Source: Candidatus Cryptobacteroides excrementipullorum
GTDB lineage: Bacteria > Bacteroidota > Bacteroidia > Bacteroidales > UBA932
Direction of reading: 5' to 3'
Assembly: GCA_017695065.1 (NCBI GenBank)
Contig: JADILZ010000046.1
Location: forward strand, 1 to 64,000
Length of the DNA stretch: 64,000 nucleotides
Shown: positions 1 to 64,000 of the stretch, one piece after another
How the letters are laid out: the number at the start of each line of letters is the position of its first letter
Position numbering within the stretch: the first letter of the stretch is position 1
The notes under the pieces: model-generated
What the model was told of the DNA's origin: nothing
Databases searched by the model: none
Seen by the model: the letters and a program-made list of their open reading frames with translations, nothing else
Program-made: the position numbers and the translations under genes

Positions 1-455
1 GCCTTGTTGGCCTCTGCCATTCTGTGCATATCTTCTTTTCTCTTGAATGCAGCACCCTCGCAGTTGTATGCGGCGATGATCTCTGCACAAAGTTTTTCTG
101 CCATTGAGTGGCCGGAACGCTTGCGGGCGAAGTTGATCAGGTTCTTCATTGAAAGCGAAATCTTTCTCTCCGGACGCACCTCAGTTGGCACCTGGAAGTT
201 AGCTCCACCGACCCTGCGGCTCTTCACCTCGACCTGAGGTGTGACGTTCTCAAGAGCTTTCCTCCATATATCAAGAGGAGCCTTGTCAGAATCTTTCATC
301 TTCTCGCCTACCATGTCGATGGCATCGTAAAAAATAGAATACGCGATACTCTTCTTTCCCTGGAGCATAATGTTGTTCACGAAACGTGTAACCATCACAT
401 CGTGAAACTTGGGATCAGGAAGTAGAATCCTCTTCTTAGGCTTCGATTTTCTCAT
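1..455 (-). CDS. rpsG: 30S ribosomal protein S7, partial (3' end outside window)
   Basis: Minus-strand reading from ATG at 455 gives [47 protein letters not shown]..., recognisable S7; adjacent to rpsL. Absent from the ORF track because it runs off the edge. Confidence 0.95.
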
Positions 456-490
456 TTTTACTGAAAATTAAAGGTGTTAAAAACAAATAA

Positions 491-880
491 TTACTTCTTA
501 GCGGCTTTCTGTTTCGGCTTCTTGGCTCCATAGAGAGAGCGGGACTGTGTCCTTCCCTCAACGCCAGCCGTATCCAAAGCGCCCCTAAGGATGTGGTAAC
601 GTACACCAGGAAGGTCCTTCACACGGCCGCCTCTCACGAGTACGATTGAGTGTTCCTGAAGGTTGTGTCCTTCGCCAGGGATGTACGCGTTGACCTCTTT
701 GGAGTTGGTAAGACGTACACGGGCAACCTTACGCATCGCTGAGTTAGGTTTCTTAGGTGTGGTTGTGTACACACGTACGCATACGCCCCTTCTCTGAGGG
801 CAAGCATCCAACGCGCGAGATTTGCTCTTCTCGACGATAACCTCGCGTCCTTTGCGAACTAATTGTTGAATTGTTGGCAT
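491..880 (-). CDS. rpsL: 30S ribosomal protein S12
   Basis: [57 protein letters not shown]...; classic S12. Confidence 0.98.
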
Positions 881-931
881 AAATGATTGTAAATCTTAAA
901 TTTATGTTTAAGTCCCAATATTTTGGGCGTG

Positions 932-961
932 CAAAGATAATAATAATATTTTAAAATACAA
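932..961 (-). promoter_or_regulatory. Bacteroidales-type promoter of rpsL (TTG ... TATCTTTG)
   Basis: Minus strand has TATCTTTG (932-939) with a TTG about 19 nt upstream (959-961); matches the -7 TAnnTTTG consensus. Confidence 0.6.
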
Positions 962-997
962 GGGGATACGCCGAATTGACTTTTCAGACGTATCCCC
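962..997 (-). terminator. Hairpin terminator-like element at the end of glycan operon A
   Basis: Perfect 9-bp arms GGGGATACG (962-970) / CGTATCCCC (989-997), followed on the minus strand by TTGTATTTTAAAAT. Confidence 0.6.
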
Positions 998-1040
998 GGA
1001 CATGTATAGAAGTATGAATCAAGAGGAAAGCTCCGGTTCC

Positions 1041-3008
1041 CTACCACCTGTCAGTACGGAACGGAGAAGCAGGAAGCCCGGCCCCGTTGTAAAGGTTGCA
1101 TACAGGATTGTTGGCCCATCCGTATCTTACCGATACCGGGAACAGGACATCGGGAGAGCTCACCACCACAGTATCACCTTCTATGACAGCATAGGCTTTG
1201 TGGAATACACGGTCCGCCCCTGCGATATAGAATCCTTCGAGAGCCTTACCACCAGCGGCTTCCAACCCTCCGTCAGTATGGTCGAAGGACAGCCTTATCT
1301 TCCCGTCCTCGATGGAGTAGGAGCTGTACATAGGTCCAGAGTATGATATGTGCTGGCCGTATGTGAGTGCCAATGCGTTGAGTGCAAGACGGCGCCCCAC
1401 CTCCGGTTTGTTCTTGGGATGTATGTCCCCTGCCTCCCCTATATCTATAAGGACTGCAAGTCCGGTATTCTCAAGGTGAAGAGCATGTACCTGTGACTCA
1501 CGCAGCTCGGCCCACTCCGATTCCTCAGGTCCGGTCTGTACGGTCATGTAATTTGCAAGCTGGGCGATGTAGAACGGGAAGTCATATCCCCATTTTGACC
1601 GCCAGTCGTTAATCATCAGAGGGAGAAGATCGCCGTACTGGTCGGCCCTGGCCACATTTGCCTCGCCCTGGTACCAGATGGCACCGCGGATGCGGAACTT
1701 CACAAGAGGGTTTATCATCGCGTTGTACAGGAATGTCGGGTAATTAGGCTCTGTCGCAGTATTCACCGGAATTTCCGGAGCATCAGCGAAACCGAGAGAG
1801 AATCTGTATTTCCAGTCGCCGGAAATGACAATCTTCTCGCTGTCAGACTTGTACAGGGCGATATTCTGGGCGTCTCCAACAATCCCGCCTTTCCCGCCTG
1901 TATCCATTACCCTCACAGCTACAACAGCCTTACCTGCCTTTACCAGGTCTGCGGGTACAGTATATGTGCGCCACGAAAGACACCCTTCGGTATGGCCGAG
2001 CTCGATGCCGTTGAAATATGTGAAATCATTGTCGTCCACTACACCGAGCTCCAGTCTCAGTTCATGTCCGGCCCAGTCCGCAGGAATCTCCACGACTTTC
2101 CTGAGCCAGAAGAACCCGCTTGTGCTGCCGAAGCCCTGGTCCTGCAGGAAATCAGGCACTCGGGCATCCGTCCATGATGAATCGTCATATCCCGTGCCGG
2201 CCCAGACGGCCACCCCGTCCTTGAACCCGTTGTCGGCCTTGGTCATGTCGGTGCGCCACTGCTCCATCTCATCACGGAACATCTGCTCACGGGCCTCGCG
2301 GGACTGCGGGAGAGTCTTCACTTTCTCCAGCCTCTCATGGAAGTAAGGCATCTGCGAGAGGCCTTCAGCACTGGTCCAGGACTCGGCATACGTGCCTCCC
2401 CAGCATGTTTCAATAAGCCCTACCGGGACATTCAGGCTGTCAGCAAGGTTCTTCCCGAAAAAATATCCTGCCGCAGAGAAGTCATAGATGTTCTCCCCTG
2501 AACAAGTCTGCCAGCCGCCATAGCGGATTTCAACGTCTTCATTCGGGACAGGGCTGGTCCTGTTCTCTATATGGAGAAGGCGGATGTTCCCGTATTTCGA
2601 AGCATTCTCCATCTCCTGTTCCATACCTACGACCTTGTCCCCGACTTTCATTTCCATATTGGACTGCCCGGTACATATCCATACTTCACCGACAAGCACA
2701 TTCTCAAGGACAACCGGATTACGGCCGTCAGATACGGTCACAGTGTAAGGGCCTCCGGCACATGGCGTAGAGATGACTGCATTCCATGAACCGTCAGACG
2801 CAGAACGTACCTCATACGATGCGTTGTTCCAGGATGTAGTGATGCGGACAATCTTGTCCGGTGAGGCAGTGCCCCAGATGTTGACCTGGCTCTGCTGCTG
2901 CAGGACCATGTTGTCAGTGAAGACAGGATGCAGAGTCACTTTGGAGGACATCTGCACGGAAGCCGCACACGCAACTACCGCTGCGGCAAATAGTTTCAGA
3001 CATTTCAT
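1041..3008 (-). CDS. Sialate O-acetylesterase-like (SASA/SGNH) protein with inserted beta-sandwich domain
   Basis: VTLHPVFTDNMVLQQQSQVNIWG..., GEVWICTGQSNMEM, ...GAIWYQGEANV motifs of the sialate O-acetylesterase family; signal peptide. Confidence 0.88.
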   Translation of the reverse strand: MKCLKLFAAAVVACAASVQMSSKVTLHPVFTDNMVLQQQSQVNIWGTASPDKIVRITTSWNNASYEVRSASDGSWNAVISTPCAGGPYTVTVSDGRNPVVLENVLVGEVWICTGQSNMEMKVGDKVVGMEQEMENASKYGNIRLLHIENRTSPVPNEDVEIRYGGWQTCSGENIYDFSAAGYFFGKNLADSLNVPVGLIETCWGGTYAESWTSAEGLSQMPYFHERLEKVKTLPQSREAREQMFRDEMEQWRTDMTKADNGFKDGVAVWAGTGYDDSSWTDARVPDFLQDQGFGSTSGFFWLRKVVEIPADWAGHELRLELGVVDDNDFTYFNGIELGHTEGCLSWRTYTVPADLVKAGKAVVAVRVMDTGGKGGIVGDAQNIALYKSDSEKIVISGDWKYRFSLGFADAPEIPVNTATEPNYPTFLYNAMINPLVKFRIRGAIWYQGEANVARADQYGDLLPLMINDWRSKWGYDFPFYIAQLANYMTVQTGPEESEWAELRESQVHALHLENTGLAVLIDIGEAGDIHPKNKPEVGRRLALNALALTYGQHISYSGPMYSSYSIEDGKIRLSFDHTDGGLEAAGGKALEGFYIAGADRVFHKAYAVIEGDTVVVSSPDVLFPVSVRYGWANNPVCNLYNGAGLPASPFRTDRW

Positions 3009-5311
3009 AACAATATTGCTTTAACAGATTCTTTTCCTTTCCCTATATTATATTCCTTCCCTCCGGGCATAACGACAGTGGCTTCCACCCCATCCGGGAC
3101 ACGCACATCCAGACGGAAAATTCCTTTCTTCACTTTCCATTCGCAAGAGACCGTGCCGTACGGAGTCTCATAAGTGCAGGAACATTCCGTAAGGTTCCCC
3201 ACAGGCTGCGGAGCTATAATTATGCGCCTCATCCCGGGCGAGGATTCATCATACCTGATACCTGCTATATAACGGTAAAACCATGCTACCACACTGCCGA
3301 ACATAGGATGGCAGTGCGACTCCCAACCGTTCCATCTTTCCCACAGGCAGGAGTTCTTCCCGTCAAGAAGATAACCGAACCCGACTCCGGTCCTCTGGTC
3401 CATAAGCCGGAAAGCGGCATCAGCATGTCCTGACGAACTCAGGGCCTCCAGCATCAGCGGTGTGGCGAGTATGCCGGTATCAAAGTGGTATCCGGTCTCC
3501 TCCAGGTGATCAAGCAGAGATCCGAGCACTTCTTCCTCCATCCCTTCAGGCACCATCCCGAAAGCAAGAGGAAAGACATCAGAGCCTTGCCTGCCTTCCC
3601 AATAATGACATGATTCCTTATCGAAGAACACGGCATTGAAGTCGTCCTTTATTTTGTGGCACAATGTTGTAAAATACACGACATCAGCATCTTTCCCCAA
3701 CACATCGGCAACCTTTGACATAAGGTCGGCAACCCTGTAATAATAAGCGGTATTGACAAGCTCAGGCGGTATCTCCACATCCTGAGGAGTGCACCAGTCG
3801 CCGAGACACCATCCGCCCGGTTCCTCGCGTACTATGATGCCGCGCGCGTCTGTCCGGGTGCCAAGGTACTGGACCCAATGTTTCATCCCCTCGTAATGCT
3901 CTGCCAGAATGCCGGTGTCACCGTAATAACAATAATACAGCCACGGCATGATGACATATGCCGATCCCCATGCCGGACCGCCTCCTCCCCCTCCGAAAGG
4001 TGCTGTATGGGGGACGTACCCGCTCTCACTGTTCTGCGCATCGGCCATGTCATCGAACCATTTCCTGTAAAACTCCCTCATGTCAAACGAATATATGGAA
4101 CTCTCGGCCACGACCTGGGCATCCCCGGTATAGGCAAGGCGTTCACGATGAGGGCAGTCACTGCTTATGCTGCCATGGAAATTGTTCGTCTGGGTACGGA
4201 TATATGCCTCATTTATCTTATTGAAAAATTCATTCGAGCACCTGAACCTGCCGGCCCGGGCGACATCAGTATGCACAATCTCCGCGACAATACTTCCCGG
4301 ACCCAGTTCCACCTCGGAGGATGTCACTTCGACATATCTGAAGGTATGCCATGTGAACCTCGGCGCCCATGTCTCCGTACGTCCTCCACCCAGTATATAG
4401 ATGTCCTTCTGTCCGTAATCCTCCTGCTCTTCCCCGATGAACCGCAATGAGACCCTGTCTCCTGCATTTCCCTTCACCCTGAGTCTTACCCAGCCTGAAA
4501 TCATCTCCGGGAAGGAATACATGAATGTGGTATCATTTTCCTTTACGAACGAATCCGGTCTCATGACACCGGTAACGCGGTCGTAAGGCGCGGTCTGAAG
4601 ACAGAGTTTCCCTTCCGGCGCCCTCACTGCCGCAGCCGGCCTCCATCCTGAATCATCATACCCGGGAATATCCCAACCAGTGAGTTCCAGACGGGCATCA
4701 TAGACTTCTCCGGTAAAAATACCGTCATGGAGCACAGGACCTTCAGACACTTTCCAGCTGCTGTCCGACACGACCCTTGCAGAAGACCCGTCTTCATATT
4801 CTATGTCTATGCAGCATGTCATACGGGGCGTATCGTACCACATCTTGCCTTCGACTGTCCTGTCTCGCTGGTTGTACCAGCCGTTTCCGAGGATGACACC
4901 TGCGGCATTTTCCCCCCGGCGGAGCATGGAGGTGACATCGAACATGTTGTAAAGGACACGTTTGTCCGAACGGTCATCGAAATGATACAGGATATTTTCA
5001 AGCCTGCGCCTGTCATAGTTGGTCACGGCCGGGGCGAGCACCTGGTCTCCCACTTTTTCGCCGTTAAGGTAAAATTCGTAGAACCCGAGCCCGCAGATAT
5101 ATGCGGTCGCCTTCCTAACCCCTCGGTCCACATTGAACTCTTTCCTCAAATAAGGGGCGGGAGCAGTGACAGCAGAATCCGGACTGGAGTCCTCGCCGGG
5201 ACCAATCCATTCCGTTTTCGCCCCACAGGCGGAAACAGGACCGGGATACATGTCGGGAACAGCAGCACAGACGGCCACCGCCAGGAGATGGAATAATATA
5301 GAAATCTGCAT
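3005..5311 (-). CDS. GH78 family alpha-L-rhamnosidase
   Basis: RKEFNVDRGVRKATAYICGLGFYEFYLNGEKVGD...; catalytic motif DCPHRERLAYTGD and WERWNGWESHCHPMFGS. 4-nt overlap with the next gene. Confidence 0.92.
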   Translation of the reverse strand: MQISILFHLLAVAVCAAVPDMYPGPVSACGAKTEWIGPGEDSSPDSAVTAPAPYLRKEFNVDRGVRKATAYICGLGFYEFYLNGEKVGDQVLAPAVTNYDRRRLENILYHFDDRSDKRVLYNMFDVTSMLRRGENAAGVILGNGWYNQRDRTVEGKMWYDTPRMTCCIDIEYEDGSSARVVSDSSWKVSEGPVLHDGIFTGEVYDARLELTGWDIPGYDDSGWRPAAAVRAPEGKLCLQTAPYDRVTGVMRPDSFVKENDTTFMYSFPEMISGWVRLRVKGNAGDRVSLRFIGEEQEDYGQKDIYILGGGRTETWAPRFTWHTFRYVEVTSSEVELGPGSIVAEIVHTDVARAGRFRCSNEFFNKINEAYIRTQTNNFHGSISSDCPHRERLAYTGDAQVVAESSIYSFDMREFYRKWFDDMADAQNSESGYVPHTAPFGGGGGGPAWGSAYVIMPWLYYCYYGDTGILAEHYEGMKHWVQYLGTRTDARGIIVREEPGGWCLGDWCTPQDVEIPPELVNTAYYYRVADLMSKVADVLGKDADVVYFTTLCHKIKDDFNAVFFDKESCHYWEGRQGSDVFPLAFGMVPEGMEEEVLGSLLDHLEETGYHFDTGILATPLMLEALSSSGHADAAFRLMDQRTGVGFGYLLDGKNSCLWERWNGWESHCHPMFGSVVAWFYRYIAGIRYDESSPGMRRIIIAPQPVGNLTECSCTYETPYGTVSCEWKVKKGIFRLDVRVPDGVEATVVMPGGKEYNIGKGKESVKAILL

Positions 5312-5351
5312 GATTTACCTCTACAATAAAACGCCGGAAGCCAGGCATGTT

Positions 5352-6785
5352 TCAGAAATCATCCGTCCTGAACGGCACTACCGGCTGCCCGAAAGCATCC
5401 CACAGGTGGCCTCGGCTGTAATTCTTGAAATTATATCTCAAATATACCGGTTCCCCGACATTATACGATGACACATAAAGGACAGTCGGGTCCGGCCTCC
5501 TCCTGACGGCCTGCGCAGGATAGAATATCCCGTCGCGGCCGGCAACCTCGAAGCCTTCTATAGGCCCGTCCACTATAAAACCACATTCGCTGCCGTAGAA
5601 GCTGACCTTCAGGACACCTCCGTCAAGAAGTTCCATGGAGCGGAACCTCGGGCCGATAGTCTTGATGGCATCCCCATATCCGTAGTCGCGGCTCAGAGCC
5701 CAGTATGCAAGACGCTGAGCGACAGGCTCCTTACGGCATGGATGGACATTCCAGGACTCATGTTCGTATACGAGATCGTTGGTGCAGACCATTCCCACGT
5801 TCTCTATCATATCCATGACCTTGGCCTGCTCCTCACGCACGATGGCACTCCTGAGATTCTCATAGCCGTCTTCGTGTGGAGCTATCTCGACATAATAGAA
5901 GGGTTTTGAACCCCCGCCCCACAGGTCGCGCCAGTGATCTATCATGGCGACCATTTTCTCGGCGTAGAAATCGCTGCGTCCGGTGTTGGAACAGCCCTGA
6001 TACCAGCAGAAGCCCTTGAGGGTATAGTTCCTCAACGGGTAGATCATGCCGTTGTACAGAAGTTCGGTCTTCACCATGCCGCTCTGTCCGTCTGCCGTCG
6101 GTTTCGCTTCCGGGTCGTAGTCCCCGAACCCTGTCTGCAGGCTGTCCGGGAACCAGGCCTCAATCCAGGTGCCTCCACAGCTGCTGTTGATAATCCCTAT
6201 CGGGACATCCAGAGCTTTACGGAGCTCCTTACCGAAGAGATATCCCACTGCACTGAAAGTCTTTACGGTCCGAGGGGAAGCTTCTGCCCATGAACCCGTG
6301 ACATCCTCCTGCGGATGGAGACGGCCGTCTATCTTGACAGAAAAAAGCCTGATATCAGGATAGCGGATACTTTCGACGATTATCTGCTGGGAATTCTCCA
6401 CAGGACAGTCACGTCCGCCCTGGACTTGCATCTCCATGTTGGACTGTCCGGAACAAAGCCAGACTTCCCCGATAAGGATATTCTCCAAAGTGACCTGTTC
6501 CCCGTCAGAGATTGTGATGCTGCGCTCATCGAAAGAAGCTTCCGGAGTACGGACTTCGGCGATCCAGCGGCCTGAGGCATCAGCTTTCGCAGAAGTCCGG
6601 CCTCCCCATGAAGGGGATACAGTCACGCGTGCACCCGGTGCGGCCCAGCCCCAGATATTCACGAGAGTATCCTGCTGCAGGACCATGTTGTCCCCGATGA
6701 CTGAAGGAAGTTTCACTTTCGCGTCTGCCGGGAACGAGATGGTGCACAAAAGGACCGTTATGAGTATTGCTGTAATTCGTTTCAT
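5352..6785 (-). CDS. Sialate O-acetylesterase-like (SASA/SGNH) protein
   Basis: VKLPSVIGDNMVLQQDTLVNIWGWAAPG..., GEVWLCSGQSNMEMQVQGG, KGFCWYQGCSN. Confidence 0.88.
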   Translation of the reverse strand: MKRITAILITVLLCTISFPADAKVKLPSVIGDNMVLQQDTLVNIWGWAAPGARVTVSPSWGGRTSAKADASGRWIAEVRTPEASFDERSITISDGEQVTLENILIGEVWLCSGQSNMEMQVQGGRDCPVENSQQIIVESIRYPDIRLFSVKIDGRLHPQEDVTGSWAEASPRTVKTFSAVGYLFGKELRKALDVPIGIINSSCGGTWIEAWFPDSLQTGFGDYDPEAKPTADGQSGMVKTELLYNGMIYPLRNYTLKGFCWYQGCSNTGRSDFYAEKMVAMIDHWRDLWGGGSKPFYYVEIAPHEDGYENLRSAIVREEQAKVMDMIENVGMVCTNDLVYEHESWNVHPCRKEPVAQRLAYWALSRDYGYGDAIKTIGPRFRSMELLDGGVLKVSFYGSECGFIVDGPIEGFEVAGRDGIFYPAQAVRRRPDPTVLYVSSYNVGEPVYLRYNFKNYSRGHLWDAFGQPVVPFRTDDF

Positions 6786-6811
6786 TGCTTTAAAGTCTGT
6801 TTGACAACGTA

Positions 6812-9763
6812 CTAGTCATTGTATGCCCTGGCTACGATCCTGCAGCTGTCATCCCCGAGGATGGAGGAGTCGAACTCGACAGTGACAGTTTTAGACTCGC
6901 CTTTCAGGAGGGTGAAATAGTTGTCGTCCATTATGGCAGGCAGGACCTGCTCCCCGGATGAAGCATATACCGGCATTACACGGATAGCGAAAGCCACGCC
7001 CTTGCCCCTGTTGGTGATCCTGGCCATAATATAAGTTTTCCCGTTCTCCGTGCGGGAGGATGTCTTCACTGAAAGATCCGCCTTTACAAGGCTGTCAAGA
7101 GCCCGGTAGTTACCCAGACGGGTGGATCTCCAGTAGAAGTTCTCCGAAAGGAGTTTCCCGTCAGAGTCCGTGAGCTTGAGACGGATGAAATGTACAGGTG
7201 TCAGGCCGTTCTCAGCCGTTTCTGTCGAAGGTCCGTAAAGTTCAATTTCATGGACAGCCATGCTCCTGAGCCCTTCCTCCACGTTGAGGATCCTGAAATA
7301 ACGTGCTTTTACAGGCTCTATACTGATCTCCTGGACAGGTTCAGAACCGTTTTCTGCAGTATATGCTGTCCGCCATGCCTCAGCATCGTCCGAGACCTGT
7401 ATCATGTACTTCTTCGAAGCTGCACTCTCCCACGAGAGGACTATCTCAGAAACTTCGACGGGCTCTCCCATATCCACGCACACCCACTGGTCCTTACCGG
7501 ACTGTGCAGACCATGCCGAACCGGTATTGCCGTCTGTGACTGCAGATGCATCAAGATAATCCTTAACCCCGCCAGATGAGGAGAACGCCTTTTTGCCGCG
7601 GGCGAGGTTCCTGTCTTCTGGCAGGTCAAGAGTCATCACGCGCAAGGCCATGTCCGGACGGACTGAAGCTGAAGCCTGTTTCGAGTACTCAGGAAGTTCT
7701 TTTCCGGAAAGGTCATACACCCTGGCGTCTACCTTTACATTATCAAGAGAACGGAGGGTGGCATTCACTATCTTCACTGTATTGTCGGCATAGCTCCACT
7801 GGACATGCACAGGCTCGCAAGCCTTCTTTACGCCCCAGTATGCCCCGTTGAGGTCGTAATAATAATCGTATGTCTGCCATACGAATGACGGATATGCAGA
7901 CTGGCTCATCCATGTCAGGATACCGGAAGCGTCGTTCCACATGTTGTGCTGCCAGCCCTCGAACATGGCCTTGTTTGCCTCTATGTTCAGGAGCTGCGCC
8001 TTGCGGCAGAAATCCTCCGTGCCGGAAGCCTTGCCGTAGTTGTATTCCACAGTATAGAAATACCTGTCCGGGCGGGAATTGAACGATGAAGGTCCGAAGA
8101 AATGCTTGTTCAGCATATCATCGGACATCGGCCACCTGTCCGGCTCCGGCATGAATTTGCAGAAACTCTCATAATTGGTGAATACAGCCGTGCCGATCTC
8201 TGTACGGAAGCCCCAGCCGTCCAGCTTGTGCTCTCCGAATCCGCAAGGGTACGGGGTAAAATACCATATAGGATGCGCATTCACCCACGGTCCGCTGCCA
8301 GAGAAACCGTATTCGCGGGATATGGGCTGGTACCAGCGGTCCCCTCCGTCAAATGTCTTCACGTCTTCCCGGAGCCACTCGTTCAGAGGGGCGAGAGGAA
8401 CTCCCTCGTTGTCACCGCACCATACCGCAATACAAGGATGGTTGCGCAGACGCTTGATCTTCTCGACTGCGTTCTTGTTGAAAGCGAAAATGTCATCGGG
8501 AAGATTTGGATGTGAGTTGAGCCAGAAATCATCGAACACCATTATGCCGTACTTGTCACACGCCTGGTAGAACTCGTCATCGGTAGTAGATCCTATCCAG
8601 TTGCGGATCATGTTCATGTTCATTTCCTTGTGGAGACGGATTTTCAGGTCGTACTCCTCGTCTCGGCAACGCAGAAGCCACTCGCTCATGCCCCAGTTTC
8701 CACCTTTGCAGTAGATTTTCTCCCCGTTTACAGACAGCTGGAAGACCCCTTTGACAAAATCATACGAATATTCCCTGATACCGAATGTGATATCCCTGCT
8801 CTCCGATTCCCGGCCGTCAACAGAACAAGTGAGAGTGCATGTGTAGAGATTCTGTTCCCCGTAGCCGTTAGGCCACCACAGGGCAGGATTGGCTATCTCG
8901 AGCTGAGGGAAGTCTTTCGGGGAAAAACTGCAGAAAGCACGCCGTCCGGCCTGAACTTTAACTGTGCGCTCGAACTCGATGCCGCCAGGCTGCACAATCC
9001 CTTTCACAAGCACCTCCTTTTCGGTGTCGGAGTGGTTCACCAGGCCGGTGGTCAGGGAGACGAGACCCTTGTCCACAGCAGGTACCCGGGTACGCACCCA
9101 CGGGTCTTCGAAAGTGATGTCTCCGGAAGCCTCTGCATAAACATCATCCGTAATACCTCCCAACAAACCAGGCACATAAGGCATCCAGTCCCAGCCGGCG
9201 CTGGAAATATAGGTCGGACTGGCATAATTCGGGATAGGGTCCTCAGGAGAAAAGACTTTCACGGCCAGGACATTCGTGGTACCGTCCTGCTTCAGCAAAC
9301 CACTGACATCGAACCGGCCCCTGTCCATGAAGCCGTCAAGAAGACCGAGACGGATACCGTTGAACCATATCTCGCCCTGACGGTTGATACCCTCGAAGCA
9401 GATCCACACATGGTCGCCGGCAGGCAAGCCGGCGGTAGGTATTTCAGTACGGTACCAGTAGTCATGGCGGTATTTTTCACGATCGACCTTATAGGCATTG
9501 TCCCCATAATTGGGGTCAGGTTCCAGACCGGCCTCCACATAAGAAGTGAATGTGGCACCCGGCACGACAGCCTTGACCCATCCGCCAGTGTCGAATCCCG
9601 CCTCATGCAGTCCTTCATGCGAAACGGCCTCACCATCGGGATGCAGATACCAATGTGTTACACCGTCCCCGCTGTTCAGGGACACCCTGTCCTGCGCCTG
9701 CAAAAAAATTCCAGACAGCAATAATGCCGCGACAGCCGGCATTAGAATCTTCTTCATTGTCAT
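6812..9763 (-). CDS. GH2 family glycosidase (beta-mannosidase / exo-beta-glucosaminidase-like) with F5/8 type C-like domain
   Basis: Jelly-roll N-terminus, HPCIAVWCGDNEGVPL acid/base motif, FRTEIGTAVFTN, internal discoidin-like segment AFSSSGGVKDYLDASAVTDGNTGSAWSAQSGKDQWVCVDMGEPVEVSEIVLSWE. Confidence 0.88.
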   Translation of the reverse strand: MTMKKILMPAVAALLLSGIFLQAQDRVSLNSGDGVTHWYLHPDGEAVSHEGLHEAGFDTGGWVKAVVPGATFTSYVEAGLEPDPNYGDNAYKVDREKYRHDYWYRTEIPTAGLPAGDHVWICFEGINRQGEIWFNGIRLGLLDGFMDRGRFDVSGLLKQDGTTNVLAVKVFSPEDPIPNYASPTYISSAGWDWMPYVPGLLGGITDDVYAEASGDITFEDPWVRTRVPAVDKGLVSLTTGLVNHSDTEKEVLVKGIVQPGGIEFERTVKVQAGRRAFCSFSPKDFPQLEIANPALWWPNGYGEQNLYTCTLTCSVDGRESESRDITFGIREYSYDFVKGVFQLSVNGEKIYCKGGNWGMSEWLLRCRDEEYDLKIRLHKEMNMNMIRNWIGSTTDDEFYQACDKYGIMVFDDFWLNSHPNLPDDIFAFNKNAVEKIKRLRNHPCIAVWCGDNEGVPLAPLNEWLREDVKTFDGGDRWYQPISREYGFSGSGPWVNAHPIWYFTPYPCGFGEHKLDGWGFRTEIGTAVFTNYESFCKFMPEPDRWPMSDDMLNKHFFGPSSFNSRPDRYFYTVEYNYGKASGTEDFCRKAQLLNIEANKAMFEGWQHNMWNDASGILTWMSQSAYPSFVWQTYDYYYDLNGAYWGVKKACEPVHVQWSYADNTVKIVNATLRSLDNVKVDARVYDLSGKELPEYSKQASASVRPDMALRVMTLDLPEDRNLARGKKAFSSSGGVKDYLDASAVTDGNTGSAWSAQSGKDQWVCVDMGEPVEVSEIVLSWESAASKKYMIQVSDDAEAWRTAYTAENGSEPVQEISIEPVKARYFRILNVEEGLRSMAVHEIELYGPSTETAENGLTPVHFIRLKLTDSDGKLLSENFYWRSTRLGNYRALDSLVKADLSVKTSSRTENGKTYIMARITNRGKGVAFAIRVMPVYASSGEQVLPAIMDDNYFTLLKGESKTVTVEFDSSILGDDSCRIVARAYND

Positions 9764-9865
9764 TACCTCCTTGAAAAGAAAGACAGCTCAAAAGCCAAAT
9801 AACCACTTCAGGCACTTTTGAGCTGTCCCGGTGTAATAGAATTTGTTAAGTATAACTATGAAACA

Positions 9866-11716
9866 CTACCAACCTGGATTCTGTGTCAAAGATGGATTCA
9901 TCGTAATCTCATCATATGGGAATGGCAGCAAATAAAGTTTGTCATCCCAGTTGCCTCTTCTTGACTGAGCGTCATAAGTCACATCATAATTACTCAAGTC
10001 AGTAGGATCTGTTGTAACTTTATCCGGATCGATAAAGCCGTGGAACCAAGGGACATCAACTGCCCAATGCTCTCCGACACCATCTTCACTTGTGTTTGTG
10101 ATGAACTCTCTGTAATCTCCCCACCGGATCAGGTCAACATACCTGTCGCAGTCCTCAAGATAAAGCTCGAAACGACGCTCTGCCTTGATTCCATACTCCT
10201 CATTATCCATATCCAGAGCCGGAGCATCTGTCAGACCGGCCCTTCTGCGTACCATGTTCAATGCCTCAAGCCCTGAAATACTTGCAGGACCTTCCCCATC
10301 CATGCAGCAGGCTTCGGCATACAGAAGCAGAACATTCGAATATCTCATAAGAGGGAAATTGGTGGTATTACCATGAGTCTGACCGCTTTCATACCTGCCG
10401 GATTCTGTATCGTCCAGGAAGTCATAATATTTCATCCTGAAATAACCTTCGCAAGAAAAGTATCCGGTACTTCCCGCCACACCTCTGATGTCTGCATTTC
10501 CATAAGGGAACATCCTGTACACTTCATCAAAGGTAGCTATTGTGGCTCTTCTTCGAAGACTGTTGCCGTCATGTTTACAGAAAGCGAGGCCGAATGTCCT
10601 GGTAGGAAGAATGAATCCCCATCCGTCATTACGTGAAGAAGTATTTCCCGGAGCGAAGAACTGGTCATATCTCCAGTTCATATAAGCCCTGAACCAGTAT
10701 GGTTCCGTATTGGTTATGGTTGTCGCATCTCCGCTTATGTCAAGTTCGAGGAGAAACTCATCGCAGAAGTCTGCCTCTGCACGGAATACTGTAGAGTAAA
10801 CATAATCCTCACTTCCATCTATCCACGCGCGGGCAGAAGCACCAGGTTCAAGGCTGGCATTGTACTCCGCATTCGATGCATCCATTTCAGACTTATAGGT
10901 CATCGTGTTTGTACCATAAGAAGACGGACCCATTGTTGCCGTTCCCTTCCACAAATCATATTTGCCGGAATCAATTACCTTTGCAAGCTCGACCTTGGCA
11001 TTAGCATAGTCATTCTGCCACATGTAGCCCTTGCCTTTGTATGCATAGCAAGCCTCTTTGGTCCAGCGGCCACCTATAGCAGCCTGTCCGCCTAAAGCGG
11101 CCTTTGAAGGAAGGACTTCCGCAGCCTCGTCGAACTGCTGCATAATCCATGTCCAGCTTTCTTCTGGAGAAGTATTCCCCGGTGTGAACGAATAATCGAT
11201 ACCGTCAAGAGTGTGGGAAACAAGCGGTGCAGAACCCCACAGCTGCGTAAGATGCATCATAGCCCAGGCCCTCCATGCTTTAGCTTCACCTATTACACGC
11301 TGACGCTCAGCCGATTCGCCATTAAGTTTCTCTACTATCATATTACAACGGCGCATAATTCTGTAGAGCCTCTGATACATGTCTTTATATGCCCCTGTCT
11401 CTGAATTGTCCGTAAATCGAGCCATCGCCTGATAGTCCGCGCCATCGGAAGGACCTGAACCACCCGGCCATGAATCAGCGACTTTCGCTGTAGTGGTGGC
11501 GATGAAATGGATACCCCAATCACCCATCATGAGATATTTCACATCCACATAAACACCGGCAATCAACGACTGCGCAGTAGCGTCATCAGCATTGGCATAA
11601 GTCTCATCCTCCGGGAGAACGCCATGCTGTTCGAACTCCAGATATTTTCCGGAACAAGAGAAAATAAGCATTCCGGAAGCTACCAGTCCTGTTATTTTTA
11701 TCAATATATTTTTCAT
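9866..11716 (-). CDS. SusD/RagB family nutrient-binding outer membrane lipoprotein
   Basis: Lipobox LIFSCSGKYLEFEQHG; ...AKAWRAWAMMHLTQLWGSAPLV..., NFPLMRYSNVLLLYAEA, C-terminal LYLLPFPYDEITMNPSLTQNPGW. Confidence 0.95.
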   Translation of the reverse strand: MKNILIKITGLVASGMLIFSCSGKYLEFEQHGVLPEDETYANADDATAQSLIAGVYVDVKYLMMGDWGIHFIATTTAKVADSWPGGSGPSDGADYQAMARFTDNSETGAYKDMYQRLYRIMRRCNMIVEKLNGESAERQRVIGEAKAWRAWAMMHLTQLWGSAPLVSHTLDGIDYSFTPGNTSPEESWTWIMQQFDEAAEVLPSKAALGGQAAIGGRWTKEACYAYKGKGYMWQNDYANAKVELAKVIDSGKYDLWKGTATMGPSSYGTNTMTYKSEMDASNAEYNASLEPGASARAWIDGSEDYVYSTVFRAEADFCDEFLLELDISGDATTITNTEPYWFRAYMNWRYDQFFAPGNTSSRNDGWGFILPTRTFGLAFCKHDGNSLRRRATIATFDEVYRMFPYGNADIRGVAGSTGYFSCEGYFRMKYYDFLDDTESGRYESGQTHGNTTNFPLMRYSNVLLLYAEACCMDGEGPASISGLEALNMVRRRAGLTDAPALDMDNEEYGIKAERRFELYLEDCDRYVDLIRWGDYREFITNTSEDGVGEHWAVDVPWFHGFIDPDKVTTDPTDLSNYDVTYDAQSRRGNWDDKLYLLPFPYDEITMNPSLTQNPGW

Positions 11717-11734
11717 TGCAATACCAGATTAATG

Positions 11735-14700
11735 TCAGAATGAAAGATTTACACCGACTGTTACTGTTTTTGGAGTTGGATAGTCTCCGTAATCCATACC
11801 CATGGCGGATGAAGCATTTATCGTTTCAGGATCCATTCCAGGGTATTTTGTGAAACAGAAGAAATTGTCAAGAGATACATACACGCGCAGTTTGGAAACA
11901 TATATCTTCTTTAGAAGTCTTTCCGGCAAAGAATACCCGAGAGCAATCTGTTTGATCTTGAAGTATGATCCATCATACATCTGCATATCAGACAGATACA
12001 TATAGGTATCAGTCAAGACTGCCGGCTTAGGATACTTGGCACCGGCTCCTTTCACGCTCCAGCTCTCTGTCCACATTTCAGCAGGACGGTTTGCCTGAGG
12101 TACGCTACGGGTGTTGAACATGATTTCTCCACCTGCGCTTCCGCTTCCGAATATTGTGAGGTCGAATCCTTTATATGCAGCGTTGAAAGTAAGGCCATAA
12201 GTGAGAGTAGGTATCGCTGACCCCAGGAATACCTTGTCGGCTTCTGTAATATCGCCGCTCTTATCGGTATCCTGATAAACTGCCTCACCTGTTTCAGGGT
12301 CCGGACCAAGATATTTGTATCCATAATAGCTCCATACAGGCTGCCCGGCATCAAAATAAACCAGTCCATTTGAAGCGGAATCCTGAATCCTGGAATTATC
12401 ACCGATACTCTTGACCTCATTGCTCAAGGTAGCAATGTTCGCATCGATACTATAATAGAAATCGCCTGCGTTGTCTTTCCAGCCAAGGTCAAACTCAAAA
12501 CCATGGTTGTTTACAAGACCTACATTCCGTGTTACACTTGTCGCACCGGAAGACAGCGGCGGTGTCATGGAAATCAACTGTCCGCTTGTATTCTTGTTAT
12601 AGAAATCCATAGTGAAGCTGAGTCTGTCATTGAGGAACCTGGCATCGATTCCGGCATCCCACTGTTTGGAAGTCTCCCAACGAAGAGATGGATTGGCCAA
12701 TACATCAGATGGTTTGATTGCCACGGTATGATCTGTACTTGAACCACTCATAGGATAGTAATCTCCGGTTGTAAGAGACGATCCGTATCTGTATCCGCCA
12801 AGCACATTCACATTACCGTTTTCACCGTAAGAAGCTCTTACTTTCAAGAATGACAAGGCATTACGGCTCACATTGCTCATAAAATGCTCATTTGAGACAG
12901 TCCATCCGACTGAGACAGAAGGAAAATATCCCCATCTTGATTCAGGAGAAAGTTTAGATACGTCATAAGCATCGGCCCTGAAGCTTACCTGTACGCTATA
13001 CCGGTCATCATAGGTATAACCGACGCGACCGAAATAGCTGACGTTTGAATTCTCACTTTCCTCTCCGCCGACAGAGTCGCTTGCATCCGAGGTGGAATAA
13101 TTCAAATAGTGGAAATTATCAGCGTCGCTTGTAAAGCTGTTTGTGGAGCCGCTGGTAAAGTTAGACCATCCGTAATGGTAGGCCATACCTACCATTGCTG
13201 AGACTGAATGTTTGCCGAAAGTATTGTTGTAATTTATGAAGTTTTCCCAATCTATACTGTAGCCTGTACTTGTCTGGGCATTATAATTAGGAGTGGTTCT
13301 GGATGATATAGAGAAATATACCGGCTTCCCATAGTAGCTGTAATCTGATGAATTGATGTTGTAACCCAACCTTGTGGTCACGACAAGACCTTTTACCGGT
13401 TTGAAGTTCACAGCAGTGATACCTCTTGTATTGAAGTCCCTGTGACGACTGTCCTGGCTGTAATACCATGTCATAGGATTCGAGCTGTCAAGGATAAACT
13501 GAGGAACTGCCGCATAGTCTCCGTTCTCATTCTTCATAAACATGTCATCGCCATGCTGGCTTATAAGGTTCTGCATATATGCAGGAAGATTGTTCTTATC
13601 GTAGAATGTCGGAGTGAGAGGATCATAAAAATATGGAGAGTTGTAATGCTGCTTGTCTATGCCGTCTCCTGTCCTTTCATAGTCTGAATACGTGATAGTA
13701 TTGTTGGTGGATATGTTGAGCCAAGGTTTGATATCATATGATGCATTCAGCTGTAATGACACCCTTTTCATATAGTCCTTGTCTCCGTAGTACATACCGT
13801 CGTTGTCGAGATAAGACATCGCTGCATAAAGAGAACCTTTGTCATTTCCACCTTCAAAGCCTACAGTATGACGCTGGATATGGCCTCCATCACCATAAAG
13901 AGCATCCGCCCAATCAGTATCAGTGACACCATCCCATGCTGACATGGTAGTACCGTTCCCGGCAGCTGTCTGATATGCCACATACTGCTCAGCATTCATC
14001 AGATCCGCTTTCCTTGCAAGAGAAGTGAATCCATAAGAGAAATCATAGAAAATGTGGCCATCCTGTCCTTTTGCTCCCTGCTTGGTAGTTATGAGGACGA
14101 CTCCGTTACCTGCTTCCGCACCATAGATGGCAGCCGAAGCACCGTCTTTCAGGATTTCCATAGATTCAATCATGGTAGGATCAAGATACCCGATACTGGA
14201 AACTTTCAATCCATCAACGACATACAGAGGGTTTGTCGCTCCTGAGGAGTTAGAACTGATACCCCTGACTCTTATCTGAGGATCTGCACCAGGAGCAGCT
14301 GAACCACTATAGACCTGTACACCAGCCACTTTTCCTTGCAGAGCCTGCTGGACAGTCTCTACAGAACGATTTGCAAGTGCATCGCCTTTTACAGAAGAGA
14401 TGGCTCCCGTCACATCGCTTTTCTTCTGGACGCCGTAGCCGATGACCACGACATCTTCAAGAAGCTCAGCGTCTTCGGAAAGTGTGAAATTCAATACGGT
14501 TGCCCCACCCACTGCCTTTCTCTGGTCCACATATCCGAGACACGAGACGATAATAGTGGCATCAGGGCTGATACTGTCGAAGACATACTTTCCGTCCGCG
14601 TCAGTGACAACACCGGAAGATGTGCCCTCAATCAAAATAGACGCTCCGATTACCGGGACACCCTGCCCGTCAAGCACTGTTCCCGTGAGCCTGTGCTCCT

Positions 14701-14788
14701 GGGCAGATGCCTCGGCGCCGGACCAGGCCGCGATTGAAAAAGTTATTGCCACTACAGACAATACCTTTTTTATCAAGTTTTTAATCAT
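11735..14788 (-). CDS. SusC/RagA family TonB-linked outer membrane protein
   Basis: Carboxypeptidase-like N-terminal domain (LTGTVLDGQGVPVIGASILIEGTSSGVVTDADGKYVF), plug EDVVVIGYGVQKKSDVTGAISSVKG, C-terminal beta-barrel signature. Confidence 0.96.
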   Translation of the reverse strand: MIKNLIKKVLSVVAITFSIAAWSGAEASAQEHRLTGTVLDGQGVPVIGASILIEGTSSGVVTDADGKYVFDSISPDATIIVSCLGYVDQRKAVGGATVLNFTLSEDAELLEDVVVIGYGVQKKSDVTGAISSVKGDALANRSVETVQQALQGKVAGVQVYSGSAAPGADPQIRVRGISSNSSGATNPLYVVDGLKVSSIGYLDPTMIESMEILKDGASAAIYGAEAGNGVVLITTKQGAKGQDGHIFYDFSYGFTSLARKADLMNAEQYVAYQTAAGNGTTMSAWDGVTDTDWADALYGDGGHIQRHTVGFEGGNDKGSLYAAMSYLDNDGMYYGDKDYMKRVSLQLNASYDIKPWLNISTNNTITYSDYERTGDGIDKQHYNSPYFYDPLTPTFYDKNNLPAYMQNLISQHGDDMFMKNENGDYAAVPQFILDSSNPMTWYYSQDSRHRDFNTRGITAVNFKPVKGLVVTTRLGYNINSSDYSYYGKPVYFSISSRTTPNYNAQTSTGYSIDWENFINYNNTFGKHSVSAMVGMAYHYGWSNFTSGSTNSFTSDADNFHYLNYSTSDASDSVGGEESENSNVSYFGRVGYTYDDRYSVQVSFRADAYDVSKLSPESRWGYFPSVSVGWTVSNEHFMSNVSRNALSFLKVRASYGENGNVNVLGGYRYGSSLTTGDYYPMSGSSTDHTVAIKPSDVLANPSLRWETSKQWDAGIDARFLNDRLSFTMDFYNKNTSGQLISMTPPLSSGATSVTRNVGLVNNHGFEFDLGWKDNAGDFYYSIDANIATLSNEVKSIGDNSRIQDSASNGLVYFDAGQPVWSYYGYKYLGPDPETGEAVYQDTDKSGDITEADKVFLGSAIPTLTYGLTFNAAYKGFDLTIFGSGSAGGEIMFNTRSVPQANRPAEMWTESWSVKGAGAKYPKPAVLTDTYMYLSDMQMYDGSYFKIKQIALGYSLPERLLKKIYVSKLRVYVSLDNFFCFTKYPGMDPETINASSAMGMDYGDYPTPKTVTVGVNLSF

Positions 14789-14814
14789 AATGTAATAGTG
14801 TTATTAAATATATA

Positions 14815-14833
14815 AAACGTGATATATACGTTT
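14815..14833. repeat. Inverted repeat AAACGT-N7-ACGTTT upstream of susC-like gene
   Basis: Perfect 6-bp arms 14815-14820 / 14828-14833 in the 50-bp gap between the GH130 and susC-like genes. Confidence 0.5.
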
Positions 14834-14838
14834 CACAG

Positions 14839-15882
14839 TTAAAGCAGTGTAGAAAGTATCTCTCTGATGGAGAATATGGCCCCGCAGATGACCTCGTCGC
14901 TGGCACCATAGTACATAGTAATGGTATCCCCTTCAACTATGTGTCCGCTGGAGAAGACCACGTTCCCGAAAAAGCCTTCGAGTTCATATGGTGCAGAAGG
15001 TTCCATTATCGGTTCTTCGCTTCTGGCAATGACCTTTGAGGGGTCATCAAGGTCAAGGAGCAGGGCACCGAGGCAGTACCTGTTGTCAGCGTCCGCCCCA
15101 TGGTAAATTTCAAGCCAGCCTTTTTCAGTCCGTATCGGAGGAGCACCTGCGCCGACCCTCACGGAATCCCATTTCCCCGGACGGGTGGTGGCCACGCATT
15201 TGTGGTTCCCCCAGTGGAGCCGGTCAGGGGACTCCGCAATCCATATATAGTTTCCTCCGAGTTCAGGGCTGCTCGGGCGGTGGAAGACGTAGTATTTCCC
15301 GTTTATCCGCTCTTCGAACAGGGCGCAGTCCTTGTTGTGCGGAGGGAAAATCATCCCGTGGCGGTCGAAATGCTTCCAGTCCGTCGTATGCATGAGCCCT
15401 ACACCTACTGCTACCGGTGACACTTCCGTAAATGTCAGCCAGTATCCGTCCTCCATCTTCGCCACACGGCAGTCTTCGATTCCGAAACTCTCGAGAGGCC
15501 CCTGCCCGAAAACGGGGGGATATGCAGGATCTTCCGAGAAATTCACCCCGTCTGCGCTGGATACCAGACGGAAGTAGGACAGTGTAGTAAGGTAATCCTG
15601 GCCTCTGTAGTTTATGACCCTCGGGTCTGATGCGTCCAGCTCAGGGTTGTCTTTGCCGAATGAAAGGACCTTAATCCTGCCGTTCTCGTCATATACGGGG
15701 AAACTGACAGAGCCTTCCTGCTGTACAGGGCGCTCGGCTACCCTGAGCACAAGCCATGTCCTTCCTCTATACCTGAATACTCCCGGGTTGAGTATGCAGG
15801 CTATCTCCATCCCTTCTATGGCCGGCTCCAGGGACTTCACGGTAAGGAGAGGGTTGCCGGTGAATCTTTTCGCTATATCCAT
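14839..15882 (-). CDS. GH130 family beta-mannoside phosphorylase/hydrolase
   Basis: GPLESFGIEDCRVAKMEDGYWLTFTEVSP..., GAGAPPIRTEKGWLEIYHGAD, EGFFGNVVFSSGHIVEGDTITMYYGASDEV. Confidence 0.88.
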   Translation of the reverse strand: MDIAKRFTGNPLLTVKSLEPAIEGMEIACILNPGVFRYRGRTWLVLRVAERPVQQEGSVSFPVYDENGRIKVLSFGKDNPELDASDPRVINYRGQDYLTTLSYFRLVSSADGVNFSEDPAYPPVFGQGPLESFGIEDCRVAKMEDGYWLTFTEVSPVAVGVGLMHTTDWKHFDRHGMIFPPHNKDCALFEERINGKYYVFHRPSSPELGGNYIWIAESPDRLHWGNHKCVATTRPGKWDSVRVGAGAPPIRTEKGWLEIYHGADADNRYCLGALLLDLDDPSKVIARSEEPIMEPSAPYELEGFFGNVVFSSGHIVEGDTITMYYGASDEVICGAIFSIREILSTLL

Positions 15883-15909
15883 TATACTGCCTCCATTTGG
15901 AAAATAATT

Positions 15910-17601
15910 CTATTCTATAGGGAGGCCCTTGTATGCGCGGTATGTAGCCGCGAGGTCTGCCGTGCGGACGAAGATGTATTTCTTGCCGTCATTGCGTGCC
16001 TCAATCTTCTTCTTCAGCTCCGCCGCATAAGTGAGGCAGTCAGTTGACGCCGTACCTATCATCACGGAGAGGAAAAGGGGTTCGCCTTCAGGAGCATTGT
16101 CCAGGGCTGCATCGAGATATTCAGGCTCGGAGTTGGTGGTACCGACATGGAAGCAGTTCCCGTCCATGTGGTATTCATACGGGCCGATGCCCCTCCAGTC
16201 TGTACCGGCGTAGCCGCTCTGCACCACGTACGGCTGAACATTCCAGGCCACATCCTCACCGCTGATCATCTGCTTGACAGTACGCATACCTGCCTTCTCG
16301 ACATAGTGCTTCGCAAGGGCACAATAGAAAGAGAATCCTTCATATCTCTCAGGTATAGGCGACCCGTCTCCCATCATCGCGCCCATTTCCTGGCCAGTCT
16401 GTGCGAATTTCTCTTCATACCACCTGAATACTCTCGGAGCAAGGTCTGTGATGGCAGGATTGATAATCCATGTCACAGGCACAGCGCCGAAATTCGGGGA
16501 ATTGGCTATGGTATAAGGCATGTACACCATGGTATGCAGCAGATTGTCCCCGTCGGAAATGAAGAACGCTATCACCACAGTGTTCTCGTCCACCTCGTAT
16601 GCCTTCGGCTCAATCGGTTTCCCTTCTACATCAGGGAACGAGGACATGATGGTCATGTTCTCTACAGAAATAAGCGGCACCATCACGTACCCGTAATCAG
16701 CGAACAGCTTGTCGGCCCAGAGTTCATCGGTCCAGCCTACCACAGGTGTTCCCGCAGGATACCTTTTGATGACAGTCTCGTTGTAATGACATTCTTCAGG
16801 GACTGTGATGTCAAGGAAAAAGGTGAAAAGCCTGTTGGCCACGACATAGTCCTTGTTCGCAGCGCCCCAGCTCTGCTCAAAGTCCAGGTTCATGTGTGAC
16901 CATGTGAAAGCCACATCATGGTTGGCGCCATCGAACCAGTTGGCCAGTAGCCAGTCAACGCACTCTATATTGTTCTTGAATTTCCCCCTGAGATCCTCTA
17001 TCACCTTGAAACCGTATTCCTTCACCTCGTTGTAAAGCGACGGGGAAAGGATGAGGGCGTCCGTCTGTGCCGCAACAGTGGTAGCCGCCTCTATTGTAGC
17101 CTGTTCCAGGTCAGGGTCATAAATCACTACCCCCTTCACGAAATCCTTATATCTGGCAAGGAGAGCCTTGAATGCCGGATTCCTCTTGGTCTGGTCCAGG
17201 GAGAGGAACTCTTTCGGAAGGTCCTGGAATATATTGTCAAGCCAGAACTGGCCCATCTGGGCCATGGTGCCGTAACGGACTGTCCATCCGCCACGGTTGT
17301 CCTTGCAGCGGCTGTTCATCACATATATTTTCTGCTTTTCAGTCCTGTTCACTATCCCCTGGAGACCTATGGCCGCAATCTGGCCCTCAATGTCATCATT
17401 GGAAAGGTCCGCTACCACCAGTGATTCCGTAGGGACAGGATTTGTAGGATAGAGACGGTTCTCGAGACTTATGTCAGAGATCCCGCTTGATGGACATCCC
17501 TCTGTGCAGGATGAAAACGAGAGCAGCACAATTGCTGCCGGAATTAAGCCTGTGGCAATCCTGAAATGTTTCATAAATCTTTCGGTTATCAGTTTGTTCA
17601 T
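15910..17601 (-). CDS. GxGYxYP-family putative glycoside hydrolase-like lipoprotein (start may be 17574)
   Basis: PTESLVVADLSNDDIEGQIAAIGLQGIVNR..., lipobox LLSFSSC; resembles the uncharacterised GxGYxYP family found in Bacteroidetes polysaccharide utilisation loci (PULs). Confidence 0.65.
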   Translation of the reverse strand: MNKLITERFMKHFRIATGLIPAAIVLLSFSSCTEGCPSSGISDISLENRLYPTNPVPTESLVVADLSNDDIEGQIAAIGLQGIVNRTEKQKIYVMNSRCKDNRGGWTVRYGTMAQMGQFWLDNIFQDLPKEFLSLDQTKRNPAFKALLARYKDFVKGVVIYDPDLEQATIEAATTVAAQTDALILSPSLYNEVKEYGFKVIEDLRGKFKNNIECVDWLLANWFDGANHDVAFTWSHMNLDFEQSWGAANKDYVVANRLFTFFLDITVPEECHYNETVIKRYPAGTPVVGWTDELWADKLFADYGYVMVPLISVENMTIMSSFPDVEGKPIEPKAYEVDENTVVIAFFISDGDNLLHTMVYMPYTIANSPNFGAVPVTWIINPAITDLAPRVFRWYEEKFAQTGQEMGAMMGDGSPIPERYEGFSFYCALAKHYVEKAGMRTVKQMISGEDVAWNVQPYVVQSGYAGTDWRGIGPYEYHMDGNCFHVGTTNSEPEYLDAALDNAPEGEPLFLSVMIGTASTDCLTYAAELKKKIEARNDGKKYIFVRTADLAATYRAYKGLPIE

Positions 17602-17638
17602 CGTCCCGGCAATACAGGGCCGGGCGTTTTTCAGGATG

Positions 17639-17693
17639 CAAAAGTAGTTTCATACATGACATAAAAGGTGTACTATTCTATCAAAAAAGTACA
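17639..17693 (-). promoter_or_regulatory. Operon A promoter with HTCS operator-like element (site a)
   Basis: Minus-strand -7 TACTTTTG (17639-17646), 15-nt spacer, 32-bp element 17662-17693 (minus strand TGTACTTTTTTGATAGAATAGTACACCTTTTA). Confidence 0.7.
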
Positions 17694-17724
17694 TTATGAA
17701 TCATCCAGGGCGATTTTTGCCGGA

Positions 17725-17759
17725 TTTGTTACGAATGAACGTATTTAAGATTACATTTG
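17725..17759 (+). promoter_or_regulatory. Candidate HTCS promoter (TTTG-N23-TACATTTG)
   Basis: TACATTTG at 17752-17759, TTTG at 17725-17728 (spacing longer than the usual 19-21); supports ATG at 17804. Confidence 0.45.
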
Positions 17760-17803
17760 CAGAAAACTGGATACAGCTACGGAAAATCTCATACTGCATT
17801 CAA

Positions 17804-20800
17804 ATGAAAAAGACGACCATTACAGCAGTTTTCATCATCCTTGTCATAACAGGCTTATTCCCCGTCCATGCCCTTGCCACGCCGGGCTGCTATGTAAGGA
17901 CCAATGCCGACGGGCTCTCCAACAGCAGCATTACCTGCATGTACCAGGATTCGCTGGACAGGCTATGGATAGGGACATGGGACGGGCTCAATGTATATGA
18001 TTCCCATGAATTCTGGGTATGGCAGCACGAGCCGGATGACGACAATACAATATCAAACAACGTCATTCGCGGCATTGCCGAACAGGATGGAGGAATAATG
18101 TGGATCGCTACGGATTACGGGATAAACAGGATCGACACCAGAAACAGTATCGTGGAAAGGTTCTATCTGGGATATGAACACCGCAACCCCACTGAAGAAA
18201 AGACTTTCAGCGTGACAGTGTCGGATGAAGGAGAAGTGTTCTGTGCGGCAAAGGACTGGGGCATTGCTTTCTACAACAGCACTTCCGGCAGGATGGAGGC
18301 CGTAAATATTCCCGGGATAAGCACGTCAGACATTGCCGGAATCTACTGCGGTGGGAAAGGCAGGCTCATCCTCATATCCGTAAACGGCTCTGCGGCACTT
18401 GTCAGGTATACATTCCCTGAGCCAGGCAAAATAGACATAATAGAGAAGTCGGACATGCTCCCCGGAACCACAATATACTGCCTGTCTGTCTGCAGGGATA
18501 TACTGTATATGCTTACAACGGACAATGAAATGCTCCGTTATGATACCGTCACCTCCACATTCACAGACAGGATACATGTCCCGGTCAAAGGCAAGGTCAA
18601 AGCCGTGGCAGAATTGGACGGAGGACGGGTGGCCCTGGGATTCGACTCCAGGGGAGTTTGCACGCTGGAGCCAGACACAGGAGCCCTGGACTGGATTCCC
18701 GAGCTCTCCGACATCAACATATTCTCCATGTACTACGGCTCGCAGGACATTCTATGGATAGGTACAGACGGCCAGGGTCTCTGGGCATTCTACGAAGATC
18801 CGTTCAAGATGGACAAGATGACATATCTGCAGATGTCCGGGACAAGCACTAGGTATCCTGTACGTACATTCTACAAGGACAACATGGGGAACCTTTTCAC
18901 CGGCACGAAAGGAAACGGGATACTCGTGACCCGCGGCGGGAAGAGGGTCAGGTCGTACAGCACATCTGACGGGCTGGGGAACAACTCCGTATATGCACTC
19001 ACAGGATGGGAAGACGGAGACATACTCGTCGGACACGACGGGAAAGGCATAAATGTGATTTCAGGGAAGACAGGAGCCGTATCAAGAATCATCCCTGACA
19101 AGGACAATGACTTCGGCTCTGTCTACAACTTCCTGAAAGACGACACCACAGGCTATCTGTGGATGGGGACATCCGGGTACGGGCTTGTAAAGGCCAAAAT
19201 AGAAAAGACATCCGGAGAATACCGCATTTCCGACATCAGGAAATACACCAGCAACCCGAAGGAATACACATCCATAAACAACAATGTGGTCCAGGCCCTT
19301 GTACAGGAAGGTGACAGCGTCCTTTGGGTAGGGACACGAGGTGGCGGGCTCAACAGGCTTGACCTCAGAACCGGCAATTTCACCCACTATACAGTGGACA
19401 CAGGGGACAACCCCATCAGCAGCAATGACATACTGTCTCTGCATATAAGCAGAAACGGGACATTGTGGGCCGGGACAAGCTACGGTCTGAACAGGCTGGT
19501 ATCATATTCGGACGGAGCCTGTTCATTCAAGTCTATAACGACACGTGACGGACTGCACAACAACACCATACACGGCATCGAAGAAGACCACGCCGGGAAA
19601 CTTTGGCTAGGGACCAGCCAGGGACTTTCCGTATATGAGCCCAACTCCGGAAAAATCACCAATTACTACAATGACGACAAACTCCAGGACAACGAGTACT
19701 CTGACGGGGCATGCTACGCAGACGACAGCGGACTCCTGTATTTCGGTGGCATAAACGGGTTCAACTGGTTCAATCCGGAAAGCATCCAGCCGAGGAGCTT
19801 CGAGCCTGAAGTCCTTATCAGCAGAGTGACGCTCAGCCAGGATCCCGATACCGATATCATGGACAATTCCGGCACTATCACACTCCGGCACAATGAAAAC
19901 TTCTTCAACATATATTTCACTGCCCTTGAATATATTAACAACAGCAACTGCGAATACTCCTACATTCTCGAAGGGTTCAGCGGCGACTGGGTCCAGGCCG
20001 GCACATCACATTCAGCATCATTTACAAATGTTCCACCCGGCAAATACACATTCAAGGTACGGAGCACCAACGGAGACAAAGTGTGGAGCGGAAAGACAAC
20101 ATCCATAAAAATAAGGATAATGCCTCCATGGTGGGCGACAGTGTGGGCATATATAGCCTATACGATAATAATTGTCGTAGCCATTTTCCTGATACAGACC
20201 GCCATAAACATGAGGATGAAACAGAAGCACCGTCTGGAACTTGAGTCCCTCAAACGCAGACAGCTTGCCCAGACATATGAGGCAAAACTGAGATTCTTCA
20301 CAAATATCGCCCACGAATTCACCACCCCTCTCACTCTGATATGCGGCCCTATAGAGCAGATAATGAACGAGTACAAGCTGCCTGCCAAAGTGGAGAAGTA
20401 CAACAGGATAATACTCAACAATGCCGAAAGGATGCTACGCCTTATCCAGGAGCTCATTGAATTCCGCAAAGCAGATACTGGAAACCAGAAGCCGCAGTAC
20501 AGCAAAGTTGACCTGACCGAGATGATAATGACCATCATCGACAATTTCTCTGAGATGAAAGAGGAGAAACAGATAACCATGGAAACATCAATAGGACAGG
20601 GAATGTCAGTAGTGACCGACCACAACGCCATGGAAAAGATACTGTACAACCTGATCTCCAATGCATACAAATACACTCCGGACGGAGGTAATATCAGCAT
20701 CTGCGCCGGAACGGGGCCTGATGGCATAACAATATCAGTAAAAAATTCCGGAAAAGGGATTAAGCCGGAGCATCTGGGGCAGGTTTTTGACAGGTTTGTG

Positions 20801-21844
20801 ATTCTGGACAACTATGAATACCGTGCGAGCAAAGGCAAGACTCTACGTAACGGGATAGGCATGGCTCTGGTATCAAGCCTTGTAAAAATGCTTTCAGGAG
20901 AAATAAAAGTGGCAAGCGAACAGGGTAAATACACCATGTTCACAGTCACACTCCCTCATGTCGGGGAAGAGATGGCAAGCACAACTGCTGCTCCGGACAT
21001 GCGTCAGGATATAAAGCCTGCCGCCGAATTGCTTCAGGAAGAAGACGAAAGGCTTCAGAGCAACACCCAGCAGGCCAACGGGAAAAAGAGCATCATGGTA
21101 GTTGATGACGAAGCACAGATACGGGATCTGGTGGCAGACATACTCGGTTACGAATACAGAATAATACAGGCCCGGGATGGAAAAGATGCACTGGAAAAGC
21201 TGAAAGACGGCATACCTGACCTGGTGATATCAGACCTGAATATGCCTAACATGAATGGCACAGAATTATTGAAACATCTGAAAGCCAACGAGATAACCAA
21301 ATTTATCCCTGTTATTTTCCTGGCCTTCAAGACTGATATAGGGGAAGAAATCGAAACCTATGAAATGGGAAGCGAGGTCTTCATCCCGAAACCGTTTTAC
21401 CCGAAGCATCTCAAAGCCGTGGTACACAGAATACTGGACAGCAGGTCAATGTTGAAGGACTATTACAATTCCGCCATATCCTCCAGTGACATATATGACG
21501 GGACTACAGTGGATGCAGAGGGCAAGAAGTTCCTTATGCAGATGACCGCAATAATAGAGGAAAACATCACTGATGAAAACCTATCACCGAACATGATCTG
21601 TGAAAAGATGACCACAAGCAGGATGCAGCTGTACAGAAAACTTAAAGAACTGACGCAGCAGACCCCGAGCGAATTCATCAGGAACATAAAGCTCGAGCAC
21701 GCCGCCCATCTCCTCAAGACTACAAAGCTGACCGTGCAGGAAGTGATGTTCAGTTCCGGGTTCAACAACAAATCTTACTTCTACAGGGAATTCGCCGGGA
21801 AATACATGATGTCGCCGAAGGAATACCGGAAAGGCAACCAGTAG
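17804..21844 (+). CDS. Hybrid two-component system sensor histidine kinase/response regulator (HTCS) with AraC-type HTH
   Basis: Reg_prop propeller repeats (LWIGTWDGLNVYD..., LWVGTRGGGLNRLD...), Y_Y_Y domain, HisKA (HEFTTPLTLICGPIEQI), HATPase (NLISNAYKYTPDGG), receiver (VVDDEAQ...VISDLNMP), C-terminal AraC HTH. Start chosen at MKKTTITAVF (17804) rather than 17696. Confidence 0.95.
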   Translation: MKKTTITAVFIILVITGLFPVHALATPGCYVRTNADGLSNSSITCMYQDSLDRLWIGTWDGLNVYDSHEFWVWQHEPDDDNTISNNVIRGIAEQDGGIMWIATDYGINRIDTRNSIVERFYLGYEHRNPTEEKTFSVTVSDEGEVFCAAKDWGIAFYNSTSGRMEAVNIPGISTSDIAGIYCGGKGRLILISVNGSAALVRYTFPEPGKIDIIEKSDMLPGTTIYCLSVCRDILYMLTTDNEMLRYDTVTSTFTDRIHVPVKGKVKAVAELDGGRVALGFDSRGVCTLEPDTGALDWIPELSDINIFSMYYGSQDILWIGTDGQGLWAFYEDPFKMDKMTYLQMSGTSTRYPVRTFYKDNMGNLFTGTKGNGILVTRGGKRVRSYSTSDGLGNNSVYALTGWEDGDILVGHDGKGINVISGKTGAVSRIIPDKDNDFGSVYNFLKDDTTGYLWMGTSGYGLVKAKIEKTSGEYRISDIRKYTSNPKEYTSINNNVVQALVQEGDSVLWVGTRGGGLNRLDLRTGNFTHYTVDTGDNPISSNDILSLHISRNGTLWAGTSYGLNRLVSYSDGACSFKSITTRDGLHNNTIHGIEEDHAGKLWLGTSQGLSVYEPNSGKITNYYNDDKLQDNEYSDGACYADDSGLLYFGGINGFNWFNPESIQPRSFEPEVLISRVTLSQDPDTDIMDNSGTITLRHNENFFNIYFTALEYINNSNCEYSYILEGFSGDWVQAGTSHSASFTNVPPGKYTFKVRSTNGDKVWSGKTTSIKIRIMPPWWATVWAYIAYTIIIVVAIFLIQTAINMRMKQKHRLELESLKRRQLAQTYEAKLRFFTNIAHEFTTPLTLICGPIEQIMNEYKLPAKVEKYNRIILNNAERMLRLIQELIEFRKADTGNQKPQYSKVDLTEMIMTIIDNFSEMKEEKQITMETSIGQGMSVVTDHNAMEKILYNLISNAYKYTPDGGNISICAGTGPDGITISVKNSGKGIKPEHLGQVFDRFVILDNYEYRASKGKTLRNGIGMALVSSLVKMLSGEIKVASEQGKYTMFTVTLPHVGEEMASTTAAPDMRQDIKPAAELLQEEDERLQSNTQQANGKKSIMVVDDEAQIRDLVADILGYEYRIIQARDGKDALEKLKDGIPDLVISDLNMPNMNGTELLKHLKANEITKFIPVIFLAFKTDIGEEIETYEMGSEVFIPKPFYPKHLKAVVHRILDSRSMLKDYYNSAISSSDIYDGTTVDAEGKKFLMQMTAIIEENITDENLSPNMICEKMTTSRMQLYRKLKELTQQTPSEFIRNIKLEHAAHLLKTTKLTVQEVMFSSGFNNKSYFYREFAGKYMMSPKEYRKGNQ

Positions 21845-21865
21845 GCCGTGAGGAAATGCTGCCAG

Positions 21866-21920
21866 TATACTTATTTGAAAGAATAAGATACCGCTTTATG
21901 GATAGCCGGAGTTAATTTTG
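21866..21920 (+). promoter_or_regulatory. Operon C promoter with HTCS operator-like element (site c)
   Basis: 32-bp element TATACTTATTTGAAAGAATAAGATACCGCTTT (21866-21897), 15-nt spacer, TAATTTTG (21913-21920). Confidence 0.65.
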
Positions 21921-21948
21921 CTGGCATGATAATCATGCCATATAATAA

Positions 21949-23253
21949 ATGAACACTCTATCCAAATCCAAGAAATCATCAGGCTTTGCAGGAAAAGCGT
22001 TTTCAGAAATACGGCATTTCCGCACGTATCCGCACAACATGCAGGTCCTGCTGATAACGAATATGCTGTATGCCTTCGTCCTTCCTGTCGTGGAATTGTT
22101 CGTGGGGACATATATAATAAGGAACAGCTCCGAGATGGCATACGTAATCGGCTACCAGCTGGCCGTATATTCAGGAATCCCCCTCACATTCCTCGTCAAC
22201 GGATTCCTGATGAAAAAGATCAAGATAACATGGCTCTATGCTTTCGGTATGCTTCTGAGCGGAATCTCCATGGCAGTCATGATGTCCCTGGAAACACTTG
22301 ACCTTGGAGGCATCGTCATGGCCGGCCTTATAATGGGCATGTCATACGGATTCTTCTGGGCAAACAGGGATTTCCTTGCGCTCAATTCCACGAATGACGG
22401 AAACAGGAACTACTATTACGGTCTCGAAAGTTTCTTCAACACAATGGCGAGCGTGATAGTCCCTTATGTTATAGGCCTGTTTCTTGGGGCGGCTGCGGAC
22501 AAGGGAATCCTGGGAGGAGACATCGACCTTGCATACAAGATTGTCACATTGTGCGTATTCGTGCTCACCATCATGGCATCATGCGTATTGTCCCGCGGGA
22601 AATTCCCCAAACCGGAAAACCGGAAATTCATTTATTTCCGGTTCGACAAACTGTGGAACCGTATGATGGGGCTTGCCGGTCTGAAAGGCATAGCGCAGGG
22701 TTACATTGTAACCGCACCGTCCATGCTCGTGATGACCTTCGTAGGGAATGAATCTACCCTCGGAGTGCTGCAGTCGATAAGTGCCATAGTATCTGCTGTG
22801 CTCCTGTATATCCTTGGCAGGTTCACCTCTCCCAAACACAGAATATGGATATTCTCCGCCGGCCTTCTGCTGTTCGCCCTCGGAGGGGCATTCAACACTG
22901 TGCTCTACTCGGCCACAGGCGTTATCGCGTTCATGCTCTGCCTTGTGCTCGCACGGCCTCTTATGGACATGGGGTATTTCCCTATACAGATGAGGGTCAT
23001 AGACTATGTAAGCCGGAAAGAGAAGCGCAGCTCCTATACCTACATTTTCGTGCATGAACTCGGGCTGTACATCGGCCGGTTCTTCGGATGCGGGCTGTTC
23101 ATCGTCATCACACTGCTCATATCGGATGTTGTGGCCTTGAGATATACCATCCTGATAATAGGAGTGATACAACTGCTCTCCATTGCCGTGGCCTTACATA
23201 TCACGAAGTATCTCGACAAAGCGGAGCAGGGTGTGGAACCACGTGCGCTGTAA
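21949..23253 (+). CDS. MFS-type transporter
   Basis: Polytopic membrane protein of 434 aa with paired hydrophobic helices; first gene of the HTCS-proximal operon. Confidence 0.7.
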   Translation: MNTLSKSKKSSGFAGKAFSEIRHFRTYPHNMQVLLITNMLYAFVLPVVELFVGTYIIRNSSEMAYVIGYQLAVYSGIPLTFLVNGFLMKKIKITWLYAFGMLLSGISMAVMMSLETLDLGGIVMAGLIMGMSYGFFWANRDFLALNSTNDGNRNYYYGLESFFNTMASVIVPYVIGLFLGAAADKGILGGDIDLAYKIVTLCVFVLTIMASCVLSRGKFPKPENRKFIYFRFDKLWNRMMGLAGLKGIAQGYIVTAPSMLVMTFVGNESTLGVLQSISAIVSAVLLYILGRFTSPKHRIWIFSAGLLLFALGGAFNTVLYSATGVIAFMLCLVLARPLMDMGYFPIQMRVIDYVSRKEKRSSYTYIFVHELGLYIGRFFGCGLFIVITLLISDVVALRYTILIIGVIQLLSIAVALHITKYLDKAEQGVEPRAL

Positions 23254-23281
23254 TCTGAGAACATCATAAACAATAACCAAT

Positions 23282-25570
23282 ATGAAGAAAATCGGGAAAA
23301 TTATCTTTACGGTGATGGCTGTACTGTCACCGTTTGCCGGTATTGCACAGGAAAAAGACCTTGTACAATACGTGAACACCAGGCAAGGCACCGATTCCAG
23401 ATTCGAGATGAGCCGGGGCAACACCTATCCGGCCACGGGTATGCCCTTCGGAGTACATCTATGGTCTCCTCAGACCGGAAAGAACGGCGAGGGATGGAAA
23501 TACCAGTGGTCCGAGGACAAGATCCGGGGCTTCTGCCAGTCCCACCAGTGCAGTCCGTGGATGAGCGACTATGCGGTCTATTCGCTCATGCCGATGAGCG
23601 GTGAACTTCAGGTAGACCAGGACGAACGTGCCGAGAAATTCAGTCATGACAATGAAATCGGAAAGCCGAATTACTACAAAGTGACGTTCGACAGCGGGGT
23701 CACTACCGAAATAGCCCCTACAGAACGTGGCGCACACATGAGATTCTCATATCCTTCAGGAGAACCTGCCTATCTGGTGCTGGATGGCTACACACATTCG
23801 GCCGGCATCGACATAGACCCTGAAAAGAGGCAGATCTCAGGATGGGTGGACAATTACAGATTCCTGAACCAGCCGGACGGGTTCCGCTGCTGGTTCGTCA
23901 TACAGTTCGACAAGCCGTTTGAAGAGTACGGCCTGTGGGAAAACAGGAACAATTCACTTATGCCGGGGAAGGCCGAAGGCGAAGGGGAAGGCTACGGCGC
24001 ATATGTGAGATTCAAGCCAGGGACGAAAGTGCAGGCAAAGGCCGCATCCTCATACATCAGTCAGGAACAGGCCGAGCTCACTCTGAGCCAGGAGCTCGGG
24101 AAAGACAGGAAGCTGGAAGACACGAAACAGCGCGGATTCGAGACCTGGAACAAGCTCCTCAACAGAGTGCTGGTGGAAGGCGGCACGGAGGAGCAGCTGA
24201 GGACATTCTACTCATGCCTTTTCAGGGCAAACCTATTCTCCCGCAAGTTCTATGAAATCAAGGAGAACGGGGAGCCGTACTACTACAGCCCGTACGACGG
24301 GAAAGTGCATGACGGCTACATGTACACTGTCAACGGCTTCTGGGACACTTTCCGCTCACAGTTTCCTCTCACATGCATCCTTCACCCGACCATGCAGGGA
24401 CGCTATATGGTGGCGCTTCTTGACGCCCAGCAGCAGTGCGGCTGGCTGCCTTCATGGTCCAACCCAGGAGAGACAGGAGGCATGATAGGCAACCACGCCA
24501 TCTCACTCCTGGCTGACGCATGGGCAAAAGGCATACGCACATTCAACCCGCAGAGAGCCCTTGAGGCATACGCACACGAGGCTATGAACAAAGGGCCGTG
24601 GGGAGGGGCCAACGGAAGGGTACTCCCGCAGGACTATTTCTGCCGCGGTTATGTACCTTATCCTGAATCCGGAGGATCCACGGCCCAGACACTGGAATAT
24701 GCATACGACGACTTCTGCGGATACCAGCTCGCGAAAATGACAGGCAACAGATTCTACGAGGACATATTCGCCCGCCAGATGTACAACTACCGCAATGTAT
24801 TTGACAGCAGTACAGGGTTCATGAGAGGGCGCGGACGCGACGGGAAATGGATGGAGCCATTCGACCCTCTGGCATGGGGCGGCCCGTACTGTGAAGGGAA
24901 CGCATGGCATTACAACTGGTCAGTTTTCCATGATGTCCAGGGCCTTATCGACCTGTATGGCAGCAATGAAAAATTCATTGCAAAACTCGACTCGGTGTTC
25001 ATGATGCCGAGCACCATAGTACCCGGCACATACGGCGGAATCATCCACGAGATGGCGGAAATGGAGCTTGCGGGCATGGGACAGTATGCGCACGGCAACC
25101 AGCCTATCCAGCACATGCCATACCTTTACTGCTATGCCGGAGAGCCGTGGAAGACCCAGTACTGGGTGCGCCAGATAATGGACAGGCTATACAACTCCGG
25201 AGAGAAAGGCTTCCCTGGAGACGAGGACCAGGGCGGGATGTCATCATGGTACGTCCTGAGCGCCATGGGAATCTACTCAGTATGCCCGGGAACAGACGAA
25301 TACGTGATCGGAAGCCCGATATTCCGGAAAGTGACCATCACACTCGAGAACGGCAATAAATTCACTATCTTCGCGGAGAACAACAGCCCGGAGAACGTCT
25401 ACATCCAGTCAGCAGACCTCAACGGCATGGAGCTCGACAAGAACTATATCACCTACGGAGACATAAATGCCGGAGGAGAGCTCCACCTGGTGATGGGGGA
25501 CACGCCTGCAAAAGACAGGTGCACATCCAGATATGCAGCCCCGTTCTCTCTGTCAAAAAGGGATAAATGA
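23282..25570 (+). CDS. GH92 family alpha-mannosidase
   Basis: DLVQYVNTRQGTDSRFEMSRGNTYPATGMPFG..., EGNAWHYNWSVFHDVQGLIDLYG, GDEDQGGMSSWYVLSAMGIYSVCPG. Confidence 0.92.
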   Translation: MKKIGKIIFTVMAVLSPFAGIAQEKDLVQYVNTRQGTDSRFEMSRGNTYPATGMPFGVHLWSPQTGKNGEGWKYQWSEDKIRGFCQSHQCSPWMSDYAVYSLMPMSGELQVDQDERAEKFSHDNEIGKPNYYKVTFDSGVTTEIAPTERGAHMRFSYPSGEPAYLVLDGYTHSAGIDIDPEKRQISGWVDNYRFLNQPDGFRCWFVIQFDKPFEEYGLWENRNNSLMPGKAEGEGEGYGAYVRFKPGTKVQAKAASSYISQEQAELTLSQELGKDRKLEDTKQRGFETWNKLLNRVLVEGGTEEQLRTFYSCLFRANLFSRKFYEIKENGEPYYYSPYDGKVHDGYMYTVNGFWDTFRSQFPLTCILHPTMQGRYMVALLDAQQQCGWLPSWSNPGETGGMIGNHAISLLADAWAKGIRTFNPQRALEAYAHEAMNKGPWGGANGRVLPQDYFCRGYVPYPESGGSTAQTLEYAYDDFCGYQLAKMTGNRFYEDIFARQMYNYRNVFDSSTGFMRGRGRDGKWMEPFDPLAWGGPYCEGNAWHYNWSVFHDVQGLIDLYGSNEKFIAKLDSVFMMPSTIVPGTYGGIIHEMAEMELAGMGQYAHGNQPIQHMPYLYCYAGEPWKTQYWVRQIMDRLYNSGEKGFPGDEDQGGMSSWYVLSAMGIYSVCPGTDEYVIGSPIFRKVTITLENGNKFTIFAENNSPENVYIQSADLNGMELDKNYITYGDINAGGELHLVMGDTPAKDRCTSRYAAPFSLSKRDK

Positions 25571-27105
25571 CAATGTTAAAGACTTGTATTGCAATGGCCT
25601 TTCTCCTGTCCCTGGCAGAAGACTGCGGACAGGAGAAAGGTTTTTTCGAGAATCCCGTGATACGGGGAGACATGGCCGACCCGAGCATCATCCGTATCGG
25701 GGACGACTACTATGCTACAGGGACATCATCCGAGTGGGCTCCTTACTATCCTCTGTACAGATCCGGGGACATGGTCAACTGGAAGCAGGTCGGACATGTA
25801 TTCGATACAAAGCCGGAATGGACGAGCAATTCTTTCTGGGCCCCGGAACTCTTCTGCCATGACGGGAAGGTCTATTGCTATTATACTGCCAGACAGAAAA
25901 GCACCGGAATCTCCTATATCGGTGTGGCTGTGGCGGATTCCCCGGAGGAAGGATTCACTGACTGCGGCCCGGTGGTGACATTCGGGAACGAGGCGATAGA
26001 CGCTTTCGTGTTTGAGGACAAAGGGGAACTTTACATCAGCTGGAAGGCATATGGTCTGGACAAACGTCCGATAGAGCTCCTGTGCAGCCGCCTGTCTGAC
26101 GACGGACTGCGTATGGAGGGAGAGGTATTCTCACTCCTTAAAGACGACCAGAGAATCGGCATGGAGGGACAGTGCATATTCAAGCATGGAGGATATTACT
26201 ATCTCATATACTCCGCCCACTCGTGCTGCGGACGGGGAAGCGACTATGACGTTTATGTAGCAAGGGCAACCGACTTCAAGGGCCCTTATGAGAAATTCTC
26301 CGGCAATCCGATACTCCATGGAGGGATAGGTGATTTCCAGGCCTGCGGGCACGGCACCGTGGTGGCAGTCCCGGACGGCCGCATGTTCTACCTCTGCCAT
26401 GCATATCTGGCCGGAGACGGGTTCTGCACAGGGAGACAGCCGGTCCTGCATGAACTCGAGATCACAGGGGACGGATGGCCGAGGTTCAAGACAGGGAGTG
26501 TGGCGATGAAAATACAGCCCGCCCCATTCAAAGGTACCGTGCAGAAAGTGGAGGACGAATTCCATGACAGCTTCAACGGGAAAGAACTGAAAAAGGAATG
26601 GTCCTGGAACTACACCTATGCGGATATATCAGCCGCACTGGAGGGCGGGTCGCTGATTCTCTCCGGCACTCCCCTTGCGGGCAACATGTACGGAACAGCC
26701 TTGTGTGTCAGGGCGCAAGAGCCGGATTTCGTATTCGAGGCCGGAATCGGGCAGACAGACCGGGAACTTAAAGGGCTGACCCTTTACGGAGACAGCGGCA
26801 ACATGGCCGTATGGGGATACCGGGACGGAAAGCTTGTGATGGACGTCATCATGGACGGGAAAGAGACCGTCCTGTTCTCCACTCCATGGGAAGGTCCGGC
26901 ACACCTGAGAATGGCGGTCGACGCAGGGACGGTCACCGGGATATGGTGGAGCCGGGACGGAAAAGAATGGCATTCCCCGGAGAACCTCTCACTGGATGTG
27001 ACAGGGCTTGAAAGATGGGACAGAGTGCAACGGCCCGGACTGATATACTGCGGAGGTCCGGACGGGCACGCGGAATTCGATTATTTCAGAATATCATACA
27101 GATAG
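25567..27105 (+). CDS. GH43 family glycosidase
   Basis: ENPVIRGDMADPSIIRIGDDYYATGTSSEWAPYYPLYRSGDMVNWKQVG..., five-bladed propeller plus C-terminal beta-sandwich; ATGA overlap with upstream GH92. Confidence 0.88.
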   Translation: MTMLKTCIAMAFLLSLAEDCGQEKGFFENPVIRGDMADPSIIRIGDDYYATGTSSEWAPYYPLYRSGDMVNWKQVGHVFDTKPEWTSNSFWAPELFCHDGKVYCYYTARQKSTGISYIGVAVADSPEEGFTDCGPVVTFGNEAIDAFVFEDKGELYISWKAYGLDKRPIELLCSRLSDDGLRMEGEVFSLLKDDQRIGMEGQCIFKHGGYYYLIYSAHSCCGRGSDYDVYVARATDFKGPYEKFSGNPILHGGIGDFQACGHGTVVAVPDGRMFYLCHAYLAGDGFCTGRQPVLHELEITGDGWPRFKTGSVAMKIQPAPFKGTVQKVEDEFHDSFNGKELKKEWSWNYTYADISAALEGGSLILSGTPLAGNMYGTALCVRAQEPDFVFEAGIGQTDRELKGLTLYGDSGNMAVWGYRDGKLVMDVIMDGKETVLFSTPWEGPAHLRMAVDAGTVTGIWWSRDGKEWHSPENLSLDVTGLERWDRVQRPGLIYCGGPDGHAEFDYFRISYR

Positions 27106-27107
27106 AC

Positions 27108-28433
27108 ATGCTCACCAGGAAATTTATCGCCACGGCAGGAATCTGCATGGCAGGTTTTGCCGCCTATGGCCAGGACAGGCCAAATGTCATCCTGATATAT
27201 ACAGACGACCAGGGAAGCCTGGATGCGGGATGCTATGGAGCTGAGGATCTTTTCACGCCCAACATCGACGCTCTCGCCGCTGACGGGGTAAGGTTCACCC
27301 AGTTCTATGCCGCCCCGGTCAGCTCGGCATCCCGGGCCGCCCTGATGACAGGGCAGTTCACACTGCACGCAGGACTTACGGCGAACGCCGGAGAGAAAGG
27401 CCTTCCACTCGGGAAAGAGACCATTGCCGACCGGATGCGTGCCGGCGGATACCAGACAGCATGTATCGGGAAGTGGCATCTCGGATCCGGGTCCGGATAC
27501 ACACCCAATTCCCGTGGATTCGACTACTTCTGGGGATTCCTCGGAGGGTGTATTGACAGCTATTCGCATTTCTATTACTGGGGAGGGCCCAATGTCCACG
27601 ACCTCTGGGAAAATGGCCGGGAGATATACATGCCAGGCAGGTTTTTCGCCGGAGAGTCCCTCTCCCATATCCGCAGTTTTATAAAAGGGCGGGATGAAGA
27701 CAGGCCTTTTTTCCTCTACTGGGCTGTGAATATACCGCATTATCCGCTGCAGCCGGGCGAGAAGTGGCTTGAGTATTATCATGACCTTCCGTCTCCACGG
27801 AACATGTATGCCGCCTTTGTCTCCACCTTTGACGAGCTGCTCGGGGAACTGAGAGTATTCCTGGAGTCAGAAGGGCTTACTGATGATACGGTCATAATCT
27901 TCCAGTCGGACAACGGGCACAGTAACGAAGTCCGTACTTTCGGAAGCGGAGGATACTGCGGGGATTACCGGGGAGGCAAATTCTCGCTGTTCGAAGGCGG
28001 GATCAGAGTCCCTGCCATCATATCCTGGCCAGGCCACTTCCCTGAGGGAGAAGTCAGGGACCAGATGGCAGCCAATGTGGACTGGTTCCCGACCTTGGTG
28101 GATTTGTGCGATGTGGAGGCGGAGAATATGGACACCGACGGGAAAAGCCTCGTGCCTCTGATAACGGACGGGGACAGCCAGGCTCCGCACGACACCCTGC
28201 ATTTCGACTTCCTGGACCAGTGGGCGGTACGGTGCGGGGACTGGAAGCTTATCCACGATGCGCAGGATGTCAAGCCGAATGACAAGACCGACATCATCGA
28301 GGGGCTTTTCCTGAGCAACCTCAGTCTTGACCCTGCCGAGCGTACCGACTTCAAGGACTCGCATCCGAAGGTCGTAGAAAAGCTGCTCCGGATAAGGGAG
28401 GAATATGAAAAGAGTCAGGGTCATGGCCGGTGA
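27108..28433 (+). CDS. Sulfatase (S1 family, Ser-type)
   Basis: RPNVILIYTDDQGSLDAGCYGAEDLFTPNIDALAADGVRFTQFYAAPVSSASRAALMTGQ; start at MLTRKFIATAG (27108) with signal peptide. Confidence 0.92.
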   Translation: MLTRKFIATAGICMAGFAAYGQDRPNVILIYTDDQGSLDAGCYGAEDLFTPNIDALAADGVRFTQFYAAPVSSASRAALMTGQFTLHAGLTANAGEKGLPLGKETIADRMRAGGYQTACIGKWHLGSGSGYTPNSRGFDYFWGFLGGCIDSYSHFYYWGGPNVHDLWENGREIYMPGRFFAGESLSHIRSFIKGRDEDRPFFLYWAVNIPHYPLQPGEKWLEYYHDLPSPRNMYAAFVSTFDELLGELRVFLESEGLTDDTVIIFQSDNGHSNEVRTFGSGGYCGDYRGGKFSLFEGGIRVPAIISWPGHFPEGEVRDQMAANVDWFPTLVDLCDVEAENMDTDGKSLVPLITDGDSQAPHDTLHFDFLDQWAVRCGDWKLIHDAQDVKPNDKTDIIEGLFLSNLSLDPAERTDFKDSHPKVVEKLLRIREEYEKSQGHGR

Positions 28434-28436
28434 TAT

Positions 28437-28575
28437 TCGGTCTTGCCACTTTCCGCAAAGACAGACAGCATTCTCGGAGGAAGTCATGATGTACACGCTT
28501 TTGGGGCACAAACATCCTCTGCCGACAGTCAAACATGTCAATTTCGCTGTCAGTGAAATCACCGGATAATCTCAA
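28437..28575 (-). pseudogene. Possible decayed N-terminal fragment of a Crp/Fnr-family regulator
   Basis: Minus frames read SGDFTDSEIDMFDCRQRMFVPQKRVHHDFLRE then (other frame) ENAVCLCGKWQD, resembling the Crp/Fnr FTxxEIxxF...FLLREGxVC pattern; no full ORF. Confidence 0.25.
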
Positions 28576-28588
28576 CAGATTCTTAAAG

Positions 28589-29614
28589 CTAAATTTTCAT
28601 AGCTCTAACTCTTTCATGCAACTCTGCCATTTTCTGCATAAGCGCATCAAACTCTAAGGATTTGCCATAAATGAAGAAACGCCTCATATCAGCATAATCA
28701 TCTCGCCATGCTTCCATAGCCGATTCCGGTATCATAAAGTTGATGGTTGATGGGGTATGTAAATCATAGTTTACATACTTCAAAGCATTATAAGTTCTAC
28801 GATGTTGAACAATGGCATCATAAAGTTTTCGATTCGACAAAGCTTCTTCTCCATATTCTGTATCCATCAACTTTTCTAAATCATACAGATGTCGTGACAT
28901 TCGTACGCTCCGTGGCTTTTCTTTTTGGAATTCTTCCGCCAAAAGAAACAGCTTCTCAAGGAATGTACGAGTAGGAACTACAGTCCTGACAAAACTTTCA
29001 GCATCAGCATCTTCGCCATCAAAACTATCACCTATCAAAGAACTTATGTGTCGCATCTCTGTTGGCTCATCCATTGAAAGGCAACTGATTTCTATCTTTA
29101 CACGAGGAGGAATATAATTTATTGAATCTTCAAGAATTGACGGGTAGTACAATAGAATTACACTAGGATCTTTGTCCGAATCTATCAGTTTCCATTCTCC
29201 ATTTTTATCTTGTTCTTGAGATACATTCTCTATACTGTAACCAGAAACTCCCATTTCTTTCAAACGGGCATCTAATTGTGAAGAAAGGGTCTCGTGAATA
29301 TATGCCCTTGCCTTTTTGCGTAATTTCTCCCGCTGACTCTTACTTGTTCCCTCAATACCAAAGAACGAATGATTGATTGCCAAATCAATGTCTTCAGAGA
29401 AACGCTCTATGATATTAAAACCTTTTGACAACGATGTTTCGCCTTTGAATATCAAAGAATCACGGCAATCTGTTTAAAATAGTGCCTTCAGCGTAACTGT
29501 TACCCACCAGTCCTTTTCTATAGCTACCTGATTAACGCCAGGATGTCCAACCTCCGTCTGCTGTAACATTGCTAAACGGTCCACTATCTCATTGTTTAAC
29601 CACAGTTTTCCCAT
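28589..29614 (-). pseudogene. AbiEii/AbiGii-type nucleotidyltransferase toxin with in-frame stop at codon 47
   Basis: From ATG at 29614: MGKLWLNNEIVDRLAMLQQTEVGHPGVNQVAIEKDWWVTVTLKALF* then in the same frame TDCRDSLIFKGETSLSKGFNIIERFSEDIDLAI...; TAA at complement 29474-29476. The listed ORF start (29455) is a TTG. Confidence 0.85.
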
Positions 29615-29628
29615 AGTTTAAGTTCCTT

Positions 29629-30237
29629 TTAAGCGGTTAGCATTGGTTTTATAATTCGTTTCATCCATGCAGGCATCATATCTACGTCTTTGATTAAAGT
29701 CTCCTTATCTGTTTCTTTTGATATCAATTGTCGAATCATATTCAATTCACCTTCTCCTATATTCTCCTTTTTCAGAGCCTTAAGTGCTTGAACAAGTAAT
29801 GAAATTAGACGGGTACTATAACAGAAGTTTTTGGGGACACCCCGTTTTAATACTACTTTCCTATTTGATATAATTATTGTTCTTTCACTTCCAGTAGTCA
29901 GAAATGTATAATTCATCGGTACTTGAGTCGATAACCCTAATGAATTCAATGCAGTCATACCTGATGGTAACACCTTTGCATTATCTCGGACTGCAATTGC
30001 CTGTACAATTTTATCGACCGAAGGAAGTACAATACCGAATCGGCTTTTTCTTGGCTTGGTATATATTCCATGAGCAATTTTAACAAGTGTACCTTCATTT
30101 GTCAATTCAGTCAAAATACTACCGACAAATTCTGTATGATATTCAGGGAAGTCTGAACGAAACAGGATGCAATCTTCAGGCATCGCTTCTATACGTTGCT
30201 TGAGAGTAGTACTATATATAGAATTTTCATTAGCCAT
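29629..30237 (-). CDS. AbiEi/DUF6088-type antitoxin
   Basis: MANENSIYSTTLKQRIEAMPEDCILFRSDFPEYHTEFVGSILTELTNEGTLVKIAHGIYTKP...; start at 30237; 14 nt upstream of the AbiEii reading frame. Confidence 0.8.
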   Translation of the reverse strand: MANENSIYSTTLKQRIEAMPEDCILFRSDFPEYHTEFVGSILTELTNEGTLVKIAHGIYTKPRKSRFGIVLPSVDKIVQAIAVRDNAKVLPSGMTALNSLGLSTQVPMNYTFLTTGSERTIIISNRKVVLKRGVPKNFCYSTRLISLLVQALKALKKENIGEGELNMIRQLISKETDKETLIKDVDMMPAWMKRIIKPMLTA

Positions 30238-30270
30238 GTCACCTTTGAATTTTTGATGATTTTTCAAATG

Positions 30271-30278
30271 CAAAGATA
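30271..30278 (-). promoter_or_regulatory. -7 element (TATCTTTG) of the AbiE cassette
   Basis: CAAAGATA on plus strand, 34 nt upstream of the antitoxin ATG. Confidence 0.5.
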
Positions 30279-30357
30279 CAGAAAGGATTCAAATCGAGGA
30301 AAGATTTTAAAAATATTTCCTTCAAAAAAGGAAAAACCTGAAAAAACGAATAAATCA

Positions 30358-30387
30358 GGGCTGCCAGGAAAATTCCCGGCAGCCCTT
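30358..30387 (-). terminator. Rho-independent terminator of glycan operon B
   Basis: AGGGCTGCCAGG-AAAATT-CCCGGCAGCCCT hairpin (12-bp arms, one mismatch), followed on the minus strand by GATTTATTCGTTTTTT. Confidence 0.85.
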
Positions 30388-30442
30388 GTTTGATTTTGTT
30401 TGATAGTATTGAGTAAAGACAAAATCTTCTTTTACAATAATG

Positions 30443-31441
30443 CTACTGTTCAGCCTGGCTGAGCAGGGTCCCGTCTTCTCCGTCCTTGGAGATGACGGAG
30501 CCGTCCGCGTTGGAGAACCATACATAGATCTCCGAAATTTCTGCATCGGCAGGAAGTCCGAAGAAGTCCTTTGGATAGATGTACCTTTGATAAGAGGTTT
30601 CACCGACAGCCTCCATCAGAGCCTTGTCTACCTTATCTTCCATCAGCTTCTCTGTCCCGTCAGCAAGCACGGCTTTCCCGCAAAGATAGACAGTCTCCTG
30701 TCCTTCGAGTTGCGTTTCGGAAGCATCAAAATTTACAGAAAATATATCACCATAACGGAAAGTAGATGGCGTAGTGGAAACTGCAGCTGTTGTAGTATAG
30801 TCCAGAATCGGATCACCTTCCTCTCCATATACAGTCACAATCTTAGCGGTCTCGTTCGGGGTATATCGTCCTTCCCCGCTTTCAGAATCAAGGCCCCATG
30901 TCGTTCCACAGAATCCGCATCCCAGATAGAATTTGATAGGGTCAGCCCCTGTAGTCAAAGTAATCGTGACAGTTCCGTATATAGGATCTGTACTTACCTT
31001 ATCATTGATATGGAATACAGTGGCTGATTTGAATACAGTCCACTCTACCGGACCTGTATTGCCCATTACACCTATCTTACTCTGATAAGCGGCCGGATAA
31101 GACAATGCGGTGGACTTCTCCGTTTCAGAATCCGGAATGAGACTCATCGGCTCGTTTACGACTTCAGCATATCCTTGTGCAGCATATCCCTCTGTAGTAA
31201 GAGTCAACGATGCGTTATTTTTGAGGTCCCAGGATTTTGGAGCGAGGAGCGCGAACACCATATTGGAATTGTCATCGGTCTCTGTGACCAGTTTCAACTT
31301 CACTGTAAATGTTATTTCAGTGTTCACCTTGGCATCTTCAGGAAAATTTATCTCTTCAACTACCATTTCACATGCCACCACAAGAGCAGCCAGCGCGATA
31401 GCGGCAATTCCTGCTATTTTATATTTCTTCAGCAATTTCAT
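30443..31441 (-). CDS. DUF4961-like PUL-associated lipoprotein (putative surface glycan-binding protein)
   Basis: N-terminal signal with AALVVACEMVVEEINFP lipobox; located after SusC/D and the propeller protein. Confidence 0.55.
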   Translation of the reverse strand: MKLLKKYKIAGIAAIALAALVVACEMVVEEINFPEDAKVNTEITFTVKLKLVTETDDNSNMVFALLAPKSWDLKNNASLTLTTEGYAAQGYAEVVNEPMSLIPDSETEKSTALSYPAAYQSKIGVMGNTGPVEWTVFKSATVFHINDKVSTDPIYGTVTITLTTGADPIKFYLGCGFCGTTWGLDSESGEGRYTPNETAKIVTVYGEEGDPILDYTTTAAVSTTPSTFRYGDIFSVNFDASETQLEGQETVYLCGKAVLADGTEKLMEDKVDKALMEAVGETSYQRYIYPKDFFGLPADAEISEIYVWFSNADGSVISKDGEDGTLLSQAEQ

Positions 31442-31471
31442 AATATGAATTTCCTTTAAGGATTAATGGAT

Positions 31472-31942
31472 TCACTCTGTAATTTCTCTGAAATAATACG
31501 AGTAATTTATTTCATCGCAATCCAATTGGAATGAGATATAGAACTCTCCTTTGGAATAGTAAGCAATAACCTCATCCGTATCGGTAAGCCTGATTGCATT
31601 GGGCAATCGCTGAGTGTCAAAATAGCACTCGACTTCACCTTCAGGAATATCAAACTGGAATGGAGAGAACGGTACGTCACCATTGCTCATTTCACAGCTC
31701 GAGATCTTCCCGTCCCTGTAATGTATCACGAAGCGGAAGTCATTGAAGAAATCGAAATACGGCATGACATCGATACCGTTCACATTGACCGGATCGATTT
31801 CCAGTACTTCACGCAGGGCATAGTTCACGTCATAGTCTGCAGGATAGTCCGGATCCATCTGATTCGAGACCTCTTTGCATGACTGCGCCACGAAAAGACT
31901 GCATGCCGCGATAATAAGTATTAGATATTTTTTCATGTTCAT
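31472..31942 (-). CDS. Small hypothetical lipoprotein
   Basis: MKKYLILIIAACSLFVAQSCKEVSNQMDPDYPADYDVNYALREV...; lipobox FVAQSC; in operon. Confidence 0.65.
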   Translation of the reverse strand: MNMKKYLILIIAACSLFVAQSCKEVSNQMDPDYPADYDVNYALREVLEIDPVNVNGIDVMPYFDFFNDFRFVIHYRDGKISSCEMSNGDVPFSPFQFDIPEGEVECYFDTQRLPNAIRLTDTDEVIAYYSKGEFYISFQLDCDEINYSYYFREITE

Positions 31943-31955
31943 AATATTTTTTATG

Positions 31956-33404
31956 TTATCTGTTCAGTATCATGTCTTTCTCCACCCAGAAGAACCTCGG
32001 ACGGTAACTCTCCACATTTGTTTTCTGCTCGGCGAACTCGTTTGTGTTCACGTTGTACGAGATGAGAATCATACCGTCCTTCTCGAACTGCGGGTGCGCC
32101 ATAGCATTGTAGGAGTACCAGTTAGGGCTCGCAAGGCCTGGTATTTTGTAAATCAAGGTCTTATGCCCCCACGGCCCCCATGGATTGTCTGAAGTGAACG
32201 TGTATATCTCTCCGCTGTTCCATGTCTTGTTCTGGGCTATGAGGACATATTTGTCCTCCAGTTTGAATACATTGAACTGCGATGAGACAGGGACAGAGGA
32301 CAGGCCGGAGAGAGCAGCCACGGAGTTCTGGTCCGGAGACCATGAGCTGCCGTTCCAGTACTCCCACGAGGAGAAAAGGCCCGTTTCCGTAGTCCTGGCC
32401 ACATACACCTCGGTGACCGGGTCTATATCGTTCTCTATGTCCGTCTGCGCGTAGATATAGAGGAAGCCCGTGCCGTCCAGATCGTTCAGTGCGGCAGCAC
32501 CGAAATGGATGAGCGGAGTCTCAGGAGACGGCGTGAGCGGAGGGTTGTCCTTGAACGGAATAGCAACGTCCCTCACCGGCTTTAATGGCAGGTCCGGAAG
32601 ACTGTATTGCAGGATGTGGGTTTCGTCATAATAGAAATTCCATCCTGCCGGACCGTCTCCGGAGAACATGACCTGCTGGAAAATATACAGGTTGTTCCCT
32701 ACAGCGAACCCGTGCCCGGGCCAGTACCAGCGGCTTCCCTCGTCTGTGACTCCGGCAGGTACTGCCGCTGAGGTATTCGGACCATTCACTTCCGCAAGAG
32801 CGTACGATGTCTGCTTCTCGTGGTCATATACTGAATACGTGTTCCTGTACATGTGGTCGCCGCTGATGCGCCTTCCTCCGGACACCTCGCCGATATACGA
32901 GTCTCCCATAAGGAAGATGCTCCGTCCGTCGCCCAGATAGATGGAGTACATGCCGTCACCCTCCACCACACTCCCCTTGTCAGGGATGATCTTGGAGGCT
33001 ATGGATGTGTCGAGACCGTCTATCTGGACAGGAACGGCAGTAACATTCACGGTATCCGCACCTGAGACAAGAGATATGGATACATTGACCCTCTCATTAT
33101 ACGGAATATGGGTCAATACGCACTCTGTGGCATCTTTTCCAAGCCTTATGCTGTTCTTCCTGTACTGGTCCGAGATGGCATAGCTGTCGAAATCGACATC
33201 ATCCACCAGTTTCCAGGACAGAAATACGCTGTCAGCATTGGATGTGAATGTAGCTTCTACGGCCGGAGTCCCTGTCGGATCCCCGAAAGGGTTGTCCATT
33301 TTCCCGCTGCCGCTTCCGGAACAGGCACTGAACGATGCTGCCGCTGCAGAGAGGCAGAAAAAAAGTGAAAGGTTGGTATTAACGATATTGATGAATGCTG
33401 CCAT
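31956..33404 (-). CDS. DUF5005/DUF4185-like beta-propeller lipoprotein
   Basis: SACSGSGSGKMDNPFGDPTGTPAV..., GDGMYSIYLGDGRSIFLMGDSYIGEVSGGRR..., RWYWPGHGFAVGNNLYIFQQVM; propeller-like repeats; start overlaps susD-like stop (TAATG). Confidence 0.6.
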   Translation of the reverse strand: MAAFINIVNTNLSLFFCLSAAAASFSACSGSGSGKMDNPFGDPTGTPAVEATFTSNADSVFLSWKLVDDVDFDSYAISDQYRKNSIRLGKDATECVLTHIPYNERVNVSISLVSGADTVNVTAVPVQIDGLDTSIASKIIPDKGSVVEGDGMYSIYLGDGRSIFLMGDSYIGEVSGGRRISGDHMYRNTYSVYDHEKQTSYALAEVNGPNTSAAVPAGVTDEGSRWYWPGHGFAVGNNLYIFQQVMFSGDGPAGWNFYYDETHILQYSLPDLPLKPVRDVAIPFKDNPPLTPSPETPLIHFGAAALNDLDGTGFLYIYAQTDIENDIDPVTEVYVARTTETGLFSSWEYWNGSSWSPDQNSVAALSGLSSVPVSSQFNVFKLEDKYVLIAQNKTWNSGEIYTFTSDNPWGPWGHKTLIYKIPGLASPNWYSYNAMAHPQFEKDGMILISYNVNTNEFAEQKTNVESYRPRFFWVEKDMILNR

Positions 33405-34915
33405 TACTTTCTCACAAGATTAGGGTTGAGTCGCTTCTCACGGAGTGGATACGGGAAAAGCAGATCATCTTCTTCAAATGCCGCTTCGTGGCCAGGTGTC
33501 TGGTAACCTATAAGGTCCACGACTTCACCTGTAGTGGTATTCAATGCCTTGCGTGTACGGAGCATATCATACCACGTCTGAGTCTCGAAGCAGAGTTCCC
33601 ATATTCTTTCCTTGTACACTGTGGCAAAATCCAGGCTTGCAGGCGCAGCCTCGTCCGGCAGAGCCCTTGAGTGTACCCTCATATATGCATCTATGGCTGC
33701 GGCATCTGACGTGCTTCCTCCGTCAGACATCACCTTGGCTTCGGCCATAAGAAGCAGAACATCAGCATAGCGAATCAAAGGGTATCCCATTGCGGACTTC
33801 CCTGCATTGGTAGCCGCATTCTGGTCCCAATACTTGTAGATATAAGGACTGTCGGCAGCTATAAGTCCGCTTCCGTCAAGGGCATTGTAATTACATGTGT
33901 AATATCCGAAATCCGCTTTCCTCAAATCACTGTCAGAATATGATTCATAGAAAGAGGCTGTAGGGGCGATCGCTCCTCCATAAGCGGAATTGTCGGATAT
34001 TCCGGCAAGCTCCGGATAAGGAAGCAATGCAGTATGCACTGGCGAGCTGGCCTTGTCAGCCTCCCTTTCTATAGTAAGAATATTCTCTCCGCCACACACG
34101 AAACCTGCATTACGCATCTCGTCGAATGTAGAATATAGGGAAATACCTGCATTGTCATAAACTTCCTTGGCTTTGGCATATGCAAGATCATAATATTCCT
34201 TCCCGAGCTGGAGAGGGAAACCGGCCATCGTCATATATACCTTGGCAAGCAGGGCCTTTACAGCAGAGAGGGCCACATAACCGTTGGAGTTGTTCCATTC
34301 TGTCCCGATAAGGCCTTCTGCAGCTGTAAGATCAGCAACAATCTGAGTATATACGTCAGCCACCGCAGTCAAAGGGATTTCAGTATTCGACATATCAGTG
34401 GTAGGAGCAGTCTTGAGTGGCACATCTCCCCATAGACGTACAAGATTGAAATAGTGGTAGGCTCTCATGAAATAGGCCTGTCCGAGAAGGTTGTTCCTTG
34501 ATGCATCAGAAATCTCTGTAGAAGAAGACGATATGCCCGCAATAGCCACATTGGCATTCTCTATAGCAGTATAGGCAGTCCTCCAGAGTGCTTCCAGATT
34601 TGTGTTCTCCTCCGTTACGGTAAGAAGTTTCGGCTGATCAACCGTATATATTCCTCCTGCAGATCTCTTTCTCTCGCCGTATCCTGTCATATATTCAAGG
34701 AATATGAACCTCTGCGTACCGACTTCGACATCCCCGTCAAAAATGTCATCAAGAAACGTATAGAGCCCCCCGACTGCGGCTTTCATCTGGTCCTCGGTCG
34801 TGAAATACGTGTCCGGAGAAAGGAATGTCTTCGGATTCTCTTTCAGGAAATCCGAGCATGACACAGCCGCAAGGGCAGCCGCAGCACCAAATATAATCAA
34901 TATTTTATTTTTCAT
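33404..34915 (-). CDS. SusD/RagB family nutrient-binding outer membrane lipoprotein
   Basis: AAVSCSDFLKENPKTFLSPDTYFTTEDQMKAAVGGLY..., AYFMRAYHYFNLVRLWGDVPL, PLIRYADVLLLMAEA. Confidence 0.97.
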   Translation of the reverse strand: MKNKILIIFGAAAALAAVSCSDFLKENPKTFLSPDTYFTTEDQMKAAVGGLYTFLDDIFDGDVEVGTQRFIFLEYMTGYGERKRSAGGIYTVDQPKLLTVTEENTNLEALWRTAYTAIENANVAIAGISSSSTEISDASRNNLLGQAYFMRAYHYFNLVRLWGDVPLKTAPTTDMSNTEIPLTAVADVYTQIVADLTAAEGLIGTEWNNSNGYVALSAVKALLAKVYMTMAGFPLQLGKEYYDLAYAKAKEVYDNAGISLYSTFDEMRNAGFVCGGENILTIEREADKASSPVHTALLPYPELAGISDNSAYGGAIAPTASFYESYSDSDLRKADFGYYTCNYNALDGSGLIAADSPYIYKYWDQNAATNAGKSAMGYPLIRYADVLLLMAEAKVMSDGGSTSDAAAIDAYMRVHSRALPDEAAPASLDFATVYKERIWELCFETQTWYDMLRTRKALNTTTGEVVDLIGYQTPGHEAAFEEDDLLFPYPLREKRLNPNLVRK

Positions 34916-34930
34916 TTCTTTCTTGTCCGA

Positions 34931-37900
34931 TTAGAATGTAACTTTAACTTTTGCCGAAACGGTTGTAGGTCTCGGATATGAGTAGTAGTCGATACCTGAA
35001 CCCGTCTTCACATTACCGAATGCCCCGACCTCAGGGTCGTATCCCGGATACGAAGTGAATATGTAAGGGTTCTCGACTGTGACCCCGAGGCTCAGCCCCT
35101 TGACGAACTTGCTGTTCTTCAGGACAGAGTGCTTGAAGTCATATGAGAGCATGATGTTGCGGATACGGAGGAATGTACCGTTGTAGAGCATTCTCGAGTC
35201 CTTCTCGTTCTCGCCCCAGTATGTGTCTGAAGGGCGGCGCACTGCTGCAATCATGGAATTCTGGTTCTCAGGGGACCATGCATCAAGAACTGACGAAGGA
35301 GAGTTTGCATAAAGCTGTCTGTTCTCCATCATGGTAGTGGTGATATTCATGATAGTCGCCCCATACTGGCAGTTGAGGTCGAGCATAAAGGTGAAGCCTT
35401 TCCATGACAATGTGTTCACCATGGAGACCTCGCCTTTAGGTGTTCCGGAACCCATGTATTGACGGTCATTATCATCAATTACGTAGTCATGGTTCACATC
35501 CTCGAACTTGAGGTCACCAGGCTTCTTGCCATATTTTGCGGCTTCCTCCACCTCATCAAGACCCCATGTGCCGAGACGGTTGAGGACAAAGTATGACCCC
35601 CATGGCATACCCTCGACAGCACGGCAGTTGTTACCCAAGTCTATGACCTCGTCGTTTATGTCAACTACAATGATCTTATTTGTGGCAAAAACCAGGTCAG
35701 TGTCCCACTGGAAATTACTGTTGTTGATATTATGGGATGTGATAGTGAGCTCGACACCGGTATTCCTGATCTTTCCGAGATTCGTCCATGTGGTACTGTA
35801 GCCGGTAGTGTAAGGAACCTGCTTCTGGAAGAGGAGGTCGGTGGTAGCCTTGTTGTAATAGTCAGCCATGAGTTCTATCCTGTCATTCAGCAGAGCTATA
35901 TCCAGGCCGACATTCAGCTGCTTGGATGTCTCCCATTTCAGATCAGCATTACCCATGACATTAAGAGTAACAAAGGTATTGGGATTACCGGAGAAATAAT
36001 TTGTCCCGGTACTGTACTGTGACATGGTCTGGTAAGTAGGGATGGAAGCATTACCTACGGCACCGTAGCTGACACGGAGCTTGAGGCTGTTCACATATTC
36101 TTTGGCAAGCTCGAAGAAAGGCTCTTCTGAAATAAGCCAGGCGACAGACCCTGAAGGGAAATATCCATATTTGTTATTGGCGCCGAAATTGGATGCACCG
36201 TCTGCACGGAATGTGAAGCCGAGCATATACCTGTCCAAGAATGTATGGTTCATCCTGAAATAGTACGAATTCATAGTAACCTGGTTCATTGACGAGCTCG
36301 GATTCTGGACCTTTGCTCCAGCCCCGAGATTATGGTAGTCGAAGGATCCGTCGAAGAAATCCTCAGCCCCTGCAGTCGCGCTCTCTGAATGCTCATAATA
36401 CCAGCTGGCTCCAAGCACAAATGATGACCTGAGCTTGCCGTCAAAGAATGTCGGAGACCATGTGAGGTAATCCTCGTTGGACCAGTTCTTGGTATCGGAA
36501 TAACCTATGGTCGCATAGCCGTTGTTGCTTTCGGTGACCTCTGCCAGACCTTTTTCCATGGCATAGCTGATATTCTTGCCGTTATTCATCTGATAATCTC
36601 CCTTCACTGTGAGAGTCAGGTCCTTGTAGAGTTTCATGTTGGCCGTGAGGCTCATCACGAAATAATTGTTCTTCTGGATATTGAATACGGACTGCATCAG
36701 TCTCAGAGGGTTTTCAGCCACCTCTCCGAGAGGGACATCGTCCTTACGGCCCCATGTCCCGTCCTCATATCTTACAGGGACGATAGGAGGCATCTCCATC
36801 ATGTTTCGTAGAGCTCCCTGTCCCATGCCGTTCTCACTGTCGGAATTATTGGCCTGGGTAGAGCCTCCTGTGGCAACCGCCTGGATATCGAGCCAGTCTG
36901 TAATCTGTGACTTGACATTGATGGTACCGTTCAGACGGTTGGAATATGTGCCGCGGAGAAGACCCTCTACATCCTGGTATGAGATACTGGCGTATACTGA
37001 TGTTTTTTCTCCTCCTGATGTGAAAGAAAGCGAGTGGTCATTCACCAGAGCATTCTGGGTCATTACCTTCTGCCAGTCGGTATTGTATTTAGGAGAAGCA
37101 ATGAGAAGACCATTCTCGTCATAAACGTAATTCCCGGAAGAATCCTTTTTGTAATAGAACAGATTCTCCATCGGGGATGTCAGATAGACTGGTGAAGCTC
37201 CACTGTATGCATATGCCCTCCTTTGGAGTTCCATATACCCCTCGGCATCAAGCAAGTCGAGTCTGCGGTTAAGCATGCTGACTCCGACACTCCCATCGTA
37301 GGTCACTGTACCGTGTCCTTTCTTTCCGGCCTTGGTGGTCACGAGTATCACGCCGTTGGCACCCTTGGCTCCGTACATGGCGGTTGCAGCGGCATCTTTT
37401 AGAACTTCGATTGACTCTATGTCTGCCGGATTGATTATAGATGGGTCTATATCTACGATGCCGTCCATAACATAAATAGGGTCAGAACCGGCATTGATGG
37501 AGCCCATACCTCGGATTTGTATAGAGGTGGTTCCTCCCGGACGTCCCGAGAATGAGGCGCTTCGCACACCGGCAACCTTACCGGCAAGACTCTGCATGAT
37601 ATTCAGCGAGGTGGCCCTCTCGTTCAGGGCGTCGCTTTCCACGGAAGAAACCGCTGAGGAAAGGTCCCTTCTGAGCATTGTACCGTATCCTATCGCTACG
37701 GCTTCGTCAAGTCCGATGGACGCGGTGGACATGGTCACATTGAAGACCGTCCTGGAACCGACAGGGATCTCCACTGTCTCATAACCGAGACATGAGAACT
37801 CAAGGATTGTATCTGCGCCGCCGCGAGATATCGAAAAAGTAAATTCACCGTTAGTGTCGGTGGCCGTACCGTCGGTTGTTCCTTTAACCATGACGACCAC

Positions 37901-38044
37901 TCCTGGAAGCGGTCCGCCAGTTTCATCAGACACAGTACCTGAGACGTGTATCTGTTCCTGGGCAGACAGATCGAACACAGGCGCGAGCGACAGCAACGCT
38001 GCCGACATCATACCTGCAAGTTTCTTTAAAACCTGATAATTCAT
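34931..38044 (-). CDS. SusC/RagA family TonB-linked outer membrane protein
   Basis: IHVSGTVSDETGGPLPGVVVMVKGTTDGTATDTNGEFTF..., AVAIGYGTMLRRDLSSAVSSV, IESIEVLKDAAATAMYGAKGANGVILVTTK. Confidence 0.97.
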   Translation of the reverse strand: MNYQVLKKLAGMMSAALLSLAPVFDLSAQEQIHVSGTVSDETGGPLPGVVVMVKGTTDGTATDTNGEFTFSISRGGADTILEFSCLGYETVEIPVGSRTVFNVTMSTASIGLDEAVAIGYGTMLRRDLSSAVSSVESDALNERATSLNIMQSLAGKVAGVRSASFSGRPGGTTSIQIRGMGSINAGSDPIYVMDGIVDIDPSIINPADIESIEVLKDAAATAMYGAKGANGVILVTTKAGKKGHGTVTYDGSVGVSMLNRRLDLLDAEGYMELQRRAYAYSGASPVYLTSPMENLFYYKKDSSGNYVYDENGLLIASPKYNTDWQKVMTQNALVNDHSLSFTSGGEKTSVYASISYQDVEGLLRGTYSNRLNGTINVKSQITDWLDIQAVATGGSTQANNSDSENGMGQGALRNMMEMPPIVPVRYEDGTWGRKDDVPLGEVAENPLRLMQSVFNIQKNNYFVMSLTANMKLYKDLTLTVKGDYQMNNGKNISYAMEKGLAEVTESNNGYATIGYSDTKNWSNEDYLTWSPTFFDGKLRSSFVLGASWYYEHSESATAGAEDFFDGSFDYHNLGAGAKVQNPSSSMNQVTMNSYYFRMNHTFLDRYMLGFTFRADGASNFGANNKYGYFPSGSVAWLISEEPFFELAKEYVNSLKLRVSYGAVGNASIPTYQTMSQYSTGTNYFSGNPNTFVTLNVMGNADLKWETSKQLNVGLDIALLNDRIELMADYYNKATTDLLFQKQVPYTTGYSTTWTNLGKIRNTGVELTITSHNINNSNFQWDTDLVFATNKIIVVDINDEVIDLGNNCRAVEGMPWGSYFVLNRLGTWGLDEVEEAAKYGKKPGDLKFEDVNHDYVIDDNDRQYMGSGTPKGEVSMVNTLSWKGFTFMLDLNCQYGATIMNITTTMMENRQLYANSPSSVLDAWSPENQNSMIAAVRRPSDTYWGENEKDSRMLYNGTFLRIRNIMLSYDFKHSVLKNSKFVKGLSLGVTVENPYIFTSYPGYDPEVGAFGNVKTGSGIDYYSYPRPTTVSAKVKVTF

Positions 38045-38081
38045 CTGATAATTAGTAAGTTATTAATGATTGGCATTACTT

Positions 38082-38139
38082 TGTACACCTTATTCCGGTA
38101 CATTGTCAGGGACACCTGCAGCATAACGCGTATGCAGGT
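38082..38139. repeat. Two dyad-symmetric motifs in the 175-bp gap upstream of the second susC-like gene
   Basis: TGTAC-N11-GTACA (38082-38102) and ACCTGCA-N12-TGCAGGT (38114-38139). Confidence 0.5.
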
Positions 38140-38219
38140 ATCCTCCATCGGACCCGTCCCGTCCTGTCAAATTGAAAATCTAAGTCATAACATATATCGT
38201 TAAAATTTTTGAAAGACCT

Positions 38220-40565
38220 CTATTGTCCTGATCCGGGCAAAGCACTTATTCCCCATGAAGAGGGCTCACTGCCCATATACAGTTCAAGTGTAGAACCGGC
38301 TGCAATGTCGGAGAATGAGACACGGGACTGCACCAACGGCTTGCCGTCCAGCACTGCCTTCTGTATATAGATATTCTCCGGGCTGTTGTCATGCGCTATC
38401 ACGGTGAATTTCCTGCCGTCAGCATATTCCGGGTCCAGGGTAAACTCTATCCTGTCGAATACCGGGCTTGTGATCTCCATCGTGGTCTCCCCCGGGCACA
38501 CCGGATGGATACCCGAGGCGGCCAGGACATACCATGCGGACATCTGGCCCGCGTCGTCGTTGCCCACGAGACCGTTCACTCCTTCGCCATAGGCGTGCGA
38601 GCAGATGAAACGGGTCCATTTCTGGGTCTTCCACGGCTCGCCGAGACGGTTGTACAGGAACGGGACGAAGTGGACAGGCTCGTTGGCATGGTTGTAATAC
38701 TGGTTCCAGAGCATGTTCTCCGGGGTGTTCGCGAAGAAATTGTCCAGATCCTTTATCACTTTTTCACGACCTCCCATCAGTTCCACCATACCGTCGATGT
38801 CATGAGGGACGAACCATCCCTGCTGATAAGGGTTGCACTCGATACAGCCGTACCATTCGGTAGTGCGGGCGTCCTCCGGCCAATCCTCCCAGGAGCCGTC
38901 TGCATGGCGCGGCCTGAACCATCCTTTCTCGGAGTCGAAAATATTCCTGTAGGCTTGTGACTGTAATGCAAAGCGGTCTGCTATGTCAGTCTTGCCGAGC
39001 GACTGCGCGAATTGTGAGACGCACCAGTCGAAGTATGCATATTCCAAGGTCTCGGAGATACAGAGTCCTGTCGGGGACCATCCGAGAGGCCCGTTCCCTG
39101 TCCTTTCCGAGCTGTTCACGGCGTATTCGAGTGCCTTGTCTGCATCGAACGTGCGTATCCCCTTGGCATATGCATCAGCTATGACAGAAAGTGCCGGGTT
39201 GCCGATCATGCAGCCTGAATATGAATTAAGGAACTCCCATCTTTCAAAGTACTCCCTGCCGCTCTGGTCTGCCATCGTAACCAGGGAATTTATAAGGTCG
39301 CTGACGACTTCCGGATTGATTATCGTCTGCAGCGGCATCAGGCTGCGGAAAGTATCCCAGCCGCTGAATATAGTGCGCTTGGTGAATGTACTGTCAGAAT
39401 TGTGTACTTTGTAATCGCCCCCGACATATCTTCCGTCCACATCGGCATATATCCTTGGGTCTATCAGCGAGTGGTAGAGTGCTGTATAGAACACTGTCTT
39501 GTCTTTTTCCGTCCCGCCTGAGATTTTTATACGACCGAGTTCCCTGTCCCACATGGAAAAGGCTTCCTGACGGACCTGGTCAAACGCCTTGCCGTCAATC
39601 TCATGCTCGAAATTCTTCCTCGCCCCGTCCATGTCCACGAACGAAATACCCACCTTGAGTGTGACCTGCTCTCCGGCGGATGTAGGGAATTCTGTAAAGA
39701 ATCCGACATGTTTACCTTCCATCTCAGGAATTCCTCTGAATATCTCGGCTTTGCTTACTCTCTCCAGATAAGGAAGACTTACCACCTCGTCTTTTTTACG
39801 CACCCAGCCTGAAGGTATATCGGCACTCCAGAAGCCGTAGTCCATCAACGGCCGGCTGAACTGTGCATAGAAATACACAGTATAACGGGCATTCCCGTCT
39901 CCATTCCCCCAGCCTCCCGTCTCCGGAGTGCATTTCATCCAGCCGGCAATGGTGCTGTCGTTTATAACCTTGATATACTGAGACTCGGATGTTCCTCCAA
40001 CTCGTCTCGCCAGGTCTATCTGAATGCGCGATAGCTCGTTCTCCGGATACGTGAAACGAAGTATCCCGCAATGTGGTGTGGCAGTACTTTCCACACGTAT
40101 GCCGTAATCAGTCAGGTCTGCCATATAATAGCCGGCCTGGGCCGTCTCGGTATCCTTGTCGTATGCAGAGCGCCATCCGGAAATGCTCCCGTCCTCCTTC
40201 CCGGCGATTGTCTTCATCGGTCCGGTTGTCGGCATCACAAGGAAATTGCCCAGGTCACCGAACCAGCCCACACCGCTCATCTGGGTGAAGGCGAACCCTT
40301 CGATTGTCTTGTGCTCGTAACTGTATCCGCTTGCATTGTCCCCTCCGGTAATGGTATTGGGGCTCACCTGCACCATCCCGTACGGAGTCGTCGCGCCCGG
40401 GAAAGTCTTGCCAAGGCCATGATACACACCAGCATCCCCGACACTTGTACTGGCTCCGATGAATGGATTAACATAGGAAGCCGGTGAAAAATCCTGCACC
40501 TCGTCCGTGCATGCGGTCATGGCCACAAGAGAGAGTGCCGGCATTATCATTTTTTTCAATCTCAT
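38220..40565 (-). CDS. GH92 family alpha-mannosidase
   Basis: YVNPFIGASTSVGDAGVYHGLGKTFPGATTPYGMVQVSPNT..., ECNPYQQGWFVPHDIDGMVELMGG, VGNDDAGQMSAWYVLAASG. Confidence 0.95.
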   Translation of the reverse strand: MRLKKMIMPALSLVAMTACTDEVQDFSPASYVNPFIGASTSVGDAGVYHGLGKTFPGATTPYGMVQVSPNTITGGDNASGYSYEHKTIEGFAFTQMSGVGWFGDLGNFLVMPTTGPMKTIAGKEDGSISGWRSAYDKDTETAQAGYYMADLTDYGIRVESTATPHCGILRFTYPENELSRIQIDLARRVGGTSESQYIKVINDSTIAGWMKCTPETGGWGNGDGNARYTVYFYAQFSRPLMDYGFWSADIPSGWVRKKDEVVSLPYLERVSKAEIFRGIPEMEGKHVGFFTEFPTSAGEQVTLKVGISFVDMDGARKNFEHEIDGKAFDQVRQEAFSMWDRELGRIKISGGTEKDKTVFYTALYHSLIDPRIYADVDGRYVGGDYKVHNSDSTFTKRTIFSGWDTFRSLMPLQTIINPEVVSDLINSLVTMADQSGREYFERWEFLNSYSGCMIGNPALSVIADAYAKGIRTFDADKALEYAVNSSERTGNGPLGWSPTGLCISETLEYAYFDWCVSQFAQSLGKTDIADRFALQSQAYRNIFDSEKGWFRPRHADGSWEDWPEDARTTEWYGCIECNPYQQGWFVPHDIDGMVELMGGREKVIKDLDNFFANTPENMLWNQYYNHANEPVHFVPFLYNRLGEPWKTQKWTRFICSHAYGEGVNGLVGNDDAGQMSAWYVLAASGIHPVCPGETTMEITSPVFDRIEFTLDPEYADGRKFTVIAHDNSPENIYIQKAVLDGKPLVQSRVSFSDIAAGSTLELYMGSEPSSWGISALPGSGQ

Positions 40566-40578
40566 ACTCTTAAAGCAA

Positions 40579-43158
40579 TTACAATGAAATCAGATATGTC
40601 CTTATCCCGAAACGAGGCATGGCCACCTCCATCTCCGGAGTCTTTCCGGAACGGGTGACGGCCGGAGTCCCGGTGACATTGCCGCGGAGGTCAGTCTCGG
40701 ACACGGATCCGGGGTTGAACCCGAACTTCACCTTGACAGGATCCCCGTCACCGGAAGCGTTGAACAGGCGGAGCACAAGGCCGTTGTCTGTCATGTATGC
40801 AGCCGAGATCTCATACCCCGTACCGCTGACATCAATGTACGATGCAGACCCTGACTTCCGCTGGTTTTCAGTACTGCACAGGAGCGGCTCGTTCCACGCC
40901 GCGCTCTCTTCCTGGATTCCTGCGCTGTCCCATTCCCCTGCATGAGGCACTATGGCATACCGTATTTCGGAAGGGCGGCTTATCTTATAGTCACGCCCCC
41001 AAAGCCCTCCGGATGAAATCTGGGCCGTCAGGCCCAGCGGGAATCCCGAGCCGTATGAATAGGAAGTGGTATGGTCTGAGAACAGGGCGAGCGAACTGCC
41101 GCCGTCCTTGCCGGCAAGGTCCACCCAGTTGAGAATGACATTGTGCTTGATATTGTCCCATGTCTCGAAGAAAGTATCCTCCAGGCGGCTGCGGCATACA
41201 TCGAACGGAGCGTTCTTGTAAAGCTGCGGGGCTTCCAGGGCCACAGGGAACAGCACATTGAGGGCATACCTGGTGTCATAGAACCCCCTCCTGTTTGCAT
41301 TGAAACCGTTTTCCTGGGCATATTTGCCTATCCGGACATCCTCGTCCCAGTCGATCCTGAGGCTGCAGTCGATTTTACGGTCGCCTTCCTTCAGTACAAC
41401 TGTCTGAGTATAAGGCACATCATCTATTGCACCACGAACTGTCACTGTCTTTACAAGCCCGTTGCCGGAGACCGTGACTTCGGCAGGAGAGTCGGCAGAA
41501 GAGTGGAACATGCCTTCTTCGTAGAAAAAGCCCTTGAGCTCGTTGATTCCTGTCCCGTGCTTCCTGTCGACATACTCCTTCCCGTCCTGGGTCTTGTCCA
41601 CAAGACTGGTGATCACCCCTCCCCTGGAGGCGTCAAAGACTATCCTGTACATATCGTTTTCAACCACTGCCTCGCCGGAAGAAACGGTCCTGGCCTCTCC
41701 TTTATATACCATACCGGTAGTCTTTCCCGGACGCTGTGCCTCCACAGAGACAGCTGTATAGCCGAACGCCGGTACATCCGCGGCAAAAACCAGTTCCGGA
41801 GTTCCGGATGAGAGGTCCAGTACAGATTCAAGGGTTTTCCCGGACGCGTCTTTTACAGAAACGCCTTCAGATCCGGCAAATCCGGAGGGGAGAGGGACAG
41901 AAACGACCTCGGAACGGGAATAACCTGTCGTGTTGAGCACCTTTATATAAAGTTTTCCGCCCTTTGCAGACCTGCCTGCTGAAAAAGAGGAAAGCGCCTC
42001 GTCTATTATATTACCGCAGATCGTGTCAGTGGACTCAGTCCACAAAGCGATGTTGTCGGCCCAGGTACCGCGGCTGTTGAGCCCGTTGTAAGGCACGATC
42101 CATGAGTCGTGGTGCTGTGCAAGCATAAGAGTGCGCCATGCCTCGTCCATTCTCTCCTGCCCGTATCTGAAACCGTTGTCCAGAGAGGCGATTGCTCCTG
42201 TCTTTTCCGCCTGGACAAGCATGTTCTCGCTGCCTCGAACCTGACGCGCGATAGTCTGGAGGACCTGACTGCCCCACATGAGGGCAGGCCGTACATCCTC
42301 CTGGGAAAAAACGTAGTCGTCATCGGTCCGTCCCGATGTCTTTTCCTCGAAATACTCTCTCCATGTCACATACACAGACCCGTTTCTTGTGCTGTCCGCA
42401 TATCCTATCCAAGGGCCGAATGTCCATCCGGCATCCTGGTAGCACATCCCCACGATATCCTTTATACCGGCCTTGCGGCAAGCTTCGATATATCCGTCTT
42501 CGTTCCCCCAGGCAGTAGTCTGCCATACGCTTCCTTCCTGAAGGTCTTCGCAGGCATATCTCGGAGAGGTCAGAATTGATGTCCCGTCAGGTCCTGTCCA
42601 GTTCACAAGCTCACCGCCATAAGGTGCGGAATATCCTCCCCAGCAGGTGTTGGGGCACTTCAGTGAGGCGTACTTGAAACCGAACTGGCGCAACACCTGC
42701 GGGAGGGCGCTGGTAAAACAAGGCTCTTCTACAGCATAAGTGCTAAACTCCACATCAGGGAAATGGCTGTGTATCTTCCGGATACCGTAGTCAAGCTGAC
42801 GGATTATGCTCTCTCCGGAAATGTTGTACATATAAGGCTGGGCGTATGCCGGATTGGTGAACTCAACCCTGTCGGACCCTGCCCATCCGGCGAATCTTCT
42901 GTACGCCTCCGGGGTGCGTACGGCCACCGTATCCCAGGTCTCAGGCTCTATCTCCAGGCACATCCTCCACTCTGGATATTTCTCCAGAAGTCCGGACATG
43001 TAGTCCGTGTATGTCTGCATAGGGTAATGCCCGTATACCCCTCCGTGGAATCCGTCCACGAAATAGATATGCTCCTGTCCCTGGGCGCAAAGGCCGCTGT
43101 TCCCGGACATGGCCGGAAGCAAAAGCACTGCAATTGCCGATATAATGACTTTTCTCAT
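40579..43158 (-). CDS. GH38-like alpha-mannosidase-family protein
   Basis: LAQHHDSWIVPYN, EEPCFTSALPQVLRQFGFKYASLK, GH38-type C-terminal beta-sandwich; N-terminal metal motif differs from canonical. Confidence 0.75.
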   Translation of the reverse strand: MRKVIISAIAVLLLPAMSGNSGLCAQGQEHIYFVDGFHGGVYGHYPMQTYTDYMSGLLEKYPEWRMCLEIEPETWDTVAVRTPEAYRRFAGWAGSDRVEFTNPAYAQPYMYNISGESIIRQLDYGIRKIHSHFPDVEFSTYAVEEPCFTSALPQVLRQFGFKYASLKCPNTCWGGYSAPYGGELVNWTGPDGTSILTSPRYACEDLQEGSVWQTTAWGNEDGYIEACRKAGIKDIVGMCYQDAGWTFGPWIGYADSTRNGSVYVTWREYFEEKTSGRTDDDYVFSQEDVRPALMWGSQVLQTIARQVRGSENMLVQAEKTGAIASLDNGFRYGQERMDEAWRTLMLAQHHDSWIVPYNGLNSRGTWADNIALWTESTDTICGNIIDEALSSFSAGRSAKGGKLYIKVLNTTGYSRSEVVSVPLPSGFAGSEGVSVKDASGKTLESVLDLSSGTPELVFAADVPAFGYTAVSVEAQRPGKTTGMVYKGEARTVSSGEAVVENDMYRIVFDASRGGVITSLVDKTQDGKEYVDRKHGTGINELKGFFYEEGMFHSSADSPAEVTVSGNGLVKTVTVRGAIDDVPYTQTVVLKEGDRKIDCSLRIDWDEDVRIGKYAQENGFNANRRGFYDTRYALNVLFPVALEAPQLYKNAPFDVCRSRLEDTFFETWDNIKHNVILNWVDLAGKDGGSSLALFSDHTTSYSYGSGFPLGLTAQISSGGLWGRDYKISRPSEIRYAIVPHAGEWDSAGIQEESAAWNEPLLCSTENQRKSGSASYIDVSGTGYEISAAYMTDNGLVLRLFNASGDGDPVKVKFGFNPGSVSETDLRGNVTGTPAVTRSGKTPEMEVAMPRFGIRTYLISL

Positions 43159-43170
43159 GGTGCGGTATCA

Positions 43171-44553
43171 TTATTTGCTGCGGAGAGAAATGCGGTGCTC
43201 CACAGGTTTGTTTATCTGGTAAATCCTGTCTGTAAGCATATTCATTTCGGCTATACGGGTGTCACGCACATCCTTGTGCATCAGCCTGGCATAAGTGTCC
43301 CTGTGGATTCCGGCCCATATATCCTGCGTCTTGTATTTGTCGATAGCCTCCACGGCCTTCCGGTCGTTAGCGTCAAGCAATCCTTTCGGCTTCATGAAGC
43401 CGTACTGCATCCATGCATAATCCCGGAAACTGCGCTCAATCTCCCATCTCCATTCGTTCAGATACATCACCTGGAGAGCCTGCTGGTACTGTGGGGACCA
43501 TGTAAGTTCTGCCATATTGATTCCCTTTGACAGCTCGTCTCCGTTCCAGACTCCGAGAGGCTGCCCGTCGATAAGGAGTTCATAATCACCTTTCAGACCT
43601 GTGACTTTCAGTATCTCCTGATTCATCTCTTCCATGAAAGGGACCATCTTCAGTGCACCTGCCTGGGCTCTATGGGACCCGAAGCCGCGGGCGACAGTAT
43701 CGAGCGGATATGGAAGGGATTCAGCAAGATATGTGAACGATATTCCTGTGCGGTCTTTCCTCAAGTCCGATATGGCGCAATTCTCTGTCCTGACCACATT
43801 GGCAGATGGGGCATCAATCTCTATGTCAGCGACTTTTTTACCTGCAAAACCCTGCGCTTTGAGAAAAAGATATGCCATGACCATATGACCGTCATTATCC
43901 GGGTGGATACGGTCTCCCATAGTGATGGTAAAAGAAGGATCTTCAGCCTGCATTTTTGCAGCGACCTCCACAAGTGGCTTGCTGAAATCGATGAAATCCC
44001 AGCCGTTCCTTTCTGCTGCAGCCTTCTGGTAAGCCACCACACGGTCCATGACAGCGTTCTTTCCTTTGAACGGCACATTCCCGTCTATCTGCGCCGTCTC
44101 ATCATAAGGAGAGCCGCCTATCATCACGATATGGACATTATCCAGTGCAAGCAGCCGCTTCTCGATCTTGTCAAAGTTGGAGATACATTCCCTGTATCGT
44201 TTTTCGCCATACTTGTCGGCACCTTTCTGGTTGTACTCGACATACCCGGTATCGTTCATTCCGAACGTTACCATGAGCACAGTCGGTTTCTTGCTGAATA
44301 CATCCCCGTCAAGGCGCTCATACATGTCTCCTGCCGTATTGCCACCTATCCCGGCATTGAAAACTTTCACATCCATATAAGGGAATCTGGTCATATAATA
44401 GAGCCAGATATAGGAATGATAGTGGCCTCCGTCAGTTATGCTGTCCCCAAGATATACCGCACGGTCACCGCCGGTGAATGGGACAACCGTCTGGGCCAAC
44501 GCCGCAACGCTGAGCCCGAAGGCCGCAGCCATAGTGAAGAAAAGACGTTTCAT
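43171..44553 (-). CDS. SGNH/GDSL hydrolase family protein (putative carbohydrate esterase)
   Basis: RAVYLGDSITDGGHYHSYIWLYY..., VFNAGIGGNTAGDMYERL, TVLMVTFGMNDTGY, MGDRIHPDNDGHMVMA. Confidence 0.88.
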   Translation of the reverse strand: MKRLFFTMAAAFGLSVAALAQTVVPFTGGDRAVYLGDSITDGGHYHSYIWLYYMTRFPYMDVKVFNAGIGGNTAGDMYERLDGDVFSKKPTVLMVTFGMNDTGYVEYNQKGADKYGEKRYRECISNFDKIEKRLLALDNVHIVMIGGSPYDETAQIDGNVPFKGKNAVMDRVVAYQKAAAERNGWDFIDFSKPLVEVAAKMQAEDPSFTITMGDRIHPDNDGHMVMAYLFLKAQGFAGKKVADIEIDAPSANVVRTENCAISDLRKDRTGISFTYLAESLPYPLDTVARGFGSHRAQAGALKMVPFMEEMNQEILKVTGLKGDYELLIDGQPLGVWNGDELSKGINMAELTWSPQYQQALQVMYLNEWRWEIERSFRDYAWMQYGFMKPKGLLDANDRKAVEAIDKYKTQDIWAGIHRDTYARLMHKDVRDTRIAEMNMLTDRIYQINKPVEHRISLRSK

Positions 44554-44606
44554 GTCAGTTATTGTTTTATGTTATCCGTTTTACATATTATCTATCCTTT
44601 TTCCTG

Positions 44607-46793
44607 TCAGTTTCCGAACGATGGAGGAAGCTGCTCCCGCCCCCAGTTGCCTGAAGGTCTAGTTGATGTGGTGTATTCGACTACAGCCCCGTTGCACACA
44701 TCCTCCCAAGAGATCCAGGCTTTGGCATGAGGCTTCCCGTCAATCTTGAGTCCTGTAGTATAAATCCTGGTTTCAGACCCTCCTGCAATGACAAGATCCC
44801 CGTTTTCAAGATGTACAGTAATCTTCTCGAATATCGGGGTGTTCAAGGCGAAGCCTCCGATTCCGGGAATCATCGGATACATTCCCATGCAGGCGAATAC
44901 ATACCACGCCCCCATTGTGCCAAGATCATCGTTGCCCGGCAGGCCGTCCGGTGCAGCGGAGTAGTGGTCGTTTATGATTCTGTTGACAACTTCGGAAGTC
45001 TTGTCAGGTCTTCCCACCCAGTCATAAATCCACGGTATCTGGAAACTGGGCTCATTGCCGCAGGCATACCAGTCCTGTACATAGTTGGCATCCAGACGCC
45101 TGAAGAGCTCGTCCAGACGCTTCTCGGCGATTTCCGGGCCTCCGATGATGTCGATAAGGCCGGCTATATTGAACGGCACCATCCAGAAATAATTCGGATA
45201 GGTGGATTCTCTCCAGTCCTCGCCAAGGGACTTCCACGACCCGTCCGCATTCCTGGACTGCAGCCATCCTGTCTCCGGATTATAAAGGTTTTTCCACTGC
45301 TGGGCCCGCCCTGAATAATGCCAGTCGGCAAATTCGTCTCCGCATGCATACAAGGCAAACTTCCCGATAGCAAAGTCCGATGTGCTGTACTCCAGATGCT
45401 CTGAGACGTTCCACCAGCCCTTGTCCTTATACTGCTGGAGACCCGGACGTTCCTCGATATCCTGGGATTTGAGCCCCGGAATCTCGGCATTGTTCTTCAT
45501 CAGCCCGAATACCGGGAGCGGATCATAATCCCTTGCCCCGAAGGCCCATGCATTAGCTATCAGTGCAGGAGTAGGGTCACCCTGCATTATTCCGGTCTCG
45601 ATATTGGCCATCACCCATCTTGGAAGTGCCCCTCCGGACTGCTCCGCGAAATCCCTGTGAGACCGTACCACAGCGGAGGCGACATCAGGATCAAGCATTG
45701 CAAGCAACTGTATCTGGGTACGGTAAGTATCCCAATTGCTGAAAGACGTATAATGGACATCCCGACTGCGGTGAACCTTGAAATCAGCCCCCATATACTC
45801 ACCGTTCACGTCACTGCATATATTCGGATGTATCAGGGCATGATACAGATGTGTATAGAACTGTACCTTCCTGAGTGGATCGGTCCCGTGCACTTCTATC
45901 TTACCGAGATATTTATCCCATGCTCCTTCGGCAGACTCTCTTACGGAATCAAAAGACCATCCGGGATTTTCCGCACGGAGATTTTCCCTGGCGTTCTCCA
46001 CAGACACATAAGACACACCTATTTTATATTGTATCTTCCTTCCGCCGCGAGTATCGAACGTGAAGTACACCCCAGAGCTTTCTCCCTCTGCAAAACTTGC
46101 CTCTCTTAGAAGCCTGTCGCCTTTCCACACGCCTGTCTCGAGTGCCTCGGCATCAAATTCAGCAACGAAATACACTTTATAAGGAGTTCTCACCCCGCAG
46201 AAATTCCCTCCTTCTGCATATCCTTCACAGCTCGAAGGTCCGGTAATGCATACCGCAGCCTGGGAAATCGGTGTAGCAGATATTCCTGCTCCTATTATTA
46301 TTGTCCCTTTCCCGTCCGGACAATCCTCCGGGAATACATACCTTGCCATACCTGTCCTAGGTGTCACGGAAAGTTCCGCAAGGATTCCACCGTCCACCTC
46401 AGCCTGATAATATCCGGCATGCCCCTTCTCGGAAGAAATGCTGACCCTGTTGCCGAAAAGCTCTGATGGAGAGCCGTCGACACCTCCTTTCACAGGAAGA
46501 GTAGGGAAATTGCCCATGTGCCGGCAACCGGCGCCGCTGAGCTGGTTGATGACAAAACCTCCACGGCGGGCAAAGTAAGTAGGAGTGAACTGCACCATCC
46601 CGAAAGGACGTGTGGCTCCAGGATAGACGAATCCGGCTACAAGGCCGGCACCTTCCGTCCCGATAAGAGTGTTCACCGTACATGAAAGGCTCTCTCCTGA
46701 AACCTCAGCATGCAGTGAGAAGGACGTGTATGCAGACAAGATCATGGCAGCGCCACATGCCGCTGCCAGTTTTTTTACAATCATAGCAGACAT
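44607..46793 (-). CDS. GH92 family alpha-mannosidase (start 46784-46802 uncertain)
   Basis: VNTLIGTEGAGLVAGFVYPGATRPFGMVQFTPTYFARRGGFVINQLSGAGCRHMGNFP..., LPGNDDLGTMGAWYVFACMGMYPMIPG. ORF-track start at 46916 would lie inside the promoter. Confidence 0.93.
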   Translation of the reverse strand: MSAMIVKKLAAACGAAMILSAYTSFSLHAEVSGESLSCTVNTLIGTEGAGLVAGFVYPGATRPFGMVQFTPTYFARRGGFVINQLSGAGCRHMGNFPTLPVKGGVDGSPSELFGNRVSISSEKGHAGYYQAEVDGGILAELSVTPRTGMARYVFPEDCPDGKGTIIIGAGISATPISQAAVCITGPSSCEGYAEGGNFCGVRTPYKVYFVAEFDAEALETGVWKGDRLLREASFAEGESSGVYFTFDTRGGRKIQYKIGVSYVSVENARENLRAENPGWSFDSVRESAEGAWDKYLGKIEVHGTDPLRKVQFYTHLYHALIHPNICSDVNGEYMGADFKVHRSRDVHYTSFSNWDTYRTQIQLLAMLDPDVASAVVRSHRDFAEQSGGALPRWVMANIETGIMQGDPTPALIANAWAFGARDYDPLPVFGLMKNNAEIPGLKSQDIEERPGLQQYKDKGWWNVSEHLEYSTSDFAIGKFALYACGDEFADWHYSGRAQQWKNLYNPETGWLQSRNADGSWKSLGEDWRESTYPNYFWMVPFNIAGLIDIIGGPEIAEKRLDELFRRLDANYVQDWYACGNEPSFQIPWIYDWVGRPDKTSEVVNRIINDHYSAAPDGLPGNDDLGTMGAWYVFACMGMYPMIPGIGGFALNTPIFEKITVHLENGDLVIAGGSETRIYTTGLKIDGKPHAKAWISWEDVCNGAVVEYTTSTRPSGNWGREQLPPSFGN

Positions 46794-46823
46794 TTCGGTC
46801 ATCAGCTTATATGTGTACGGGTG

Positions 46824-46878
46824 CAAAAATATCATCCTGTGCAGACTAAAAGGTACACTTTCCTTGCAAAAAAGTATA
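46824..46878 (-). promoter_or_regulatory. Operon B promoter with HTCS operator-like element (site b)
   Basis: Minus-strand -7 TATTTTTG (46824-46831), 15-nt spacer, 32-bp element 46847-46878 (minus strand TATACTTTTTTGCAAGGAAAGTGTACCTTTTA). Confidence 0.7.
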
Positions 46879-46912
46879 CTGCCGCCAAATCCGGAACGGC
46901 AAGGACCAGAAT

Positions 46913-46946
46913 GCAACCGGGTTGCGTTACGTTATCCATACTTTTG
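46913..46946 (+). promoter_or_regulatory. Metal-efflux operon promoter with perfect dyad GCAACC-G-GGTTGC
   Basis: GCAACCGGGTTGC at 46913-46925 and TACTTTTG at 46939-46946. Confidence 0.5.
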
Positions 46947-46985
46947 CAGCCGGTGAACCAGAAAAACCAAAAACCGGATATAAAT

Positions 46986-48185
46986 ATGAATAAACGGACG
47001 ATCATCACAGGAATATCGGCGATGTTCCTCCTGTGGTCATGCGGAGCCGGACACGGGCATACCTCAGACCATGACCACGATGCACATGGACACGAGACAG
47101 AAATCCACAGCCACGAGGCGGATCCGCACGGAGAGCACGGAGAAGAGGCCGGGGCAGGCCATTCGGACGAGATAGTGATACCTGAAGACAAGGCTGCGGC
47201 AATCGGCATCATGACAGAGACAGTCACCCCGGGAAGTTTCAGGGAAGTGATACACACCAGCGGGGAGATTCTTCCCGCAGCCGGAGACGAGGCAGCTGTA
47301 GTGGCGACGACCGACGGCACAGTCTCCTTTGCGGAAAACTATACGGAAGGAGCCGCCGTATCAGCAGGGCAGGAGCTGTTCTCCATCCAGTCCTCCAATC
47401 TTCAGGACGGGAACCGCATCGAGAAGGCACGCATAGCCTACCTTGCAGCCAAGGACGAATACGAGAGGGCTTCGAAGCTCACTGGCAGCAGGATAGTGTC
47501 CCAGAAGGAATTCGCATCGATAAAGGAAAACTATGAGAATGCCCGTCTTGCATACGAGGCTCTTAAACCGAGCAAAAGCGGCAGCGGAGTAGCCGTCTCT
47601 GCCCCGTTCAAGGGATTCATCAAGAGCCTGGCAGTAAAGCAGGGTGACTATGTGACCACAGGCACCCCTGTGGCAGTGATTTGCCAGAACAGCCACCTGG
47701 TGCTCGAAGCAGACCTGTCGCAAAGGCATTATGCACGCAGGCACAGTATCACGGCCGCCAACTTCATTACTTCAGGCTCAGACAGGGCATACAGCACCTC
47801 AGAGCTCGGCGGGAAGCTCCTTTCTGTCGGCAGGAGCCAGAACGAAGGTGAATACTACATGCCTGTCTCTTTCAGCATAAGGAACACGGACGACCTTGTG
47901 CCCGGATCCTTCGCCGAGATATGGCTCCTGTGCGCAGAAAGGGAAGGGGTGATCTCCGTCCCTCAGTCCGCCATCACAGAAGAGCAGGGTGTAAATTTCG
48001 TATATCTGAAGCTCGACAGCCAGTGCTACAGGAAGCAGGAAGTGTCACTCGGTGCCAGCGACGGACAGAGGACAGAGGTCCTGGACGGGCTTGAACCGGG
48101 CGACAATGTAGTGGTACGCGGGGCCTACAACGTGAAACTCGCATCGGCAAGCAACGCCATCCCGGCACATACACACAACCACTGA
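46986..48185 (+). CDS. RND efflux periplasmic adaptor (CusB/CzcB-like), His-rich N-terminus
   Basis: Lipobox LLWSCGAGHGHTSDHDHDAHGHETEIHSHEADPHGEHGEE..., barrel-sandwich hybrid and alpha-hairpin region; start at 46986. Confidence 0.9.
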   Translation: MNKRTIITGISAMFLLWSCGAGHGHTSDHDHDAHGHETEIHSHEADPHGEHGEEAGAGHSDEIVIPEDKAAAIGIMTETVTPGSFREVIHTSGEILPAAGDEAAVVATTDGTVSFAENYTEGAAVSAGQELFSIQSSNLQDGNRIEKARIAYLAAKDEYERASKLTGSRIVSQKEFASIKENYENARLAYEALKPSKSGSGVAVSAPFKGFIKSLAVKQGDYVTTGTPVAVICQNSHLVLEADLSQRHYARRHSITAANFITSGSDRAYSTSELGGKLLSVGRSQNEGEYYMPVSFSIRNTDDLVPGSFAEIWLLCAEREGVISVPQSAITEEQGVNFVYLKLDSQCYRKQEVSLGASDGQRTEVLDGLEPGDNVVVRGAYNVKLASASNAIPAHTHNH

Positions 48186-48198
48186 AACCGCAGGAGAT

Positions 48199-51100
48199 AT
48201 GCTGAACAGGATAATAAGATTCTCACTTGAAAACAGACTCCTCATCCTTGTAGCCTCAATCCTCCTGATGGCAGGTGGAATCTACACGATGAACCGCACT
48301 GAAGTGGATGTGTTCCCGGACCTGAACGCCCCTACCGTCGTGATAATGACCGAGGCGGGCGGCATGGCCGCAGAGGAAGTGGAGCAGCTCGTCACATTCC
48401 CGATAGAGACAGCAGTGAACGGGGCCACGGGTGTACGCAGGGTACGCTCGTCCTCAACCACCGGATTTTCAGTGGTATGGGTGGAATTCGACTGGGGCAC
48501 GGACATTTACCTGGCAAGACAGATAGTGTCGGAAAAACTGACGGTAGTGAACGAGGAACTGCCTGAGAATGTCGGGAATCCGACCCTCGGGCCGCAGTCC
48601 TCCATATTGGGAGAGCTGCTTATCATCGGCCTCACCTCAGATACCACATCCATGCTTGACCTGAGGACCCTGGCGGACTGGACAATCCGTCCACGGCTCC
48701 TTTCCACAGGAGGTGTGGCGCAAGTGGCCGTACTCGGAGGCGACATAAAGGAATACCAGGTGCTTATACATCCGGCAAAGATGAAGCATTACGGTGTCAC
48801 GCTTGGTGAAATCATGGCCGTGACAGACCAGATGAACCAGAACACCAACGGAGGAGTCATATACGAATACGGGAATGAATACATCGTCCGCGGGGTCATA
48901 TCCACCGCAGACGTGGCACAGATGGCACGCTCGGTGATAAAGGTGTCCGGAGGCGCTCCGGTCACACTCGGGGATGTCGCAGACGTGAAAATAGGCGCAC
49001 AGCAGCCGAAGCTCGGTGTAGCTTCGGAAAAAGGGAAGCCGGCCGTGCTTATAACAGTCACCAAGCAACCGGAGACCGGCACCATAGAGCTGACGGCCAA
49101 GATAGAGGAGGCCCTGAAAGACCTGCAGAAGAACCTCCCTCCGGACGTGCATGTCTCCACAGACACGTTCCGTCAGTCCAGGTTCATAGAAAGCTCGATC
49201 AGCAATGTCAAGTCATCGCTTTACGAAGGGGCTGTGTTCGTAGTCATAGTCCTCTTCCTTTTCCTGGCGAATGTCCGGACCACAGTCATATCCCTAATAA
49301 CCCTGCCGCTGTCCATGCTCATATCCATCCTTGTGCTCAACTGGCTGGGGATGACCATCAACACCATGAGCCTCGGAGGACTGGCCATAGCTATCGGCTC
49401 TCTCGTGGACGATGCCATAGTTGATGTTGAAAACGTGTGGAAACACCTCCGGGCCAACAGGCAGTTGCCTCCGGAGAAGCGCCTTCCGGTACTCAAGACA
49501 GTGTTCGAGGCCTCAAAGGAAGTGCGTATGCCTATCCTCAACTCCACACTTATCATTGTAGTGAGCTTCGTACCGCTGTTCTTCCTTTCCGGAATGGAAG
49601 GCAGGATGCTGGTACCTCTCGGAGTGGCATTCATCACAGCCCTGTTCGCATCGACAGTGGTAGCCCTGACACTCACTCCGGTACTGTGCAGCTATCTACT
49701 TGACTACAAGACGAAAGGAGATGCCGTTCCAAAAGAGGCGTTCCTCGCCGTATGGCTGAAAAAATACTACCGGAAGGCACTTGAATGGGTGATGAGGCAC
49801 AAGAAAAGCGTGGTAGGGGCTACACTGGCCCTGTTCGCGGTGGCCCTCGGCCTGTTCTTCACGCTGGGACACAGTTTCCTCCCGTCCTTCAACGAAGGAT
49901 CTTTCACCATCAACGTAAGCTCCCTCCCGGGAATATCACTGGAGGAGTCAGACAGGATCGGCCGCCAGGCAGAAGAGATACTGATGTCGATACCCGAGAT
50001 ACAGACAGTCGCCCGCAAGACGGGAAGGGCGGAGCTGGACGAGCATGCACTCGGGGTGAATGTGTCGGAGCTTGAGGCTCCGTTCGAGCTGAAGGACCGT
50101 ACACATGCAGAACTTCTTGATGAGGTGAGGGAGAAACTGTCCGTCATATCCGGAGCCAACATCGAGATAGGACAGCCTATAAGCCACCGTATAGACGCCA
50201 TGCTCAGCGGTACGCAGGCAAGCATAGCCATAAAGCTTTTCGGAGATGACCTGAACCGCATGTTCACGACAGGCAACCGGATAAAGGAGCTTATCTCCGG
50301 AGTGGAAGGCATAGCCGACCTGAATGTGGAACAGCAGATTGAAAGGCCGGAGATAAAGATTGTGCCGAAACGAGAGATGCTCGCGAAATACGGTATCTCC
50401 CTGCCGGCATTCAACGAGTTCGTGACCGTCCACATGGCAGGAAAGACCGTATCCCAGGTCTATGAGAACGGCAAGGCGTTCAATCTGGTTGTCCGGGCGG
50501 ACGAGGCGGACAGAGGCTCGATGGAGGGGATTAAAAACCTCATGATAGATGATGCCGACGGCAACAAGCTGCCCCTGTGCTATGTGGCAGACGTGATCTC
50601 ATCCACCGGTCCGAACACCATAAACAGGGAAAACGTCAAGAGAAAGATTGTCATCTCAGCCAACACAAGCGGCCGGGACCTGCGCGGGGTCGTGAACGAC
50701 ATCAGGGAAATCGTGGAAAAGAACATCGACCTTCCGGAAGGTTACCACATAGAATATGGAGGACAGTTCGAGAGCGAACAGGCAGCAAGCCGTACTCTCC
50801 TGCTCACTTCGATCATGAGCATAGTGGTGATATTCCTGCTGTTGTACATGCAGTTCAAGAGTGCGGCGCAGAGCGGGGTGATTCTCCTCAACCTGCCGCT
50901 GGCACTGATCGGCGGAGTATTCGCCCTGCTCGTCACCACGGGGGAACTGAGCATACCTGCCATAATAGGCTTCATCTCGCTCTTCGGTATCGCCACCAGG
51001 AACGGAATGTTGCTCATCAGCCACTACAACCTGCTGCGTGAGCAAGGCTACAGCCTCTATGACAGCATCATACACGGCTCCCTCGACAGGCTGAACCCGA

Positions 51101-51294
51101 TTCTCATGACAGCCCTGAGCTCTGCTCTGGCACTTATACCGCTCGCCATCCACGGAGACCTTCCGGGAAACGAGATACAAAGCCCTATGGCAAAAGTCAT
51201 CCTCGGCGGCCTGCTCACCTCGACTTTCCTGAACGGGTTCATAGTCCCTGTCATGTACTGGTGGCTTCACAAGGGAGAGTCAAAAAACAATTAG
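48199..51294 (+). CDS. CusA/CzcA family heavy-metal efflux RND transporter
   Basis: MLNRIIRFSLENRLLILVASILLMAGGIYTMNRTEVDVFPDLNAPTVVIMTEAGGMAAEEVEQLVTFPIETAVNG..., GGLAIAIGSLVDDAIVDVEN. Confidence 0.95.
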   Translation: MLNRIIRFSLENRLLILVASILLMAGGIYTMNRTEVDVFPDLNAPTVVIMTEAGGMAAEEVEQLVTFPIETAVNGATGVRRVRSSSTTGFSVVWVEFDWGTDIYLARQIVSEKLTVVNEELPENVGNPTLGPQSSILGELLIIGLTSDTTSMLDLRTLADWTIRPRLLSTGGVAQVAVLGGDIKEYQVLIHPAKMKHYGVTLGEIMAVTDQMNQNTNGGVIYEYGNEYIVRGVISTADVAQMARSVIKVSGGAPVTLGDVADVKIGAQQPKLGVASEKGKPAVLITVTKQPETGTIELTAKIEEALKDLQKNLPPDVHVSTDTFRQSRFIESSISNVKSSLYEGAVFVVIVLFLFLANVRTTVISLITLPLSMLISILVLNWLGMTINTMSLGGLAIAIGSLVDDAIVDVENVWKHLRANRQLPPEKRLPVLKTVFEASKEVRMPILNSTLIIVVSFVPLFFLSGMEGRMLVPLGVAFITALFASTVVALTLTPVLCSYLLDYKTKGDAVPKEAFLAVWLKKYYRKALEWVMRHKKSVVGATLALFAVALGLFFTLGHSFLPSFNEGSFTINVSSLPGISLEESDRIGRQAEEILMSIPEIQTVARKTGRAELDEHALGVNVSELEAPFELKDRTHAELLDEVREKLSVISGANIEIGQPISHRIDAMLSGTQASIAIKLFGDDLNRMFTTGNRIKELISGVEGIADLNVEQQIERPEIKIVPKREMLAKYGISLPAFNEFVTVHMAGKTVSQVYENGKAFNLVVRADEADRGSMEGIKNLMIDDADGNKLPLCYVADVISSTGPNTINRENVKRKIVISANTSGRDLRGVVNDIREIVEKNIDLPEGYHIEYGGQFESEQAASRTLLLTSIMSIVVIFLLLYMQFKSAAQSGVILLNLPLALIGGVFALLVTTGELSIPAIIGFISLFGIATRNGMLLISHYNLLREQGYSLYDSIIHGSLDRLNPILMTALSSALALIPLAIHGDLPGNEIQSPMAKVILGGLLTSTFLNGFIVPVMYWWLHKGESKNN

Positions 51295-51334
51295 CCCTCA
51301 AACTCCACACAAGGAACAAATGCAAATACAGACA

Positions 51335-52555
51335 ATGAGAAAACACACATTTACAATACTTGTCGCGGCGGCCCTCGGTACCGCCGTAAACGCCCGGACT
51401 CCGGAAGAGCAATCCCCCGGGCCGGAGCCGGTCCGTACATCCAGCATAGAGGAAGTCCTGCAGTCCGTATCTGCAAACAATCCCGAGCTCCAAGCCATCG
51501 CGGAAGACACGGAAGCCGCTGCCCTCCAGCTCAGGGCCGGGAACATGCCGGAAGACCCTACCGTGGAGTACAGCTCATTCTACAGCAGGACATCAACCGG
51601 TCAATCCGGGTCCGAACTGGTAGTATCCCAGGGATTCGATTTTCCGACACTGTACGCCACCAGGCACAGCCAGAACAAACTGGCCGTCTCTTCCCTGAAC
51701 AGCACGCTCGTCTCCGAACGCAGACGTATCCTCCTGGAAGCCAAGACAGTATGCCTTGATATCATAATGTACAGGCAGCTCGGGGAACTCCTGGACATGC
51801 AGGAAGACATAGCAGGGGAAATGCTGGAACTCTATCAGAAGAGATATGAGACAGGGGATGCCACAGCGCTGGATCTCAACAAGATAAAGATGGAGCTCAT
51901 GAACGTGGCCACGGCCGTAGCAGATAACAACGCCTCCCTTTCAGCCTCGACCAACACCCTTACTGCATTGAACGGAGACACCGGGATAATATTCGAGGCC
52001 GACTTCTACCCTCTCGTGGAAGAAGTGACAGACCCACAGGCGGCAATGGAGGAATACATATCCGGAAACGCTTCCATCCTTGCCGCAGAAAATGCGGCAC
52101 AGGCAGCCAGGAAGCAGGTCTCACTGGAGAAGCAGGGATGGATTCCCAAAATAGAGATCGGATACAGGAGGAATACAGCATTGAGGGAAGCGGAAAACGG
52201 TTTCCTGGTAGGAGGCTCCATACCTGTCTTTTCAAACCACAGGAAAGTCCGCATGGCCAAAGCCCAGTCGGCATCGGCGCACAACAGGTTGTCCATGCTG
52301 AAATCCACGGCACAGGCCGAGGTGAAATCCTTCATTTCGGACATACAGGAGACCAGGGCCGCCCTTGAGGCTTACGACGAACCGCTCATGCGCGAGACAC
52401 TGTCTCTGCTGAAAGAGGCTGTGGAAGGAGGACAGATCTCAGTCATAGACTATTTCGTCGAGGCATCCAACATCTACACGAACCTCTCGAACTGCATCAC
52501 GCTCCAGAACCGTTACCAGAAACTGCTCGCAAGACTGTATGCGAACCGGCTTTAG
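51335..52555 (+). CDS. TolC family outer membrane efflux protein
   Basis: SIEEVLQSVSANNPELQAIAEDTEAAALQLRAGNMPEDPTVEYSS...; position after CusA/CzcA gene; in-frame starts at 51320 or 51335. Confidence 0.88.
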   Translation: MRKHTFTILVAAALGTAVNARTPEEQSPGPEPVRTSSIEEVLQSVSANNPELQAIAEDTEAAALQLRAGNMPEDPTVEYSSFYSRTSTGQSGSELVVSQGFDFPTLYATRHSQNKLAVSSLNSTLVSERRRILLEAKTVCLDIIMYRQLGELLDMQEDIAGEMLELYQKRYETGDATALDLNKIKMELMNVATAVADNNASLSASTNTLTALNGDTGIIFEADFYPLVEEVTDPQAAMEEYISGNASILAAENAAQAARKQVSLEKQGWIPKIEIGYRRNTALREAENGFLVGGSIPVFSNHRKVRMAKAQSASAHNRLSMLKSTAQAEVKSFISDIQETRAALEAYDEPLMRETLSLLKEAVEGGQISVIDYFVEASNIYTNLSNCITLQNRYQKLLARLYANRL

Positions 52556-52569
52556 AAAAAACACCTGTC

Positions 52570-52989
52570 ATGCATGCCGTCGCCATACATATTGTCTCTG
52601 ACACATTCCTTCCACTGATGATTTCAGGTGTCCTGGCCTATACGGCAATGAATGTACGGCTGGAAAAGAAACATGCCGGCATCGCGCTGAAGGCCGTGGC
52701 ACTTGTAGCCATGCACGCCTGCTTCATATGGGGGTTCTCCAAAATCAGGCACTCGCTCTCCGGATTTCCGGAAATCGCCGGACAGGACAATGCCGCCGCA
52801 CTGGCTGTAAAGATTTTTGCGGTATCCGTAATTACACTCGGGGCCATAGGCTATATAGCATGCGCAGGAAACGTCGCATGGAAATCCGGCGCCAGGAAAA
52901 GAAATGCCGTACTGCTCGCCGCATGCATATCAGGAGCGGCCGCCCTGCTTTTCCTGACAGAACTGTACGTGTGGCTGATAATCCGGTAA
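52570..52989 (+). CDS. Hypothetical small integral membrane protein
   Basis: 139 aa with about four hydrophobic segments, 14 nt after the TolC-like gene. Confidence 0.6.
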   Translation: MHAVAIHIVSDTFLPLMISGVLAYTAMNVRLEKKHAGIALKAVALVAMHACFIWGFSKIRHSLSGFPEIAGQDNAAALAVKIFAVSVITLGAIGYIACAGNVAWKSGARKRNAVLLAACISGAAALLFLTELYVWLIIR

Positions 52990-53053
52990 AGAGTTTTGAA
53001 CTCCGATACCTTTCTTCAGACGGCAAGTGCCCCAACACCCATGGGTCTCCTGG

Positions 53054-55114
53054 TCATGAATTCCCCATCGGGTCTGCAAAGAATACAACACCTTGCTGAT
53101 CAACCTGTTCCGGATAAAGTATGAGCAGGCTGTTCTCGGCAAAATACTTGTTGATCAGGGCCGGCAGCCTGTCGAAAGCGGAATCGTAGGACACTGAACC
53201 GGCCCTGGCGCTGACAATCACCAGAAGCTGTTCCCGGCTGACCTTCAGCGAGGCCATGCGGTCCGGGAAAGGCTGGCTCTCGACAGTGCTTACCGCAGCA
53301 AGGGTCCTTGCATCCGAACGGCCTACCAGTTCACTGAGCCTGTCCGCAGTCTCCTGCTCCGCATGGAAATATATCCTGCACCCTGTCTGTGAGGCCATGC
53401 GGCACAGATGCGCTGTCCATCGGGCAAACCCGGTCTCGAATTCCGCCCGTGCCGGCACAGTGACAACGATGCCCTTCAGCGTATTGACCGGAATTTCCAG
53501 CCTGGCCACCATCACTTCCCGGTATGTCCCTCTTAGGATGTTTCCGGTCAGGCTCCCGAAAAACGAGTCCAGGATGCTGCTTTTCTGATGAAGGCCTATC
53601 ACCAGGTCCGTAGCGTTCTTTTCCTTGAGGGTATGGACAATGCCGGATGCCACATTCATGTCATAGCGGCACACCATGTCAGTGCTTACATCAGCAGACG
53701 AAGCTATCATTGCAGCCTTCTCCAGGCTCTTGCGCCCCACGGCTTCACCAGCCTCAGAAGACCCGCTGTCATTTATGACATTCAGGGCGACTATGCTTTC
53801 CCGGCTCTTCGGGTTCCTTACCACAAGGGCAAGGTTGACCAGGTTCTCTATGGTGTCAGGGTTGGCCACAGGGATGAGGAAGCGCTCCTTCTCCCTCTGC
53901 CTGTCCTTCTCGGCGGAGGCTGCCGAGTTCTGGTCCATGGCGAAACGTCGGGACGCGCGCTCCGTCTCTATCGTGCTTATCACGCAAGTGAACAGAATCA
54001 TTATGACAGTCCCGTTCAGCACGTCGTCGTTCAGGAGGCGCTCACCGTTTTCGAGGATTATCTCATGCCCTATCAGCACAGCGGCAAGTGTCGCCGCCGC
54101 CTGGGCGTTGCTCAGGCCGAACATCATCTTGCGCTCGTTCCTTGACATCCCGTATATCTTCTGTGTAAAGAATGCCGCCAGCCACTTGCTCAGCGTGGCC
54201 ACCACAGTCATCACTACCGCCACCTTCATCGCCTCTCCACCGGCCACAAAGCTGCGCAGGTCGATGATCATCCCGACCCCTATAAGGAAATACGGGATGA
54301 AGAGGGCGTTTCCGACAAACTCCAGGCGGTTCATCAGAGGAGAGACCTTAGGCACAAGCTTGTTGAGCACCATCCCGACGAGAAACGCCCCCAGGATACC
54401 CTCCATACCCGCAAGAGACATCAGTCCTCCACCGAGGAAGACAAGGGCAAGCACGAAGATGAACTGCATCACCGCATCATCGTACTTGCGGAAGAACCAC
54501 CTTCCCACGAGAGGCACCAGGAACACTATCGCAAGGCTCAGCAGAGCCACCTTCACTACCAGGGAAATCCAGTACAGGCTGTCCACCGTGCCTTTGTACA
54601 TCCCGCTTATCACCGCCAGTATCACCAGAGCGAGGGTCACGGTCACAGCAGTACCGCCTATGGTTATGTTCACGCTCCTCTGCCTGGAAAGACCGTAACG
54701 GCTGACAATCGGATAGGCGATAAGAGTATGCGAGGCATACATGCTGGACAGGAGGACAGAAGTGACCATGCTGTAACCCAGCAGGCTGACACTGGTCCAG
54801 ATGCCCAGGGCCATAGGGATGATGAACGTGAGCAGGCCGAAGACAAGGCCCTTGACCTTGTTCTTACGGAAATCCTCCATATCCATCTCCAGACCGGCGA
54901 GGAACATTATGTAATAAAGCCCCACCTGCCCGAAAAGCTCGAAACTGCTGTCCCGTTCAAGGATGTTCAGCCCGTGCTCCCCTATGACGATGCCGGCAAG
55001 TATCATCCCTATGATGTGGGGGATTTTCAACTTGCCCAGGACAATAGGAGCGAAAAGGATGATGATCAATACAATGAAGAAGATCCAAATGGGGTCTGTC
55101 ACTGGAAATGTCAT
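53054..55114 (-). CDS. Cation:proton antiporter (CPA2/KefB-like) with C-terminal Usp-like domain
   Basis: LGKLKIPHIIGMILAGIVIGEHGLNIL..., GLYYIMFLAGLEMDMEDFRKN, GAFLVGMVLNKLVP; soluble C-terminus. Confidence 0.9.
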   Translation of the reverse strand: MTFPVTDPIWIFFIVLIIILFAPIVLGKLKIPHIIGMILAGIVIGEHGLNILERDSSFELFGQVGLYYIMFLAGLEMDMEDFRKNKVKGLVFGLLTFIIPMALGIWTSVSLLGYSMVTSVLLSSMYASHTLIAYPIVSRYGLSRQRSVNITIGGTAVTVTLALVILAVISGMYKGTVDSLYWISLVVKVALLSLAIVFLVPLVGRWFFRKYDDAVMQFIFVLALVFLGGGLMSLAGMEGILGAFLVGMVLNKLVPKVSPLMNRLEFVGNALFIPYFLIGVGMIIDLRSFVAGGEAMKVAVVMTVVATLSKWLAAFFTQKIYGMSRNERKMMFGLSNAQAAATLAAVLIGHEIILENGERLLNDDVLNGTVIMILFTCVISTIETERASRRFAMDQNSAASAEKDRQREKERFLIPVANPDTIENLVNLALVVRNPKSRESIVALNVINDSGSSEAGEAVGRKSLEKAAMIASSADVSTDMVCRYDMNVASGIVHTLKEKNATDLVIGLHQKSSILDSFFGSLTGNILRGTYREVMVARLEIPVNTLKGIVVTVPARAEFETGFARWTAHLCRMASQTGCRIYFHAEQETADRLSELVGRSDARTLAAVSTVESQPFPDRMASLKVSREQLLVIVSARAGSVSYDSAFDRLPALINKYFAENSLLILYPEQVDQQGVVFFADPMGNS

Positions 55115-55134
55115 AAGTACAACCGTTAATCCTA

Positions 55135-55142
55135 CAAATTTA
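55135..55142 (-). promoter_or_regulatory. -7 element TAAATTTG of the antiporter gene
   Basis: CAAATTTA on plus strand, 20 nt upstream of the ATG. Confidence 0.4.
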
Positions 55143-55170
55143 TAAAATTTTCCGATTCCGGGAAATGTAG

Positions 55171-55178
55171 TATTTTTG
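55171..55178 (+). promoter_or_regulatory. -7 element TATTTTTG of the MATE gene
   Basis: GTAGTATTTTTGCAG upstream of ATG 55214. Confidence 0.45.
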
Positions 55179-55213
55179 CAGCCCCTTCCACCGGGACAGG
55201 ATGAGAGACATAT

Positions 55214-56569
55214 ATGGGAAAGACAGCGGAAATACTTAAGATCGGGGTGCCGATAATGCTCGGCCAGGCCTGCGTGGTTATCCTCAGCTTCGCAGACAAC
55301 ATAATGATAGGCTGGTACGGGGTCAATGACCTGGCGGCCTCCTCATTCGTAAACGGTCTGGTCAACCTGTTCATCTTCATGGAACTCGGGTTTGTATGCG
55401 GGATGACCCCGGTGATAGGAGCAAGGTTCGGGACAAACGATGTCACCGGAATAGGCAAGACACTGAAAGACAGCATAATGCTCAACGGAATCACAGGAAT
55501 CGCAGGCCTGGTTGCAATGGGTGTGATATACCTGTTCCTGGACAGGTTCGGACAGGAACCGGAGCTGCTGCCGCTCATCCGTCCATACTACATCACAGTA
55601 GCCGTCTCCACGCTATTCGCCATGGGTTTCAACACATTGAAACAGTTCACGGACGGAATCTGCCAGCCGGTCGTGTCCATGATACTCCTGATGGGAGGCA
55701 ACATCCTGAACATCATAGGCAACTGGATACTGATATACGGCAAGGCGGGATTTCCCGAACTTGGCCTGCTCGGGGCAGGCCTCAGCACCCTTTTCGCGAG
55801 GATAGTGATGTTCGCCGTATTCCTCCTCTATATAATGAAGGCACGCAGATTCCGGAAGTATGCGGCAGCATTCAGGTCTGCATCCGTATCTCTTGCCGGG
55901 ATGAGGAAACTTTTCGGGCTCGGCTATCCGCTGGCCCTGCAGATGGGTATGGAGACATCCACATTCACGATAAGCGCCGTCATGGTAGGGTGGATCGGAG
56001 CCACTGCACTTGCCGCCCACCAGGTGACTCTGACCATATCGCAGATATGTTTCATGCTCATGACCGGACTTGCCTCGGCAGTATCCATACTTGTCAGCAA
56101 CGCATACGGCAGAAAAGACTATAAAGGAGTAAGGCAATATGCGTCGAAAGGATATTTCATGACACTCGGCGTGTCGGCGCTATTCTGCGCAATGATTTTC
56201 CTGTTCAGGGAGAGCATTGTCGGGATGTTCACGGACTCCGAGGCAGTGACGGCTACAGTGATGTCCCTGCTTGTCGTCCTGTTCTCATACCAGTTCGGGG
56301 ATGGTCTGCAGCTGTGTTTCTGCAATGCCCTGCGCGGCATCCAGGATGTCAGGCCTATCATGCTCATGGCCTTCATCAGCTACTACCTGATAGCCATCCC
56401 GGCAGCCTACATCCTCGGATTCAAGGCCGGGCTCGGGGCTGTGGGCATCTGGACCGGATTCCCTGTCGGGCTGACGGTCGCAGGCATATTCTATTTCATA
56501 CGTTTCCGGATGCGTCTCGCAAAACTGGAATCCGGAATCCGGCACCTGCCCTTACGGGAGAATGCTTGA
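55214..56569 (+). CDS. MATE family efflux transporter
   Basis: EILKIGVPIMLGQACVVILSFADNIMIGWYGVNDLAASSFVNGL..., 12-TM pattern. Confidence 0.93.
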   Translation: MGKTAEILKIGVPIMLGQACVVILSFADNIMIGWYGVNDLAASSFVNGLVNLFIFMELGFVCGMTPVIGARFGTNDVTGIGKTLKDSIMLNGITGIAGLVAMGVIYLFLDRFGQEPELLPLIRPYYITVAVSTLFAMGFNTLKQFTDGICQPVVSMILLMGGNILNIIGNWILIYGKAGFPELGLLGAGLSTLFARIVMFAVFLLYIMKARRFRKYAAAFRSASVSLAGMRKLFGLGYPLALQMGMETSTFTISAVMVGWIGATALAAHQVTLTISQICFMLMTGLASAVSILVSNAYGRKDYKGVRQYASKGYFMTLGVSALFCAMIFLFRESIVGMFTDSEAVTATVMSLLVVLFSYQFGDGLQLCFCNALRGIQDVRPIMLMAFISYYLIAIPAAYILGFKAGLGAVGIWTGFPVGLTVAGIFYFIRFRMRLAKLESGIRHLPLRENA

Positions 56570-56583
56570 CAGGCCTGTCCAGG

Positions 56584-59136
56584 CTACTGGTCTCTCTTGG
56601 GCTTGCCGCCACGCTTGCGCGACCCCTTGGATGAATATTTCTTCCCCGAGGACCTGAATCCCTTGCGGTCTTTACCCTTGCCGGACTTTCCTGCCTGGCC
56701 GCCGCTCCCTGAAGGGGCCATGCCCTCATCGGGACCTGCATCCGCGGCCTTCTCCTCGAGGCCGGTCTCCACAAGCTCGTAGTCGAGCAGCTTCTGCTCC
56801 AGGTTGGTCTTCTTCACCCGTATCCTCACAGTGTCCCCGAGACTGTAAACCGTCCTGCTGTGGCGGCCCACTATCCTGTAACGGTCCGCATCGAACTCGA
56901 AATAGTCTGACTTAATGTCACGCAGGGCCACCATGCCTTCAATCTTGGTCGGCTCTATCTCCACATACATACCCCAGTCGGTAAGGCCGGAAATATGTCC
57001 CTCGAACTCAAATCCCACCTTGTCCTGCATGAACTCCACCAGCTTATACTTGATGCTGGAGCGCTCGGCCTCCGCGGCCACGATCTCGCGCTCGGAAGCA
57101 TACTTGCACTGCCCTTCATAATAGTCTTTCTTCTGTGAAGGGGCACCATCCAGATACATGGCCAGAAGCCTGTGTACCATCATGTCCGGATAACGCCTGA
57201 TCGGGGATGTGAAATGGGTGTAGTATTTGAATGCCAGTCCGTAATGGCCTATGTTGTCTGTGCTGTACCTCGCCTTGGCCATGGTGCGCAGGGACAGGAG
57301 CTCTATGACATCGAACTCAGGACGGTCCTTGGCCTGTGAAAGCAGGCCGTTGAGCTCCCTGGCAATCTCCTTGCCGTTTTCCGCAGGGCCCATGTCATAG
57401 CCGAAATTGTGTACGAACGAGCGCAGGCTGTCCAGTTTCATAAGGTTCGGCTCGTCGTGGATACGATATACAAAAGTCTTGGCCTTGGATTTCTCCGCCG
57501 CCTTCGCAGCCTCTTCCTGGGAGATGCACAGATATCCCAGTGACGCGGACGGGGCTGATGATTTCCGGCATCCCTTGGCCACGAACTCAGCCACACTCCT
57601 GTTCGCAAGGAGCATGAACTCCTCGATGAGCCAGTTGGCTTCCTTCGTCACCTTCTGGTAAACCCTCACCGGGCGGCCCTTCTCGTCCACCTCGACTTTC
57701 ATCTCCGGTCTCTCGAAGCTGATGGCCCCTGCGGCGAACCTTTTCTTGCGCAGCTTGGCTGCAAGCCCGTTGAGGACAAGTATCGCCTCCTTGAGGCTGT
57801 CCGGAATCAGACACCCGGTCGTGACGCCTTCTCCCATAGCGGATTCTGCATGCCTGTCAGCATTTTTCGCACGCTCCTCGGCGGCCTCCGGAGAAGCGTC
57901 CAGTATAGGGTCGGCTATCGGTCCGTGCTTCCCGTCAGTACCTCCGCGCAGCTCCATCCGCATGGCATTCTCCCCTGCCTCTATCACCTGCTGGGCAGTC
58001 TCGTAAGCGAACCTGTAGTCAGAATTTATCACCGTCCTGCCGAACCACTGCGACACCACCTTGGCAAGCGGAGTGATCTCGAACACAGCCGAGAAACAGA
58101 GCTTAGGCTCGTTCGGACGCAGCGAGCAGAGCTTGTTGGAGAGCTTCTCCGGAAGCATCGGGACAGTCCTGTCTACCAGATATACAGAAGTGCCCCTGTT
58201 GCGGGCCTCCTCGTCCACCACGGACCCCGGAGTCACATAATGGGTCACGTCCGCTATATGCACCCCGACCTCATAATTCCCATCATCGAGTTTCCTGAAA
58301 GAAAGCGCATCATCGAAATCCTTCGCATCCGCAGGGTCGATAGTGAATGTGAGCACGTCCCTGAAATCCCTGCGTTCCCTTATGTCATTGTCTGTTATGA
58401 TGTCTGAAATCCCGTCTGCGGCGTTCTCAACCTCAGGCTCGAACCTGTAAGGCAGCGAATATTCCGCGAGGATGGCATGCATTTCAGTATCATTCTCTCC
58501 GGGTTCCCCGAGCACGTCCACAAGATGGCCGGTCGGATTGGGGTCTTTCTTGTCCCACTTGTCAACCATGGCGGCCACCTTCATGCCGGAGCGGACTGTC
58601 ATCTCCTGCCTTTTCCCGTCAACGGTCTCGTACAGGTAGTTCACCGAGAACTGGTCATATCCAGTACGTTTCAGGCTGCCGAGCATATATTCGGGCCTGG
58701 CGGAATCCTCCTGCTGGGACTGCCCGCGGTCCTTCTTCTTGCGCACCTTCTCCGGAGACTGTGAGGCCACCACCGGGATGACTATGTCATATGGCATCAC
58801 ACGGCTCTCCATCAGCACCCATGCCTGGTCTCCCACCACATGCAGTATCCCCACAAACGGCTTGCGTGAGCGCTCCAGGATCTCAAGGACCTCGCCCTCC
58901 TTCCTCTGGCGGTCGGTCTTTTCCTTGGTCACCGCAACCCTGACAGTATCCCCGTTCAGGGCACCCCTGGTCTTGGAGGCCTTCACGAAGATGTCATCCT
59001 CCTCCCCATCCACGATGATGAAAGCATATCCCTCGCGGGTCATCTGGACCCTGCCTGTAAATTCAGGATAAACTTTTTTGACCTTTTTCCCGCCATGGCC
59101 GCGGTCTCTGCCGCCTTTCCGTCTTCTGTCCACCAT
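56584..59136 (-). CDS. rnr: Ribonuclease R (start MVDRRRKGGRD at 59136; ORF extends to 59169)
   Basis: RDVLTFTIDPADAKDFDDALSFRKLDDGNYEVGVHIADVTHYV..., HFTSPIRRYPDMMVHRLL, C-terminal S1 and basic tail. Confidence 0.95.
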   Translation of the reverse strand: MVDRRRKGGRDRGHGGKKVKKVYPEFTGRVQMTREGYAFIIVDGEEDDIFVKASKTRGALNGDTVRVAVTKEKTDRQRKEGEVLEILERSRKPFVGILHVVGDQAWVLMESRVMPYDIVIPVVASQSPEKVRKKKDRGQSQQEDSARPEYMLGSLKRTGYDQFSVNYLYETVDGKRQEMTVRSGMKVAAMVDKWDKKDPNPTGHLVDVLGEPGENDTEMHAILAEYSLPYRFEPEVENAADGISDIITDNDIRERRDFRDVLTFTIDPADAKDFDDALSFRKLDDGNYEVGVHIADVTHYVTPGSVVDEEARNRGTSVYLVDRTVPMLPEKLSNKLCSLRPNEPKLCFSAVFEITPLAKVVSQWFGRTVINSDYRFAYETAQQVIEAGENAMRMELRGGTDGKHGPIADPILDASPEAAEERAKNADRHAESAMGEGVTTGCLIPDSLKEAILVLNGLAAKLRKKRFAAGAISFERPEMKVEVDEKGRPVRVYQKVTKEANWLIEEFMLLANRSVAEFVAKGCRKSSAPSASLGYLCISQEEAAKAAEKSKAKTFVYRIHDEPNLMKLDSLRSFVHNFGYDMGPAENGKEIARELNGLLSQAKDRPEFDVIELLSLRTMAKARYSTDNIGHYGLAFKYYTHFTSPIRRYPDMMVHRLLAMYLDGAPSQKKDYYEGQCKYASEREIVAAEAERSSIKYKLVEFMQDKVGFEFEGHISGLTDWGMYVEIEPTKIEGMVALRDIKSDYFEFDADRYRIVGRHSRTVYSLGDTVRIRVKKTNLEQKLLDYELVETGLEEKAADAGPDEGMAPSGSGGQAGKSGKGKDRKGFRSSGKKYSSKGSRKRGGKPKRDQ

Positions 59137-59176
59137 AATTTTCCGATTTGAATTAACCCGGAAACGCACAAATGAC

Positions 59177-59184
59177 TATCTTTG
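59177..59184 (+). promoter_or_regulatory. -7 element TATCTTTG, candidate gpmI promoter
   Basis: TATCTTTG on plus strand; a TTTG lies 26 nt upstream, longer than usual spacing. Confidence 0.35.
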
Positions 59185-59217
59185 CGGACAATTCCGGGCA
59201 TTGACATATCAATCCCG

Positions 59218-59248
59218 CAAAAATACTTAATAATTGGGCCAATACAAA
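59218..59248 (-). promoter_or_regulatory. rnr promoter TTTG-N19-TATTTTTG
   Basis: Minus strand TTTG (59245-59248), 19-nt spacer, TATTTTTG (59218-59225); consensus spacing. Confidence 0.7.
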
Positions 59249-59363
59249 GGTTTAAGCACAAATATTGCAGCAATATACGGAAAACACGACAACAAACGAC
59301 ATGAATCCGGTGAATTTGATACATCCGGCTACGAAGTCAAATAAATCAATCAACGATACGATT

Positions 59364-60881
59364 ATGAATCAGAAAACACTTCTAATGATCCTCGACGGCT
59401 GGGGCGAGGGAAAACATGACTGGACCAACGCTATTTTCACACAGGGAGCACCATACATCGACTCCCTGAGGGCAAAATACCCGTTCAGCCACCTTCAGGC
59501 CTGCGGTGAGGCGGTAGGTCTTCCGGCAGGGCAGATGGGAAATTCCGAGGTAGGACACCTGAACCTCGGGGCAGGAAGAGTAGTATATCAGGACCTGGTG
59601 AAGATCAACATGGCCTGCCGCGACCACAAGCTTCTGGACAACAAGGAGATCAAAGCTGTCTATGACTATGTGAAAGAATCCGGGAAACAGCTCCATCTCA
59701 TGGGACTTACCTCCACCGGCGGAGTGCACAGCTCCCTGGAGCATGTATATGAATTCCTTGCTGTAGCAAAGCAATACGGACTGGATAAAGTGTATGTGCA
59801 CTGCTTCATGGACGGACGCGACACGGACCCCAAGAGCGGGAAAGGCTTCGTCGAGGCCCTTGAGGCAAAGATGGCGGAGAGCACCGGTAAAGTGGCTTCC
59901 GTCTGCGGACGTTACTACGCGATGGACCGCGACAAGAGATGGGAGCGTGTAAAGCTCGCATACGACCTGCTCGTCAAGGGTGAGGGAACAAAGTCTGCTT
60001 CTGCCACCGAAGCCATCCAGGCTTCATACGACGAGGGCGTGACAGACGAATTCATCAAGCCGATCTGCATCACCGGGACCGACGGGAAACCTGTTGGTAC
60101 AATCAGCGAGGGAGATGCCGTGATATTCTACAACTTCCGTAATGACCGTGCCCGTGAAATCACTTCCGTGCTCACGCAGGAGGACCTTCCTGACTTCGGA
60201 ATGAAGACCATCCCTCTCTACTACTGCTGTCTTACTCCTTATGACGACAAGTTCACAGGGCTGCACATCCTTTTCGACAAGGAGAACGTGCAGGAGACCC
60301 TCGGAGAAGTGGTGGCAAAGGCCGGGAAGCGCCAGCTCCGTATCGCCGAGACAGAGAAATACGCCCATGTGACATTCTTCTTCAACGGCGGACGTGAGGA
60401 GCCGTTCGAGAACGAGGACAGAATCCTTGTCAAGTCTCCTAAAGTGGCCACCTACGACCTTCTCCCGGAGATGAGTGCCCCGGAGGTGACTGAAAAGCTC
60501 GTAGAAGCCATCAGGACAGGGAAGGAGGACCTTATCATCCTTAACTTCGCGAACGGTGACATGGTCGGCCACACAGGTGTGTTCCAGGCTATCTGCAGGG
60601 CTGTCGCACGCATTGACAGGTGTGTAAAAGAGGTAGTCGAGGCGGCAGTCGAACAGGGATACGCCGTCCTCCTCACTGCGGACCACGGTAACGCAGACCA
60701 TGCATTCAACGAGGACAGCACACCAAACACCGCACACTCCCTGAACCCAGTACAGTTCATAGTGATCAACGCAGGTGTGGACAGCGTGAAAGACGGCAAG
60801 CTCGCCGACGTGGCACCTACCATCCTGAAGATCATGGGTATCCCTCAGCCGGCAGCGATGACAGGAGAGCCTCTGGTCTGA
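59364..60881 (+). CDS. gpmI: 2,3-bisphosphoglycerate-independent phosphoglycerate mutase
   Basis: [78 protein letters not shown]; start 59364. Confidence 0.97.
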
Positions 60882-60928
60882 AAGGCAGGCAGGGCTTGAG
60901 ACAATAGTGCTGTTTCTTCATCTCCGGT

Positions 60929-60959
60929 TTTGGCAAAAGGATATATTTCACTATATTTG
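60929..60959 (+). promoter_or_regulatory. Promoter TTTG-N19-TATATTTG
   Basis: TTTG 60929-60932, TATATTTG 60952-60959, 24 nt before ATG 60983. Confidence 0.65.
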
Positions 60960-60982
60960 TTCAGTCATAAATCTACACCCAG

Positions 60983-61450
60983 ATGAGATATTTCATTAGA
61001 TCCGTAAAGTATTTCATTTATTTTGTGCTGATCTTCATAGTGATGATGGCCGTGCTTGTGTTCATAGGGGCCGCGGACGGGAATATATCCACCATGTTCC
61101 GCGGTGGATACAGCGCCCTGTGGAAGATAGCCCTCATGTTCGCTGTCATAAGTGCCATCTATCCGAGTGTCGGGTTTATCAGGAAAGAGGTCCTGCTGCC
61201 CGGAAGCTGGGAGGAGGACAAGGACACTATACGCGACTTCATGGAGAAAAGGGGCTATGTCCTCGAATCCGAAGGGACAGGGACGATGTCTTTCCGCAAG
61301 ACGGGCTCCGGAAAGTTCACGAGGATGTACGAGGACAGGATAACCCTTACTGCCAAGATCGGCGGGGTGGACATGGAGGGCATGAGGAAGGATGTGGTCA
61401 GACTCGCCATGGGACTTGAAAGCAGATTCCGCAAGGACGGACAGGAATGA
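60983..61450 (+). CDS. Conserved hypothetical membrane protein
   Basis: 155 aa, two N-terminal TM segments, own consensus promoter. Confidence 0.7.
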   Translation: MRYFIRSVKYFIYFVLIFIVMMAVLVFIGAADGNISTMFRGGYSALWKIALMFAVISAIYPSVGFIRKEVLLPGSWEEDKDTIRDFMEKRGYVLESEGTGTMSFRKTGSGKFTRMYEDRITLTAKIGGVDMEGMRKDVVRLAMGLESRFRKDGQE

Positions 61451-61489
61451 CGTCCGCCGGGACAAAAATAACATTTAACACTTTCTGTC

Positions 61490-61711
61490 ATGGATAATGA
61501 TTTGAAGACCGTAGCAAGTTTCCAGGATCCGATGCTTGCTCACATTGCAGAAACGAAGTTGAAGGACAGCGGCATAGAGGCCGCCGTCTTCGGGGAGAAC
61601 TCCCAGTTCCCTTCTATCCGCTACGCAGATGACAAGATCAAGGTGAAGGTCAATGCCGCCGATTACGACCGCGCATTGAGCATCCTTGCTGCTTCCGACA
61701 AGGCTGAATAG
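61490..61711 (+). CDS. DUF2007 domain-containing putative signal-transducing protein
   Basis: LKTVASFQDPMLAHIAETKLKDSGIEAAVFGENSQFPS...KVKVNAADYDRALSIL. Confidence 0.8.
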   Translation: MDNDLKTVASFQDPMLAHIAETKLKDSGIEAAVFGENSQFPSIRYADDKIKVKVNAADYDRALSILAASDKAE

Positions 61712-62262
61712 AAATCCTCGCCGAAATAACGCTCTATAGGTTCGCGTAGAAATTCATATACGCGGACCTTTTCTTTTCTACCCTTCACGAAGGCGTCGCG
61801 GCATATTTCCCACCGGTGCAGGTTCAGTGCACGCAGGCCGTTGCTCAGATGCGAGACCCTTATCGGATAGAGCCAGCATGAGACAGGTTTCCGGAAATCC
61901 CCTTTCCCCTGCATCCAGCACATCTCCATGGAGCATCGGCAGCTGCCGTCCGCACAGAAGTGGGTATAGGCGCACTCCTCGCTTCCCGGAACCAGGGGAG
62001 TGACCATGTCACCGTCCCCGTCAATCTCGAAAAAGCCGGTCTCTTCTATCCTCCGGCGGCCCTCGGGTCTCATCTCGGGCGAGAACACATGGTAGTTCTT
62101 TTCTATGGCCTCCGCCTCGATTTCCTCAAGGGGAGCCCCGCTGTCTCCTATTACACAGCAACATCCCTTGCATACGGGATAGTCGCACGCGAAATATTCA
62201 GTAAGGATTTCCTCGGACACGAGGCAGTCGTCAATCTGGATGATTGTGTGATGATTGTCCAT
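61663..62262 (-). CDS. DUF3109 family protein (Cys-rich)
   Basis: IQIDDCLVSEEILTEYFACDYPVCKGCCCVIGDSGAPLEEIEAEAIEKNY...; 199 aa. Confidence 0.85.
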   Translation of the reverse strand: MDNHHTIIQIDDCLVSEEILTEYFACDYPVCKGCCCVIGDSGAPLEEIEAEAIEKNYHVFSPEMRPEGRRRIEETGFFEIDGDGDMVTPLVPGSEECAYTHFCADGSCRCSMEMCWMQGKGDFRKPVSCWLYPIRVSHLSNGLRALNLHRWEICRDAFVKGRKEKVRVYEFLREPIERYFGEDFYSALSEAARMLNARS

Positions 62263-62276
62263 TGTCTTATCGTTTT

Positions 62277-64000
62277 TTACCGGTCATTACCCGGCACGGA
62301 CCCTGACCTGCGTGCCGGTCTAACTATGTATTCCACCTTCCCCCCGTTGTCCAAAGAGGAGATTATGTCCCTCACCATGTCCGCAGTCACCTCGTCAATC
62401 CTTGCCGACCAGTCTGTATGGATGTCTTTCCCGCTTGAAAAGCGGAGAGGGAGTATCTCGGTCCAGTACGCAGGGTCGGACTGCTCCGTAGCCATTATGT
62501 TCTTGAGGGAGGCCTTGTACATGTCCAGCCTGGACTGTGTAATTCCTTCCGCCGACAGGCCGTCAAGTATGGAACGTACAGTAAACAGGGCCCTCACCGG
62601 CCTGAACGTGGAGTTTCCCGAGGCGAAGTTCAGGGTGTCGCAGTCCTCAGCGGAAATCACCACGCTGAGTTTCTCGGCAGGTGCGGCGTAGAACAGGCTC
62701 GAGACATTCACCGAAGCCCCCATTCCCGATACGGCAGTCACCATGGTGTCCCTGAGAGTCATCACGGCTATCTCTGCAGCCATATAGTTCAGGATGCTCA
62801 GCTGGAGCGGTGCCGTCATGGCGACATCCAGGCTGCGCCTCTTCCCGTTGACCGTATAGGTGGACTCCCCGGAAACAGTCTGTGTCTTCTGGTATCCGCG
62901 CGGGAGGACCCGCTTGCCTGTTACGAAATTCCCGATATATTCCGGGAGCTTTTTCCTGAGCTCATATTCGTCAAGGTCCCCCACAAGGACAAGCACCCCG
63001 TCATTGACCCTCGAGAACTGGCTTCTGAAATAGCTGTCAGCGATATCAAGAAGGTCTCCGGTGAGGACGTCTGCAGACTTGAGGGTGGAATAGCTGTATC
63101 CCGGGCACATAATGCTGTCGATAGCCACGAGCCTGTCCTCCGCAAGACCTGACCCGGCATACAGCCGCTGCTTCTCGCACTCCATATAATAACTGAATGC
63201 AGCTGAATCGGCGCTGCTGTATTTCGTCATCCCTATCAGGACCTTCATCAGAAACCAGAACGAGTCGGAAGGAGCCCTGCCGGAAATACGCATATCAGTG
63301 GCATTCACCTTTCTGTCCATGTCTATACCCATCGCTGACAGAAGGTTTCCGAAGTCCCCGGCATCCATCCCGCATACATCATAAAGCCCCAGGATGTCTG
63401 AAAAGAAGGCACCCTGGCCAGGCTCGAGGCCACGGGCCGAAGAGAATCCTCCGCGCACCAGGAGGGAATACCAGAACTCCCCGTCGGACGGGACCTTCTT
63501 ATAGACCACCTTCATCCCGTTCGAGAACTCCCAGAGCAGACCTCCGGACATGGATTCCGTCCTGGTCCTCCTGATCCTGCACTTGACAGGATCCACTCTG
63601 AACCTCAATGTATCGGCAAGGTCCGCATACAGTCCTGAAGTGCATACCGTATCATGGGCATCTTCCCTGCCCCATGCGTCCATGAACAGACTTCCGGTCT
63701 CGGCCGGTGAAGGGACGGAGGAGTCCGAAATGCACACAAGGGTCATATTCTTCGTGCTGTCTATAAGCGAGGAAGCGAACCTGTTGAAGAACCTCTGGCC
63801 GGAAGAGTCCGCAAGCCCGCTGGACTCGAAGAAGCTGTACCTTTCAGCCGGAGAAGCCAGGGATGCCCCGTACAGGAAAGATGACCTGCACCTTTCAATG
63901 TAAGAGGAGTTGTCCAGCACATACGCCCCGGCCTGCAGTTTGAGCTGCCTGCCCACAGTCTTCCTGGCCTGGGCATACTCCGGGACAGGCACTCCGGAAG
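62277..64000 (-). CDS. M16 (insulinase/pitrilysin)-like peptidase family protein, partial; 5' end outside window
   Basis: LLWEFSNGMKVVYKKVPSDGEFWYSLLVRGGFSSARGLEPGQGAFFSDILGL... resembles an M16 domain; the apparent start at 63992 is GTG and the frame stays open to the edge. Confidence 0.7.
   Translation of the reverse strand, partial: SGVPVPEYAQARKTVGRQLKLQAGAYVLDNSSYIERCRSSFLYGASLASPAERYSFFESSGLADSSGQRFFNRFASSLIDSTKNMTLVCISDSSVPSPAETGSLFMDAWGREDAHDTVCTSGLYADLADTLRFRVDPVKCRIRRTRTESMSGGLLWEFSNGMKVVYKKVPSDGEFWYSLLVRGGFSSARGLEPGQGAFFSDILGLYDVCGMDAGDFGNLLSAMGIDMDRKVNATDMRISGRAPSDSFWFLMKVLIGMTKYSSADSAAFSYYMECEKQRLYAGSGLAEDRLVAIDSIMCPGYSYSTLKSADVLTGDLLDIADSYFRSQFSRVNDGVLVLVGDLDEYELRKKLPEYIGNFVTGKRVLPRGYQKTQTVSGESTYTVNGKRRSLDVAMTAPLQLSILNYMAAEIAVMTLRDTMVTAVSGMGASVNVSSLFYAAPAEKLSVVISAEDCDTLNFASGNSTFRPVRALFTVRSILDGLSAEGITQSRLDMYKASLKNIMATEQSDPAYWTEILPLRFSSGKDIHTDWSARIDEVTADMVRDIISSLDNGGKVEYIVRPARRSGSVPGNDR

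Follow-up and report, generated by a model that had tools for sequence, protein, structure and literature searches.

We suggest that three 32-bp elements in the 64,000-nucleotide stretch of Candidatus Cryptobacteroides excrementipullorum DNA analysed here (contig JADILZ010000046.1; hereafter the window) are operators of the HTCS regulator encoded beside them, and that this regulator very probably binds each element at two half-sites and activates operons A, B and C in a class II-type manner. The elements and the -7 boxes that follow them, as read from the sequence, are:

17662 to 17693, minus strand: site a, direct-repeat element before operon A, half-sites at 17683-17693 and 17662-17672 (also from genome scan)
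17639 to 17646, minus strand: -7 box TACTTTTG of operon A, 15 nt past site a
21866 to 21897, plus strand: site c, element ahead of operon C, lying after the HTCS stop codon and before the MFS gene
21913 to 21920, plus strand: -7 box TAATTTTG of operon C
46847 to 46878, minus strand: site b, element before operon B
46824 to 46831, minus strand: -7 box TATTTTTG of operon B

TAnnTTTG is the Bacteroides -7 consensus (PMC7366714), and at all three sites the end of the element lies 15 nt from such a box. Recounting bore out what the initial annotation had reported of the three 32-mers, their coordinates, strands and gaps: 25 of 32 positions match between a and b, 23 between a and c, and 22 between b and c, with 19 columns invariant. 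Site b falls inside the listed GH92 open reading frame, whose listed start is an upstream TTG; the ATG at 46784 is the likelier start, which places site b upstream of the gene.

Each element consists of two direct copies of the unit TRTACY(N)2TTT, at element positions 1-11 and 22-32, which gives a repeat period of 21 bp. In the sites of the window and of its relatives, TRTAC stands at positions 1 and 22, and once the relatives are included the consensus becomes TATACTATTTTGAAAGAATAGTATACCTTTTT. The 21-bp direct repeat of an HTCS operator is therefore present at sites a, b and c, as had been claimed, although the half-site letters first given are better replaced by the unit above. Relative to the -7 box, the half-sites lie at -47 and -26, the second and promoter-proximal one spanning roughly -26 to -16 when counted from the box's first base. 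The published Bacteroides promoter has a TTTG at -33 (PMC7366714). The proximal half-site occupies the position expected for this box, and no -33 TTTG was found in the sequence of any of the three promoters, which agrees with the earlier remark that the element overlaps where such a box should be.

The regulator and the operons, with families assigned from Pfam, are arranged as follows:

17804 to 21844, plus strand: HTCS regulator, proposed binder, with Reg_prop repeats, Y_Y_Y, HisKA, HATPase_c, receiver and AraC-type HTH_18 (also from translation)
15910 to 17601, minus strand: operon A gene 1, GxGYxYP putative glycoside hydrolase
14839 to 15882, minus strand: operon A, GH130
11735 to 14788, minus strand: operon A, SusC
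9866 to 11716, minus strand: operon A, SusD
6812 to 9763, minus strand: operon A, GH2-type
5352 to 6785, minus strand: operon A, SASA esterase
3005 to 5311, minus strand: operon A, GH78-type rhamnosidase
21949 to 23253, plus strand: operon C gene 1, MFS transporter
23282 to 25570, plus strand: operon C, GH92
25567 to 27105, plus strand: operon C, GH43
27015 to 28433, plus strand: operon C, sulfatase
44607 to 46784, minus strand: operon B gene 1, GH92, likely ATG at 46784
43171 to 44553, minus strand: operon B, GDSL esterase
40579 to 43158, minus strand: operon B, GH38
38220 to 40565, minus strand: operon B, GH92
34931 to 38044, minus strand: operon B, SusC
33404 to 34915, minus strand: operon B, SusD

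The extent of operon A, to the end of its run, is presumed. The NCBIfam model nearest to its GH130 is that of mannobiose phosphorylase, with a score below the cut-off of that model. Taken together, GH92, GH38 and GH130 presumably point to alpha-mannan or N-glycan as the substrate. An AbiEii-type nucleotidyl transferase (type IV toxin family; 28589-29455, minus strand) separates the end of operon C from that of operon B, and an RND-type efflux operon (46988-52555, plus strand), comprising a membrane fusion protein, an AcrB-type pump and an outer membrane factor, diverges from operon B; its own -7 box, also TACTTTTG, is at 46939-46946, 60 nt from site b.

The protein at 17804-21844 unites a propeller/Y_Y_Y sensor, HisKA, HATPase_c, receiver and AraC-type HTH in one chain, as HTCSs do. 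Its listed open reading frame starts at 17696, but the ATG at 17804 is likelier, with a signal peptide-like stretch directly after it. The claim that it is the only regulator encoded here held among the window open reading frames scanned against Pfam, where no second transcription regulator was found. A related-locus search in genome contigs yielded only one remote HTCS. In most HTCSs, an S/CHIP motif in the alpha3-beta4 loop, together with D and K in the DNA-binding domain, locks that domain to the receiver (PMC11253607). The window HTCS lacks this S/CHIP-DK inhibitory interface: it has KFIP for S/CHIP and, in an alignment to PDB 12aw, N at the D position, with the K kept. Most orthologues examined also deviate from S/C at the first position, the close ones having KFIP, KSIP, RNIP, RQIP or SQIP. 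A KFIP-NK type interface puts this clade among the non-consensus, often host-glycan, HTCSs. Phosphorylation may not activate such a regulator in the textbook mode.

Within the genome, the element is confined to the PUL. When the whole 2.76-Mb genome was scanned with the degenerate core, allowing up to 3 mismatches, sites a, b and c were recovered at 0 mismatches together with one unrelated place at 3, and the reversed core gave zero matches in the same scan. The distal half with its spacing, TACTTNTTTG-N33..37-TAnnTTTG, likewise found sites a, b and c plus one unrelated site genome-wide, and with a wrong spacer of N26-32 nothing matched. The concern raised at the outset, that the motif and its spacing might be common at unrelated promoters, was thus not borne out. 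In standing before PUL operons linked to a cognate HTCS, in being conserved with its orthologue and in being absent elsewhere, the element behaves as an HTCS operator should.

The element also recurs at the 15-nt register near HTCS orthologues that are 34-63% identical. Loci retrieved for their HTCS homology (about 34-42% identity) were first scanned with a model of sites a, b and c alone and no spacing rule, which gave new copies at exactly N15 in L042 (two), L039, L044, L040, L038, L037, L050 and L052; leave-one-out scores of the sites were 20-34 bits. A 12-site model then gave eight further N15 sites beside other orthologues, in L195 (two), L201, L202, L210, L212, L214 and L218, and N16 in L204 and L207 (one new site and one already known). 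The N15 and N16 spacings are outcomes of these two scans, as spacing played no part in the search.

The relative G438, whose HTCS is 63% identical, has the three-site layout of the window, before GxGYxYP, MFS and GH92 genes; orthologous copies of sites a (with N15), b and c occur there, and one of site b in G078. Between the window and G438, first half-site bases are kept at 12 of 12 positions for A, 11 of 12 for B and 10 of 12 for C, compared with 3 of 15, 5 of 15 and 10 of 15 spacer bases. At A and B the length of the spacer is conserved and its sequence is not. The operon B orthologue of G078, in which GH38 is 93% identical to that of the window, has gained an extra 21-bp unit at its promoter:

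L110:9380-9520 (G078:C9), minus strand: G078 promoter B, near-perfect 21-bp tandem unit, AAATAAGTATA repeated 11/11

This promoter has three half-sites, and those at -47 and -26 are retained. The gain of one repeat period with the register kept is as expected if the -7 register and helical phase are selected. In L052 (8512-8580; G076), the interval that separates the HTCS gene from a divergent GH130 operon holds overlapping elements on both strands; the element directed towards the HTCS gene, only 2 nt from the -7 box of that gene, is a possible autoregulatory site. Groups of three or more half-site-like repeats were also seen beside HTCS orthologues in L216, L213 and L219 (G405, G173 and G240) at about 1300-1360.

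Across the genus, 400 genomes were searched at a tolerance of 3 mismatches; the element and its spacing turned up in the genome itself and in 18 relatives, and the reversed pattern in 0 of 400. The 15-nt spacing was built into this pattern, so the scan tests co-occurrence and not spacing. HTCS orthologues (E up to 1e-190) are present in 29 relatives, among them 15 of the 18 with the element (hypergeometric p about 9e-17 over 399 relatives, a guide only because related genomes are non-independent). Outside the genome itself, the element stands before gene types known from the mannan PUL of the window at 20 of 22 places (GH130 9, GDSL 4, SusC 3, GH92 2, GxGYxYP 1 and MFS 1), the operons of G438, G217, G370 and G427 having been read within 1.5 kb of each site; the remaining 2 lie before an FAD oxidoreductase (G425) and a family-less open reading frame (G205:C168). 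The element is present with no close orthologue detected in G078, G308 and G327, of which G078 is 84% and G308 83% complete. Conversely, 14 relatives with an HTCS orthologue gave no pattern match in the 400-genome scan; in G038, G049, G071 and G224 among them, sites do occur at N16 or with a larger number of mismatches, and no site was found in the others. Two matches at the maximum of 3 mismatches were set aside as chance, one in G119:C88, inside a coding open reading frame, and one in G139, where the nearest downstream genes are an RND efflux pair.

The proposal that the adjacent HTCS is the likely binder therefore gains support from PUL confinement, orthologue co-distribution, shared target gene types and the published 21-bp architecture. 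In the mechanism we favour, an HTCS dimer would set its two AraC-type DNA-binding domains on the two TRTACY(N)2TTT half-sites, and a separation of 21 bp, two helical turns, would place both domains on the same face of the DNA. Because the proximal half-site lies at the position of the -33 TTTG, HTCS bound there would most likely touch the primary sigma factor and substitute for recognition of that box, as in class II-type activation; the fixed spacing to the -7 box also argues for contact with RNA polymerase. The periplasmic propeller would sense a mannan or N-glycan oligosaccharide, and the signal would switch on operons A, B and C together, with their two SusC/D pairs, GH92s, GH38, GH130, MFS transporter, esterases and sulfatase.

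Other readings of the same sites were considered. HTCSs with non-consensus motifs have been discussed as DNA binders without phosphorylation, and the non-consensus BT2391 represses its own PUL (PMC11253607). The window HTCS may likewise bind DNA without phosphorylation, so that a repressor mode or constitutive occupancy becomes possible. As a repressor, the dimer would lie over the -33 region and block RNA polymerase until a glycan signal released it, a role in keeping with a proximal half-site that covers the -33 position and with KFIP and N in place of the usual S/CHIP and D. We consider this unlikely, however, since promoters without a -33 TTTG of their own should be weak unless activated, and since a fixed -7 register with a variable spacer sequence suits activation better. 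Moreover, HTCSs with tested roles at PULs are mostly activators. It is somewhat more conceivable, if still doubtful, that this clade uses a rigid-register operator as a -33 substitute to which the regulator is bound constitutively, its KFIP-NK lock being broken, and that the signal alters an already bound regulator instead of recruiting it.

Slightly less probable again than repression is binding by a regulator encoded elsewhere, such as a global regulator or a further HTCS. In G078 the element precedes operon B, the neighbouring genes that were examined include no HTCS, and HTCS-type HTH domains elsewhere in that genome are at most 44% identical, as such a regulator would allow; against it stand the co-distribution with orthologues of the window HTCS (p about 1e-16), sites that adjoin the HTCS gene and the fact that no other promoter in the genome carries the element. 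That the similarity reflects an extended core promoter or AT-rich chance matching is hardly credible: the half-sites are T-rich, as are many Bacteroidales upstream regions, but this reading is refuted by the uniqueness of the element in the genome, by the reversed-pattern control (0 of 400 genomes) and by conservation at 34-63% protein identity in which the spacing is kept while the spacer sequence changes.

Activation by the adjacent HTCS through a 21-bp direct repeat has clear precedents. AraC at I1-I2 and XylS at Pm bind as AraC-type HTH dimers to direct repeats spaced by 21 bp, whose proximal half-site coincides with the -35 region or lies over it (class II activation). The window sites share this spacing and a proximal half-site over the promoter box, but differ in the much larger overlap with -33, in the Bacteroidota sigma factor and -7/-33 promoter, and in a membrane-bound one-piece sensor-regulator. 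Closer relatives are described in the HTCS sections of Ravcheev et al. 2013 (PMC3878776), where 21-bp direct repeats were predicted for 16 Bacteroides HTCSs as sites for dimers on one DNA face; the B. thetaiotaomicron HTCS motifs (RegPrecise) likewise have two direct-repeat half-sites, at an average of 21 bp, before SusC/D and glycanase operons adjoining an HTCS. The same sections assign control of B. thetaiotaomicron alpha-mannan PULs to HTCS_Man-1/2/3 (BT2628, BT3302 and BT3786), from which our case differs in its PUL and probably in genus, the likeness being one of architecture. SusR-like regulator sites in that source are also direct repeats before PUL operons, with a centre distance of 67 or 77 bp in contrast to 21 in the window. 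EMSAs with HTCS regulator fragments on predicted-site promoters have been reported for BT4124, BT4663 and BT0366 (PMC11253607; PMC5061871).

The 21-bp architecture was already predicted in 2013 (PMC3878776), and the window sites are a well-supported further case. Beyond it lie the fixed register, the natural 21-bp expansion in one relative and the non-consensus REC-DBD interface; fixed spacing to the -7 box goes unmentioned for HTCS motifs in those sections of PMC3878776. The 15-nt register is not universal for HTCSs, as the 21-bp repeats of other HTCS families lie at other distances from TAnnTTTG; it is a property of the window HTCS clade, perhaps also of a neighbouring one. In a separate HTCS group, seen at L027 (about 1216, minus strand) and L065 (about 7923, minus strand), nGTAC half-sites stand 21 bp from each other at a register equal or nearly equal to that of the window sites, L027 representing a related group that shares it. 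Before TAnnTTTG boxes near HTCSs in general, a repeat lag of 21 bp was the most enriched (93 of 416 boxes, versus 21-60 for other lags), an excess that comes from counting strong repeats, lag profiles averaged over all promoters being too diluted to inform. With strong conservation statistics behind it, the published 21-bp operator rule for HTCSs is thus supported in further Bacteroidales. A testable regulon is also defined for a genus of this order: three operons of one alpha-mannan/N-glycan PUL would answer to one regulator through one predicted operator.

Follow-up and report, generated by a model that had tools for sequence, protein, structure and literature searches.

Site b, a direct repeat followed by a predicted promoter box in a 64,000-nt window (the whole stretch of DNA analysed) of Candidatus Cryptobacteroides excrementipullorum, is in our reading the operator-promoter of operon B and a member of the regulon of the HTCS encoded in the same polysaccharide utilization locus (PUL), to which we give a probability of about 0.9 from sequence comparison. 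HTCS control of operon B is very likely because the element is present in three copies, scores high in models built from other genomes, and is conserved in 12 genomes, 11 of which carry an orthologue of this HTCS. Very probably, the predicted regulon extends to all three neighbouring operons (A, B, and C), which a single HTCS would turn on. The locus joins SusC/SusD pairs with glycoside hydrolases and a regulator, as a PUL does, and the regulator is a single polypeptide with a periplasmic Reg_prop/Y_Y_Y sensor, HisKA, HATPase, receiver, and AraC-type HTH. Coordinates are collected in Table 1.

Table 1. Features of the locus, given as positions in the window.
Feature	Position	Strand	Basis or remark
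Site b, putative HTCS operator and promoter, head of operon B	46824..46881	-	repeat, genome scans, cross-genome model, conservation
Site b, distal half-site CAGTATACTTTTTTG	46867..46881	-	model, conservation
Site b, proximal half-site AAGTGTACCTTTTAG	46846..46860	-	model, conservation; putative -33 overlap from spacing
Site b, predicted -7 box TATTTTTG (TAnnTTTG)	46824..46831	-	fixed spacing, conservation, consensus
Site a, same element, head of operon A	17639..17696	-	genome scans, model; conserved in G379
Site c, same element, head of operon C	21863..21920	+	genome scans, model; weaker copy in G379
HTCS (Reg_prop/Y_Y_Y sensor, HisKA, HATPase, receiver, AraC-type HTH)	17738..21844	+	start at 17738 likely
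Operon B, GH92 mannosidase 1	44607..46793	-	
Operon B, SGNH/GDSL esterase	43171..44553	-	
Operon B, GH38 mannosidase	40579..43158	-	
Operon B, GH92 mannosidase 2	38220..40565	-	
Gap before SusC-B, 175 nt	38045..38219	-	neither TAnnTTTG nor terminator-like site; fold comparable to shuffles
Operon B, SusC	34931..38044	-	
Operon B, SusD	33404..34915	-	
Operon B, DUF5005-like protein	31956..33404	-	
Operon B, small hypothetical protein	31472..31942	-	orthologues after SusD and DUF5005-like gene in G379, G158
Operon B, DUF4961 protein	30443..31441	-	

The string by which site b had been recognised in the preliminary description occupies 46847-46878 of the minus strand (0 mismatches, unique in the window, matched in 0 of 100 shuffles), and TATTTTTG follows 15 nt downstream, as described there. 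The site contains a direct repeat of 21-bp period, AGTATACTTTTTTG / AGTGTACCTTTT, and the full element reads CAGTATACTTTTTTG-CAAGGA-AAGTGTACCTTTTAG-N14-TATTTTTG, with six bases between the half-sites and 14 between the proximal half-site and the box, which itself conforms to TAnnTTTG, the Bacteroidetes -7 box consensus (PMC7366714), and is separated by 30 nt from the GH92 ATG at 46793. Site b has the roughly 21-bp distance between half-sites of an HTCS operator, stands upstream of a PUL operon, is conserved together with the HTCS, and at the sequence level includes a candidate promoter for the primary sigma factor of Bacteroidetes shortly upstream of a gene. When shifted by 21 positions against itself, site b matches at 11 of 15 positions, site a at 9, and site c at 8. 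The distal half-site of site b shares a mean identity of 0.78 with the 11 orthologous sites, while its upstream flank shares 0.23.

Scans of the 2.76-Mb assembly (97.8% complete), allowing up to 3 mismatches, returned sites a, b, and c and no fourth copy, and the reversed-pattern control gave zero matches in the whole genome under the same threshold. Each of the three copies heads an operon of this PUL; they align without gaps, and in all three TAnnTTTG begins 47 nt past the common anchor. A leave-one-genome-out model, from which all sites of the window had been excluded, scored site b at 50.9, site a at 48.2, and site c at 45.3, no other position in the window exceeding 9.2. Likewise, a slightly larger model derived exclusively from other genomes gave 52.3 (b), 47.7 (a), and 42.7 (c), whereas 20 Mb of simulated intergenic DNA reached no more than 22.2. 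A genus-wide pattern scan at 3 mismatches yielded mostly chance matches, similar in number to those of the reversed-pattern control, and the sites were therefore sought at orthologous operons instead.

To avoid circularity, the HTCS sensor and SusC-B served as separate queries for these orthologous loci. Among 400 genomes of the genus, the HTCS was counted in 20 and SusC-B in 15, and both occurred together in 12 where 0.75 would be expected by a statistic that ignores shared ancestry. The nearest homologues of operon B reside in Candidatus Cryptobacteroides and on one uncultured Bacteroidales contig (L093, L056). Twelve Candidatus Cryptobacteroides genomes (11 besides this one) carry the element at the head of the orthologous mannosidase-SusC/D operon, and across them the footprint from half-site to -7 box aligns without gaps, with mean pairwise identities of 0.70 and 0.66 for the half-sites and 0.86 for the box, compared with 0.28, near chance, for the flanks. 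An HTCS orthologue exists in 11 of these 12 genomes, usually beside the operon, and 21 loci of more distant GH92 homologues, almost all from other genera, lack the element (best score 11.8). Together with the presence of the same element at both operons flanking the HTCS, this pattern supports the initial proposal that site b is a predicted operator copy of that same HTCS.

The HTCS orthologue and operon-B genes share one contig in G379, G158, G368, G311, G071, G384, G146, and G189, and in all of these except G311 they adjoin or lie near each other. In G311, about 35 kb and a second HTCS intervene on the contig, and the element still stands at the head of operon B. In G143 the two occupy separate contigs, each close to an end, with the element directly before SusC-B; all three sites recur in G379. 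Speaking against the assignment, the site of G165, which possesses the HTCS, is visible only by eye. Two genomes, G156 and G327, encode a SusC-B relative without an HTCS match at 1e-100, and the element is missing from both.

How far transcription from site b would reach is the point on which an alternative survives best. The order GH92-SGNH-GH38-GH92-SusC-SusD given for operon B in the preliminary description was correct, and the operon probably runs on through the DUF5005-like, small hypothetical, and DUF4961 genes to 30443. No operator or TAnnTTTG box was recognisable in the 175-nt gap at 38045-38219, so SusC-B appears to lack a site of its own, and its control from site b would require read-through of this gap, which is likely. 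It is nonetheless conceivable, though rather unlikely, that control by site b ends with the enzyme genes (at 38220), and that SusC/D and the later genes use a promoter inside the gap, which is longer than its 60-nt counterpart in G379. Furthermore, a separate operator precedes a SusC gene in the distant relatives G189, G384, G049, G212, and G071, by which the transporter family was independently placed in the regulon. Against such an internal promoter stands the gap itself, which besides having no TAnnTTTG contains no terminator-like site and folds no better than its shuffles.

As to which regulator would read site b, the genome encodes two further full HTCSs, and a 21-bp architecture is common to HTCS operators (PMC3878776); even so, recognition by one of the other two is very improbable. 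The HTH recognition regions of both differ from that of the PUL HTCS, whereas these regions remain similar in the orthologues with which it shares the operator; no element of this type was seen in the inspected surroundings (roughly 20 kb) of each of the two, and it is the orthologue of the PUL HTCS that accompanies the site across the genus. Slightly less probable still is that site b serves, instead of or besides operon B, the divergent CusBA-TolC efflux operon (46986 onwards, plus strand), with which it shares a 192-bp intergenic region, given that repeat and -7 box both occupy the minus strand at fixed spacing. Since a separate TACTTTTG precedes the efflux operon at 46939 (plus strand), and no CusBA homologue accompanies the other 11 footprint loci, all of which retain the site, these genes are probably outside the regulon. 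Finally, nothing was found in favour of a chance resemblance or non-functional remnant, and chance as the origin of site b is statistically refuted by the three-copy genome scans, the model scores, and the ungapped footprint across genomes.

Assuming that the HTCS acts at site b, we envisage that an oligosaccharide from an alpha-mannose-containing glycan would bind its periplasmic sensor, upon which the kinase-receiver module would free the AraC-type DNA-binding domain. A pair of these domains could then occupy the two half-sites, 21 bp or two helical turns apart, on one face of the DNA. Judging from the spacing, the downstream edge of the proximal half-site extends to where the -33 region is expected, a position suggesting that the HTCS activates transcription by touching RNA polymerase directly: the proximal domain, lying over this region, would bring the polymerase to the TAnnTTTG box. 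Binding at sites a and c in the same manner would switch on operons A and C together with B. As a side observation, site a is located directly upstream of the likely HTCS start codon (17661-17738), and HTCS binding there could also influence expression of the HTCS itself. The enzymes of the predicted regulon (three GH92, GH38, GH130, GH2, rhamnosidase, acetylesterases, and a sulfatase) suggest a decorated, alpha-mannose-containing glycan as the substrate. The best PDB sequence matches are 4a2l, which we take to be BT4663, for the sensor and 12aw for the receiver and DNA-binding part; these and other solved HTCS parts are nevertheless distant in sequence, and the ligand cannot be deduced from 4a2l.

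The proposed control belongs to a known type. Published HTCS operators are 21-bp direct repeats (PMC3878776), and that of the Bacteroides thetaiotaomicron HTCS_Man regulons (BT2628, BT3786, BT3302; Ravcheev et al. 2013, PMC3878776) consists of directly repeated 16-bp sites with a 5-bp spacer, i.e. a 21-bp period. Our locus is reminiscent of these mannoside PULs in architecture, as in both mannosidases and SusC/D are under, or in our case predicted to be under, an AraC-type HTCS with an operator of 21-bp period; it differs in genus, and in that one HTCS would here govern two SusC/D pairs along with GH130, rhamnosidase, esterases, and a sulfatase. One HTCS motif heading several operons, distant ones included, is likewise found for HTCS_Rgu-1 and HTCS_Hep of B. 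thetaiotaomicron, and two SusC/D systems in one regulon for HTCS_Rgu-1 (PMC3878776), although two HTCSs govern the latter jointly, and the substrates of both differ from the one suggested here. With its 21-bp repeats, several operons, and two SusC/D pairs, the present case is thus ordinary, but unusually well supported. It leaves the general picture of HTCS control unchanged, and it provides a precise predicted regulon of three operons in an uncultured genus for which little work on PUL regulation exists; our literature search returned no study of PUL regulation in Candidatus Cryptobacteroides. Moreover, sequence can reveal an HTCS operator with very high specificity, which allows a regulator to be named for SusC/D pairs that have none next to them.

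Regarding the history of the locus, the HTCS lies about 25 kb from site b, as first stated, since it ends at 21844, and this distance is due to the intervening operon C and AbiE insertion, whose position between HTCS and operon B was also rightly described. An AbiE-type toxin-antitoxin pair (AbiEii + DUF6088) occupies 28589-30273 between operons C and B and is missing from G379. The remark that operon B has no dedicated regulator nearby therefore holds for the distance seen here, but is misframed, because the orthologue adjoins or nears operon B in seven other genomes, and the HTCS at 17738-21844 is by this comparison operon B's own predicted regulator. Similarly, operon B, described as bringing a second SusC/D pair under the same HTCS, does bear the same element, but the newer pair is probably that of operon A, as operon A of G379 has no SusC/D pair. 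Relative to G379, in which GH130 is followed by rhamnosidase, SusC/D-A, GH2, and acetylesterase appear inserted in operon A at 5240-14788. A close relative of SusC-A was not found in G379, G158, G368, G071, or G311, where a match was either lacking or at most 34-35% identical. By presence and absence rather than by a tree, the HTCS and operon B look like the ancestral core to which the A pair was added later, and the AbiE cassette and divergent efflux operon seem to have arrived later as neighbours.

The one element-bearing genome in which the HTCS is absent and the operator kept, which likewise speaks against the assignment, is G078, an 84% complete MAG of Candidatus Cryptobacteroides faecavium. 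Its PUL (L149, G078:C9, 1-17500; L093) lacks segments matching the window at 5240-25285 (HTCS, SusC/D-A, MFS) and 27110-38262 (sulfatase, AbiE, SusC/D-B), while the operator before GH92 is retained and enlarged to three half-sites spaced by 21 bp; the losses could reflect real decay or a MAG artefact. Although we consider it doubtful, the ancestral HTCS/operon-B pair may have recruited operons A (with the second SusC/D pair) and C by operator copies, and the operator in Candidatus C. faecavium may have outlived its HTCS, maybe being taken over by another regulator, so that the regulon would have been both enlarged and dismantled through the movement of operators and operons. As a last detail, the GH43 and sulfatase ORFs of operon C (25567-28433) overlap by 91 bp as listed, and the sulfatase probably starts further downstream.
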